Positions 1 through 64,000 of a stretch of DNA of 64,000 nucleotides are shown here, one piece after another; positions within the stretch are counted from its first letter, which is position 1, and each line of letters starts with the position of its first letter. The stretch lies in NCBI RefSeq assembly GCF_020921035.1, contig NC_063157.1:1426001-1490000 (forward strand). Direction: 5' to 3'. The DNA comes from Rhodamnia argentea. Taxonomy: Eukaryota > Streptophyta > Magnoliopsida > Myrtales > Myrtaceae. The position numbers were made by a program, and so were the translations under genes. The notes under the pieces are model-generated. The model saw only the letters and a program-made list of their open reading frames with translations. It ran no database searches and was not told where the DNA came from.

Positions 1-46
1 GCATTCTAGAGCATGCTATAACTGTACAAACTCCCACAATGCATAC

Positions 47-1565
47 CCGAAGCTACTCGCGTCCCAGATGCGAAGAGTCTCATCCTCTGAACCAGTGATT
101 ACTATAGGCAGCTCAGGATGCACGCACACAGCAGTAACATTGTGCTCATGTCCCTCAAGTGTTTGTACACAGCTTTTGCCTTTATCATCCCAAACCTGGA
201 CATGTTATTTAGCAAATCATATATCGATCGATCTCTTCCTAATAATGCACCCATGCATTAAATTAAGAACGATAAAGTTTGCGAACCTTAGCAGTGTAAT
301 CATCAGAACCGCTCAGTAAATAGTGCATGTCATCCCTAGAGAAGTAATCAACAAAGTTCAGCCCTTTCTCATGTGCATCCAAAGTGAACTTAGCTGCAGA
401 GGAGTGAACATTCCAAATCTGCAGCAAATGGGAATCGTATCAAGAGTATAAACAGCATGCTGGGAAATTGAAATATGTTTTCAATGAAGAGCGAGACCGA
501 CAAAGAGAGTACCTTTATAGTTCCATCGAGTGATGCACTCGCAAAAGCATTAGGATCTTGAGGATCAAACGCAACTCGCATCACATAATGTGAATGTCCT
601 TCAAATGTCTGAGTACACTCCCAGTCCTTTTCCCAGTCCCAGAGCTTTATAACCGCATCGTCCGACGCTGATAGCACATAGGGAAGTGTAGGGTGGACGC
701 CCACGCATCTGATGTAATCTTTATGCGCTTGGAATTCTTTGATCTTCTCCATCGTGCCATAGTCGTACACGCGAATAAACGCGTCATCCGATCCAACAAT
801 TACCCAGCGCTTGCTCGGGATAAATTTGGCTGACCTCACTGCAAATATGATTGGTATTACAGATTAGGATGGAAAATTATCTGGTCTGGCATCATGAATT
901 GTCAAAGAAATTGGAGCACGTCTCAATTTAATCTGGCGTGTTCTGATATTTACCTGGCGACTCTGCCACCTTGAATGTTTTCTCAGTAGTCTGAAATTCC
1001 ACCAGACAATGTTGATGTCAATGAGGAACACAAGATGAAGATAATTACTTCTTGTCAACAAAACATCAAATAATGTCGGAGATTGCAAAAGCAGAGAAGG
1101 CTGTTATATACCTGGGATTGGTAGTTCCAAATGTAGACAGTTCCTGAATGCAAGCTTACAAGAATCCTGCATGGCAACAAGTAACGTTCTGGTAAGGCAC
1201 TCATAATCAAAATCCTTAAGCTTGGTTTTGTGAAAATAGACATATGGTTAAAGCTTTCTGTATAACCATACTAGAGCAATGAAATATATCCACAAAAGAA
1301 GCACAACTAAATTCTCATTACCATGGTTCTGTCGGATGGAACTCGACAGATTTAGCTCGCTCCGACCGTTGAACGATCTCATTCTGGTGCAGGAGTGACA
1401 TTAATTAGTTTCTCAGACAGTGAAGTGCACATGATATCAATTATTATGGTCACGTAATGTAATAAAGCTAAACAAATCCGCAAATGCAGAAAGGGAAATG
1501 AAAAGTAGAAGAACTGAGGATCAGGGATTGTGTACCTCAAACTTGAACGCGGTAGACTGATACAT
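47..1565 (-). CDS. Beta'-COP-like WD40 propeller gene, copy 1 (partial, runs off window start)
   Basis: Seven exons read coherently on the minus strand: 1536-1565, 1322-1383, 1112-1166, 954-990, 513-838, 287-418 and 47-195. All have GT/AG borders and matching phases, giving about 263 residues before the window edge. The product matches the N-terminal WD40 propeller of coatomer subunit beta' (COPI coat): the [17 protein letters not shown] start, [33 protein letters not shown] and EGHSHYVM blade motifs are visible. The family protein starts slightly differently and is about 900 residues long; its alpha-solenoid half is not seen here. The ATG at 1563-1565 is chosen because it gives a 10-residue first exon in phase with exon 2. 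Copy 3 at 11307-13083 is collinear at a constant offset of 11518. Whether it is expressed cannot be seen; the intact frame suggests constraint or youth. Confidence 0.72.
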
Positions 1566-2660
1566 GCCAAACAACAAAAGCCAAGTCAGTACAATGAAAA
1601 ATCCGGGCGCAAATATAAACACAATAATCTGTGTTTCGATGTAAGTTTCTTTTCTTATTAAATCGAGAGTGGAAAAAAAATGATGGTCATAGATAACTCA
1701 CCATTTTCTTTTCTTGTGTAATGATCAAAATGGATATATTGTTAGAAGTGTGTTGCTGCAATCTTGGATGTAAACTAATGTGTGTTGGGACATATTTATA
1801 TCCAAGAGTTGCTTGTCGATGAAGGATGTTCCTGCAACTTTACTCCCTCTCTCTGTAGCCAAGAAAATTCTTCTGCATGCCGTTGTCATCCCATGCCTCC
1901 ACAGCCGTCCATTCAGCTGACGTGTCGAAATAGACGCTGTGATCATAGTCCAATGATTGTTAATCAAGGGAATGACGTGAACGCGTTTACTCCATTCTAC
2001 TCTCTCCTTAGCCAAGAAAGCTCCTCTCTCCTATGCTGTCATCCGCGACTCCTCAACCGTTGATCTCCAGTGTCGTGTTACAATACACGGTGGACATCAA
2101 AGTCCAAAGGTTGTACGGTCAAAACGAATTACGTCAACGCAGTCTATCATAAAGAAGATTCAGAGGGCGGTCTACAACTGGTCAAAGTCAAATTTGGACA
2201 GTGAAATTCTCATTGTGGATCAATATCATCAGCACCTTTGATTACATGAATCTCACTGTGATGTCTTCTCGATTAACGGCTCGGATGGATTTGATCTGCG
2301 TAATCTATAAACAACTCGGTATTGTCTCTCTAGGCTCTTGCTAGCCTGACCTTCACCCGTCAATTGGACGGTCAAATGCCAGCCACAAACTTGTGGCTGG
2401 GAAATGACACAAAAAAAACATGCGAAAAAAAATTAATGACAAGCATAACACAGTTAGTATCGTGTAACTGTCAAGCAAGAGTCCTCCTTTTACATATCAT
2501 CACGTGTTCAAATGAGAGATTAAAGCTAACATTTTGTAAGTGTAAGATTCAAATTAGGCCAAATACGTTTCTCATACATAGGCCAAGCGAGAAGACATCG
2601 AGTCACCCTTTGTAAATATTTTATGAACGAATCATCTAAGAATAGACAATGCATTGTCAT
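1566..2660. other. Duplicated flank of WD40 copy 1, no gene seen
   Basis: This stretch is upstream of WD40 copy 1 and has a close paralogue at 13084-13750 plus 16863-17290, interrupted there by a solo LTR. Open frames here (for example 1725-2063 on both strands) have no family resemblance. It contains a stem of two 10-base arms, CCAGCCACAA and TTGTGGCTGG, at about 2379-2400, also present at about 17020-17041. The undisturbed ATTGT at 2212-2216 marks the empty insertion site of the LTR. Confidence 0.6.
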
Positions 2661-2669
2661 ATGAACGAC

Positions 2670-2930
2670 GGGATACTTATCAAAATAGTCATAAATCTAT
2701 TGTAATTGTGTCAATTCAGTCCTCAACTTTTTTTTTTACCAATTGAATCTTAAACCTTTTGTATTTGCGCCAATTCAGTTCATTTGACCGGCTGATGCTA
2801 CGTGACAATGACATTGCCAATTTTTAATAATGTTTTATCTTTTTGAATCTTTTAATTAGTTTTTTTTCTTTTCTTCCTTCCTTTAGTTTCTGTTTATGGC
2901 CAGCGAGGACAACCTTGTGATGGCCTCGCC
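2670..2930. repeat. Left half of an inverted-repeat DNA element, truncated at the RLP pseudogene junction
   Basis: The sequence has the same signature as the left arms at 17327 and 57650: AT-rich tracts with 'tgtgtcaattcagtcc'-like and 'aaaccttttgtatttg' motifs, then a pyrimidine run and a GC-richer core. Here the core stops abruptly near 2930, where RLP coding sequence begins. The right arm is missing. Inference: a recombination or replacement event joined this element to a truncated RLP copy. Confidence 0.55.
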
Positions 2931-4073
2931 TGCAGCTGAGCTCTATTGGCATGCTTGATTTATCCAAGAACAAGTTGACCGGTGTTGTTCCATCATGTCT
3001 GAGTAATTTGAGCGAGACCCTTTCTGTCTTGAGTTTGCATGGCAATGATTTACATCGAAGATTTCCTCAATTGCAAAATGACATATGCACGTTGAGGATG
3101 ATAGATGTGAGTGATAACCAACTACAAGGGTCACTGCCAAGGGGATTAGCCAATTGTAGCGGTCTGGAGTTTCTCAATTTTGGAAAAAATCAGATCGTGA
3201 ACACCTTCCCTTCATGGATGGGCTAGCTTTCTAATTTGAAGGTGCTCATTTTGCGTTCCAATAGATTTCGTGGAGCCATAGGGGAACCTGAAGCTAGTGA
3301 CCAGTTTCCTAACCTACGAATTGTCGATCTATCCATGAACAACTTCTCGGGTAGCCTTCCATTTGAATACTTTGATATTTGGAGTGCCACGAAAGTCCAC
3401 GATGCATATGATGCAAATTACTGTGGGAATTATGTGCCCTCTTTCCTTCAATTCCCCAGGATGAGGGAAAGTACGACTACTCAATGACAACAATGACCAT
3501 GATTGATCTTTCGAGCAACAACTATATCGAGGAAATCCCGAATTCAGTTGGAAATTTAACTCTGCTTCATCTGCTCAATCCCTCCAACAGTGCTCTTACC
3601 GGCTCCATCCCTTCGTCCCTGGTGAATTTGACCGAACTAGAATCCCTTCACCTTTGAAGCAATAAGCTCTCTCCGGAACGATCCCTCCAGCATTAACATA
3701 ACTCGTTTTCCTTGCTTTCTTCAATTTGTCGGACGACCATCTTTCTGGGTCCATACCTCGGGCAAACCAGTTCGCTACATTCGACAATGACTCTTAAGGA
3801 GGGAACCTAGGACTGTGCGGAGTTCCTCTGACAAAGAAATGCTGAAATCCAGCTGAAACGCCCCCGGCACCACCATCTGGTGCGTTTGCCTGAGAGGACT
3901 CGGGGACATGGATTGAAGAACTTGGCTGGAAAATTGTCTTGCTGGGTTTGGGAAGTGGGCTGGTCATCAGTGTGGTTATGGGGCTGAACACGACTTCCAG
4001 GATCGAGCGTTGGTTCCTGAGGTTCTATAGAGGAAGGCAACAAAAACGGATGCACCAAATAAGGTTTGTGTGA
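2930..4073 (+). pseudogene. LRR receptor-like protein pseudogene (C-terminal third)
   Basis: The sequence closely parallels the 3' third of the intact RLP (about 8700-9890): the LDLSKNKLTGV, LSVLSLHGN, VSDNQLQGSLPR, FPSWMG and LRSNRFRGAIG repeats, the island-domain start EYFDIWSA, the final LRRs, GGNLGLCGVPLT and the transmembrane/basic tail ending RRR-like before a stop at 4071-4073. Breaks are plain: an in-frame TAG after FPSWMG near 3225, loss of part of the island domain near 3475, and further frameshifts near 3650-3700 and 3790-3850. There is no signal peptide, N-terminal cap or first LRRs. It cannot encode a working receptor. It is one of two RLP copies in the tandem array. Confidence 0.85.
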
Positions 4074-4509
4074 TTTACAATCTTTTATGAAAGTTCGATG
4101 ACTGGATTGCTCATTGCAAGGTGGGCATGGTGGCATACCTTTTCGATGTGTTCTGTGCTTCGCGATAGCATCCAAGTATCTACCGTCTAGATATGAAATT
4201 TCGAATCAAATGTGTCCAGTTTGACCGAGCAAACAATAAATGTGTTCGATAGTTCCTATGAAAATGATAGTTCTTATGAAATTAACTCGATGTAGTCGTT
4301 TGATAGCTATGAATACAATTTCTAGTGTTGGCTAAAAACAGTTCGCCTCATTTGTCCAATCTGGATCAAACAAGTTAACGAGCCATGTTGGAGGAATCGG
4401 CATGACAAGGCCCTCTTTGTTAATTTTTTTCAGTTTCCCTTTTAAATTCAAATCAAAAGCGCACTAGAAAATAGCGTTAGGTCACAACTGAACACTGTAC
4501 TCGAGGATC

Positions 4510-4690
4510 TAGATCAAAGAACTAGACTGGAAAATTGTGTCGATAGGTTGCGGATTTGGACTGGTCGTCGGAGTGGTTATGGGACACAATGCTGCCACTG
4601 AGAGTTCAACACTGATCCAGGAAGAAGCTTTTCAGGCGAAGGCGGAGGACCCGGAGGCACAGAGAAGGAGAAGGTTTGTATGAATTACAT
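4510..4690 (+). pseudogene. Orphan RLP C-terminal tail, copy A
   Basis: A short stretch translates to a transmembrane-and-basic-tail module typical of RLP C-termini: a 'KIVSIGCGFGLVVGVVMG'-like helix, then an Arg-rich tail ending before an intron-like GTTTGTATG. It differs from the tail of the adjacent RLPs, so it comes from a different RLP lineage or an alternative 3' exon. The paralogous relic lies at 10335-10510. No LRR coding sequence precedes it directly. Confidence 0.55.
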
Positions 4691-5720
4691 CATGTTAATA
4701 TTAGTGTTGCAATAGCATGGCATTCCATGTTAATGTTTTGACTGGTTATGAAGTTTGTTAAAAGGCTTTCATCTCAGTATTAAGCTAGCTGAATAGCCTC
4801 AAACATATGTCAAGTAACTCTTTTGAGTTGCTTCCAACGGTATTCGAAATCCCATCCGTGCTTTCGTTTGCGAGCAAAATGAATCTACTTTTCCAATAAT
4901 ATTAGCATGATGTCAACCACTTTCGTATCCCATTTGCTACAGATGTACTGCAGCCTGCGTTAGGAAATAGGACATAGATCGAGTCAAATCCCTGAAGGCT
5001 TAAAGTGTTAGATGTATCACCTGGTTGTGGACATGAGGCAGGAGCATTCTAAGTCGTTAGAGATTAGGAATTGTTTCAAGTCATGTTTACAAGTATCAAC
5101 TGGTTTGATATGCATCTTCCTTGTTTTATTTGTACAGAAGTCTTGAGACAGGCCTATCTCCATATATGAGTAATGTAGGCGCCTGGATCGTCGGTTTCAT
5201 GTTTCGAAGCAGCCATTATAATCCTCTTTTCTTTTTTTCGGGCAATTTTAGTAATCTTCGAGAGACATTTATTCACCAGGACACGCCACAGAAGGAAAGT
5301 ATGAGATCTTTGGGTTACACTGGAAAATCCTGCCACTGGCAGGACCCTGAGAGTATACACATACTTTCTTCCTTTGACAGAAGAACGATATGCACTTTCA
5401 TTTGAACTTGAAATTGAAAGTAACGGTTTTAGCGGTCAGGATCTGTTTTATTTGACATAGGATTTGGCTTAAGGCTCCACACTATCGGCAGACTATCTCG
5501 GCCTCGGCTATTCCCTTGCCGCAAGCAACTGCAACCATGCAGCGCGAAAGCCATGGAAACGTGAGACAATGGACTATGAAAGATTTTACCTTTGTACTGA
5601 AACCGCAGAGGTTATATGAATGTCCTTATAGTGGCAATGGAAAACCTCGGACCATCATTGTAGTTTACTAATGTCAAAGCATGGATATAACGAGGAAATG
5701 AGTCATTTAGAGCAGGTATG
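4691..5720. other. Intergenic DNA shared between the two RLP units
   Basis: This stretch is a diverged copy of about 10510-11280 (shared landmarks include the 'actggaaaatcctgccactggcagg' region near 5320 and 10910). I see no gene. The 94-residue frame at 5121-5405 has no recognisable family and is not convincingly conserved in the other copy. Confidence 0.5.
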
Positions 5721-5727
5721 AATGTTA

Positions 5728-6041
5728 CCGCCGCGATCCTTTCTGATATGCAATACCCCAAATCCTTCCATGATCGAATTTTAGTGCGTGTTTAAGCCTA
5801 TACGTGACATAATGTTGGTGTGATTCCCAAAACAACAAAGATTCCAGGGACATAAGCAATCTTATCCTATAGTAACTTATAGAAAATCTGGAAAAGGTGG
5901 TATTTCTCAAACAGCTGCCGACGCTATTCGCATCCCATATGCGAAGGGTCTCATCCTCTGAACCGGAGATTACCATAGGCACACCGTAACATTGTGCTGT
6001 GTCCCCTCGAATGTTTGTACACAGCTTCAACCTCATACCAA
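5728..6041 (-). pseudogene. Beta'-COP-like WD40 relic, copy 2
   Basis: Minus-strand translation shows two remnants matching the last two exons of copy 3: a blade with [17 protein letters not shown] (about 5905-5980) and YRLKHALKFDHGRIWGIAY followed by QKGSRR (about 5728-5810). Upstream of the first remnant the blade is damaged by small deletions (the HPELP part is lost). None of the first six exons can be found between here and the RLP start at 7073. It sits between the two RLP copies, as expected if the duplicated unit was RLP plus WD40 gene. Confidence 0.75.
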
Positions 6042-6904
6042 AATGAATATAATTCCAAGATAGAACAGAATGATAACTTGCACGCCCCAAACGCAGGTCA
6101 CACTCGCCCGAACGAGCCCCGACAAGATTCAGCCTTTTTTTATTTTTTCAAGGGTCAATTGTTTGATCGAAGGTAGCCTACAAGGCGTTCTCACATTTGA
6201 TACTTACTCATGAATGATGCCTATGTATATGATTTTTTGGCTTGGGATTGGATTAAGGAGAAAGTTTCTGTTAGAAAGGTCAACCTAAAAACTTAAATTG
6301 ATAGGTGGAGAGAGACCACATAGTTATAAAAAGTATATAGGACCCGTTATCAAGCAATGTGGGAAATCAACTTCAACACTCCATCTCACATGCAAGCCGG
6401 ATTATGAGCGGCACGTGGAAATTGACTAACGGGCGTTGGACGCACAATCGTAAAAGGGACAACACTGGCTCTGATACTATTTAGACTTAATCACTGCAAA
6501 TTCTTTAATAAAACGGAAACAAACAGAACTATTAAGATCTTTACCAAAAGGAAAAAAAACAGAACTATTAAGAGAAATAGCCATTGTTTGTCGCCATCTA
6601 CGGGAAAGTCGAAATGAAGCCGCGTTCAGAGGGAAGTCTATCCAGCAGTTTTGAGTCATAGCTCGAGATATTACTTTATTTGTCATTGACCAATCTGGCC
6701 AGCAACCCAAGTCGTCAAGTCAGATGAACTACTTAAGCATGATTTGTAATCTCTGTTTTACTATAATGCAAGTACTATTTGTATTTGGCTAAAGAAGAAA
6801 GTGGGCGGCCGATTATTTGTAATCTTATGTATTTAACTGTAATGAATAGACCACAAGCAGATTAATCAATGATCTGAATCGAAAATTTTAAGTCATAGAT
6901 CAGT
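6042..6904. other. Gene-free stretch upstream of the intact RLP
   Basis: No coding sequence is supported. The short frames at 5994-6176 and 6477-6710 resemble nothing. This is where the 5' exons of the WD40 relic would be expected, so the sequence was deleted or replaced here. Confidence 0.5.
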
Positions 6905-6965
6905 GTGAATGCATCCTGTTCAAGGGTGACGGCCTTGATCCACGCCCACGATGGGATAATCAAAT

Positions 6966-6972
6966 TATATAA
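6966..6972 (+). promoter_or_regulatory. Candidate TATA box of the intact RLP
   Basis: TATATAA lies 101 bases before the ATG at 7073, a normal distance for a plant promoter with a short leader. It falls inside the upstream extension of the frame (6905-7072), which argues that this extension is untranslated. Confidence 0.4.
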
Positions 6973-7072
6973 TGACGAGACAAATTTCTGTACTTGTCCA
7001 TCTTCACCTCCCCTACCCAGCAAAACCAAAACCAAAAACCCAAAGAAGAGCGTTGAACAATTTAATCATACC

Positions 7073-9898
7073 ATGAAAAGAACACCATTTGATCTCTTGG
7101 GGGTTTTCCTCGCCATAATTCCACTCCACTTTGCTTCCTCCGAGACATTGCCTTCAACCAAGTGCCGTGAGCAGGAGCGGTCTGCCTTGTTAGAGTTCAA
7201 GCAATCTTTCTTCCATCCAGAGCCGGAGAATTGTTCGTTGTGGGCTCGGTCCGACCCGTCGAAGCTAGAATCATGGAAGCCGGAAGATGGGGATTGCTGT
7301 AGCTGGAAAGGCGTGGAGTGTGATGTAGGGATGGGCTACGTGACCGGCCTCGACCTCAGCCAGAGTTGTCTCTCCGGTCCTATCGACTCGAATGCCAGCC
7401 TCTTCCGCCTCGCTCGCTTGCAAAGCCTCAACCTCGCCTGGAACTCCTTCAAAAGCTCACGAATACCTTCCGCCATAGGTGATCTTGTGGAGTTGACGAG
7501 CCTGAACCTCTCTATGTCCGGTTTCGGAGGTCAAATCCCATCTCAAGTCCTGAAGTTGACTCACTTGTCCACCCTCGATCTCTCTGAGAACTACGGGCTG
7601 GAGCTGAGGAATCCCAGCATGGAGACACTGGTTCAGAGGTTGACCAAATTGGAGCACCTCGATCTTAGCTCGGTGAATGTGTCAGCTCCGTTTCCTGATA
7701 CCGTCGCAAATTTATCTTCCTTAACATCACTCGCACTCCAAGACTGCGATTTGCGAGGGACATTCCCAACAACCATCTTCGAACTGCCGAGGCTGCAACT
7801 TCTTGATTTGGGTTATAATCCAGAGCTGTCTGGTCATTTGCCAGAGTTCCCCTTGCACAGTCCCATGAAGTCGTTGTTTCTTGGGGGGACCAATTGTTCG
7901 GGGAACATTCCATCTTCAATAGGTAACCTGACTCAACTTACCACTTTGGTTTTGCAAGGCAGTAAATTCTTAGGTGAAATCCCATCTTCCATTGGGAAGC
8001 TCGTCCAACTCTCCCTTTTGATTCTTAGCATGAATCAACTCTCTGGGGAAATTCCTGCTTCTTTGATCAACCTCACCAACCTCTTCTACTTAGACCTCAA
8101 TCACAATCAATTAACCGGTCAAATTCCAGCTGGAATCACTGGCCTCACCCGGTTGACTTATCTCGACCTATCCTTCAACAGATTAACTGGCCCAATTCCT
8201 CAAGACATCTCTAACCTCGAGAATCTTTTTGTCCTGAACTTGCAATCAAACAACCTAAACGGCACTTTGCGGTTGGATGTGGCACTCAAACTTCAAAATT
8301 TAAGTTTGTTGCTGCTCTCCTTCAACGAATTCTCGTCGATTATCGAACCCGACATGAGCGCTAGCCTTCCAAACCTGTTCGCTTTCGGCTTGGCTTCTAG
8401 CAACTTGAGTGAGCTCCCCATCTTCCTATCATACCAAAGTAGGTTGGGATGGTTGGACCTATCCCAAAATAGCATTTATGGGCCGACACCTTCATGGTTC
8501 TTAAACGTGAGTACGACGCAACTGGGATATCTGAATCTTTCCAGAAACTTTATTACAAGTTTCGCAGCTATTAAATGGCAAGGTCTCGTGACATTGGACC
8601 TAAGGTATAACGACATACAAGGATTACTTCCGCCTCCCCCGAGGACCATTGAAGTCTACCTTGTCTCAGATAACAAGCTATCCGGAGATATATTGCCGGA
8701 GATGTGCCAGCTAAGCTCTATTAAAATGCTTGATTTGTCCACGAACAAGTTGACCGGTGTTATTCCGCCATGTCTGAGCAATTTGAGCAAGACCCTTTCC
8801 GTCTTGAGTTTGCATGGCAATGAATTATATGGAAGATTTCCTCAATTGGAGAATGGGGTATGTGCATTGAAGATGATAGATGTGAGTGATAACCAACTAC
8901 AATGGTCACTGCCAAGGGAATTAGCCAACTGCAGCAGTCTGGAGTTTCTCAATTTCGGAAATAATCAGATCCTCGACACATTTCCCTCATGGATGGGCTC
9001 ACTCTCTAATTTGAAGGTGCTCATTTTGCGTTCCAATAAATTTCATGGAGCCATAGGGAAACCTGAAGCTCGTGACCAATTTCCTAACCTACGAATTGTT
9101 GATCTATCCATGAACAACTTCTCGGGTAGCCTTCCATCTGAATACTTTGATATCTGGAGTGCCATGAAAGTCCAGGATGCATATGATGCACACTACTACG
9201 GGAATTCTGCCTCCTACCTCCCAATTTATGATTTTGAAGAGGAGTATGACTACTCGATGACAATAACGAACAAAGGCATTGCAACGGAGTACCAAAGGAT
9301 ATTGTCGTACCTCACCGTGATTGATCTTTCGAGCAATAGCTTTATCGGGGAAATCCCGAATTCAGTTGGAAGTTTAACTGAACTTCATCTGCTCAATCTC
9401 TCCAACAATGCTCTCACCGGCTCCATTCCTTCGTCCCTGGCGAATTTGACCGAACTAGAATCTCTTGACCTTTCAAGCAATAAGCTCTCCGGAATGATCC
9501 CTCCAGCACTAACACAACTCATTTTCCTTGCTCTATTCAATGTGTCAGACAACCATCTTTCTGGGCCCATACCTCAAGCGAAACAGTTCTCTACATTCCA
9601 AAACGACTCTTATGGAGGGAACTTAGGACTGTGCGGAGTTCCTCTGACGAAGAAATGCGGAAATCCTGTTGAAGCGCCCCCTACACCACCATCTGGTGCA
9701 TTCACCGGAGACGACTCGGGGACGTGGTTTGAAGAAAACTGGGAAGTTGTCTTGATGGGTTTGGGAAGCGGGCTGGTCATCGGCGTGGTTTTGGGGCTGA
9801 ACACAACTTCCGGAATTGAGCGTTGGTTCCTGAGGTTGTATAGAGGAAGGCAACGAAGACGGATGCGTGATTTACAATCTGTTGCGACAGTTCAATGA
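7073..9898 (+). CDS. LRR receptor-like protein (Cf/RLP type, no kinase)
   Basis: A single-exon frame of 941 residues. It opens with a signal peptide (about residues 1-23, hydrophobic LLGVFLAIIPLHF), then the LRRNT cap with CREQERSALLEFKQSF and DCCSWKGVECD. A long array of 24-residue extracellular LRRs (LxxLxLxxNxLxGxIP) follows, with many N-glycosylation sites. An island domain around YDYSMTITNKG comes next, then the last LRRs, the GGNLGLCGVPL cap, an acidic juxtamembrane stretch, a Gly-rich membrane helix (about 887-908) and a short basic cytoplasmic tail. There is no kinase. RLPs of this type act at the plasma membrane in pathogen or damage perception, usually with SOBIR1 and BAK1-type partners (family knowledge). 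The frame extends upstream to 6905, but 7073 gives the signal peptide at the N-terminus. The ligand cannot be predicted. Confidence 0.93.
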   Translation: MKRTPFDLLGVFLAIIPLHFASSETLPSTKCREQERSALLEFKQSFFHPEPENCSLWARSDPSKLESWKPEDGDCCSWKGVECDVGMGYVTGLDLSQSCLSGPIDSNASLFRLARLQSLNLAWNSFKSSRIPSAIGDLVELTSLNLSMSGFGGQIPSQVLKLTHLSTLDLSENYGLELRNPSMETLVQRLTKLEHLDLSSVNVSAPFPDTVANLSSLTSLALQDCDLRGTFPTTIFELPRLQLLDLGYNPELSGHLPEFPLHSPMKSLFLGGTNCSGNIPSSIGNLTQLTTLVLQGSKFLGEIPSSIGKLVQLSLLILSMNQLSGEIPASLINLTNLFYLDLNHNQLTGQIPAGITGLTRLTYLDLSFNRLTGPIPQDISNLENLFVLNLQSNNLNGTLRLDVALKLQNLSLLLLSFNEFSSIIEPDMSASLPNLFAFGLASSNLSELPIFLSYQSRLGWLDLSQNSIYGPTPSWFLNVSTTQLGYLNLSRNFITSFAAIKWQGLVTLDLRYNDIQGLLPPPPRTIEVYLVSDNKLSGDILPEMCQLSSIKMLDLSTNKLTGVIPPCLSNLSKTLSVLSLHGNELYGRFPQLENGVCALKMIDVSDNQLQWSLPRELANCSSLEFLNFGNNQILDTFPSWMGSLSNLKVLILRSNKFHGAIGKPEARDQFPNLRIVDLSMNNFSGSLPSEYFDIWSAMKVQDAYDAHYYGNSASYLPIYDFEEEYDYSMTITNKGIATEYQRILSYLTVIDLSSNSFIGEIPNSVGSLTELHLLNLSNNALTGSIPSSLANLTELESLDLSSNKLSGMIPPALTQLIFLALFNVSDNHLSGPIPQAKQFSTFQNDSYGGNLGLCGVPLTKKCGNPVEAPPTPPSGAFTGDDSGTWFEENWEVVLMGLGSGLVIGVVLGLNTTSGIERWFLRLYRGRQRRRMRDLQSVATVQ

Positions 9899-10334
9899 CT
9901 GGATTGATCATTGCTAGGTGCACTTCGTGGCATACCTTTTCGATGTGTTCTGTGCTTCGCAATAGCATCCAACTATCTACCGTCTAGATATGAGATTTCT
10001 GATGAAGTGTCTCCAGTTTCATCAAGCAAACAATAAATGTGCGATAGATCCTATGACATCAACTCGATGGAGTCTTTTGATAGCTATGAATACAATTTCT
10101 ATTGTTGGCTAAAAACAGTTCTCAGCTGAGTTCATTTCTGATAAACCATTATGCAGAAGTTTCCTTCGCCTCATTCCTCCAATCTCAATCGAACAAGGTA
10201 ATGAGTCATCTTGGACTTGGAGGATTCAGCATGACAAGGCCCTGTTTGTTAATTTTTTCAGCTTCCCTTTTAAGTTCAAATCAAAAGCGCACGACTATAT
10301 CGTGTTTGGTCACAACTGAAAATAGTACTCAAGG
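9899..10334. other. 3' flank of the intact RLP
   Basis: Downstream sequence matches 4074-4500 behind the RLP pseudogene. I see no gene here. Confidence 0.5.
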
Positions 10335-10510
10335 ATCTGGATCAAAGAACTAGACCGGAAAAGTTGTGTCGATAGGTTGCGGAATTGGACCGGTCATCGG
10401 AGTGGTTATAGGACACGACCAACCACGAGAGTCCTACATTGGTTTGGGAAGAAGCTTTTTGGGCAGAGGCAGAGCACCCGGAGGCAAAAAGGAGAAGGAA
10501 GGTTTGTATG
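10335..10510 (+). pseudogene. Orphan RLP C-terminal tail, copy B
   Basis: This is the paralogue of 4510-4690. In shifting frames it reads VSIGCGIG..VIGVVIGHD and then VLHWFGKKLFGQRQ with an Arg/Lys-rich tail, ending at GTTTGTATG. Frameshifts separate the helix from the tail. It is the same foreign RLP tail module carried in both duplicated units. Confidence 0.55.
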
Positions 10511-11306
10511 AATTTACATCATGCTGTGAAGGTTAGTAATACACCTCAAATCCCTGATAGCTTAAAGTATTGGAAGTATCACCTGATTGTTCACATGAGT
10601 TATGCAGGAGCATTCGAAGTCATTAGAGATTACAAGTATCGACTTGTTTGATATGTATCGTCCTTGTTTTATCTGTGGAGAGGTCTTGAAACATGCCTTG
10701 ACCCATACATGACTAATGTGGACTCCTGGATCTTCGGTTTCATGTTCCGAAGCTGCCGTTATTTTCCTTTCTTCGCTTTTTCTTATTTCGGGGAGATGTT
10801 GAAAATCTTCTACGGACATTTTTTCCAATAGGAGCATCATACACGACAGATCGTTAATGAACTTTCACCAGTTCACACCACAAAAGGAAAGCACGAGGTC
10901 TTTGGGTTACACTGGAAAATCCTGCCACTGGCAGGACCCAGAGAGTATACACATAAACTAGTACAAAGCAACACTTTCTTCCTTTGACAGAAGAACGATG
11001 TGCACTCTTATTTGAACTTCAAATTGAAAGTAACAGTTCAACATAGAATTTGGCTTAAGGCTCCACACAATCAGCAGACTATCTCGACCATGGCTATTCC
11101 CTCGTCGCAAGCAACAGCAGTCCTGCAAAGCAAAAGCCATGAAAACGTGACACAATGTACATGGAGGATTTTATCTTTGTACTGAAACTGCAGAGCCTAC
11201 ATGAATGTCCTTATAGTGGCGATGGAAAACCTCGGACCGTCATAATAGCTTATTGTCAAAGCATGGATATAGCGAGGAAATGAAGCATTTAGAGCAGGTA
11301 TGAATA
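10511..11306. other. Intergenic DNA between the RLP tail and WD40 copy 3
   Basis: This is a diverged repeat of about 4691-5720. I see no gene; short frames such as 10562-10840 have no family match. No exon equivalent to the beta'-COP continuation (VVIGYDEG type) is found downstream of copy 3. Confidence 0.5.
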
Positions 11307-13083
11307 TTACCGGCGCGATCCTTTCTGATATGCAATATCCCAAATCCTTCCATGACCGAATTTCAGTGAGTGCTTAAGCCTGTACGTGACATAATGTCGG
11401 AGTCATTCACAAAAAAACAAAAACTTCAGGGACGTAAACAGTCATATCCTATGGAACTCTTGGAAAATCTGGAAAACATAGAGGTGGTATTTTAATTCAG
11501 ACTGCTGTAATTGAAGCTGCGTTCGAGAGCATGCTATAACCGTACAAACTCCCACAATGCATACCCGAAGCTATTCGCATCCCAAATGCGAAGAGTCTCA
11601 TCCTCTGAACCAGTGATTACTATAGGCAGCTCAGGATGCGCACACACAGCGGTAACATTGTGCTCATGTCCCTCAAGTGTATGTACACAGCTTCCGCCTT
11701 TATCGTCCCAAACCTGTACTTGTTATTTAACAAATCATATATCATTCGATCTCTTCCTAATAATGCACCGATATAGTAAATTCAGAACGATAAAGTTTAC
11801 CAACCTTAGCAGTGTAATCATCAGAACCGCTCAGTAAATAGTGCTTATCATCCCTAGAGAAGTAATCAACAAAGTTCAGCCCTTTCTCATGCGCATCCAA
11901 AGTGAACTTAGCTGCAGAGGAGTGAACATTCCAAATCTGCAGCAAATGGGAATCGTATCAAGAGTATAAACAGCATGCTGGGAAATTGAAATATGTTTTC
12001 TATGAAGAGCGAGACCGACAAAGAGAGTACCTTTATAGCTCCATCGAGTGATGCACTCGCAAAAGCATTAGGATCTTGAGGATCAAACGCAACTCGCATC
12101 ACATAATGTGAATGCCCTTCAAATGTCTGAGTACACTCCCAGTCCTTTTCCCAGTCCCAGAGCTTTATAACCGCATCGTCCGACGCTGATAGCACATAGG
12201 GAAGTGTAGGGTGGACACCCACGCATCTGATGTAATCTTTATGCGCTTGGAATTCTTTGATCTTCTCCATCGTGCCATAGTCGTACACACGAATAAACGC
12301 GTCGTCCGATCCAACAATTACCCAGCGCTTGCTCGGGATAAATTTGGCTGACCTCACTGCAAATATGATTGGTATTACAGATTAGGATGGAAAATTATCT
12401 GGTCTGGCATCATGAATTGTCAAAGAAATTGGAGCACGTCTCAATTTAATCTGGCGTGTTCTGATATTTACCTGGTGACTCTGCCACCTTGAATGTTTTC
12501 TCAGTAGTCTGAAATACCACCAGACAATGTTGATGTCAATGAGGAACACAAGATGAAGATAATTAATTCTTGTCAACAAAACATCAAATAATGTTGGAGA
12601 TTGCGAAAACAGAGAAGGCTGTTATATACCTGGGATTGGTAGTTCCAAATGTAGACAGTTCCTGAATGCAAGCTTACAAGAATCCTGCGTGGCAACAAGT
12701 AACATTCTGGTAAGGCACTCATAATTAACATCCTTAAGCTTGGTTTTGTGAACATAGACAGATGGCTAAAGCTTCCTTTGTAACCATACTAGAGCAATGA
12801 AAGATATCCACAAAAGAAGCACAACCGAATTCTCATTACCATGGTTCTGTCGGATGGAACTCGACAGATTTAGCTCGCTCCGACCGTTGAACGATCTCAT
12901 TCTGGTGCAGAAGTGACATTAGTTAGTTTCTTGGACAGTGAAGTGCCCATGATATCAATTACTACGGTCACGTAATGTAATAAAGCTAAACAAACCGGCA
13001 AGTGCAGAAAGGGAAATGAAAAGTAGAAGAACTGAGGATCAGGAATTGTGTACCTCAAACTTGAACGCGGTAGACTGATACAT
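11307..13083 (-). CDS. Beta'-COP-like WD40-only protein, copy 3 (complete)
   Basis: Eight minus-strand exons join in frame: 13054-13083, 12840-12901, 12630-12684, 12472-12508, 12031-12356, 11805-11936, 11565-11713 and 11307-11379. They give about 287 residues. The protein is the first WD40 propeller of coatomer subunit beta' almost blade for blade and ends at QKGSRR followed by TAA, exactly where the full gene would continue into the next exon. Full beta'-COP (about 900 residues) binds cargo di-lysine motifs through this propeller and joins COPI through its later domains, which are missing here. If made, the product could bind cargo tails without assembling a coat; this is inference. Conserved splice sites and an open frame argue against a dead relic, but expression is unknown. 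A donor-like GT after CGCCG at 11310 leaves room for an unseen 3' exon. Confidence 0.7.
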
Positions 13084-13745
13084 GCCAAACAACAGAAGCC
13101 AAATCAGTACAATGAAAAATCCGGGCGCAAATATAAACACAACCCGAGATTATTAAGCGTGTTTTGATGTAAGTTTCTTTTTTTAGTAAATTGAGAAAAA
13201 AAAAAAAACGATGGTCATAGATAACTCACCATTTTCTTTTCTTGTGTAATGATCAAAATGGATATATTGTTAGAAGTGTGTTGCTGCAATCTTGGATGTA
13301 AACTAATGTGTGTTGGGACATATTTATATCCGAGAGTTGGTTGTAGATGAAGGATGTTCCTGCAACTTTACTCCCTCTCTCTCTCTAGCCAAGAAAATTC
13401 TTCTGCATGCTGTTGTCATCCCATGCCTCCACAGCCGTCCATTCAGCTGACGTGTCGAAATAGACGCTGTGATCATAGTCCAATGATTGTTAATCAAGGG
13501 AATTCCGTGAACGCGTTTTACTCCATTCAACTCTCTCCCTAGCCAAGAAAAGCTCCTCTCTCCTATGCTGTCATCCGCGACTGCTCAACCGTTGATCTCC
13601 ACTCTCGTGTTACAATAAACGGTGGAGATTGAAAGTCCAAAGGTTGTTCGGTCAAAATGAATTACGTCAACTTAGTCTATCATAGAGAAGATTCAGAGGG
13701 CGGTCTCTAACTGGTCAAAGTCAAATTTTGGACAGTGAAATACTC
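13084..13745. other. Upstream flank of WD40 copy 3
   Basis: This matches 1566-2211 upstream of WD40 copy 1. I see no gene. It is interrupted at 13746-13750 by the solo LTR and resumes at 16863. Confidence 0.6.
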
Positions 13746-16700
13746 ATTGTTGTTGACACCTAAATTTTCGTTTTTCTTAAATCAATCATATTTCATAAAA
13801 ATGAGAATTAACTTTAGTTCTCGTCAAAAATAATTTTCATGCATAACATATTTAATGTTTCTCAATTTTATATTCACGCATTTATATTAGCATTTATCCG
13901 CATCGGCGGTGCGAGATTGACTTGATTTGACAAGTAGGGGACCAAATCCATCATGAGATTTTCACCAGATATAGGGAGCATTTGCATTAATCCTGGCTTT
14001 ATTGGATCAGCGGCGATCGATTGAATTTGATTATATGTTCTTAATTTAATTAAGTGGACGTAGCCCGCATGAATTGGAAATGTCGTTTAACCCATTGCTT
14101 TTCTCTCAAGGCCGAAGGTTATATTGCATGATTTGTCAAATCTCCATTGAATCGTACACAAATAACATATATTCGGCCAAGAAAAGGTAAGACGAGACAA
14201 ATATATTCTTAGATGAGACAAAAAGGAAATATGGGCTGAATAAATATTGGGTTATTGGCGCATAAAGCAACAAAAGATTTATACCTTCGCTGACTTTTTT
14301 GTGAGGGCAAGGAATTGACTATGTTTTGAGCAATTCATGCAGAAAAATTGAGGCCTATACACGTGAATTAATGGCTAGAGGAGGCAAAACAGGAAACCAA
14401 GAGGATGAGGAGATATGTTAGAATATTTGCACAATCACGTGAGAAAGGAAAGAAAATATTTGAAGCCTTCGAAAGGGAGTTAGTGAGCCAACCTATATAA
14501 GATAATGTTCACACAAGGGTTTTGGAGGGGGGTCGGCAAAAAAAAATTCTGCTCATACACAGAAATACTCGTGAGAAATAAAGGGAAAGAGAAGGAAGTG
14601 TTCTGAAAAATTTCAAGCCACGCCACTTTGCTTCACCTTCGTTCAACGAACCCAATTGGAAATTGCAGTATACCCGTAGCTCTCCTGGACGCACAACAGC
14701 CCTCGTTTGTGCTAGTGCTCGCTGGCAATTTGCCCACCGCTGCTCAGTAAACCGACGCTACCTGGTCAACCGTCGAAGCGCCACCAATCCGTCCGCTGTC
14801 CAGCTCGGAGCAGCACGCGACCAGCCCTCTGTTTAGCCGCTGTTGCAGTCTATTTCAGCCTCGTTTTATTTTGAAATCGACATCTAACCCATCTGCTACT
14901 TTGTGCTAGACTTCCCTGGTAGTTTGGGGCTTGCTTTCGTTGCAAAATCAGTCAAAAGGTGCAGTTTTTTGGGCGATTTCACAGCTTGGACGTGTGTTGA
15001 TTTTCGGAGCAACACGAGCTCGATTTGCTCGCTGTTCAACCGATCTGCTGCTGTTCGGTGCCGACGAAGGAGTGAATTGGCTGCTGCGAATTCATTCCAT
15101 CAAGTCCCCTTAGGTGCGCAACGTTCCTTAGCGGATCCATGCGAAAGTTCGAGCTTGATATTCGAGTTTCGTGCAAAGTTTGATCAACAAAGCCGATATT
15201 TGTTTCAAGGTAAAAATTTTCTATGTTGAATATTTGCTTGCTCAATGGGTTAACTTGCACACTTCACTGAGTGTTCTTGCGTATCTTGATATATCATGGG
15301 ATGATTGCCTATACTGGATCGTTTATTCTGGGGATAAAAGGAAAAACTTTTGTTTTAGATTCAATCTTGCTTAATTGCTTATAGGAGATTAATTTGAGTT
15401 TTGGTTCAAGAACCTCGGCACGTTCCCTCATATTCTAGCAAATTTTGAAGTTTGATAATGGAACTTTACTTGTCTCAAATTGATGATTGAATTCTCATGA
15501 AATTGTCAATCTTAATTAACTTGTGAATTAGCTTACATGTTCTAAAAGTTAACTGGACGTTCGTGAGCTTGAAAGTCAAGAATGTTTTTTTATCAAGTTG
15601 GATAGATTGGGAAGAATCAGAATTTTGGATTAATTCTTGGTACATATGCCCCCTTTTGGCCGAACTATACATACGGGTGAGTCTTGTTGTGGTAATTTGC
15701 TATTGCCCTGAGTTGCATTGATCCATTACTCATTTGATCTCTATGTTATGTATGGGAATTCAAATTTAATTGAGTAGTATCGAATCTCGACGGATAGCTC
15801 TTTTAATTCATATAATTATCATTAATAGTTAAATTGGTCGGGATATTTATCTGATATGCGTCTTATCTTATCTCTTGCAATTTTATCTGAATATATTCGA
15901 CTTGATGTGAGATTTGATAATTATCTATTTTGCTAGAATTATAAAAAAAAATTAAGTTTTCCAATCTCAAAGATAATTTTCTCAAATTAAAATTGACTAA
16001 AATTTTTGATGAGGAAAGGTGGGCTCTCACTTCACAATTTCAGCCACCCCTCTTTGAATTTTCAAAAAATTCAAGCTCAATGGACTTATTTTTATTTTTG
16101 TCGTGTTGTTTGTTTTTTTTTATTGTTATAAATTTTGCACATCTTTAAACAAACATGCCCATAATATATGCTCCCCTACGTGCCTAGACCCGTCGGAAAA
16201 ATAAATCACACGCCTTAGCCACGATCTTGTGGAATGGGATGGTGATTTAGTATAGAAATTCGTATTACGCCCTTTGACAAAAGGGATGTTGTTTTTCAAT
16301 ACGTATATTCGCATACTGGCTCGAATCCTCGGGAATGTAGCGAATAAAATCTCGCTCTAGCCCGGATCTTTGGGAATGAGAGGATTTTTCGGAAAAATCA
16401 GAAATTAAAGGTATATTATGGGCATTTTTGTTTATTTTTGTTCAAATTTTTTATTGCTTTTGAATGTTTCTTTTATTGCTTAAAATACCAAAAAAATCAT
16501 CCTATGGGCACTTAATATATGGTCTTCATACCACATTTTTTTTAAAATCAAAATCGCTCAATTCACATCGATCAATCGGAAAGGCATTTTCATGAAATTG
16601 GTACCGAAAGGGCGTTGATTTTTCAATTAGCGTAACCAAGTCCCCGGACTCATTCTCTCTGGTTCGTAGAGATAAAATAGTTCTCTCGCTATTTTATATA

Positions 16701-16867
16701 GGTTTCTAATTAACCTACCGTAAATGATTAGTGGCGGCTCCAATTAAATATTTTCTTATGAATAAACCAAAGTTGCGATTCGGTAGGACTTGGGAGGGTT
16801 CGAGTTAGGTTAGTTGATTTAATTAACATGATAATCCGTCACCCTAATTTTAGGTCGCGACAATTGT
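13746..16867. mobile_element. Solo LTR of a retrotransposon (3112 bp) with ATTGT target duplication
   Basis: The element runs from 13751 (TGTTGACACC) to 16862 (GGTCGCGACA), giving the TG...CA ends of an LTR, and is flanked by ATTGT at 13746-13750 and 16863-16867. The paralogous site beside WD40 copy 1 has a single uninterrupted ATTGT (2212-2216), which proves insertion. No second LTR, primer-binding site or gag/pol frame is inside, so it reads as a solo LTR left after LTR-LTR recombination; a non-autonomous element is the alternative. A TATATAAG at 14494-14501 could be the LTR promoter. Its short frames (14509-15374 and others) are not genes. The length fits large-LTR Ty3/Gypsy lineages, but the superfamily cannot be fixed without internal sequence. 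Confidence 0.85.
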
Positions 16868-17320
16868 GGATCAATATCATCAGCACCGTTGATTACATGA
16901 ATCTGACGGTGATATCTTCTCGATTAACGGCCCGGATGGATTTGATCTACGTAATCTATAAACAAATTGTCTTTCTATGCCCTTGCTAGCCTATCCACTA
17001 TCATTTGAACGGTCAAATGCCAGCCACAAACTTGTGGCTGGCAAATAACAAAAAAAAAAAAAAAACTCTGAAAAAAATTAATGACAACCATAACATAGTT
17101 AGTATCATGTGACCATCAAGCAAGAGTTCTCCTTTGCCATATCATCACGCATTCAAACGAGGAGATTAAAGCTAACATTTTGTAACTGTAAGATTCAAAT
17201 TAGGCCGCATACGTTTCCCATACATGGGCCAAGCGAGAATAGATCGAGATCGAGTCACCCTTTGTAACTATTTTACGGGCCAATCATCTATGAATAGACA
17301 ATGCATATATGAACGATGGG
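16863..17320. other. Continuation of the duplicated WD40 upstream flank
   Basis: This matches 2212-2660 and includes the CCAGCCACAA/TTGTGGCTGG stem near 17020-17041 and a following poly-A. There is no gene. Confidence 0.55.
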
Positions 17321-17324
17321 ATAA

Positions 17325-18150
17325 TTATCAAAACAATCCTCAATCTATTGTAATTGTGTCAATTTAATCTTAAAAAAATTTTTCCAATCGAGTCATAAAC
17401 CTTTTGTATTTGTGTCAATTCGGTTCATTTGGCCGATCGACGTTGATGTGACGCTACCGACGCCGACGTGGCCAATTTTTAATAATAACTAATTTTTTTG
17501 AAGCTAGTAACTAATTTTTTTTATTTTTCTTTTCTTTTCGTTCCTTTCTTTAGTTTTTGTTTGTGGCTAGCAAGGGTTACGGCCCTTGCCCGGCCTCTCC
17601 CAAATCTAGGAGAGGCGCGCAAGGGCTGCCTCGTTATAACCTTGCCGACGGAGGGCGAAGGCGGCCTCGCCCGCAGCCGGCGAGGCCATGGCCGCCTTTG
17701 TCCACAGCCGTCGAGTCGTGAGCGAGGCAATTGCGCCTCTCGATGGGTCGTAAGGAGCGGAAATCAGCGAGGCCGCCACTCTCGCACTCGACAGCCATGA
17801 ACAAAGGCGGCCATGGCCTCGCCAGCCACGGGCGAGGCCGCCTTCGCTCGCGGCCTTGCGTTCCTCGCCAAGTGGCCAAGGAGTTCCGGCAATCCTCGTC
17901 GGCCACAAACAAAAACAAAAGGAAGGAAGAAAAAAAACTAAAGAACATAAAAATAAATATTAATTAAAATCTTATTGATATATTAGTAAAAACTAGTCAT
18001 GTCAGCGTCCGCCGGTCAAATGGACTAAATTAGTATAAATACAAAAAATTTAAGACTCAATTGGCCCAAAAAAAAAAGTTTATAACTAAATTGGCACAAT
18101 TGCAATATCAACGACAAAGTTATGTTAAATTGAGCATCCAAAGAACTCTA
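17325..18150. repeat. Inverted-repeat DNA element with GC-rich core (MITE-like)
   Basis: The left arm (about 17327-17445) and right arm (about 18015-18140) are inverted copies built from motifs such as TTGTAATTGTGTCAATT and AAACCTTTTGTATTTG, with the complementary ACAATTGCAATA and AAATACAAAAAATTTAAG on the right. Between them lies a GC-rich core (about 17565-17900) with its own self-complementary blocks (GGCCATGGCC, GCGAGGCCGCC). The overlapping 100-residue frames here on both strands reflect the GC-rich palindromic core, not genes. The ends are blurred, so class and target duplication are not assigned. Confidence 0.6.
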
Positions 18151-21100
18151 AAAATCAAACTCCCATGGAACAAATTGAAAATGCCAAAAAAAAAAAACAA
18201 AATCGTGTGAATGCCCTCATAGAAATTGCAAAAAAAGGATGATTAGTCCAATAATTTCCCAATAGGATGCTGGGTTAGGAGGAAAGGAATGGCCTAAGGA
18301 TGGTGCATCGTGACAACAGATCCAAGAGATCTCGGGTTCAAGAGATGCCACGGGGGGCTCGGCCCTATCAAAGATCAGCATCAAGTTCCACATTTTGGTT
18401 CTTCACGAGTTCATAGGCCCCCTTGAGCCCAAACCTGCATATGGGACTCTGCTGCACTGATCGAACTCTTAGCCCAATCTCGACTTCCGCATCATCTCCT
18501 GCTGGCAAAAGTGAAAATTTTAATTTAGCATGACACCCATGAAAGGGGAGCTCTTGCCTGGACTTGAAACCTTCTAACATGTCTTTCAGGAGATTGATCA
18601 CAGGTTGCTTGTGAAGGAATACCCATCATCATCTGGCTATCGGTGAAAGATTCATGCCGTTCCGATATGTATTCTTAAAATCACAGCGTCGATGCTTCGT
18701 CCATTATGGCATGTATACTCACAACACTGTTGAAAATGGATAGCGCAAGAAGATAGTTGGAGATTAAAACCATCACACTTCAATCCATTCGCTATTCTGG
18801 ATAAGTATGACAGTGGTGAATTGCATTACAGAAGTGGGATCTGAAAAAATAAAATGGTTAATGAGGGGTCAGGAATGGAGGTTCGCAGTTTGAGCGATAT
18901 CCGTAGAAAAAAACTAGTGCTTTCGCTTCACCTCGCATACAGACATAGGGCAAATGGATTTGCCAATTTTCTTATAATCGACCATGAAAGCACCATTTGT
19001 CTCTCAGCTCGACAAGAAAGTATGTGCGAAATCATCATAACCTCACCGAATTCGGCTCATTATCACACTAGTTTATTGAGAGTTTGGAGATTCTTTATTA
19101 AAAGTGAGAGAAAAGCGAAAAAAAAAAAATGAAGATCATAAGGGGCCAATAGTGTCGGCCTAACGAAGAACATCATGTAAAAAGATGTAGATTAGTTAAA
19201 AGAAAGCGCAAAGCGAAAGTAGATCTGCACTTTCTGCTCATTGTACATGAGCCACATGATCACGTCTTCTAATCCTAATCTCCCCACGTCTCTATTCATC
19301 CATCCCATTGCTCACAAAACCAAGGAAAAGAGAAGGCTACATGATACATTATCAGAAACTTCCCAAGCCAATTTCTGCAGAATGTATTCTGTTGTAATAT
19401 TAGATTTTCAAATGCCAAGAGATACACATCATATGAATCGATCATACCTTGCAAAATGAAAAGGTGTTCCCCATGCACCAGCATATGGAACTGTCCTGGA
19501 ATGTGGAATTCCGTCAACTGCACTTGGTTGGAGCCCTCCAATAACTGTACGTTGAAAAACTCATGCAGCAAAACAATATGTCAGATGATAGTGCGAAAGC
19601 TCGGGACTTCAGTGCCTTCACAAGAATGACGACCGCAAGATCAGTGGTTCAGAGTTATCAAGGCGGGCTAGACTCGACGTCACCATAAAGTTGACTCAAA
19701 GTGGAACACTAAAGTAGAAAGAAAATCAAACACTTTGGTCAAGCTAACAATGATAAAAGCAATTGAAGCTGTGATGAAAGGAGGAACACATAAAGGGTAT
19801 ATTCCAGGAATAAACTTGGAGCACTCAGCAATCCTCTTCATCTCAGAAAACTTATCAATACTGCTAATATAAATAATGAAAAGAAAGAAAGAAAGAAAGA
19901 AATAAAAAAGGAAATAGGTCTGGACCCTAGCCAAGCATTACAACCCCCAAAATGCTCATCACTCTGGTTGGTTCCTAGTTGCTTCACATTGGGTCTTTTG
20001 TGTGTGCATCATGTTTTATGCTTTTGGGTGCTCATATAACAGCCAGTACAAGTGTGGTCTTACAGGCAAAACACCAGAACATCATGTTCATAAGCCTTTT
20101 GCATTATTGGCACCACTTGATCCAAAAGTGGGCATTCGAGGAAAGCATCCTAATGGCTATGAGGGATCGATCTCTTTCTGGTTCAGCCATTGCTTGATGT
20201 GCTCAGTGAACTCAGCCCTCTTAAAGGTTCTCGAGGATTCATCTTCCACAGACCGAGCCTCATCTCACTCAAGCATACCATAGTCAACCAAAGAACCACT
20301 TTGAATAAGCTTTCTCTCTAGGGACTCACAGAAGAAGTTCTCATCCTCAATCCTCATTGTGTCCAAGTGCTTGGAAAATGTGAAAGACTCCCAACTCCAT
20401 CTCAGTAGAAACAAGAAATCTCATAGAATGACCCAAGTGAAACTGTAGGAAGGTGGTCCATCAAATTTCTCTAGGTATTTTCCAGAAAGGACCCTCAAGA
20501 GGCCAGTCCAGGCCAATTGGATTCCCCATGGATATATGCCTCCATCTCTGCTTTTCCAGAACAGCCACTCCACAAAACGTGAGCACAAAATGTGGTTTTT
20601 TTATAAAGAAGGGAATAAGTTCTCGTCTTCCAAACAACACTAAAGATGACTGGGGTGTCCCAACCAGGATCCACCATATTTGTTTCTCCATGTCCCCAGT
20701 TGACAGCGAGCTGCATCGACCAATCAGATATTTTACAAGCAGAGAGAGAATATTCTCTATCTATTTTAGACTGGGGGAGAGGAAAATTTTGACCATTGGA
20801 GAAGAGATCAATCTCTGTTCGAGCCTGGTCCATCAATGGTGGGAACTTTGTAAAGTGGAGGATTTGTGGAGCCTTTTGAGGTCCTAGGACTGATAGGTAA
20901 AGAAGGCCCTCGAGTGCAGTTGCTTGTCGCCGCATAGACAACTCTAAGAATTTTTCGAAAGCCCTTGTCTTGTCGCTTCCCGATTCGGACAAAGTTCAAT
21001 TGTGTGATTACTCGTCGTCGTCAATTGCGTCCGCTTGTTTGGAGGCCAAAGATGATTCGGTTGGCCTTCGCTGTGACTCGCGAGCCTTCGACACCCTTCC

Positions 21101-22242
21101 CTTCAAATTGATGGGAACTTTTTGACTAGAGATTAGTAGTATTCCCATCTGAAATTGTCATGACTTTAGTGGAGCATACATGAGCTAAGAGAATCCCAAG
21201 TGTTTGGCCTGATTTTGCAGTTTATTAGCTTGTAATTTGTGAAACTTAGAGAATGGAATGATTTGAGAGAAATTCGGTAAGGACCATATTTTGTTGTGTA
21301 ACTTTTTGGTAGCTTACCAACAATTCCAAGATAGTTCAATTTTTTTATAGCTTGTAAATCACTCACTCTGTGTTGAGGTACTTATCAATGTTTAGATTGT
21401 CAAAACTACATGCCAAGTTTTCTATTGGTCACTGGCTTTTATTTACCTTGGTTAGCCACATTTGAACTTTACTAGCTCTTTGTTTAGAAACCACCAACAT
21501 AAACTAGGGTGACTTACCGGCTTTTCTCCAATTATGTTACTAGATGGTGTCGATTTAACAAATCTTAGTCGAGTTATTTATCGACGTTTTATTAGTTCAT
21601 GTCTGCTTGCCAACTCTTTTATTATTTGCAACTATTTATTTTCATTTCTTAGCACCGGTTTTGATTTTGAGCTTGCGGCAACCATGGCCTGCTCAACCTT
21701 TGAGATCGCTGCCATGGCTGCTCGAGCTCGAAGCGTCATTGTGGCATGGCAGCAAGCGGGGTCATTTGTGTCGGCGGAGCTTGGAATTTGTTTGTTTTTT
21801 TTAATTTCTCTATTTTTCCAATGATATTATGAATTTCTTGTAAACCCCTTTCGATTTTTCTAAAAAATTTGTACTCAGTTAATCTACGTCAGCTTTTTCA
21901 TCGCCATCTCATCTTTCCCGATTGCCAACTCAGCTTTCAAACAGTCCATGTCAACAATAATCAATCAAAGAAGCAAGAGATTAATCGCCGGACAAAAGAT
22001 GTAAATTCTTAATAAGTACCGGGACAATTTTGAATAAAAGATTGATTTTGAATTTCGTGCTAAACTAAAGAGGGATCACTAAGCACCTGCTGAGCATGCT
22101 GAAGGTTAGTAAACTTTCGATAGACTTAGCATATCTTGAGCTGACTCCGCCTACTTTATTGCGAGGGATTTGAAGAGAATCAGGACACAGAACCATAGCT
22201 TTTCCTTTTTTTTTTTTTGGGGGGGGGGTTTGGGGGGAGAAA
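18151..22242. other. Long gene-poor stretch
   Basis: No gene is supported. Open frames at 18368-18601(-), 19979-20283(+) and 20495-20992(-, 165 aa) have no family I recognise, and their flanks lack convincing exons. The 20495-20992 frame contains many Cys and Trp residues and could be an old transposon or gene remnant. Short GAAA repeats occur near 19885. Confidence 0.4.
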
Positions 22243-23130
22243 GTTTGAGGTTGAAATCAAGAGATTGACTAATGCCAACGGCAAAAAGAAGACCACTCCA
22301 TTAACATCAGTTAAATGCAAAAGCATAACTTGGTTAACACCCAACGCAATTTGAAATAATTGAACAGCGTGTATCAACTTGCCAAGCTAGAACGGATCTT
22401 ATGTCATTAGCACGTGGTGTTCGCGGAAAATTCTGCTTATTATCATGGTACAGTCGAAGAATGTCACCTTCGACATTACCTACGTTTCTAGGTGGCCATT
22501 GATGTTCCTGAATGATTCTGCTTCATACAAATTTTTCCGTGATAAACCATGTTATAAGTCGTCCAGTGCTACTTAATTACCCGGGCTTATCTCGGTTCTG
22601 TATTCATGCATCTTCCTCAATCTATGAAATTGAATTCTTTGAGTAAATATTATCTCAACATTAGGTGTAATATGACTTCAATTTGAGGTTGAGGTTGAAA
22701 TCAAGAGATTGACTAATGCCAACGGCAAAAAGAAGACCACTCCATTAACATCAGTTAAATGCAAAAGCATAACTTGGTTAACACCCAACGCAATTTGAAA
22801 TAATTGAACAGCGTGTATCAACTTGCCAAGCTAGAACGGATCTTATGTCATTAGCACGTGGTGTTCGCGGAAAATTCTGCTTATTATCATGGTACAGTCG
22901 AAGAATGTCACCTTCGACATTACCTACGTTTCTAGGTGGCCATTGATGTTCCTGAATGATTCTGCTTCATACAAATTTTTCCGTGATAAACCATGTTATA
23001 AGTCGTCCCGTGCTACTTAATTACCCGGGCTTATCTCGGTTCTGTATTCATGCATCTTCCTCAATCTATGAAATTGAATTCTTTGAGTAAATATTATCTC
23101 AACATTAGGTGTAATATGACTTCAATTTGG
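22243..23130. repeat. 444-bp near-perfect tandem duplication
   Basis: Two head-to-tail units (22243-22686 and 22687-23130) match base for base as far as I could read, except C for A at about 23005 versus 22565. A long T tract then G tract (22201-22236) precedes the first unit. Neither unit encodes a protein. The low divergence means a recent duplication, or an assembly duplicate. Confidence 0.85.
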
Positions 23131-24990
23131 TTTGCACTGTAGTGAGAAAATTATCCAGGACCACTTGACTTAGATGATATTTCTATCACTATTATCCTGT
23201 CATATATTTCCTTTCACCTAATATCTTAAATTTCCGACATTTTAGTTATACACTAATTTTGTATTGTATTCAGCAATTTGATGGCCCTTTTGGGTTGGCA
23301 TCGAGGGTTTTGCCTTGTGCTACCGCAATGGACATGCCAAAGCTGGGTTCGAACTTCGTACTACATGATACGTACCCATTAATGGCACATATTTTTCAAT
23401 TCATATTGAAGTCCGGGAGCGGCTAAAGATGTCGATTCTAGCTAGCTTTAAGAGCAGCAGCAGCATCATCATCATAAAAATCATCATCTAAGTGAACAAA
23501 AGCTTGAATCCAAAACAAAAGATGATCATTCTCAGCTGCCTAAGGAAAAAGAAGGGATTAAAAATTGCACTTGGAGCAAGAGGTGAGATGGGAAAAGGGA
23601 AGGAAAAGTTGACAGGTATCAGAGGCTAGAACGTCTCTACTTGTGCAAAGCAACACAAAGTGGACGGTCCTTATTCTAACACTCGATCAAAGTCCCATAA
23701 TGGCATTGAGGATCTGCTCGAAACTACGATCTTCCCTAATTGTATCTTGGAACGAATAGATGGTTATATCGGTTGAGTCTGCTGCAACATGCATAATCGG
23801 TACGAAGATGATAGAAAATGCGGGATTGCGGCCTTCTAATCTCATGTTAAAAAACACGAACCATGTGGTTCAAATTGTCCACCTAATGCATCGTGAGTTA
23901 GTTTACGTGAGCCTTCTTGTTGACCTAAGTGGAAAAGGATACGCCATGAACTTTTTTTTAGGTTGAAAACGTCGGAAACTTGATTTGGTTGGTCCTATGT
24001 AGCCTTGGTTTTGATCCTAAAAATGACTATTTCTTACATGCAAGAGAGAGGTGTTTTGCACGTTAATCTTTTGCTGAAATTAGAGAAGTTTTATTAGGGG
24101 ATGGACCTATGCATCTGCCAAGTCTAATCTAAGTAGGCGATGAAACGATGCACAGTATAATTATAGGCTTTTTGCCTTAGTTTTGAACATTTTTCTACCA
24201 TTCTATCCTGCGAATGACAACTTCTTACATGCAAAAGAGAGGTCCTTTATACGTTAACCTTTTGCTGAAATTAGAGAAGTTCTAAAGTTGAATGAACCCA
24301 TAAATATGCCAAGTCTAATCTAGTGGTATTTTACCATCCGCCATCTCTCTCTCTCTGCCTTTTTCTTTGTGTTAGGAATATAAAATGTACTTGAAAATGT
24401 GGTCATTGCAGGTGATGAAACGGTCTAGAGTATGAAGGATTATTTAGATTTAGTTTTGGATGTGCATCACCTTTGATCCCACGAATGGCTGTTACTTTTC
24501 TGCAAAATAGAGGTTTTCTACACATTAATCTTTCGTTGAAATCGGGAAAGTCCTATAAGTGAATGAGCCTATTCGTATGCCAAAGCCTAATCTAAGTGGC
24601 ATGACTGCGGATATGCACAACGTGGTGATTAATACTTTTGTTCCCGTTTACTATCGAAAGTTAACGGATGGAAGGACTATCTGTTGTAAACATGAACACG
24701 ACTTCTTGATATTGAGACCGTTACATAATAAGAAAGTTGGTTTGAATTAGAAAAGGATTTTATTAAATGATGCCACCTCTAATCCAATTCTTTCAATTCC
24801 TTGCCAAAATTTGTCATGTTGAACAAATTTCATTTTCGTGAGAAATTGCAACACGGTCAAAATCTCCACTATCAAAGAAATTTACGACGGTTCCAGGAAA
24901 ATCCGGAACAAAATGACCGAACTACCCCTGGGGATGAAGTAACTTACACTTACTAACTGCAGCTTCTCATTAACTACATCCCTGACACAT
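23131..24990. other. Gene-free stretch with three degenerate tandem repeats (about 23990-24610)
   Basis: Three diverged repeats follow one another at roughly 24005-24135, 24205-24325 and 24480-24605. Each contains a 'cttacatgcaa..agaggt' block, then 'cgttaatctttt(g/c)..tgaaat', then 'gccaagtctaatcta(a)gtgg'. The intervals are uneven. No coding sequence is supported; the upstream part (23131-23990) shows nothing I recognise. Confidence 0.55.
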
Positions 24991-25038
24991 ACCCTCTTCC
25001 CTCTCTCTCTCTCTCTTCAAAGTCCCTCCTTTTTACGC

Positions 25039-25045
25039 TATAAAA
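25039..25045 (+). promoter_or_regulatory. TATA box of the sulfate transporter gene
   Basis: TATAAAA lies 92 bases before the start codon, after a CT-repeat pyrimidine patch (about 24995-25017), a common plant core promoter layout. The transcription start would be expected near 25070. Confidence 0.65.
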
Positions 25046-25130
25046 GCACGCCATGCAATGCCTTGGTCCTTCAACAAGCGCTTCCTGAGTCTCTCTTACA
25101 CATACCATCAGCAGAAATTTGTTTTCTGAA

Positions 25131-28100
25131 ATGGGTCTGAATTCAAACAGAGTAGAGAACTTCTCAGGCAATGAGGCCACCATCATCGGAGTCTCCACCC
25201 CAGAGACGACACCGTCATCACCACCCTTGGAAGTGCACAGAGTTTGCTTGCCACCCAAAGCCACCACATTCCAGAAACTCAAGCACAGGCTCTCTGAGAT
25301 CTTCTTCCCTGACGACCCGCTCCACAGGTTCAAGAACCAGACATCACTGAGGAAACTCGTCCTGGGTCTTCAGTACTTGTTCCCCATTTTTCAGTGGGCG
25401 CCTGAGTATGATCGAAGGCTGTTTCGGTCTGACGTCATCTCCGGCCTCACCATTGCTAGCCTTGCGATCCCACAGGTGAGTGAGTGAGTGAGTGAGTGAG
25501 TGAGAAAGAGACTCTGTTTTGTTTTTGTGTGTGCATGGAGATTTGAGGTTTCGGTGTTTCTCAGAGAATTTAGTGGTTCAAGTTTCCGTTTAGTGTGTGT
25601 CAATTAGCTTTCATAGGAATTCAAAGTTGGTTGATTTGGTTTGTTGATTATACGGTTTCGTGATTCAGTCGGTTCAGTCAGTTTTCTGGGTCTTTTCAGT
25701 TAAATGCTTTTGTCTGGTTCTGACATGGTGCAGGTATGCCTTGGTTAACTTTTGAATTCCCTTTTGTCATTATTGATTTCCTGGAAGAGGGCTCGATGTT
25801 ATGACGGTGATGAATTAAACGAGGAGTTAAATTGTCTGCTAGATACAATTATCCTGTAAAATGACTTAGTTGAGGTTCTTGAATTTTCTGGCTGTTTTCT
25901 TTTTTTTCCCTTTTGTGAAAGAAATACTAATGCATAGTCCATTTCTTCCTTTTCTTCTTTCTCTAGTCTTTATCTTTTCTTTTCTTTTTTCTGGCAATCC
26001 TGATTAGAATTTGGATTTGGGGTCATCTCAATACCTGTGTCTTGCATTGCAGGGAATCAGCTATGCAAAACTTGCGAATTTGCCGCCTATTGTAGGATTA
26101 TGTGAGTGTCGATTGAATCATTCTTTTCTTTTTCTGTCTTGCTGTCACAAGTACATGAAACTAGATGAGCTTTTTTGGATCTGCAGTTTCATACTTAATT
26201 TAACTGTGTTTCGTTCATGCAGATTCAAGCTTTGTTCCGCCGTTGATATATTCAATCCTTGGAAGCTCCAGGCACCTCGCTGTTGGACCTGTGTCAATTG
26301 CTTCTCTAGTCATGGGCTCCATGCTCAGTGAGACAGTGTCTTATAGTCAAGAGCCAATTCTGTATCTCAAATTGGCCTTCACAGCCACCTTCTTCGCCGG
26401 TCTATTTCAGGCTTCTTTGGGTCTCTTGAGGTATCACTTATCCAACCAATTTTTTTCTTTTCTTGTCCAAAATTGTTTGGAAGTAAATTTTGACAGAGAA
26501 CTGTAATTCCACAGTAAGAGTTCCCCAGAGGAGTTGAGTTAAACTGTAGGAAGTATCAATGAAGGAAGAGACAATAATACAGAATTGACTGAGTTTGATT
26601 ACATAATTTACAGGTTAGGATTTGTCATTGATTTTCTGTCCAAAGCGACACTGGTTGGTTTTATGGCCGGGGCTGCAGTTATAGTGTCATTGCAGCAGTT
26701 GAAAGGCTTGCTTGGGATTGTCCACTTCACCACCAAGATGCAATTTGTTCCTGTTATGGCCTCTGTCTTCAAACAAAAAGACGAGGTAATCCATCTCACT
26801 TTCTTTTCCTTCTTGATTTCTTTTGGCAAGCCTAACGGGAATCTTCATACATGATATAGAGCTACTTCACATATTTCTTATTGGAATTCGAATGAGTGAT
26901 ATTATTCTCTTTAGCATCATATCTGTATCTCAAGAAAGAAAAGAGACCAGAATGTGTAATAACACCGCAACAGACAGACAGCATTTTAATTTTTTCAAAG
27001 GAAAATTCTGGCAATTCTTGTGCAATATGATCTTGGAACTGAGGGGAATACGATTTGAAGTATGGATCTTATGAAATCTGTTCATTTGGTAATTTCGACT
27101 TGTATAATCCTTTATCAAATTCGCTTATGGGGTCAATTCCAACTTATTCCCGCCTTCTTTGGCAAAAGATCCTTTACATAAGTTACTCTCGTGACTTGCA
27201 GTGGTCCTGGCAAAGTGTCGTCATGGGAGTCGGTTTCTTAATGTTTTTGTTGACAGCGAGGAATATTGTAAGTTTATCTCGGCCAAACATTCATTTTGCT
27301 AGCCATAATTATGTCGAATGATCGACTCATTCGTATAGTCTAACCATTGAGTTTCCATCAAATGGTCACAGAGCATTAAAAGACCAAAGCTCTTCTGGAT
27401 TTCAGCAGCCGCCCCTTTAACATCAGTGGTTTTGTCAACTATTCTAGTTTTCCTCCTCAGATCAAAAGCTCGTGGAATCTCAATTGTATGAACTGAGGTT
27501 TACTCACAGTTTTTTGACGTATTCATAGCAGAATACCTAATTAATGTTTGCTATTTTCATGTTCGGGAATTTATTGACTAAACTTACTGTTATGCACAGA
27601 TTGGCCTCTTGCCAAAGGGTCTGAATCCGCCTTCATCAAACATGCTATACCTGAGTGGCCCTTATCTAGCTCTTGCTATCAAAACTGGCATTATAACTGG
27701 AATTTTATCTCTAGCTGTAAGAATTTTGCATCACATATGCGTATTGCGATTGATTGACTCATCAGACACAGATTTTTTTACCGTTGCATATACTTATCCT
27801 ATTCTTCATGACATCTGAACAGGAAGGAATTGCAGTCGGAAGAACATTTGCCACTATGAAAAATTACCAAGTTGATGGAAACAAAGAAATGATGGCTATT
27901 GGCTTGATGAACATTGCCGGCTCCTGTTCCTCATGTTTTGTCACCACAGGTTCTTGTTTTACTTCTTTGCATAACTAGGTTTTCTTTGTTTTGCATGCAC
28001 AGGATTTTGTATGACCAACTGTCACCTTAGTTTTAGAATATACTCCTCTTTTCGCATGATAGCGGGTCCCACGAGAGAGCAGTCCACATAAAATTGTGAG

Positions 28101-29843
28101 AGGATGATTGGTGAATATGTTGAAAGCACCTGATTATGTCTCCTCCTCGAGAAAAATGGAGTTCCGTTTTAGCAGTTCTAACGACTGTACCTCTTCTATC
28201 ATTTTCAGGGTCGTTTTCCCGGTCTGCAGTAAACTATAATGCGGGGGCGCAAACGGCAAATTCGAACATAGTTATGGCTACAGCAGTGCTAGTTACTCTG
28301 CTTTTCCTTATGCCACTCTTTCACTACACTCCCAATGTCATCTTAGCTGCTATCATCATTTCAGCCGTGATCGGTCTGATTGATTATCAGGCTGCCTTTC
28401 GGTTGTGGAAAGTTGACAAGCTTGACTTTCTGGCATGTTTATGCTCCTTTGTGGGTGTCCTTTTCATCTCTGTGCCCTTGGGTCTAGCCACTGCTGTGAG
28501 TCTCTCGCACTTGAAACTTGTTCCAACTTTCTGAGCTACGTTCATCTTAGAAGGCGTTACAATTTTTTAACTTATCTTAAACTTTAAGGAGGAGACTTTA
28601 ATAATACAGTAGCTTCTTTAAGCAACCTAGTTTGGTTGACTTGACATTTTTTGGAAATTCAGGTTGGAGTATCTGTCTTCAAGATTCTCTTGCATGTCAC
28701 TAGGCCAAACACCCTGGTATTGGGAAATATTCCGGGAACTCATACATACCAAAGCCTCAGCAGATACAGAGAAGCATCAAGAGTTCCCTCTTTTCTAATA
28801 CTTGCTGTTGAATCTCCGATCTACTTCGCCAATTCCACCTACCTGCAGGAGAGGTCAGGCTTCTTGACACCTCTTCAGAGTCATCAGCAGATCTAGATGG
28901 AAAAAACTTATATTGGTCAAAATATTTGAAGCTTCCTGTCCTTTATAGGTTTCAAACATCATGCACATTCCCAAAGGAGTAGCTTTCTCCTGGTTAAAAG
29001 CATTTTCTTTGTGGTTGTAATCGAAAATCTCGAATGCAGGATCATGAGATGGGTGCGAGAGGAGGAAGAATGGATAAAAGAGAACAATTGGAGTGCGCTG
29101 AAATGCCTTATTCTCGACATGGCGGGTACTACCTTCGCACTTCCACCGACTAAAACATTTTGCATATACTTCCTGCAACATCTTGTCACACTCCAACAAA
29201 ATAATGCTGAGATTTTGAAGCCAACAGTGATATTTTAGCAAATAAGTTTCTTCTAGTGACAGAATCAAAGAAATGCATTAAGTTGGACTTTTTTTCATGA
29301 GAATTCATGTGATCCATGAAGAGTTTTTACTTCTTTTAACAACTTTCTTCTAGTTCATGTGGATTCTTTCTGTAAGAGCATGCTTGCTCAATATATTAGT
29401 TTTGAATTCCTTTATGCAAAGCACATAAAATTTTTTAACCCTTCAGCTTACATTCTGCTTGTTTAGTCCTCCCTTGTCGATTGAGAAAAATGACGGGTCT
29501 CATAATTTTTCCGCAGCTGTCACTTCCATAGACACGAGTGGCATCGAAGCATTAGTGGAAATCAGGAAGATGGTGGAGAAGAGATCTCTCAAGGTACAAC
29601 TCATGTTGAAGTTGTGAACTTTGTCAGGCTTTGGATGACACAAAGGCAAAGAACAAGTTCTTAATTCTCCGATGTGCTGTCTTCTTGTCTTTCTTGTAGC
29701 TTGTTTTGGCAAGTCCTGTGGGGAATGTGATGGAGAAGCTACACAAATCACAGACGCTCGACAGTTTTGGGTTGAACGGATTGTACATGACCATCGGAGA
29801 AGCTGTTGCCGACATTTCTTCACTGTGGAAGTGCCAACCGTGA
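25131..29843 (+). CDS. SULTR3;3: Group 3 sulfate transporter (SULTR3;3-like)
   Basis: Thirteen exons join to 660 residues: 25131-25475, 26053-26101, 26223-26430, 26614-26785, 27202-27267, 27372-27485, 27600-27716, 27823-27949, 28209-28495, 28663-28853, 29040-29125, 29517-29593 and 29700-29843. All borders are GT/AG and phases agree. The protein is an SLC26/SulP H+/sulfate symporter: an N-terminal FFPDDP motif, the [20 protein letters not shown] signature, about 10-12 membrane helices, GLNPPS, and a cytosolic STAS domain from about residue 520 containing [13 protein letters not shown]. Group 3 members sit in plastid, plasma or endomembranes and move sulfate or, in some cases, phosphate (family knowledge). 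The EVHRV..PP N-terminus and [11 protein letters not shown] are closest to SULTR3;3 as I recall it, so the subgroup is an inference. Intron 1 starts with seven GTGA repeats. Confidence 0.93.
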
Positions 29844-31250
29844 GTACTGGACAGCTTGGCGCCTATGTCGGGGAAGGGCACAAGTGAAGAGAGGACTTAA
29901 AAAGTCTTTGTTGCACTAGTGAAGAGAGGACTTAAAGTCTTTGTTCATTTCCCTTTCCTTTTTTCGCCGGAAATTTTCGTAATCGCGGTTACAGTTTGCT
30001 ACCCCGAGAGGAAGAAGAAAGCCATGCTCTTCCTTAAAGAGATTTTCATATTTCTTTCCTCCAAGACTTAAAACAGCCGAAAGCTTCGATTTCTAGTCTT
30101 CAAGGTTTAACTTGGTTCTGTTGCCATTATTTTCTAAGCACTTTGGTTCCTCAAAAATCAACCTTTTAGGCTATAGTTGTCGACTAAAAAGCTTCGAATT
30201 CTAGTCTTCAAGGTTTAACTTGGTGAGCGATCCTGACAGCTTTGCTCTTGCTAAATTTAGACATTCGCTAGACAGGACTATTACTTGGTTGTTCTTGGCA
30301 CTGCAAAATCCATGCAAAAAACAATTCATACCAGTTCACGCATCTTCTCACCTGCCACAAAAGAAAAATTATGCATCTTTCTCTTGTCCATGCTTGCAAA
30401 CTGCAACCAGAAGAAAAAATCTCAGCTTGAAAACGCTGTGGTTCCAATTTTGATAGTCCAAACCATTGATTGCGTCTGGCCTAAATAAACCTCCCCGCTC
30501 TCACATGTATGATGACACAAAAGCAAAGACAAGACGGAACTATTGGGACTAGGTTCGTATGCATTGGCTGCCAATTACATACAAACTTGCCAATCAATCA
30601 AGAAGCTTGTACCTCCACTGTGTCAAAATCATTTCAAGAGCTCATGGCATCCTTGTTCGTAAATTTTTGGAGGATTTAACAGTAAGATCCAGCATGAGTC
30701 ACACTGCATACAACAGCAAGAGAGAGAGAGAGATGTGGAAAAGGTTAAGCTGCCCAGTAGAAGCAGGCATGGAAGTCCCTCTCATTAATAAGTTCAGCTG
30801 GTTAAAGAGGCTCAACCTTTTATTGACACAAGCGTGTTCTCGATAGTCTACGTCAGTCAATCCACGATTACTCAGACAGCACCCTTCAAACCAAAAGTTG
30901 ACATGCTTAAGTTGCAGAAAATAATGAAAATTTCATTTGAAAGGTATGGACTCTAAGACTGGACATTTCATCCTTACCAATAATTGCAAGAAGCACAATT
31001 GGCATCGATTTCTCAAAGACAACTAATTGCATATTAAAAAATATCCAAAACAATCATTTTCATCAGCTTGACCTTATCCCACGAGCACAATTCTGACCCC
31101 AGCATGCTCATTGTTGTTGTCGATTTGGTCTACAACCATCGTGCACAATCTAACCTATCCTAATTTGGTATAGGATAGCATCCAGAGCATCATCCAGAGG
31201 AATAGCCCATATACTCCAATGAAACTTGTTTTTGTTGGTAGCGCTTCTCC
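29844..31250. other. Intergenic stretch between the sulfate transporter and SYS1
   Basis: It contains the presumed 3' UTRs of both convergent genes. A short local repeat ('aaagcttcgat/attctagtcttcaaggtttaacttggt') occurs at about 30077 and 30189. No other gene is visible. Confidence 0.5.
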
Positions 31251-31256
31251 AGTTGG

Positions 31257-33578
31257 TCAAACAGCTGCACCAACGATCCCAGCTCAAAACAGTGAACTAA
31301 AGAAAGCTAGTAAAACTTTAACAAAAAATAAATAGACAGAAAGCAATATCTTTTCCAACTATCATTGAGAAAGCACAAGATAGAAAAGCTAAAGACGACT
31401 CTTAAGCATTGCTTTGATGCGCCATTGCAGAGGGAAGCAAATGAGAGACGTACAAATAGGTCAAATCCTAACAAACAAGTCTCGAATAATGGGGAACTTA
31501 ACAAAGACATTATCAGAAACTCTTCCATTGAGTTAGTTCAAAGAGTAGAAAAATGCCTTACGTGGACGATACCGTGCAATGGGAATTTCCCGCAGTTCAC
31601 GCTTGATGCACAAATATTCACCTAGTAGAGCCATCACTGCAAGTCCAGTGCCATTAACTACCCACCACGTTATTGAGGAAGGCCAACCTCCATATATGAT
31701 GCATATCAAGAGATGAATGATAAATAAAGTGGCAGAAAAGTCCGGGCATTTCTTAGCCCTCTCAATTAGATAAAGCATATATCCAGCTCTGCATCAAGAT
31801 AACCAAATTCAATATAAGAAACTGTAGTAACTTTCTGCCTTCATAAGCACGTAGACAGTAGATAAGATACGTTCTCCCTCCATAAAACAAGTTTAAGATT
31901 TACAATTCACAAAGCACCTGTTATACCCTAAGGATTCTGTTTTCATATCTATGTTTAATATATTAGCAGCATATGGAGCGAGCCCAATGTTACAGCAAAT
32001 AAGAGAACTATAGATGGAATGACATGGTAAAAGGTCCGGTTAAAGACCTCAGAGTTACACTGTCACATCCGGTTATCTCAAGCACATACATTCAAAGACA
32101 TCTGATCATTAGCTTGAATGACTGATAACAGCAGACTCAAAGGGTGAACAAGTCATGGGTGTCTTTTCTTCAAACGAAAATTAAAAGGTGGTCCCATCAC
32201 TGCATCTGGATTTGAACTTTACAGACAAATCATGTCTTCAGGTACCAAGTCGCAGATTCTTCTTTTTCTTTTTGTCACATAGCTACTGAGCAGTCTAGGC
32301 AACTGTGTCTAATACATTTGGACATATGACAACGCTTTTTTAGTGATTCTTAGAGTCACAAAATGGACTAGTGAAGAGGCCAAGATACGGAGTGTCTTCA
32401 TGACGATTGAGAGAAAACAAAACTAGAGGGGGTCATTTGGGGGAAAAAACTAGGAAATCTACTATTAACTAAACCACTGCATACACGATCAGATCCAAAG
32501 TGAAACCAAATAAATTTACTGCACAAACAATTAATTGTTCCTGAGTGCAGTTTACAAAAGGGATTCTAACATGGACGTAACAAACTTTCCCTTGACACCA
32601 TGACAAACCAAGAATGAATGTCACAAGATGATCTTTCAATTATTCAGTCAAGGAACATAAACCTTATCAACCCAATTGTCTCGTTTAATAACTCTTCAAT
32701 GCAATTCCTGTTCTTCTTTTGGTGAACAAAATCAACGTTTTCCCCCACAGCTAAGCTTCATATAGTGAATTATATCATTTTCGCAATTTAACTCAACTTA
32801 CATTCCAAAGGACAGTCATATGCTAACTGTCTAGCAGAAAATGACCTGAAAAATGTTGTATAAAACAACTTGATAGGATAGCAAAGCTAAGTATTGAACT
32901 ATGGAAGAGGGGGGAAAAATCAGTTCGATATATGGTTACCAATGTATCAGGTCAAAGTAAGAGCGGGGCAATAATAAACCATGCCAATCCATTTCTCCTT
33001 ACTAGAAGAGAATAAATTCGGAATCATGGATGATTGCTCAACCAGAAAAGACGTTATTCCAACAGTCCCAAAGCAGTGGAACAAGTGTGGCAGCTAATTT
33101 TATCGACTAGATAATAAAAACCAACCGGATGGAACCAAAGACATGAAAAAGCAACATAGAGAGTGAGAGCAGCATAAAGTTTAACCTGAGTTAGCATTGT
33201 TATTGAGGTCATACATGCACACATTCTTTTAAGTTAGAGCACTCATCCACACTCCATAACAATCAAAAATTCACATGAAAACGAAAGAGCTACAAGACAT
33301 AATTGCAACAACATAAAATCAAAATATGCTAAAAAAAGATAATTTCAATCTCACCCTGCAACTGCAGTGAGCACGAAACAAGCGATGACGGACCACCCAG
33401 TCACCGTGGACGTGGACACAGCCGCAAAGTCAAAGAAGTAGACGAGGCTCATGCGCGAGACTCGAGTCCCGACGAGGAGCGACAGGAACAACCCTAGCGT
33501 GAGGTAATACAAGCATTGAAGACAGACAATTTGGGCAACAATGAGCCAAGGGTCCCACGCTACTGCACCATAGAACAT
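31257..33578 (-). CDS. SYS1: Golgi membrane protein SYS1
   Basis: Exon 1 (33355-33578) starts MFYGAVAWDPW and exon 2 (31562-31788) encodes GYMLYLIERAKKCPDF through IPIARYRP. A proposed 8-base last exon (31257-31264) adds PV and the stop, giving 152 residues, the usual length for plant SYS1 as I recall it. If the second intron is not removed, exon 2 runs to a stop at 31533 and gives 159 residues ending KAFFYSLN. SYS1 is a four-helix membrane protein of the trans-Golgi that recruits the ARL3/ARFRP1 GTPase and supports ARL1-golgin traffic (known from yeast and animals). Four hydrophobic helices are visible, with WWVVNGTG before the last. The long first intron (about 1.6 kb) holds no other gene. 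An upstream in-frame extension to 33611 lacks an ATG start. Confidence 0.9.
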
Positions 33579-35030
33579 GACTGCTTCCCCTGCCTCTCCC
33601 AAATCAACCAAAACTCCACCAGAAACTCTAATCGAACCCCAATTCGATCAAAACTCAGAGCCCTCGAAGTCAAATCCGAGCATTCCCAAGCCTGCACTCC
33701 TAGAAACGCTCATCGAAGCCGAAATCCGCAGTAAACCGAATCTCATCCATGGAATCCGACACGAACCGCATCGCTTCTACAACAGTGAGCCGATGCCCAC
33801 CGCGCCGACCTGGATCCGAAACCCGAGATCACTCGGGGCATCGATATGAAACCGAATTGCAGTGGTTGTGATTCGATAAAAAGACGAAATTTATGAACGA
33901 TTACGATTTGATGCTACAGCAGAAAGAGCGCGTAGTCAGAGAAGCACACACAAAAGAGAGAGAAAAGGATTGAGAAGCCGCAAAAGCCGAGATCACACTT
34001 CTCCTCCTCCTTTCTTCCTCGTACGTCTTTTTTTCTTCTCCTTTTTTCCCCTTTTTTTTTGTCGAAACCTTTTTTTTTCATTTTTTTTTTGCATTTTTTA
34101 TTATTTGCTGGTTGGTCCAATTTAGGCATGATGTTTTCTTTTTATTTATTGTGAGCCCAACCAAAAAAAAAAAATAGAATAATGTCATTTGTCTAACTAT
34201 ATATTTAGGAAAATGTGCATACTATATAAGACCGAGCATCTCCTATTTTTAATGGATCTTTAATCCTATTTCTTGTCTTTTTCCCAATTATCTCCCGAAA
34301 CTTTATGTCCATACGTAAATGCGGGCATTCATTATTGGATGTTAACTCTCCCGTGTCTCGATATCAAAATTTGGATAAATTTTATCCTATAACAATCTCT
34401 CTGAAATTTTTCAAATCTTAAAATATCTTTATATTCATAATTTTGCCAATAATACTTTTAGAAGATTCAAATATCTCGGCACACCATAATTTTGCTTAAT
34501 TTTTCATATTACGATTTGTTTTCCGCACGCCATGCGTGCGCGCATTTGCTATATCTCGAAATGAAAATCAACATAGCGCCCATTGTATTATCAACTCATG
34601 AGATGGAAAATTTGTATCCCTCTTAAGAGATGGAACAATAATTACCAAAACCTTCCATGGATATTTCTCTGTGATATTTGAGGCAGTTTCTTTCAATGAT
34701 ATTTTTCACAAAAATATTCGTTGCATTTTGTATCACGACAAAATAATTCTTCCATGAAGGATAAGACGATGTGATCTTGGGAATTAGCTTAGCCAAAATT
34801 AAATAAACTTACAACCGAAAATACCGTTAAATATATTTCTAAATGATATAGTTTAGTTTGAATGTAGTTTCTTAAGTTACTCCGAAGTGATAGAATCTTT
34901 TTTTATTTTTATAATATATCTTTCCAATTCATAATATATATGTATGTATATATATATTTCACTAAGGATAAAATTATTCAAAAGTAAAAATGGCTAATTT
35001 GGAAAAAGAATGGGCCTAGTGAAGCCTGCT
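33579..35030. other. Divergent intergenic region between SYS1 and the trihelix gene
   Basis: It begins with the SYS1 5' leader and becomes very AT-rich after 34020, with a TATATATG-type dinucleotide tract near 34935-34960. No gene is visible; frames at 33516-33849 are antisense or leader. Confidence 0.5.
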
Positions 35031-35925
35031 AGAGTTGGACCTTGAGGCCCAAAGAGTACAGGAAACGCCTCGGCGCAAGATAGCACGACCCTCTTTTATC
35101 TCCGGAATCATCATTTTCCTCTCGCTTCTCACTCTCGATTTGCTTTCACCTAATTCGTTTCCAGTTCTTGCTCCGTCCACGATTTCTTCTTTCGCTCCGT
35201 ATTCTCCACGACATATTCTTCGTCTCCAACATGAATCTCCTCGCAAAATGAGTGGAACTGTTACGAAAGAAGCTGTGGGTGCTGGATACTTCGGACTTCT
35301 TCCAAGGCTGCGGATTTGTTCTCGGCCGAGGTAAGATCTTTGAGCTCCACTTTGGTTTTTGGCCTCGACTTTCCGTTCGTATGAGCTGATGGGTAGCTAA
35401 TTTGGGTATGTGCTGTTTGGTTTTGTCGGGGGGTTGAATCGTCAGAAAGGGGAAAAAAAAGTGAGCTTGTCATTTGCCACTTAAAGAAAGATGGGCTCTG
35501 TGAGGTCACTGGTCAGTGAATCTGAATATGGCTGATTAGCGGCTAAGTGGATTTAGAGCTAGTTTAGAGAAGTTAATTAGCTAATGTTATACTGCAAGTG
35601 TTGAATGTTGTTAGAATAAGCGTAATTAGCTTGCTGTATCTTGTGCAGTTTTCAATTGAATTATACTAAGGTATAGATTTTATATCTAATGGAAAGTGAA
35701 AAAATTTCTCGTTTCCCATTTGGGTATCATTTTTCGGTTCCTTTCCCCTTAAATTATTCCTATTGTTTGCTGCTGTTATAGGGGATTCTGTGGTCTTAAA
35801 GTAAGAACTGAAGTACTCACGTGAGCAGAGACTTTGGCTTTTATGTGGTGAAGAAAGAGAGGTTGGAGTTTTTTGGGTTGCCTTGCAGTGAAATATTGTC
35901 CTTCACGAGATTGGACGGTGATTAG

Positions 35926-37140
35926 ATGGACCACGCTGAGGATGATGCTGGGTACCCCCCTCATTCGCATGGTGCAGATCAGCCACAGGCATATGGTTCC
36001 TCAAATTCCCAAAAGCTTCCTGTTGGAACTCCTCCATATTCTAAGCCAGTCAATAACCAATACGTAGATGATGAGGATGAGGATGATGGTGATGAAGAGG
36101 ATGAAGAGGAAGAGTTGGGAGAAGAAGAAGATGATAAAGATCACATGAATGGCAACAGGCAAACTGTCAAGAATGTGGAAGATGAAGATGACGAAGACGA
36201 TGACAACGACGAAGATGATTTCTCAGATGACGATGACGACGACGACGATGACCTGCAGAAGAACCAAGCTAGAAGAGCGAATGACCCAGAAAGGCGCCCC
36301 AAAAGGCGGAAGCTGAAGAGTTTGGTTTCTAGTTATGAGTTTGCTCCTCGTGTACCACCACCTCAAGATGTGCCTCCACCAGTCCCGAAACCACTGCCAC
36401 CTACTGGTGGCCGGAATTCTCTCACGGATTGGACTGAACATGAGACAGTTGTTTTACTTGAAGCTTGGGGCGAGCGGTTTCTTCAACGTGGGAGGAAGAG
36501 TCTTCGGTCTGATGAGTGGCAAGAAGTCGCAGAAAAGGTGGCTGAGGTATCCAAAGTTGACAGGACAGAGAGTCAATGCAGAAACCGATTAGATACATTG
36601 AAGAAAAAGTACAAGAAGGAGAAAGCTAAATTTGTGGAGACCTGTGGTGTCTCCAGCAAATGGGTCTATTTCAAGAAGATGGACATGTTAATGTGCTCAT
36701 CACCCTCGCAACAAACTGCTTTGTCTTGTGGGGTCGACTCTGGGGAGTACGTCTTCATGAACCCTAGGGTTTACCTGAACCGTGCTAATGGAATGGATGA
36801 GATGAGGGACAGTCCTGGGAACTCGGAGTCTTCTGACAAAGGGGGAGATGATTCAGATGGCCTTCCACCAAAGAAGAGAAAATCTGGAAGAGAGTCCAGT
36901 GATGGGGCTTCGATCAAATTGCTTGCGGAGTCAGTGACGAAATTTAGTAAGATCTACGAGAAGATTGAGAATAGTAAGAGGCAGCAGATGGTGGAACTGG
37001 AGAAGATGAGGATGGATTTTCAGCGGGATCTGGAAGTTCAAAGGAAGCAGATAATGGAGAGAGCTCAAGCCGAGATTGCAAGAATAAGGCAAGGCGACGA
37101 TGGCGAGAATGATCTCTCTGCTGAGAATGCCAGCGGGTGA
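35926..37140 (+). CDS. Trihelix transcription factor (SIP1 clade, ASIL/ENAP-like)
   Basis: A 404-residue intron-less frame. In order: a Pro/Gln-rich N-terminus, a long Asp/Glu tract (about 47-112), a basic nuclear signal RRPKRRKLK, a Pro-rich spacer, and the trihelix DNA-binding domain (about 165-245: LTDWTEHETVVLLEAW, EWQEVAEKV, QCRNRLDTLKKKYKKEK). A second basic signal PPKKRKSGR and a C-terminal coiled coil (about 315-390) that should mediate dimerisation complete it. SIP1-type trihelix proteins bind GT-like elements and often repress seed or stress genes, some through histone deacetylation or with EIN2 (family knowledge). A non-coding first exon probably ends at the GAG|GTAAGA donor near 35331 and joins at the TTGCAG acceptor near 35888. 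The ATG at 35926 is the first in the final exon in this frame. Confidence 0.9.
   Translation: MDHAEDDAGYPPHSHGADQPQAYGSSNSQKLPVGTPPYSKPVNNQYVDDEDEDDGDEEDEEEELGEEEDDKDHMNGNRQTVKNVEDEDDEDDDNDEDDFSDDDDDDDDDLQKNQARRANDPERRPKRRKLKSLVSSYEFAPRVPPPQDVPPPVPKPLPPTGGRNSLTDWTEHETVVLLEAWGERFLQRGRKSLRSDEWQEVAEKVAEVSKVDRTESQCRNRLDTLKKKYKKEKAKFVETCGVSSKWVYFKKMDMLMCSSPSQQTALSCGVDSGEYVFMNPRVYLNRANGMDEMRDSPGNSESSDKGGDDSDGLPPKKRKSGRESSDGASIKLLAESVTKFSKIYEKIENSKRQQMVELEKMRMDFQRDLEVQRKQIMERAQAEIARIRQGDDGENDLSAENASG
36064..36252 (+). repeat. GAT/GAC/GAA codon tract encoding the acidic stretch
   Basis: Trinucleotide-like purine-rich DNA encodes runs such as EDEDDGDEEDEEEEL and nine consecutive Asp residues. It is likely length-variable by slippage in the trihelix gene. 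Confidence 0.6.
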
Positions 37141-39960
37141 CATCTTTACCTGAATAAGGATTATGATTAGATTAGTATGTTGACTCTTCCTCTTCCGGTG
37201 TATAATATTGGTTGAGTTAGGCCCCTGAACGTCTAGTTTCTGAACCAATAATATGATTGAAGGTACTTGTGCTCATTGCTGTATTGGAAATCAGTGACTT
37301 CGATGAGCCCTCGCATTGTGGTATGGTCAATCTTTCGGCTCACTTTTGCTCCTTCCTCTATGGAGACATCATCTATAAGTTCTGCAGGTCTTGTGCTCAT
37401 TCTTAGTTTCTTGGATGCGTTTGAATTAACTGCAGATGGGTATTCAATCACTCGAGGCGCTTGTGCCATTGTTGTCTCTGAAAATCATCTGTTTCAAAGG
37501 GAAATATGAGAAGTTGAACTACATTAGTTTTTTTTTTTTTGTTTGGGTCAGATCTACATTAGTCACTTTAGAGGCCACTTGTAAGTGCTTGACGGTGAAC
37601 TGAACTTGACTTGCTAGGAACCCAAAAGACCATTGCCAATTACATATGGTTTCTCTGGGGGAGTTATACGGGAAAACAAAAAGAAACTTGCTCCTTCCTT
37701 GGCTTTCATAGAGGCAGGTATGTCTCCGCCATTGGTGAGGAATAAGACCCCCGTGTGACTGTAACTGTCCTGTGCACGGTGCCGTGCCTTGAAGTGCTGT
37801 AATTTTGATGTTTGGTTTTGCATATTTTTAAGATGCAGCTCCTCGAAGCTCGGTGAGGCCGCCATGAGATGTTTGCCAAACACCTTATAAAAGCTACAAC
37901 ACCCTTCTTCACAACTGAAATTGCCGTACGAAATCTGTTCCAAATAATCTCTTAAGTTGACCAAGTTTTGTTAGTTGCTTTTTATAGACCCTTTTTTAAA
38001 AACGGATCAAGAGGGCGCAATCTTACTTTGTTATATGAAAAGTTAGTATCAACATTGATCCATCAACAGGACGATAGGCTTTTCCTGATTGAATTTACTC
38101 ACCTATGAAAAGGTATACTAGTTGTTGGTACATGATTGTCAGTCAAAAAAATGCAACGAATTTGTTTGTGTTACTGATAAAACGTAACTTCAGCTTTATT
38201 AATCTTTTATAGACGCGTGAAAATCGTGCTTCCCACGTCATAAAATTCAAATTTATGATAGATGGGAACTGTGTTTGGACAAATGATCCACCTTATCCAA
38301 ATCAAGTACTTGGGATGTTTCCCACATGTTCTGCAACTTTCTCTTTACTACATCGCAATTTAAAACTCTGGCGAATGAAGAGTTACTAAGAGAGTTCCGA
38401 GGTTATCTTAAAAGATCCTGATATTGTCGTGTCAGAAGTAGGTTTCCTCAAGTATTTGTAAATTTCTCTACAGTGGAAGTAGTTCATCCCGTATAATTTA
38501 TTAGCAGTTTTTCCAAGTTTCGTGGCAATTTCCAAAGTTAAATAAATTGCATTTAAAAGTTATTTTTTCTAATTATTATAAGTAAGCTTTTCATGTTATT
38601 TAGTAAGTACAACTCCTAGGTTATTTGTAGTATTTACACTTTTATTGTGCTTTTTCACTGTCAAAAGTTAACTTTCAAGAACCATATGCTTTAGTAACTG
38701 TTTTCCATCGTTAGTGTCTTTTTATGCATAAAGTAAGTCATAATCATTGTAAGAACAAAAGGATTTTTCACATTCATTAGCAACTTCATCCAAGATGATA
38801 ACGCCCGTTACTTAATGACCATGAACTTTCTTAGTAACTTTTCATATTGAAAAGCAGATTACAATGTCTACGAAGTAAATTTCCCACTTGGTTTGTAGCC
38901 ATCACACTTTGTATGGTGGACTAATCATGCATAGACGAATCCAGGAGATCCAGAATTTCCTGGACCTGAATATTTCAGACCTGCCTTTTAACAATGCAAA
39001 GAGCTTCAAGAGTCTTGAATTACTCCCAAAGTGCCTCCCCATCAATGAGTACACCCTCACACTTTCCATCGACAGGCTATCTAGCGATGCAATGCAACTT
39101 TTGGACCTGCCTCCAACTTGTCCCTGTTAGTGGGTTGCCCAAGAATCTCTATTGCCATCTCCTTTGAAATTATGAATCTCCAACCAGCCCCGCAACAAGG
39201 GAGTCGAGGCACTTCGAGAATATGATGGCTTCTGGCTTGGATCTCATGCCAACCAAGTACAGATGAAGTAGCCCATGTAGGCGATGTGCTGCAGCCTTCT
39301 CTCCATGCCAGGCATCTTGCATTAACATGCTAATCCCAAACAGCCAGAAGTTCACAACCAACTGCGATTTTGATAGAACTTTCCTAGAAAAGAAAAAGGC
39401 TCGCTGTTAAGAGATCACCAATGTCAAACTTCTGTTTCTTTGAACCATCAACGCATATATGTCTTCTTCATCTCCATCTTCTTAATACCATCAGTCTCCA
39501 GATACTGATCTCTAGCATCAAAATGCCCTCTCCAAATTCAAGAACATGCATCTCATACTCATCAAAATGAGAGAAGCCACTGATGAATGAGGACAGGTAC
39601 TTCTCTACCTTTCTCATCCTCAAGACAGAATGATCCATGCCACGATCTTGGACGCCCATATCAAAGACATGATTCACAGCCTATCTGCAAGTCTCTCTAA
39701 ACATGCCAGGATAGAGCGGCCTTCCAAAGGAACAGTTGTCCTCTTCACCATCTTTTTTGGTTTTCGAGCTTTACCTTAATTTAAAACCAAGCCAAATTAT
39801 AGTAACATAAAAAAGTCAGTAGTCAATACTAGTGCCTAACAGGGGAGTTTTACTTGAATAACGGCAGCTCTACAGCAAAGAAAACTTACATGACGACCAA
39901 GGAAATATGTCTCTTGTCCGATAGGCGATTTCGCAATAGAATAGACCATGCAGATAAAGT
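37141..39960. other. Intergenic stretch between trihelix and PPR genes
   Basis: Trihelix 3' UTR comes first. Minus-strand frames at 37614-37964, 39170-39361 and 39468-39677 show fragments without a family I recognise. The region 38880-39780 looks like decayed coding sequence on the minus strand (long open pieces broken by stops), but I could not name it. Confidence 0.4.
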
Positions 39961-39977
39961 CTGATCAATTATGTTTC

Positions 39978-42263
39978 TCATAAGACTGCTTCCCGAACTT
40001 CATCGACTTTACCAACTGCTTCAAGTATTGATGAGTAGGTGATGAGGTCATATTCAAATCCTTGAGCCTTCATCTCCTTCATAAGCTTTGCAGCTTCCTC
40101 AAACATACCAGCGCGGCTGAGACATCCAAGTACAGTGTTATAAGATACAGAATCTGGCTTAATCCTCGAACGTTTCATCTTCGTAAACGTTTCCATTGCC
40201 CGATCTGGCCCACCAGACCTTGCCAGGCCATTAAGAATGATGTTATGTGAATTTATATCTGGGCTGCAGCCATTTTTTTCCATGTTCTGAAGTAATGAAT
40301 GGGCTTCGTCCATCATCCCAGCCCTAATCATCCCTGACATGAGTGCATTATAAGCATAAACATCAGGATTGCAACCTGTCATCTTCATCTCATTGAAAAG
40401 ATCAACAGCTTCACTGAGACGTCCACTTTTTCCGTAGTGTTTAATCATGACCGCATATACTCTTGAGCTCAAACGTCCATAATTCTCTCTCAATTCTTGA
40501 AATAACTCGTTAGCAGCTTCATGCCGGTTCGCCTTTCCAAGACTGTTGATCAGGCTGCAATAGGCAGCCGGACAAGGAGGAAAACCTTTCTCATCCATCT
40601 CTTCCAAGAGTAGTAAAGCCTTTTCAACCCTGTTTGCCTTGCAAAACCCATGAATGAGAATCGAATAAGTGAATGAGCTGGGAACAATACCATTTGCCTT
40701 CATATTCTCAAACCATGATGCCGCTTCAGAAGCCGGAGCCTTAGATTCAAACAAAGCCTTAATTATGGTGTTGTAAGTCACGACATTTGGCGCACATCGC
40801 ATGGATTCCATCTCATTAAAGATTTTTATAGCATCATCTAGACGACCGGCTCTTCCCAGAATGTTAATCGTGTTGTTTATGGAGACAACATCAGCTTCAC
40901 AGCCTTCTTTTCGCATACTCATAAACACACTGTAGGCATCATCAATCCTCCCAGCCTTGCCAAGCCCCTTAATCAATTCAGTGTATGTAAAAACAGTAAG
41001 TGCATAACCCTTGTCTCTCATCTCTTGGACTAGACTCAACGCCTTTTCAACTTCCCCACATTTAAAATAGATTCCCAACAAAGTCGTATAGATCTTTGGA
41101 GTGGGATGCAAACCGTTCACCTTCATCTCATCAAATAACCTAAGTGCAGATTCTGCATGACCCAATTTAGCAGATGCTGATATAACTGTGTTGTAGGTCA
41201 CAGTATCGGGAAGACAATTGTTATCAGTACACATCTCTGTGTACAGCTCATGAACCTTTTCATGATGACCCTCTTGCATTAGCATCAGAATCATAGAATT
41301 GTAAGTGCTTGTTGTAGCCTTGCACTTGCGTCCTTTGACTTGGTAAAATATCGAAAGAGCCTTGTTTACCATCTTAGCCCTACCCAAGATTTGGATGATT
41401 TCAGATAATTCAACCGGGTTGATCACGCTTGCACTCCGAGCCATTTCTTGAACCATCTTCCATAGCTCACCAACCAGCCCAGCTTCGTCCAAGCAGCGAA
41501 TCAAGGCCATATAGGTGCTCGCGTCGTGTGCAAAGTTCCTCCTCTTTCCAGCCCACTTGAAGAACTGAATCTTAACACCGATCTCAACATCGACCTTCAG
41601 TATTTCGCGAACAAGCTGATGGTCCACTCTCAACTTTAGCACCTCCAAAGCCTTCTCTGCATCAGGGCCCCACTTGAAAATCTTCAAAATTCTGATGAAC
41701 CTTTCGTCCAACGTCCGAACTGAAAGGTCTCTCCTTGAAAACCTCGATATCCTCGGATCTTTCGGCAAGTCTCGTGCATCGTCTCTGAGATCATGTGGCA
41801 GGAACATTTGGACAATCTCCTTTTCTGCAAACCAACAGCCGAAAAAAGAACTCTTTGAAAAAGAAAAACAACCCTCGCTCCAACAGCTCTCACTTCACAC
41901 AAATTACAAGAGAGCCAATGACGTTGCACTAAATTACATAACTATTCACGACACTACCATACTAGAGCAGTTATTATCAGGTATATCATACTGCTGCTGC
42001 AAGAACAGCCCCAATGACCTAACATTTCATCACAAGCCAGTGCTTCATAAGACTTCTATTCACCGCAAACAGAGACAAACAAGCGCAGAAATTGTGCCCC
42101 ACCCCCCAAAAAAAAAAGAAAAACAAGAATGTAGGAGTTTTGCATAGTGAAGCTAACCTGTTTGCTTAATTCTCTCAGAGAGGTGAGGCAGGGACGTGAT
42201 CGAACGCCTCGAGGAGGCCGCTTTGGCATAGGCCCTCGATACGCCGAGTGCTTTCGAGATCAT
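39978..42263 (-). CDS. P-class pentatricopeptide repeat protein (At3g16010-like)
   Basis: Two exons: 42158-42263 encodes a 35-residue presequence (MISKALGVSRAYAKAAS..., Arg/Ser/Ala-rich, few acids, typical mitochondrial targeting), and 39978-41824 encodes the rest, joined in phase for 650 residues. The start in exon 1 is preferred because exon 2 alone would begin mid-protein and lack a transit peptide. About thirteen 35-residue PPR motifs run from about residue 145 to the end (TYNSMILMLMQEG, TYNTVISASAKLG, TYTELIKGLGKAG). There are no E, DYW or SMR domains. P-class PPRs bind organelle RNA and act in stability, splicing or translation (family knowledge); the RNA target is unknown. It matches the single-copy Arabidopsis At3g16010 product as I recall it, including WGPDAEKALEVLKL and CPAAYCSLIN. 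Confidence 0.92.
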
Positions 42264-42676
42264 GTCACAGTGAATTACGAGGAGAGAAAATAACTTGTGA
42301 AAAACGACGAAGAAGAGCTTCTTAAGGTATGTTCGACCGCCCAAGACGCCAAGTCGTCGGAGAGGAAGAAGAGGGAAGAGGAACTGAAAAACTGTTGACC
42401 ACCACAAAATGGGACTGAGCCGGGAGGACATCAAGAAAGCATGGGTCCTCCACTGTTTTGCTGGATGGACTATGAGGCCCTTTTATATCTTAATTATCTT
42501 GGCCCATTAGTGCTGGCAATTAATCAAACATTGAAAAAAGAAAAAAAAAGCATTGATATAAAAAAATTTTATCTGTCACAAGAATTATAAGCATATGATT
42601 TTGGGAAAGTGTTGATTTAACTAAGAAAATAAAAGCGTACGATTTTAAAAACAAAATTTCTCGATTCTATCGTAGT
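42264..42676. other. PPR gene 5' flank
   Basis: This is leader and promoter DNA upstream of the PPR start codon, AT-rich past 42500. No further gene is seen. Confidence 0.45.
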
Positions 42677-43094
42677 ATGGGGGTGCATGAAATCCATCCG
42701 TAAACAGAATTTCTGTTTCAAACCTATTTCTGGAACAGAAATCCGTTTGGTAACGCAATTCTATTTTTCTATTTCTGAAACAAAAAATTGTTTCGTAAAT
42801 AGATTTGAAGAAAAAATGAGAAACAAAAATTTTCTACTTTTTCGAGAAACAGAAATAGAAATCTCATTTTTTCTCAAATACTCGTCGCCGCCAACCGGTC
42901 GCCGCCCGCTGCAGCCGATCGCCGCCGCCGGCCGCCGCCGTTAGCCGGCCGACACATTTTTCAGAAGTAGAAATTTTATATCGTTATCAAACACTTTTTT
43001 TTGCTCAAAAACTCATTCAGAAACAGAAATAGAAAAAACTATTTCTAGCCGTAAATCTATTTCCGAAACAGAATGGTTATCATTCACGCCCATG
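42677..43094. mobile_element. MITE with terminal inverted repeats
   Basis: The element 42680-43091 has imperfect inverted ends (GGGGTGCATGAAATCCAT on the left; GGGCGTGAATGATAACCAT read inward from the right) and is flanked by ATG on both sides (42677-42679 and 43092-43094). Internal sub-terminal repeats of AACAGAAAT type and a GGC/GCC-rich core (42885-42955) fill it. No transposase frame is present. A 3-bp duplication suits a PIF/Harbinger-type MITE, but the target here is ATG rather than TTA. Confidence 0.6.
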
Positions 43095-43309
43095 TGACTG
43101 GAAAAGACAGAAAACACAAATGTATAAGGGAAAATGTCAAAAAAAGGCCCCAAGTCCTCTCTATTTCTCAAAAAAGGGCCTGAAGTGGAATCTATTTCTA
43201 ATAAGGGACTAATCGGGGATATTTTGGTCTTTTGCTTTTTAAAATTTATTTTTTTTGTTTTTTTGTTTTCCTATTCCTTTACTTTTTCCTCTCCCCTCTC
43301 TCACTCATC

Positions 43310-43800
43310 GCCGGCCTCAGCTTCTCTTCAATGGTGGGCATCAGCCTGCTCTCTCCTCTGGACGTCCCTGAACCGCACCAAATCAAGAATCCACCCAACT
43401 TACCAAAGACCCGGCAAACGCTTGACAAGAAGCAAGAATCACCCATTTTTGCCCATTTCACCCGAAAAAGCGGCCCATACTCGCCGGAAAAATCAAGAAC
43501 CGGGAAAACTGCCATGTTCTGTACTTGGTGAGGAACTCCGAAATGGGGTGAGAGTAGAGGATCAGAGACTTATCGCCCGGGCGATACAAGCGACGGTCGG
43601 CTAGAGGTCCTCATAGGTGATTACAGGCATGGTCTTCTTGAAGGACTCCCAATCAGTCTGGCCGTCGAGGCCATGGCGATGCACGTACAAGACGTGAGCA
43701 TTGTGGCAGAGGATCTCGATGAGGACCCGCCTCTGGACCTCGTCGACAGCTGTGATGTCCTCGATGAACTGGAGGCCATCTTATTCTTGTCATGGAGGTT
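43310..43800 (-). pseudogene. Captured GH3 acyl-acid-amido synthetase fragment
   Basis: On the minus strand, from about 43800 downward, frames read DYNLHDKNKM, then LQFIEDITAVDEVQRR, NAHVLYVHRHGLDGQTDWES, FKKTMPVITYEDL, a stop in place of Gln, then GDKSLILYSHPISEFLT. After about 125 bp of intron-like or inserted sequence comes SGTSRGESRLMPTIEEKL. These are collinear with the N-terminal region of GH3 proteins, which conjugate auxin or jasmonate to amino acids. At least two frameshifts and one stop break it. The retained non-coding interval suggests capture from genomic DNA, not from mRNA. Confidence 0.8.
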
Positions 43801-44042
43801 GTAATCGGCTGGGAGTTGAGGAGGTAGGAGATGGAGACGAAGGAGGCGTAGAAGGGGTGGATCGAAAGGTGACATAAGAGCGGTAGGAGTTGCGGAGGCC
43901 ATTGCAGGCGAAATCCTCGGTGAAGTTGTCGTTGGTGGTGTCGTTGCAGGCGAGCTGCTTGTTGACGTAGATTTGCTGAGAGAGGAGGAGGCGAGGTTGG
44001 TGGTGGAGGAGGAAGGCGAAGAAGGAGGAGGGGCGAGCGTAG
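43800..44042 (-). pseudogene. Captured LysM receptor kinase (LYK4/LYK5-like) ectodomain fragment
   Basis: On the minus strand the frame reads a signal-peptide-like SSFFAFLL, then SQQIYVNKQLACNDTTNDNF, EDFACNGLRNSYRSYVTFRS and, after a one-base frameshift, PFYASFVSISYLLNSQP. This is the N-terminal pattern of LYK4/5-type LysM receptor kinases (QQ-YVN-x-LxC, a CNG motif, SYxTFRS, ISYLLNS), which take part in chitin perception. The kinase and most LysM repeats are absent. It abuts the GH3 fragment directly near 43800. Confidence 0.72.
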
Positions 44043-44656
44043 AGAGAGAGAGAGAGGAGAAAAAGGACAGGAAAATGGGAAAAAATTAGAAAATGTCAAA
44101 AGACCAAAATATCCCTGATTAGGCCCTTTTTTGAAACAAATAGGGCACTTCGGGCCCTTATTTGAAACAGATTTCACTTCAAGCCCTTTTTTGAGAAATA
44201 GAGAGGACTTGGGGCCCTTTTTCGAAATTTTCCCGATGTATAATGCTCAAAATAAGCGATGAGTACGAATCGACGATGGAAATTAGCCATTTGCTAGCTC
44301 CAGTTGTTTTACGAAAAATATAACTTTTGGGGATAATGTTTTTTCAAGAAGACGTTTTCTAGAAAAATAACGACATTTTTCGGCATTTAATTGAAACACG
44401 AAAACAAACTAAAAAATATGCTCCGATCATTTGGTTTGAAAAATCCGATTCGATTTTCCTTTGTGCAATCATTTTAACAATTTTTTTTATTTTATCTTTT
44501 TCATTTTTTAAAAATCAAATTTTTAATTGTTTGTTACGGGTTTTTTTTTTTCTATTCACGTTTTACGTCGGTCACCAGCAATGGTGACGATCGGCAACCA
44601 GCCGCAAGCAAGCTCGATCCTCGCCTTTCTTGAGCCCACGGCTCGCCTGTGGCGAC

Positions 44657-45096
44657 TTAGGGTGCGCATGGTAACACTTCATATTAACTTCTCAACTTCC
44701 GACCAGAAATTGATTTCTCAACTTCTCCTTCAAAGCGTAAGATGATTTTTCTACTTTTACTTCGGATTAACTTCTGAACAGAAAAATTCGTTTAATTATG
44801 GTTGAAAATTTCTACTTCTAGCCCGGCGGCGGGCGGCGATGGGCGGTCGTTGGAGGTCAATGTGATCGAAGAAGTGATTCTAAGGTGGAGAAGTAAAAAA
44901 AAATTACTTCTCAAAGTTGGCAAAAAATCTTGTCGGAAGTTAAAAATTCTATCAGAAGTTGAAAATCCTACCATAAGTCAATTTTTTTATCAAACGGATT
45001 TCTACTTCGGCAAGGTTTTTACCAAACGGATTTTCCTGCCGGATTGACTTCTCGCAGAGAAATCCAGATGTAGAAGTGATTTCATGCGCACCCTTA
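44657..45096. mobile_element. Tourist/PIF-Harbinger-like MITE with TTA target duplication
   Basis: The element 44660-45093 has near-identical inverted ends (GGGTGCGCATGGTAACACTTC-type left; GGGTGCGCATGAAATCACTTC-type right) and TTA on both sides (44657-44659 and 45094-45096). Internal motifs AACTTCT and AGAAGTT repeat in both orientations around a small GC-rich core near 44822-44860. There is no transposase. Ends and target size fit Tourist-like MITEs. Confidence 0.72.
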
Positions 45097-46145
45097 GCGG
45101 ACAGAGCAGAATCAAATCGGCTCTTCACCTGGAGCTTAGACCACCGTGTCTCTTGGGTCTGCAAATGTTGTCCCAGCTCATTGGAGTCTAATCTCTGCTT
45201 TGCCCTCATTATGCCGCCAACAAAGTGCGAAGACGATGATCAATCTCCTCACATTTACCTTTTGGTAAAGCCTAAACCTTACCGAAGAAAATCTCGCTTT
45301 CCAAATCATTCGACCTTGAACGGACCCCTCTATCTCGGATCTTCGTCTCTGAATCTTAAGTACGTGGCAATATCCGACCATGGTGAACGACTCTTTGATG
45401 CCTTCCAAACCCGACATGGCTATTATGCAGCCCGAAAAGCGTCCGAATCACACAGACTTTTGAAATCTCTCAGCTTCATCCAACTCTCATCTTGTCACAG
45501 TAGTACTCAGGAAATAGCAAATTTCAGCACCCAGCGCCGCAAAGTGAGTAAACATCTGATTCACTCGACAGCCTCACAAAACTAATTCACTTCCGCAATT
45601 CGTACCAGTTCTTTGTTTCTCAGATGTCACAAGACCGACTGAATCGCCTGCCAGGGTAAGTATAATGATTATCGGCAGTCCCTGAACAGACGATCCAGTC
45701 GAGTCATCCATTCATGCCACAAAGCCCAGAAATGGACGACGACGGCACAGCCAGATTCGAATTTAGCGATGAGCATGCACCCTTCAAACATATGCCCTTC
45801 CAAGTATTTGTCCCGCGGGAGCACTGGCTTCAGCCGAGTGAAAAATTGGACCTTACCATTTAACAAAATCCATCGACACACAACAATACAGATGCTACAA
45901 TGCAGCAACCGCACCAAGAAAGGGAAGTGAAAACTCAGTTGGGGGAGCATTCATAACTTCGTCTTTTAAGAAAACCTTGCAAAAAGCAAATCTTTGGAGA
46001 CCACCCTAAAGCCTCTGCGATAATTATAAATCAGGCTTTCCTATAACCTCTCAACCCTTTGCCAGCTGAAAGTTTTTGAGGTTTGAACCAGCAAATCCTT
46101 ACAAGATCAATAACCACATGATGTGCAGCTAATACCAAGCAAACT
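45097..46145. other. Region downstream of the HSP70 gene
   Basis: A 169-residue frame (45076-45585, +) starts inside the MITE and has no family resemblance, so I do not call it. The rest is likely HSP70 3' UTR and spacer. Confidence 0.4.
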
Positions 46146-49100
46146 CTAAGAAGAGGGAGGTGCCTCAGACTTATCGGTATCCATTGGGTCCCCGGAAGCA
46201 GGTGGTACATCCCCAGTCCCAGAAGCCTCATCAGGGTTAGCACTTGCATTGGCATCGGCATTGACATCACCTTGAGGTTGCTGCTCCGCACCCTGAGCAG
46301 GCTGAGGGGGGGCCTCCGGAGTAACAGGCTTGGCAGGCTTTGGTTTCATCATTATTGGCCGGCAGAACCTGTAGAAGCAAATCTTAGTTCTTAAGCACCT
46401 CCTAGAATTAGGAGAGACAAAAAAAATAAAAAATAAAAAGGGACAGGAAATCAAATGCATCCGACCAGCGGGCCATCTTTTCAACAGGTACATTGAGGTT
46501 CCACGGAACTCTCCATACCTTATGGCAAGATCTTCCTAAAATGAACTGTTTCAAGATTTCCAGCCCAGTCTAATTATTATCAATGATTTTATGTAACTTC
46601 CACATAGAAGTTACAGAGAAAAACCAAGTAAAAATTGACATTTAATGCAAGAGAGAGAAAAAGATAAAATCTCCTGAACCTCAATTTGTTACTGTTAAGT
46701 GAATAACTAGGGAAGGAGATGACCGCAACTTTCATATCAATAAGTTATCGAAAAAGTTTTTTCCTGGCATAAAGAGGGAAAAAAAAAGGCAACTGATGAG
46801 ATCCAACCTCAAACACCCGTCCAACTAAAGCCGTCTAGTTTTACTCAGTGTCCCTCTTTCCAATGTTATTTCCTCAAGGATCTTGTCTGCAGTTTGTGTA
46901 AAATTAATGATAAGTTCATAGATTTTCTCTCGGTATGTCAGTTAATTTCTGCAACAATGTTTAGATAAACAATATCAGATGTGTCAAAACAAGTAGTAGT
47001 TATTACGCCGTTCTTAAACCTTCTTCTCTATGGCTAATATCTAGCTAGCTCCGCAAACCACCCAGTAGATGTCTTCCCTTTGCGAAGAAGAATGGGAATT
47101 ACCAAACCACCACATCCAAGAGAAAGAGCATCTCACAATCAAGAGAGGAGAGGGTATGGTACCTGTCCAACGACTCTGCTTTCTTCCTTATTTCAGCTGA
47201 CAAGAGAACTGGAGGAGCATGTTTAGGAAGAGAATCCTGCTGCTGCCGCTTGTCTCTTAGCCAGGCTTCTGCTTCCACACATTCATTCAAGACCTGTTTA
47301 ACAACATAAATATATCAAATATACATCTTCAGCATAGACAGCTGCCACTTCCAGATAAAGGAGCAGAAAAAGATCTCTACCTTCTGCTTCTCAGAGAGAT
47401 CAATGTGATCAAATTTGGGATCATTCGACATGGCTGCTTCTCTGTAGCTATTTATACAATAAACAAGTTGATCTATCACCGATCCTCTTTGCATGTGATC
47501 CTTGTAACGCTCTTCTATAGGATCACCTTGCTGTATGTCAGATTACATGGTAAGAAAGTGGAGCACTTAACATAAAATGCAAATGAAATGATTCTATTAC
47601 CTTTTTAAGTTCCTCAAGCTTTGCAACATAGACACCTTTCGTTTCATCTTCACCTTCCTCGTATAACCAATCTTCCACCTCCTGAAGTTTAGCAATTAAC
47701 TCTTCTCTTTCTGAATCCGTGACAAAATCATGGTACTTATCGTTCAGCTGACAACCAAAATCAAAGAATGAGCAACAACTATATGTCCATTTCTGCAAAA
47801 GCAACCTACAAGGGAGAACTAGCAGCTCCTTACCTTGTTCCTCATATCGTAGACATAAGCTTCCACAGCATTTTTCTTGTCTTTTGTCTCTTCCATGACC
47901 CGATCTTGCAAAGCCATCTCAAATTCCTTCTCGACTGCCTTCTGCAAGTCTCCTGATGACAATGCACCGTATACCACCTCTACCACAGGGACATTTGTTT
48001 TCTTCACCTTCTTCTTTGGAGCCTCATTCTGCGTGTCCACAGCCAAAATAATAAAGATACAAAGGCAAGGCAGTCAAAAACATCTCAAACGTCAATGTTA
48101 CAGCTCTACTAGCATCAATAGATGAGACCAAAAATTTTCAGTCAATCACCATCTTGAATAGAAAACATCAACCAAAAGCCTGACAATGACAGAAACCCTC
48201 ACCATACCTCTAATTCTTGTCATAACCCTAATTTCAGAGCACATCAACACGATGATCTTGTATAATTTTGCGTAAAAGGTCAAACACTTACCGACTAGGG
48301 CCACTACAAAATATACATATTGATCGAATTATAATTGAAAAGGAGTCGTCCAGGCAGAGGAAAATCCAGAGATATAAAAGACGATGAATAGCTCACACAA
48401 GCAGTAACACCTTGTTATCAGTTTCCATCTGTACAGCCTTCTCTCCTGTCTCAGGAACACCATTTTCTCCCCCAGGAGCATCAGCAGCACCTTTTTCATC
48501 TTGCGTGTTTACATCAGCTTCAGCAGAAGCAGGGGGAGCAGCGTCGCTAGGGGTTGCATCGGTGTCCATCTTATTCACCTCTTGAGCTCCATCCTTTGTA
48601 ACTGGAACTTCCACTTCCTCTTCTTCCAAGAGCTGCGGCGTCGAACGAATTAATCAAAAGTCAGATTATCACGGACCCAACTTCAATATGAAATGAAAAT
48701 TCTTGTAATACTTACTGTTGCAGACTCAACAGACACGATTCCATGGAGATTTAGTCGGACCTTCACCTTCAGCTTGGCGCGTTCACTTTTTGAACATTGA
48801 AAGGGGCCAATCTGCATATGTATAAAAATTAGGAGAAGCCTGCTGCATCAATGGAGGAAATTTCAAGCCCAAACAAGCCAAATAGAAGACATCCTCAGCT
48901 CTCTTCTTTACCGTGTATGAGCTTATCTTCGAAGAAGCTTGCAGTTCGCTGCCATCAACGTAGTGGACATCAACAGTGAATGTTCCGGATCTATAGAAAG
49001 TTAAAGCCTTGATACTGGGTATTGGATTTCCTTTAGGAAATACAATAGTCGTTTGCTGATTATCGGCAGCCCCATCCTGAGTTTCTGCCGCGGAATTTTT

Positions 49101-50875
49101 CCATGACAAGCCAACGGAGAATGGAAAGCTTTCGTGTACCTTACGAATGAAAACACAAGTTAAGAAAGAAGAACAGGTGATATAAGTTCCGTGATAGTAG
49201 AAAGAAAGAGGCGATGCTTACACATATATACCATTCCAATTGAAGACACGCCAATTCAAATTAGCTGGTATTTTCTAGATTATTTATCATTCCAAGATGC
49301 TTGCAAATGTCACAACAACCAAACAAGAACAACTGGCTAACAGCCAAGCAAGAACAACAAAAGGCTTTCAAGATGCAACTAAGGTTCTGGTGCCAGGATT
49401 ATGAAAAAGCGTATAGAGATAGAAATGGATCAGAAAGATACGTTAATAAAACTGAATACCCATTGGGGATCAACAAAGACATGTAAGATAATAAGTGCAC
49501 CCCTACACATGCAAGACAGACACACACAAGGAGGGGGATATTGTGAACCCACGGAATAGACAGTTATACGCCATATATAGAATGTGCAATTAAATGGAAG
49601 CAAGTGATGAACGATATTTTATTCGTCTAATATAGAAATATCAAGCTGCACAGACATATATCAGCCCAACGTTAGAAGGCATTGCAGAAGTTGGATGATG
49701 TTTACCTGGAATTCTCGCACTTTGAAGGTCGGGCTAAGGATTGCACACTCCAAAGCACACCCCCTGGAAACACACTCACTTGCATTCATTGTTCGCCTAG
49801 GCTCCTTCCCGAAAAATTCCGTCAAAATCTTAATGACAGCAGGAACGCGAGATCCAGAACCGACAACCTCAACCATATGTACATTCTCGACTGCAAGACC
49901 AGCATCTGCAAGAGCCTTCTGCAAAGGCCCTTTAACTCGCTCCAAAATTGGGGCGCTGATCTGTTCAAACTCATCCCTCTTGATAAACCCTCTGACATCC
50001 TTCTCATCCATTAAGCACTCAATATTCAAAGGCGCCTCTGGATTTGCACTGAGCATTTTCTTGAGCTTCTCACAGGCAGCCCTAAGTCGAAGACAAGCTC
50101 TAGGATTCTGGTAAACATCGATCTTGTACTGCTCCTTAAACTTCGCAGCGAAATGGTGGAACAAAACCTCATCAAAATCTCTGCCACCCAGAGATCGATC
50201 ATAAGAGTGAGCCAGGATTTTTAACTGCCCTTTTTTAAATCCTGCAATGCAGACTTGCATGCTTGCGTGACCAATGTCTACAAAAGCAACATTAAGCGGG
50301 TCGCTTTCTGGCAAATCAGTCTTGTAAATGCCATAAGCCAGGGCAGTCGCAGTGGTTTCATGCATTAACCGAAGAGGGTGTAAGCCTGCAATGGTAGCCG
50401 CATCTAAGACTGCTCTTCTCTGGAGGTCCGTAAAGTAAACTGGAATCCCAATGCAACAATCCACCACTGCCGTATTTAGATTCTTCTCAGCAATACCCTT
50501 GAGATTAGAGAACATCATGCCAAGTACTTGGGTTGGGGTATATGTCCTTGCTTCTCCGAGATATCTTGCATGTATCAGAGGATAACCCTCAGGGCCCTCA
50601 GTAACTTGGAAAGGCCATGACTGCAGATCCCTCTGCAGCTCGGGATCTGAGAATTTCCGTCCAATTAACCGCTTTATCTGGGAGATAGAATTTTTGGGGT
50701 TCATCATGGTAGAAGCAGCTCCTGCAGTCCCAATAAACCGCTGCTTCTCACCAAAGCAGACGATGGCAGGAGTTTCGCGTTTGGACTCATCATTGAGCAC
50801 GACATCAATCCCCCTTTGCCTTGCAACAGCGACAATGCAACTCTCGTTCCCAAAGTCAAAGCCCACCACGCTCAT
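46146..50875 (-). CDS. HSP110/SSE-type heat shock 70 kDa protein (HSP70-14/15-like)
   Basis: Nine coding exons join to 853 residues: 49706-50875, 48912-49139, 48716-48811, 48411-48632, 48028-47834, 47747-47601, 47530-47381, 47293-47163 and 46368-46146 (minus strand), all GT/AG and in phase. Residues 1-390 form the actin-like ATPase domain (MSVVGFDFGNES, IPVYFTDLQRRAVLDAA, GGRDFDE, VEVVGSGSRVPAV). A beta-sandwich domain follows, then a long acidic Ala/Asp-rich insert (about 499-572) and a helical C-terminal domain, ending in a second Pro/Asp-rich tail. The long acidic insert and lack of EEVD mark the HSP110 subfamily, cytosolic nucleotide-exchange factors for HSP70 that also hold unfolded proteins. 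A 5' UTR intron probably runs from the CAG|GTGAGA donor near 51818 to an acceptor near 50885. A heat-shock element and TATA box lie upstream. Confidence 0.94.
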
Positions 50876-51896
50876 CTTTAGCTAGGCAGACCAATTCAGG
50901 CAACAAAATAATCGGATTGGCAAGAGTAAAAAGTGCTGATTTCCTTTGCAGAAGCAACGCAATCTGTTTAATTAACCACCAAATTGCAAAGCTGACCATC
51001 AAAACAAATAGTGCAATATCCAATAATCAATAAGACAACTAATTAAACAGATACATAGTCGTTTAACTCCACATAGATCCAGGCAATAAATAGGCTGACC
51101 GGCGGGAGTAAAAAGTGTTGATTACCTGCTAAATATTCACAGAAGCAAAGGAACCTGTTCAATTAACCACCAAATTGGGAAGCCAATTATCAAAGCAAAT
51201 GGCGCAACATCAAGTCAGCGATGACGCAACTAAGTTAAACTGACATATCGTTGTTATACTCCGCATAGACAAGCCAAGAGTTCGGGAACTACACGTACAA
51301 TTGAATAACAAAAAAATGACGCGAGCGCAAAACATCTCAACTCGACCACGCGGGAAAATTAACTGCACAAATCTCAATCAGCACAAATTTTGCCTTCCTT
51401 TGATAAGTCCACCAAGCCGCCTTCCCAAATTAGAGCCATAAAGTAAATGCCTACATACGCGGAACTACCAAAACACCGAACAAAATCAATTCTTTGTCGC
51501 GACCCGTAAAGGACACACATGAATCACGAGTGATACGCCCAAACACTCGCAGAATCCACAAACACGAACACATAAAAGCATCATGCTTTCACAACACTTG
51601 ATTCGAAGCAGGCAGAACAAAGGAACTACGAATGCCAATGAAGCGGCAATCGGAGGCCGAACTGAGCAAAAACGGAGAGAATCACGAAAGCATGCGGGCA
51701 CAAAAAGTATGTGAAGTTGCAGATCTACAGAAAAAGAGGGACAAAAGCAGAGAACGGAACGTGAGCCCAAGCTCCATCGACGCTTCGTCGAGATAGGAGT
51801 GCGCGCTGGCAATCTCACCTGAAGAGGAAGAAGAGATCGAAGTGCCCGAGCGGTCGCGACGGTGTATAGGGTCTGGAATTCTCTAAAGAAGTGGTC

Positions 51897-51903
51897 TTTT
51901 ATA
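51897..51903 (-). promoter_or_regulatory. TATA box of the HSP110-type gene
   Basis: Read on the minus strand, this is TATAAAA. It lies about 80 bases upstream of the likely 5' UTR splice donor near 51818, so transcription would start near 51865-51872. Confidence 0.65.
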
Positions 51904-52038
51904 CGAGGGAACAGACGGAAGGGGACGAAAGGGAAGGTGTGTGTGTGGAAATTTCTTTACCGTTCGAACTTGCTCTCTCGTTCCTTGTTCTGCAATTTTA
52001 TTTATTTTTTAATTTCTTTAGGCAAACGTTGTTGGCTC

Positions 52039-52051
52039 TTCTAGAAAGTTC
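52039..52051 (-). promoter_or_regulatory. Heat-shock element (three perfect units)
   Basis: TTCTAGAAAGTTC has three alternating 5-bp units (TTC, GAA, TTC at the required spacing); a loosely spaced fourth GAA follows at 52054-52056. It lies about 140 bases upstream of the TATA box of the HSP110-type gene, the position where heat shock factors bind in plant HSP promoters. Confidence 0.72.
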
Positions 52052-52059
52052 TTTGAATG

Positions 52060-55000
52060 TTGAATGACTTTCTCGCTCTTTTCTCCCTCGTTCTCTCGCT
52101 TCTTTTTTGTAAAAAGAAAAAAAGATAAAATATATATCTTTTTAGAAGGTCCCCTCCATGGAAAATTATTTGTGCCTTCTGAAAATTTGTTTTGATTCAA
52201 TATTTATCTGAACCCAATGCCACTTATATGCTCTCTCTCTCTTATAAGGATTCGAAGCTTGTCCAATAACCTGACGAGTTACCTTCATATCTTACTTATT
52301 TTAATGTATCTGTACACGCACGTCATGCATCCTCAGTTATCAATGATATATTTTTCTTCATTGACGTGAAGGAACACCCTCTCTTTGCTTTATATCTGAA
52401 GAAGCCCGAAGTTCGGATGAGGGACCAAACAAAACAGTTTAAAAACTTACTTAGATTGTGATTTATGAAAATTTTGTGTTGATTTTATATTAAATTGCAT
52501 CCGATATCACTTGCAATGTTTTCATTGATGCATTCCGTTACCGGTTGGATGGTTCTCTTTGCAAGATGAAGGTTACGAAAATAGGAGAGGATGTTGTGAT
52601 AGTTTATTCCAAGTTTGCTTTTTATGGCAACCCTAATTGCAAAGGGATTTTGTTACGAGTTAATTACGTATAATAACTTTATGGCGACTTGTCTTGTGAT
52701 GCATTTATTAAACGATAAAAAGGTTGAAATTTTCCTGAATAAATATATCGAGGGACGAGCACAACAATAATTCATAAACTCTTGCAAAACGTGCAATTAA
52801 ATCTCTGAACTTATTCTTCTTCTAGTAATTTGACCATTGAACTTTATATTCTTCCGTTCAAGTTAATCATTCCGTTAAACAAATAAGCGAAAATATTGAC
52901 ACCGACCTCCACATTAGACCCCCAAAAAAAAAAAAACAAAATTCCACGTTGGAAACAAGTCAGCTTGTCGCCGTGTCCAACCACACTACCTAGTTTGTGC
53001 GGCCCGAACGGCTGTGCCAAAAGCCCACTCATGGTTCGATTATCCAATCCAAAACCTGGGTCGCTTTTGTGTGATGGGAGCATCATTTTCCTCGAAGAAC
53101 AAAAGAACACCATCGGAGCATAAAGTCTAAAGGGGTCATCAGCCCCCTGAATTTTTTTTTTTTTTTAAAATTCGTTGGACGTTGTATCTGTACTTTGTTT
53201 CGGCGAATTTAGCCGCGGAAATTTCGTGCTCTTGTTGGAGTTGGTCCTTCGATCAAATGGTTGCGCGGGGAATATTGATGCGGCCGTCGGTACTTTATCG
53301 ATGTTGATTAGATTAATTGCTGACGGGAAATTAAGAAGAAGGCTTGAGTAATCGACAGAAACTCTCGTTACATCATGGTCAGGCTCTCCATTAGACTCTG
53401 ATCGAGTCCCTCGCTAGTTTCGGGCCCCTACGCTCCCTCGAGCTCAGTCAAGGGTCATTGGACCGTCGCGTGCATGAAGCAAGTCGAAGGATGATGATAC
53501 ATTCACCGATCCAGATTGCCAAAGAAAAAACACACAGCATGAGAGGAAAACCACAAGACATCCAATGACCATTGACAACCAAGTACTGCTGTTAATCACA
53601 AATCTCAGACTCTTCTACATCGTTAGGACTGAGATATATGGCTGAGTTCTCACCCGACCAACAAACCCAAGTAACATTGAGCCAAGACAAGGCCTAATGT
53701 CCAGTCTAGTAACAATGAAAGCTGAGGCATCCCCTTGTCAAAGATGAATAAAACCCAATTAATCGCATTCGATCGCGCTCGTTCCCATGTCTCGCTGCAC
53801 CGGGTAATCTACCAAGGGCACAAGGCTTCGTGTTATAGGCTCGAGAAGTTTTTTTTTTTTTTTTTGGTCGAGACTTGAATCAACAGTCAGGCTTCTTGAG
53901 ATGCAATTTGATGTTGAGTTTTAACCGGTTCAACCAACCATTCTCTCACATGGTTTAATAGTAGGAAAGACATGGACGATCATTTTGTTCTCCATCTAGA
54001 GTCCCCATGGAACTGATAGTCTTATGGCATCATTCACTTTTCACAATGATACTAAAGAAGGTGTTCTCTTTCTTTCAATCTAAACAATTTAAAAAGAACG
54101 AAAGAAAGAAAACAGAAGCTGACAAACAACGAGTCGCGCACAAGAGATTGGCAATCGTTTATGCTGAGCCAAGTATGAGGAACTCAAAAGATTGAACCCC
54201 CTACAAACAGCAGAGATAAGTCTCACCTCCTTTTGACACCATCCACACAGCGACACAGCCCCTACTTCAAGCACACAAGGCCACCCTTCCACAACCCAAT
54301 AGAAAAGCCTAAGAAGAATAAAAACAGCAGCCTCTAGTTGCCATTCAGACAAATCCAAACCCTTTTTTTTGGGTCCTGACTCTATATCTTTCCTTAGCAT
54401 CCTCACGTTTCTTGCTCCATAACAAATACCAAGTTCTCCCTCACACAATCTCAGTCTATTACCTCCAGGAAATTAAGGGGCAAAAAAGAAAGGGAACAAA
54501 GAAGACTGATGTGTCACCCTGGTTATCCGGTGGTTGGCGTATCCCGAAGCACCAGGAGTCGCCAAAGATGGGTTAACCTGCCGGAGACGGTGGCACGTGA
54601 AGGTGATAGCAACCGTGCATCGAATGAGGAAGCAAGAGGGAATGGCAGAGGCACGGCTAACTGGTGCCTGTGCTCTCCAACGTTTCATCCCAGATCGTTC
54701 AGGTGTAGATATCACCGGTCTCATTACACATGGGTCAGTCGGGTGCAGAGTTGAACACTCATAAATGAGTCTAGTCTGATGAGTAAGGTGCGCAGAAGTA
54801 AGCACTGTGATGTAAAGAACCCACCTCTACACACATCTCGTCTTAATTATGCATCAAATAAGATTTCTGTTGATCTTTGTTACTTTGTACATGGGTACAA
54901 GCTCTTTTAACACAGATTGCACTCAAATAGTATTAACATCCACACTTCTTCTTTGAACTACTACTGGATCTTCATATATTGATCATCATACCAGAACCCA

Positions 55001-55410
55001 AGCCAATAAACTTTCGCCGCCACTCCTTTTTTTTTTTTGCCTTAGGGGAAGTAGCTTTTACCAGGATTGACGATGTCCCATGTTGTCCTCTTGATCTACT
55101 AACCAGATCATTTCTCGTGCAAGTATCGCAGTCAATAGCCACTGAATTAGCTTTGCAATGTTATGTCATCGAACGTCCTAGTCGCTGTGGATACAAAGAA
55201 GAATTGTTAACGTTCACATGTATTTTATCTATTAAGACTGCTAGAAACTGTCCCCGGTTCTGGTTGTTAGACATGTTTGACATGTCCTAAATCCGGAGAG
55301 TCTTATGACACTTTGTTGGCAACTTGAAAGGCCAATGCCTAAAGTTATGGAAAGAGATTCTTAACTTAGCAGCAAGTCCACGAATAAAAGATGAAAAAGC
55401 TTGAATTCTA
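52060..55410. other. Intergenic stretch between HSP110-type and LEA-2 genes
   Basis: No gene is supported. The 54473-54805 interval has overlapping frames on both strands (110 aa minus, 76-81 aa plus) and is more GC-balanced than its surroundings; it may be transcribed 3' sequence of the LEA-2 gene, but no family is recognisable. Poly-A/T runs occur at 52925, 53150 and 53850. Confidence 0.4.
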
Positions 55411-55415
55411 CTCAC

Positions 55416-56603
55416 CTCAGGATAGCAGCTTTGACGAACAATCGTTCGGTTCTTTGTATTGACCAGTACCTCACATGATACTTGCGCCTGCAGAGAAATT
55501 ACAAAATTTGAACATCACATTACCAAAAAAAAGAAGTCCGAATGAAGCAATTCAAAGTGGCAGATTGGATGGAATTTTTTGTAAGCGCATAAAAAGGAAG
55601 GTCTGGTTGACGCGTGCCCCACGAATTCTTGTTATATTTACTTGGTAAAGAAAGTTTCGATTTTCAAAGCATCGGTTTCGCAGTTTATGAAGAACGATCA
55701 ATGTATCCAAAACTGTGATCTTTCTTTAATTAGCTACTTAACACTCGTCACTTGTCAACATAATCCTAAAGCAAATACAACAAACTGTAACTTATTTGAG
55801 CTGAAGTTAGTGACTCTGCATCCGTCTCTGATAAGTGAAATGCCCACAAAGCAGTACAACAGCAGCATATTCAAATGCAGAAACCCCTTGGACCAAAAAA
55901 AAAAATGCAGAAACCCCAACATAAGACGCTTAGCAATGTTTCATTTTTCCTAGTACAGTCGAAACAATTCCTGTTCAGGAACCTCTAACACGAAAGTTAA
56001 AAGAATTCAACTTTACTTTACCTTCAAAGGGAACCTGAAGAACCAAAGCCCAAGCTGTCCCTCCACCTCCGTCAGGGTAACAAACGGCACCCTCCCCTTC
56101 GCCAGGTCCTCGATCAAGGGCGCCGCCTCCGCCAGGACCTCGACCCCGTCCAGCTCCAGCTCAGCGTCCACGTAGGACGACCCGAACGCCGTCACGTGAC
56201 CCCCGCCCGACCTCACGCGGCCCAGCATCCTCCCCCTGTACCCGACCGCCACGTCGAGCCTCCCGATGTCCATCCAGTACGCGTCGGCGTTCCTCACCCG
56301 GATCGTGGCCACCATGGATATGTCCACGACCAGGACGGGCAGGGTCCGGATCCGGACCCGGGTCGGCCAAAGCCGCGTGATCTTGAGGTCCGGGTCCGAC
56401 GGCCAGAGGACGTACGCGAGCGCGGCTGACAAAACGAGGGACGAGATGGACAGGAGCACGCAGGTGTTCGTACAGCGTCGCCGGCGGGGATAGTAAAGCG
56501 GCAAAGCGACGTCGTGTGGGTCGTGGGGCTGGGGTGGCAAGGGAGTGTAGTAGAAGCCCTGTGGCGGTAGCGGAGGATTCGGGTCGGGTTTGGACTGATC
56601 CAT
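55416..56603 (-). CDS. LEA-2 / NHL-like single-pass membrane protein
   Basis: Exon 1 (56022-56603) and exon 2 (55416-55487) join in phase to 218 residues ending QSCYPE. The start MDQSKPDPNPPLPPQG gives a Pro-rich cytosolic N-terminus, a basic RRRR block, one membrane helix (about 47-67), WPSDPD, and an LEA-2 beta-sandwich (VRNADAYWMD, VAVGYRGRMLG, HVTAFGSSYVDAELELDGVEVL, GLWFF). The family includes NDR1/HIN1-like proteins linked to plasma membrane and defence or stress. Relatives normally stop at or right after CYPE; here CYPE is followed by a GTGAGT donor, so a short unseen third exon supplying the stop is likely. Reading through gives an unlikely 37-residue tail. The upstream frame to 56799 is not used because 56601 is the first ATG with family-like sequence. 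Coding GC is much higher than the flanks. Confidence 0.82.
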
Positions 56604-56808
56604 GGATCGTGTAGAGAGAGAGAGTGGAAGTGTTTGGTTTTGTTTGGTTGCGATTGATTGCTTTTGTCTGGTGCGAGGAATGATGAAGAGTATTGCCATA
56701 GACTTCAGGTTTAACCATGGTCGTTCGGGATGTTGACATAAAGTTCCGCCGGTAGAAATCAAATTTAGGATTGCTCCCGATACAGACCCAAGTGTTCAAT
56801 ATACATAA

Positions 56809-57593
56809 TTAGAATAGGGCCATGCTATTTCGACTTCTTCCTCGACTAATACACTCCATATTTTAGCATCTTCAACATATTATCCTCCGCGGGTTTCACT
56901 CTTTTTTAGTTATTGCCACGTGGTTGGACGCCAAGGGAGCGGCGGCGGCGGTAGGGGTAGAAGGCACGGGCTCGAAGTGGCGTTCGAGGAAGGGGGAGAC
57001 GACGTCGAGGGCGAGGTCTCGGATCTATAGAAGGAGGTGGTGAGAGAGTCATGTTCTCCATGGTCATAATTCGGCAGTTGATGAAGAAAACAAAGAAAGT
57101 GAAAAAAACAGATAAAAACAAGGCAACGGGGATGTCTTCAATTGCTTCCAATGAGAGCGATAAAAACAAAATTTTGAACTTGAAGCCTCTTCTGCTTTTT
57201 TCCCTTTCTTTTCTATCTTCTTGGCTAAGCTAGGAAATGTAAAATCTTTTTTGGAGCGAAATTGAGATGAGAGTGGGTTATCTTCAATTGCGGATAATTG
57301 ATGAATTACCACTGAGACTTGAACCGTGATCCAACTTAATTAAGAGAAATAAGAGAGGCCAGAATTACCTTCGGGCGAAAGAGAACGGAGAGAATTAAGG
57401 AGGAGGAGGAGGAGGAGGAGGAGGAGGGAGGTGGGACCCACAAAAAAAAGAAAAAGAAAGAGAAAAAGAAAGAGACTAAATAATCGGAGGATGCTAAAAA
57501 AATGGGACCCATGGAGGATAATATGATCAAAACATCATTATATGGAGTGCATTAGCTAAAGAACGAGTGGAGAGAGCGCGACCCTTAGAATAG
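56809..57593. mobile_element. Second Mutator-like element with 9-bp target duplication
   Basis: TTAGAATAG occurs at 56809-56817 and again at 57585-57593. Between them (56818-57584, 767 bp) the ends are imperfect inverted repeats: CTAATACACTCCATA and CATATTATCCTCC on the left, and CTAATGCACTCCATA and CATATTATCCTCC read inward from the right. No transposase is present. The interior has a GC-rich segment (56930-57030) whose minus strand is open (LALDVVSPFLERHFEPV), perhaps another captured exon, and a GGA repeat at 57398-57428. The 87-residue frame at 56906-57169 is not called as a gene. Confidence 0.7.
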
Positions 57594-57639
57594 TCAAAAT
57601 CACTCGAATGATCAATCGGCCAAGGAGAATTAAAAAAAA

Positions 57640-58060
57640 AAAAAAAAGGCATAAATCTATCGTAATTATTTCAATTTAATCATAAGCCTTTTTTTTTTGT
57701 CGGTTGAGTCATAAATCTTTTGTATTTGTATTAATTCAGTCCATTCGACAAATTTTGACTAGCCATCGCCGACGTGGTTGCTCCCGGAGAGAGCCGCGAC
57801 GTCCCTGCCTAGTGCCGGCGACCCTCACCAGCGCTAAACTCTAAAGTTTAAGGGAAAAAAAAAAAGAAAACAAAAATTATAAAAATATCAAAATATTATT
57901 AAAAAATTTCCACTCGAGCGTTAGTCAACGTTAGCTGGCCGAGACTAAATTGGCACAAATACAAAAAAGATTTAAGACCAAATTAGAAAGAAAGAAAATT
58001 GAGGATTAAATTAGCACAATTGTAATAGATTTTAGACTTTTTTGGTAATATTCTCCAATC
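57640..58060. repeat. Inverted-repeat DNA element, same family as 17325-18150
   Basis: The left arm (about 57650-57765) and right arm (about 57930-58055) are inverted copies with the same motifs as the 17.3-kb element (TAATCATAAGCC, AAATCTTTTGTATTTG; right ACAATTGTAATAGAT). The core is shorter and GC-richer around 57770-57835. No coding content. Confidence 0.62.
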
Positions 58061-58229
58061 ATGTCACAAACGTGATATCTCAATATTTTTTCCTTTTCAA
58101 ATTAAAACACTTTTCGTACATTGTTTTATGAACAATTGTATTGGCTATCAAGGTTTTGGTACTTCTATATCTTGGCTAGAAATCACTAACGTAGAGATCG
58201 GCCATCATATGTTACATCACTTGCACCGA

Positions 58230-58440
58230 CATGGAAACCTTTTTATAATTTCATGAATATTTTGATTTTCATCATTTTCTCTCTTTTTTTTCCTTTTTAA
58301 TTTCCATTCCTTTATTATGGCCGACAAGGCTCGACCTCACCATCGCCGAGCTAGGTCGTGCCTCGCCCCCTCACCGGCAAGCGCCAACTCGGCCGCTAAC
58401 AATGACGAATTGACATAAATACAATAGATGTAAATTTTTT
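58230..58440. repeat. Core fragment of the same GC-cored repeat family
   Basis: A pyrimidine run followed by a 'tggccgacaaggctcg' GC-rich block and 'gacataaatacaat' resembles the core and right-arm start of the elements at 17.3 and 57.6 kb. Complete arms are absent. Confidence 0.4.
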
Positions 58441-60340
58441 TTTTTTTTTGTTGATAAATTCCTCTACTTAAAACTGAGGATAGAAGTAGAAACTAAGGAA
58501 AACCTAGACGCGCGCCTAATGGTAAGAAGAGTGCATCTTAATGATGATTAGTGCAATAGTAATCAATGAATGATAAGGCCGAGAACAGATTGAGAAAAGG
58601 CCTCACCGTCGCAGGGCTCCCCTTTAGCCAATCACGGGGAGGTTGTTTTTATTGAAAAAGCCGGGTCCCAGTCCATCGTTGTGGGCCCAAAGACGGAGCA
58701 CACGTCACCTTTTGATTTTGGCCCTCCATTTGGACGACATTGCCAAACCAATAAAGTATATAATAAAAGCAGGGTCCAAATCATTTCCTTTGACTTTTTG
58801 ACTTCGTTGGGATGATCACTTTTTGGGTGAATAAATTACTCATCGCGCATTAGAGCTGATTTTCAATATTTGAAACTTGAAACGTGCGCGGGAATCGAAC
58901 GAAATGGTCAGATCCGATTCCAAAGTCTATTTAGAAACCAATGAATTTCTTGTTTTTTTTCTTCGTTCGAATGGCGGAAGTAAAACATTTTCTTATTTTC
59001 TTACGATCGAGACAAATAATTAGGATGTTCGCTTTCAAGATGGATAGCTCTTGAAATTGACTCTAGAATCAGCCCACCAAGGCTATTTCGATCGGGTTCT
59101 CGAGTTGAACAGGACCGATTGCATATGCCTGGGCTTCACCGATATTGACGAACCCATTGAATTTGCACATCGCTTCGAGCAAGTCTCTATATGAGAGACG
59201 TGATCTGTCGAAATTACTTCGGTGGGAGATAATCTAGGATCTTCCACGTCCTAATCCATTTATATCGACTTAAAACCGATTAGTCAAATGCGAGCCATCG
59301 GGGGGTCCTTCATACAAATGGAAGAAACTTATCAATCGGACAAATATGGTTCCACTTTGGATGTCGACGTTAGAGGAAGACGACTCCAAAAGACGAGATT
59401 AGTGCAAACCCGTGTAGTGTAGTGCTCCCGTGGTGGGGTCCATCATGTGCTAAGTTCTTCTGGAGAACAAGTACTTTCATCAATAATGGAAGGCCAAAAC
59501 TAAGGGTGGCTCAAAGTCAAAACTATGTTCCAAAAAATTGCCAGCCAAGAAATCATTTCCACCGGTATAGGTGAAAAATAAAGAAAAAAAAATCTGAATT
59601 GTTTAAAAAATTATTAACGTGAGCGAGACTTTAGGAAAATCAAACATTACCAAACTGCAAAAGTCCATTTTTTCTGCTTTATTTTAATTTTCTACGCTCT
59701 GGCTATAAAAAAAAATAATTTATAAAAAAATAATCTCAAAAGGGATCGTCAATATCAATTAAAATAATTAATCAACAAAAAATATTAAAAATATCGATAA
59801 TAACAATGTCTTGAACATTTTCGTAAATGATAAAAATATTTTTTGTTTATTAAATTTTATAAATAAAAATTGAAATTAATTCAAAAAAATATATTTTCTT
59901 ATAAATTATTTATTTTTTACGAAACAAAGGAAGTCCAGAAGCAGCTTTTTTAACACCTTTACATTTGCACATGGTTTGTGGAGCTGTTATTTGAATCGTA
60001 TTTTTCTAATTTGGTGTCACCACCATGTTAGATGACTATTAAAATATCCGAACCAGACAAAACCCAAATGGAAACAGAAAGGAGAAACCTACCAGTCAGA
60101 AGAAGAACTACCAGTCTCTGTTCTTGCACCAGAGATCTCTCATCCTCGCGCATGATTGATTATTGCATTCCAGCTCGTTCTTCGCTTGGTTAGAAAAGAA
60201 GCAGGTCGTTTCTTTCTTATCCCAATACAAGCTAGCCAGGTTTCTTTGTCAGCTCATAAAGCTCTCTCCTTTTCGCTTTCTCGGGAGGTTCCTTCTTCTT
60301 CTTCTGTGTTTCTGCTGAATCAAGATCAAATTTTTGAGTT
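58441..60340. other. AT-rich intergenic stretch upstream of the Rab5 gene
   Basis: No gene seen. A highly AT-rich segment (59690-59930) precedes the Rab5 leader, which probably begins near 60100. Confidence 0.5.
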
Positions 60341-60342
60341 CA

Positions 60343-62913
60343 ATGGCGAGGCCCGGGAACAAGATTGTACAAGCCAAGCTGGTGGGTATGTCTCTCCCTT
60401 CAGAAACAGAGAGTTAGGATCGTTCTTTCGTGCCAATTTCATTTGGTTCATGTCGTGGTGTGTTGGATGTAATAGGCAACCATGCACGACAGGGTGGGTG
60501 AAGAATTGGTTCCACATTTTGTAGAACAGGATCGACACAATCGTCTTGGACGATGTGGTATAATCAAGAATGCAAAAAAATCGATTTTTAAGTGCGATTT
60601 AGATGATCCCAGCTTGTTGAATTGAATTGGTCAAAATGCCGAAGTATATTCAAGAATCAGTCTCGAGGGACTGCGCTCATTCTGCATTAGAATCCATATT
60701 CTGTCGATGATAGTTCATATCAAACAGTTACGCATCGCCGATACTTGATCGGCGTGGAATGATCATCAGATTAACAGTTTCGACGAAGAAGCGTATTCGA
60801 AAAGTAATCCTGAGTTTGCTCTCACAGGTGCTTCTGGGGGACATGGGAACCGGGAAGACAAGTTTGGTTCTCAGATTCGTGAAAGGCCAATTCGTCGATC
60901 ACCAGGTCTATTCTTCAGTATAATCCTATCTGTCGTTGTGCTTTACTGTTCTTATCGCATGGTTTTTACCTTGTATCGGTCCATATGCAGGAACCAACTA
61001 TAGGAGCTGCATTTTTCACCCAAATTTTGTCCTTGAACGAAGCAACTGTAAAGTTCGACATATGGGACACGGCGGGGCAAGAGCGATATCACAGCTTGGC
61101 TCCTATGTACTACCGTGGCGCGGCTGCAGCTATAGTCGTTTATGACATCTCAAGCAGGGTAACTGACTCTTGAACTATATCTCGTTTCCTCGTGCTGACG
61201 AGTCTGTAATGCTGGCAAAATCTCTAATGTCCAGACTAATTTCTGAAGAACCGTGGAGTTGTCTCCATAGTGATTGCTAGTGATCCAAGTATGCGAACTT
61301 CAGAGGGCACCTAGTTGTCGGGGCAACCCCTTATATTCTGTAATCGCGTTGCTACTTCCAGTGACCGAGCAAAATGTAAATGATACTCTCCTGTGTTTGT
61401 CCATGGATGAGAGATTTGATACACTAAATCGAAGATAAAAGGCCATCTTACTGTTACTATGGCCGATATTAACCTCATATATCTCACTTTGTGGATCACA
61501 ATATCTGACTCTTCGATGCAACTGATGCACACGTCCTTTGCTTCAGGATACTTTCATGCGAGCTAAAAAATGGGTTCAGGAGGTACAAAGACAAGGTGAG
61601 ACCTTCAGAATGCAATTTCAATGGCAACTTCTTCTATTTTTTACTCTTTTTGCACATATCTTGACTCATCTCCCCTTCACTTCATAACTGGTCTTTATCT
61701 CTGTTTCGTCGCAGAATCCGTAGTTCCTTTCTGTACTTGTTATAAGGAAATCAATTATTCCTGCCTTTCCTGTTAGAAACTATGCTATGGTAAATGACTG
61801 GTTCGTATCCGCAAGAACTGTGTAGTCCTCATTGATAATGGAATTCCTCAGCAAGTCATGAAAATGAAGAGAACTTCGGTTTGCAGTTGCACTGGCAGCC
61901 TCTGTTGCTTGCTGAAATTGTTAGCCAACCATAAATTACTTTGATGGGATCTAGTAAAGCACTCGTCATCTTCAACAAAATTGATAGTCTAACTCCCGTT
62001 TTAGAGGGCAACTTTTTGCATGGCAGTATCTTTCCGACATGCCGTGAATTAACCTACTGGAGCTTCCATCCTTGGAGGGTGCAATGCAATTGCTCACCAA
62101 ATCGTCAGCTCACTGATTTGCTTTTCACTTTCATTTGATTTTAGGAAATCCAAATGTCGTGATGGCATTAGTCGCGAACAAGTGTGACCTAGACCCAAGG
62201 AGAGAAGTACAGATCGAGGTACGAGCAGTTAACTTTTACTTGTGACCTTCAGAAACTGCATAGTCATCATGCTCGATGCTTCTAGTCAACCCGTCTCTGC
62301 TCATCGTGCCTCTTTGGCGGCAATCTATTTCATTCCGTTCCTAATGTAATGTCTGCCTATCTGGATTACTTGCAGGATGGGGAGCAATATGCTCAGGAAA
62401 ATGGGATGTTCTTCATGGAAACGTCTGCAAAAACTGCAGAAAACGTGAACGAGCTTTTCCACGAGATAGGTAAAACTTTTCGACCACTCGGAGGGGGTGC
62501 TCGATATTGCCGCCGATTATGGTACTGTCAAATCTTACATATAGAGGATCATAATAGCCGGCCATCATTTTCTTTTTTCCAAGCAGCACTTCTGCCTATA
62601 TGCAACTTCCTCTCATGCATCAAATGTTTAAACAAATGAGCATTAGAACAATCACCTTATCAATCTGCAACATGAAGACACTCAGTGTCGTTCCTAAACA
62701 TTTGCACGTGTCACGTCCCACTCTGTTTTGAGGCCTGTTTCACTTAAGAAGAAGATAAAGTTTGAAAAAGGGCTAATTCTCATAACGTTCTTCTTCTTGC
62801 TAACATTTGCAGCGAATAAACTGGCAAAAGCTTCACCTTCAAGACCAAGAGGGATGACTCTGAACAGTGAACCACAAGATGGGAGAAGAAAACTTCTTTG
62901 CTGTTTAGGTTGA
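60343..62913 (+). CDS. Rab5-type small GTPase (plant RABF2-like)
   Basis: Seven exons join to 200 residues: 60343-60381, 60828-60905, 60991-61158, 61547-61595, 62145-62218, 62376-62469 and 62813-62913. All GT/AG borders and phases fit. GTP-binding motifs are all present: P-loop GDMGTGKT (17-24), switch I Thr in EPTIGAAFF (T42), WDTAGQE (64-70, catalytic Gln69), NKCD (123-126) and ETSAK (151-155). [15 protein letters not shown] is the Rab5 signature. The C-terminus RRKLLCCLG has paired cysteines for geranylgeranylation, so it is a conventional prenylated Rab5, not the N-acylated ARA6 type. Rab5 proteins control endosome fusion and vacuolar traffic. The start [13 protein letters not shown] is preferred over the upstream frame from 60156, which would not splice in phase. 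Confidence 0.94.
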
Positions 62914-64000
62914 CGTCCCAATTACTTGAAGGTCCTAAGGTGACGAAAAACAACTACCAATCTCACTATGTCCATGCCATGTATATGTATCCGCCAAACC
63001 TTAATTTGTATTCTGTTCGATTGTTAATCCCCAAAACTTCTACTTGAGATGGATGGTGCCGTGAACAAATTCCAGCAGCAATCAAAATGTCCATGATAAT
63101 CGCCAACTTTGAGCAGTGAATGTGCCATAGGCACAGGCTAGATTACTCGAGCAATTGTTACACGTACCCAGAGCACATCGCCTCAATGGATGGATCCAAC
63201 CCACAGACTCCCCGTCAAAACCAATTTTAGCTGTACTGCATTGAAGTGAATTACTTCCTATGCACATTGATCAAATATAGTTCGATTACCCAAACGATAG
63301 CAATGATATAAAGAAACTTCCCCCCCTTGGAAATTAAGAGGGCACTTCTTAGGGTAAAATTGATGAAACATTAAGTAGTAAAATTCGACTACAAATGATA
63401 ATGAGATATTCCACTTAAGTTATGTATAAGTAATGGATGCTCAAAATGCCTACGACATTGACTGCTACGCTGTGATGGTATGTGACAATGATTGACGTTC
63501 CTCAAAATAACATTTCCAGACCTTCATATGAAGTCATCAAGCAATTAGGCTCGTTAGAGCCTAAAAGTGAATTCGATCTGACCAAATGCCGTGGAAAACA
63601 TAAAAGGGTTGAAAAGGGCTAATACGCAAATATGCAAAAGATTGATTAATAAATTGAAAACAGAAACTACAGGACGAAGAAGACGTTATTTTTTACTTGG
63701 TTGCACCTCTGATTTTCTTGTTGAGTGCACACAACTCTTCACACGTTTCTATTCTATTTCCAAAAGTCCCTTGCTATCGGAACAACCAAGACCATAGCAT
63801 GGCAGAAGACATATCAACAATAACGTGCATGGAAACCAAGGCCGGGGTCAACCGAAATCTGTAACATTGATTGATGCTCACAAATTATGGCACACATGTT
63901 ATTGTATTTGTCCCGTGATAAAACAACAGAAATCATTATGAACAAACCTATCATATATGTATGTCAAACTATACATAACTTACCGCCAGACCCACATGGA
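62914..64000. other. Rab5 3' flank to window end
   Basis: Includes the likely 3' UTR. Frames at 63082-63267(-) and 63591-63797(+) have no recognisable family. No further gene is visible before the window ends. Confidence 0.5.

Follow-up and report, generated by a model that had tools for sequence, protein, structure and literature searches.

Does the sequence between two long inverted repeats near the 44-kb mark represent one transposable element which took up pieces of two unrelated genes, and could the joined pieces still serve as a gene? A sequence-only reading had proposed a chimeric Pack-MULE, i.e. a Mutator-like element (MULE) in which the beginning of a LysM receptor gene is fused to the N-terminal part of a GH3 gene. 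This proposal was examined with the whole stretch of DNA that was analysed, 64 kb in length and called the window in the following. The features of the element are listed in Table 1.

An element of 1,107 bp was delimited at 43128-44234, with terminal inverted repeats (TIRs) of about 109 bp on the left and about 142 bp on the right side. The arms 43128-43207 and 44155-44234 are complementary to 91% over 80 nt. When 43128-43240 was aligned with 44090-44234 and gaps were allowed, 103 of the 113 ungapped columns were identical; the gaps are one of 31 bp and one of 1 bp. Both TIRs are composed of subrepeats of about 31 bp, and the right one has one more copy than the left one. When the two halves were compared by local alignment, a score of 188 was reached with an alignment that extends past the ends into CT-rich interior sequence, versus a maximum of 32 among 200 mononucleotide shuffles. 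The flanking 9-mers, AATGTATAA and GATGTATAA, are identical at 8 of 9 positions and were regarded as target site duplication (TSD). With random 9-mer pairs from the nearby flanks, an agreement of 8/9 occurred at a frequency of 7.35e-4 (200,000 draws). Each of the two 9-mers is present once on the plus strand of the window, and the 8-mer common to both, ATGTATAA, four times. No second copy of the element or of its ends was detected in the 64-kb window, where the best other match comprised 26 bp and the matches listed were all short. The search for the TIR pattern in viral contigs gave 0 matches, as expected for a plant element. Hence, the Mutator-like element with long inverted ends and an 8-of-9 TSD, as first proposed, is confirmed by TIR alignment, shuffles and flank comparison. 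Its extent had been given as 43119-44243, an interval which does contain the element but takes in both TSD copies as well.

Table 1 Features of the element (positions in the window)
Feature	Position	Strand	Remark
Left TSD copy, 9 bp, AATGTATAA	43119..43127	.	8/9 identical to right copy
Left TIR, two ~31-bp subrepeats and one partial	43128..43236	+	Inner limit (~43236) set by eye
GH3 exon 2 fragment, SGTSRGESRLMPTIEEKL	43318..43372	-	14/18 residues identical to GH3.6
Putative remnant GH3 intron, 152 bp, phase 2	43373..43524	-	GT start, GG end
GH3 exon 1 fragment, beginning near residue 15 of GH3.6	43525..43806	-	Two frameshifts, one stop
Fusion junction, 5 nt belonging to neither parent	43807..43811	-	Alignment ends
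NFP/LYK-type LysM receptor, start of the mature ectodomain	43812..43981	-	One frameshift near 43860-43830
Pyrimidine-rich; perhaps leader and truncated signal peptide from the receptor gene	43982..44092	-	Without ATG
Right TIR, one ~31-bp subrepeat more than left	44093..44234	-	Inner limit (~44093) set by eye
Right TSD copy, GATGTATAA	44235..44243	.	8/9 identical to left copy

On the minus strand inside the element, coding sequence for the N-terminus of a GH3 acyl-amido synthetase was found, nearest to GH3.6/GH3.5. One unbroken frame (43780-43604) matched the Pfam family GH3 (PF03321) with an E value of 3.3e-12. For the same frame GH3.6 was the best match among PDB sequences (E 1.2e-17), and all 10 matches at E<=1 were enzymes of the GH3 family. 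With a read-through across the breaks, GH3.6 (7vka) was matched at E 1.3e-36 and outranked GH3.5, GH3-1, GH3.8, GH3.15, JAR1 and GH3.12; ten of the eleven PDB matches at E<=10 belonged to the GH3 family, the eleventh was unrelated (E 0.52). Furthermore, frame-tolerant scans, for which no joining by hand is needed, were performed with the best PDB matches of the GH3 and LysM read-throughs as targets. On both strands of the 64 kb, GH3.6 was best placed at 43515 on the minus strand with a score of 269 (next 50), versus maxima of 46-56 for five block-shuffled minus strands. This match also exceeded all 500 dinucleotide shuffles of 43250-44110, with a shuffle maximum of 58. Based on these similarities the GH3 assignment is considered strong, and the GH3 N-terminus that had been proposed for the minus-strand cargo is borne out.

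The GH3 match consists of two parts, the second of which, together with the intervening segment, had been missed in the first reading. In the first stretch, 43806 to 43515, 60 of 99 columns are identical. The match picks up again at 43371-43318 (14/18 identical) with a score of 69, whereas none of 500 shuffles exceeded 38. In Pfam GH3 the exon 2 fragment reached 14.2 bits and a longer piece 11.1 bits, both below the cut-off of 23.6. The interruption starts with GT at 43524-43523 and ends at 43374-43373 with GG instead of the expected AG, a point counted against reading it as a captured intron. Excision of 43373-43524 preserves the codon count of FLTSSGTS in GH3.6 with a split codon of phase 2. 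The segment is probably a remnant GH3 intron, and its retention would mean that genomic DNA and not mRNA served as template for the GH3 piece. For apple GH3 genes, two or three introns each are described in the part of the source at hand (PMC3653799).

The second piece of the cargo corresponds to the beginning of a LysM-receptor ectodomain of the NFP/LYK type, which runs on the minus strand from 43981 to 43812 with 29 of 58 columns identical. It is distributed over two frames, and the join was picked by eye before the Pfam and PDB searches with it. The two-frame read-through, ending at 43806, gave three PDB matches at E<=10, all of them LysM receptor kinases (best 2.4e-5). In Pfam, LysM1_NFP_LYK was matched with E 2.8e-4 and 22.1 bits, below the curated threshold of 36. 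One single-frame piece reached E 0.099 against PDB sequences as the best of 5 matches, and another one E 0.96 as the best of 4, with the other matches unrelated at 1.1; no Pfam match was obtained with the single-frame pieces. Since these single-frame matches are weak, the assignment depends on the frame join, and the marginal match without it counts against the capture reading. In the frame-tolerant scan, again with both strands of the whole window, the receptor was best placed at 43812 on the minus strand with a score of 112 (next 47), versus maxima of 41-57 for five block-shuffled minus strands. All 500 dinucleotide shuffles of 43250-44110 were exceeded here, too (shuffle maximum 53). As judged from these comparisons the piece can be assigned to a LysM receptor with good support, though less firmly than the other one to GH3, and the receptor fragment of the first reading is retained. 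The matches are named LysM-domain receptor-like kinase, LysM type receptor kinase or, in Pfam, NFP/LYK LysM1; the piece may belong to the LYK4/5 subclade.

A receptor signal peptide had been proposed as well. No ATG was found on the minus strand between 44140 and 43981; thus, a working signal peptide is absent and at most a truncated one is left. The hydrophobic stretch before the mature receptor start may represent its remains.

On the minus strand the LysM piece (43981-43812) is followed by 5 nt, GH3 exon 1 (43806-43525), the intron and the exon 2 piece (43372-43318). These collinear protein matches agree with two unrelated gene pieces in the same orientation, and the junction at 43807-43811 is close to the position of about 43800 where the fusion had been placed. 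The receptor piece is damaged by one frameshift. The GH3 piece has a stop codon in frame (TAG, 43603-43601) and two frameshifts, and its splice acceptor is changed. Both pieces are broken, as had been recognized before. An intact coding frame from either parent is not present in the element. The G+C content of the cargo is 0.549 versus 0.412 for the window. No sign of a function of the fused piece was seen, and it presumably has none. Exon shuffling with a working gene as its outcome is not supported, because of the breaks in both pieces and the lack of an ATG ahead of the receptor part.

For an open frame of 197 aa (43653-44246, minus strand), which extends across right TIR and cargo, no Pfam match was found. 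Of the receptor piece, it contains the portion that lies in the second frame; elsewhere both parents are out of frame. Weak Pfam matches to RSRP (E 0.1), COX3 (0.14), coronavirus nucleocapsid (0.6) and CCDC71L (8.2) were below the cut-off and are taken as chance.

For the recognition of MULEs, a TSD of 7-11 bp adjoining both ends with at most two mismatches in 9-11 bp, long TIRs of usually 100-500 bp and, for a TIR family, at least five elements in the genome are listed in the available text of one study (PMC4858842). Here, the TSD comprises 9 bp with one mismatch, and the TIRs of about 109 and 142 bp are within the given range. No transposase family was found in Pfam at E values up to 10 with 15 pieces from both strands (seven from the minus strand and eight further ones, six of those from the plus strand), a set in which open frames below 50 aa were partly included. 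Due to the long TIRs, the 9-bp TSD and the lack of a transposase match in these pieces, the structure is that of a non-autonomous MULE. Its interior consists of cellular gene pieces, GH3 and LysM receptor, inside MULE ends, which makes it a Pack-MULE by architecture. Judged by its anatomy, i.e. TIRs, TSD, two 5' gene portions in one orientation and no transposase match, the element is thus read as a Mutator-like element that is non-autonomous and carries pieces of two genes, in agreement with the chimeric Pack-MULE first suggested. One TSD mismatch, a TIR divergence of 9% and the single copy of the ends within the 64-kb window are points against capture.

With a probability of roughly 0.9, we consider that a non-autonomous MULE of a plant, to judge from the gene content, was filled at the DNA level with 5' parts of a LysM and a GH3 gene, was inserted and has since decayed. 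The interior would have been filled by genomic copies of these 5' parts, with the piece of a LysM receptor-kinase gene directly joined to exon 1-exon 2 of GH3. The GH3 donor was probably GH3.5/3.6-like. The donors may have been copied via gap repair or template switching; both are named as capture models in the consulted part of one paper, where their validity for plant Pack-MULEs is left open (PMC8277862). Insertion at the present site would have followed, probably in trans by a transposase made elsewhere, and then decay.

According to a variant of this origin, the fusion would be older than the element and would have arisen in the host genome or in an earlier Pack-MULE; the joined piece would then have been taken up in one step, or the element would be a transposed copy of it. 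The tight junction of 5 nt and the common orientation of both pieces would fit, and one third of the rice Pack-MULEs are given as multicopy in the accessible text (PMC8277862). Nothing speaks directly against this variant, but it requires an additional earlier event, except if a further copy of this element served as source, and we regard it as rather unlikely. A different question is whether the element yields small or antisense RNA which down-regulates the LysM or GH3 parent genes. This is speculative and improbable: small RNAs from Pack-MULEs are mentioned in the same excerpted source (PMC8277862), but the chance of exact 21-24-nt matches to the parents is reduced by decay. More speculative still, and very improbable, is a transcribed chimera whose small RNAs damp two genes at once, one for a LysM immune receptor and one for an auxin-conjugating GH3 enzyme; if true, one transposon copy would link immunity and auxin control via small RNAs. 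Instead of transposon capture, two separate insertions or local rearrangements involving inverted repeats of unrelated origin would be compatible with the single copy of the ends seen in the 64 kb searched but are hardly credible, as one matched TIR pair abuts the 8-of-9 TSD and encloses both pieces.

Pack-MULEs of rice were reportedly described by Jiang et al. in 2004. The captured and decayed MULE proposed here resembles rice Pack-MULEs, as far as they are characterized in the parts consulted of three studies, as a non-autonomous MULE with long TIRs, a TSD of about 9 bp, gene fragments and a high-GC cargo, which sometimes comes from several loci (PMC13317346, PMC8277862, PMC4858842). In contrast, the TIRs found here are made of 31-bp subrepeats. 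A high-GC tendency is stated for Pack-MULEs and multicopy Pack-TIRs in the excerpted text, and the GC-rich cargo is in line with this tendency of Pack-MULEs (PMC8277862). Cargo from several loci is known for rice Pack-MULEs and Arabidopsis Pack-CACTA, and cases of its own are added in the Pack-TYPE study, as far as its available part extends (PMC8903248). Within the rice set of that study, a significant share of elements with several loci (19%) is indicated in this part for Pack-Mariners only (PMC8903248). In contrast to these Pack-Mariners (PMC8903248), the ends and the TSD of the element described here point to Mutator.

A variable number of tandem subrepeats in the TIRs, unequal ends and a 9-bp TSD, which is common there, are also described in the consulted section on the Foldback/Mutator element Tm1 of root-knot nematodes (PMC3169594). 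Unlike the 31-bp subrepeat found here, that of Tm1 comprises about 14 bp, and terminal motifs and host are different (PMC3169594). In titles and abstract beginnings of the literature linking Pack-MULEs to Eucalyptus, LysM or GH3, no LysM-GH3 fusion was described. The element is an ordinary example of a well-documented element type, and multi-locus cargo has already been published. It provides a clean plant case of gene-fragment capture and fusion, in which the remnant intron points to a genomic source of the GH3 piece. Its importance would grow only if RNA from the element acts on the parent genes.

In the neighbourhood, a frame for a PPR protein is located on the cargo strand of the element with its first ATG at 41807, about 1.3 kb downstream in the sense of this strand. 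It is the nearest frame with a Pfam match among the seven window frames scanned. A MITE-like element, presumably PIF/Harbinger-like, was found at 44657-45096 with the inverted ends GGGTGCGCATG and TTA on both flanks. On the other side, a possible second MITE-like element (42677-43094) with imperfect inverted ends near GGGGTGCATGA and ATG on both flanks stops 24 bp short of the TSD of the Pack-MULE. Part of it matches the MITE-like element at 44657-45096 in inverted orientation (72% over 75 bp).

Further repeats were observed at a greater distance. Duplicated blocks are present in 1-5905 and 8708-13750. The matching pairs are 1-2216 with 11519-13750 (95%, including a WD40 protein frame), 2933-4694 with 8708-10523 (80%) and 4984-5905 with 10546-11492 (75%). 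One copy of these blocks is overlapped by an LRR protein frame at 6899-9892. Nested inverted repeats at 17384-18064, with the arms 17655-17716/17786-17847 (89%) and 17384-17452/17996-18064 (74%), are perhaps another foldback element or MITE. A tandem duplication of 444 bp at 22242-23129 is 99.5% identical and thus either recent or an assembly artefact.
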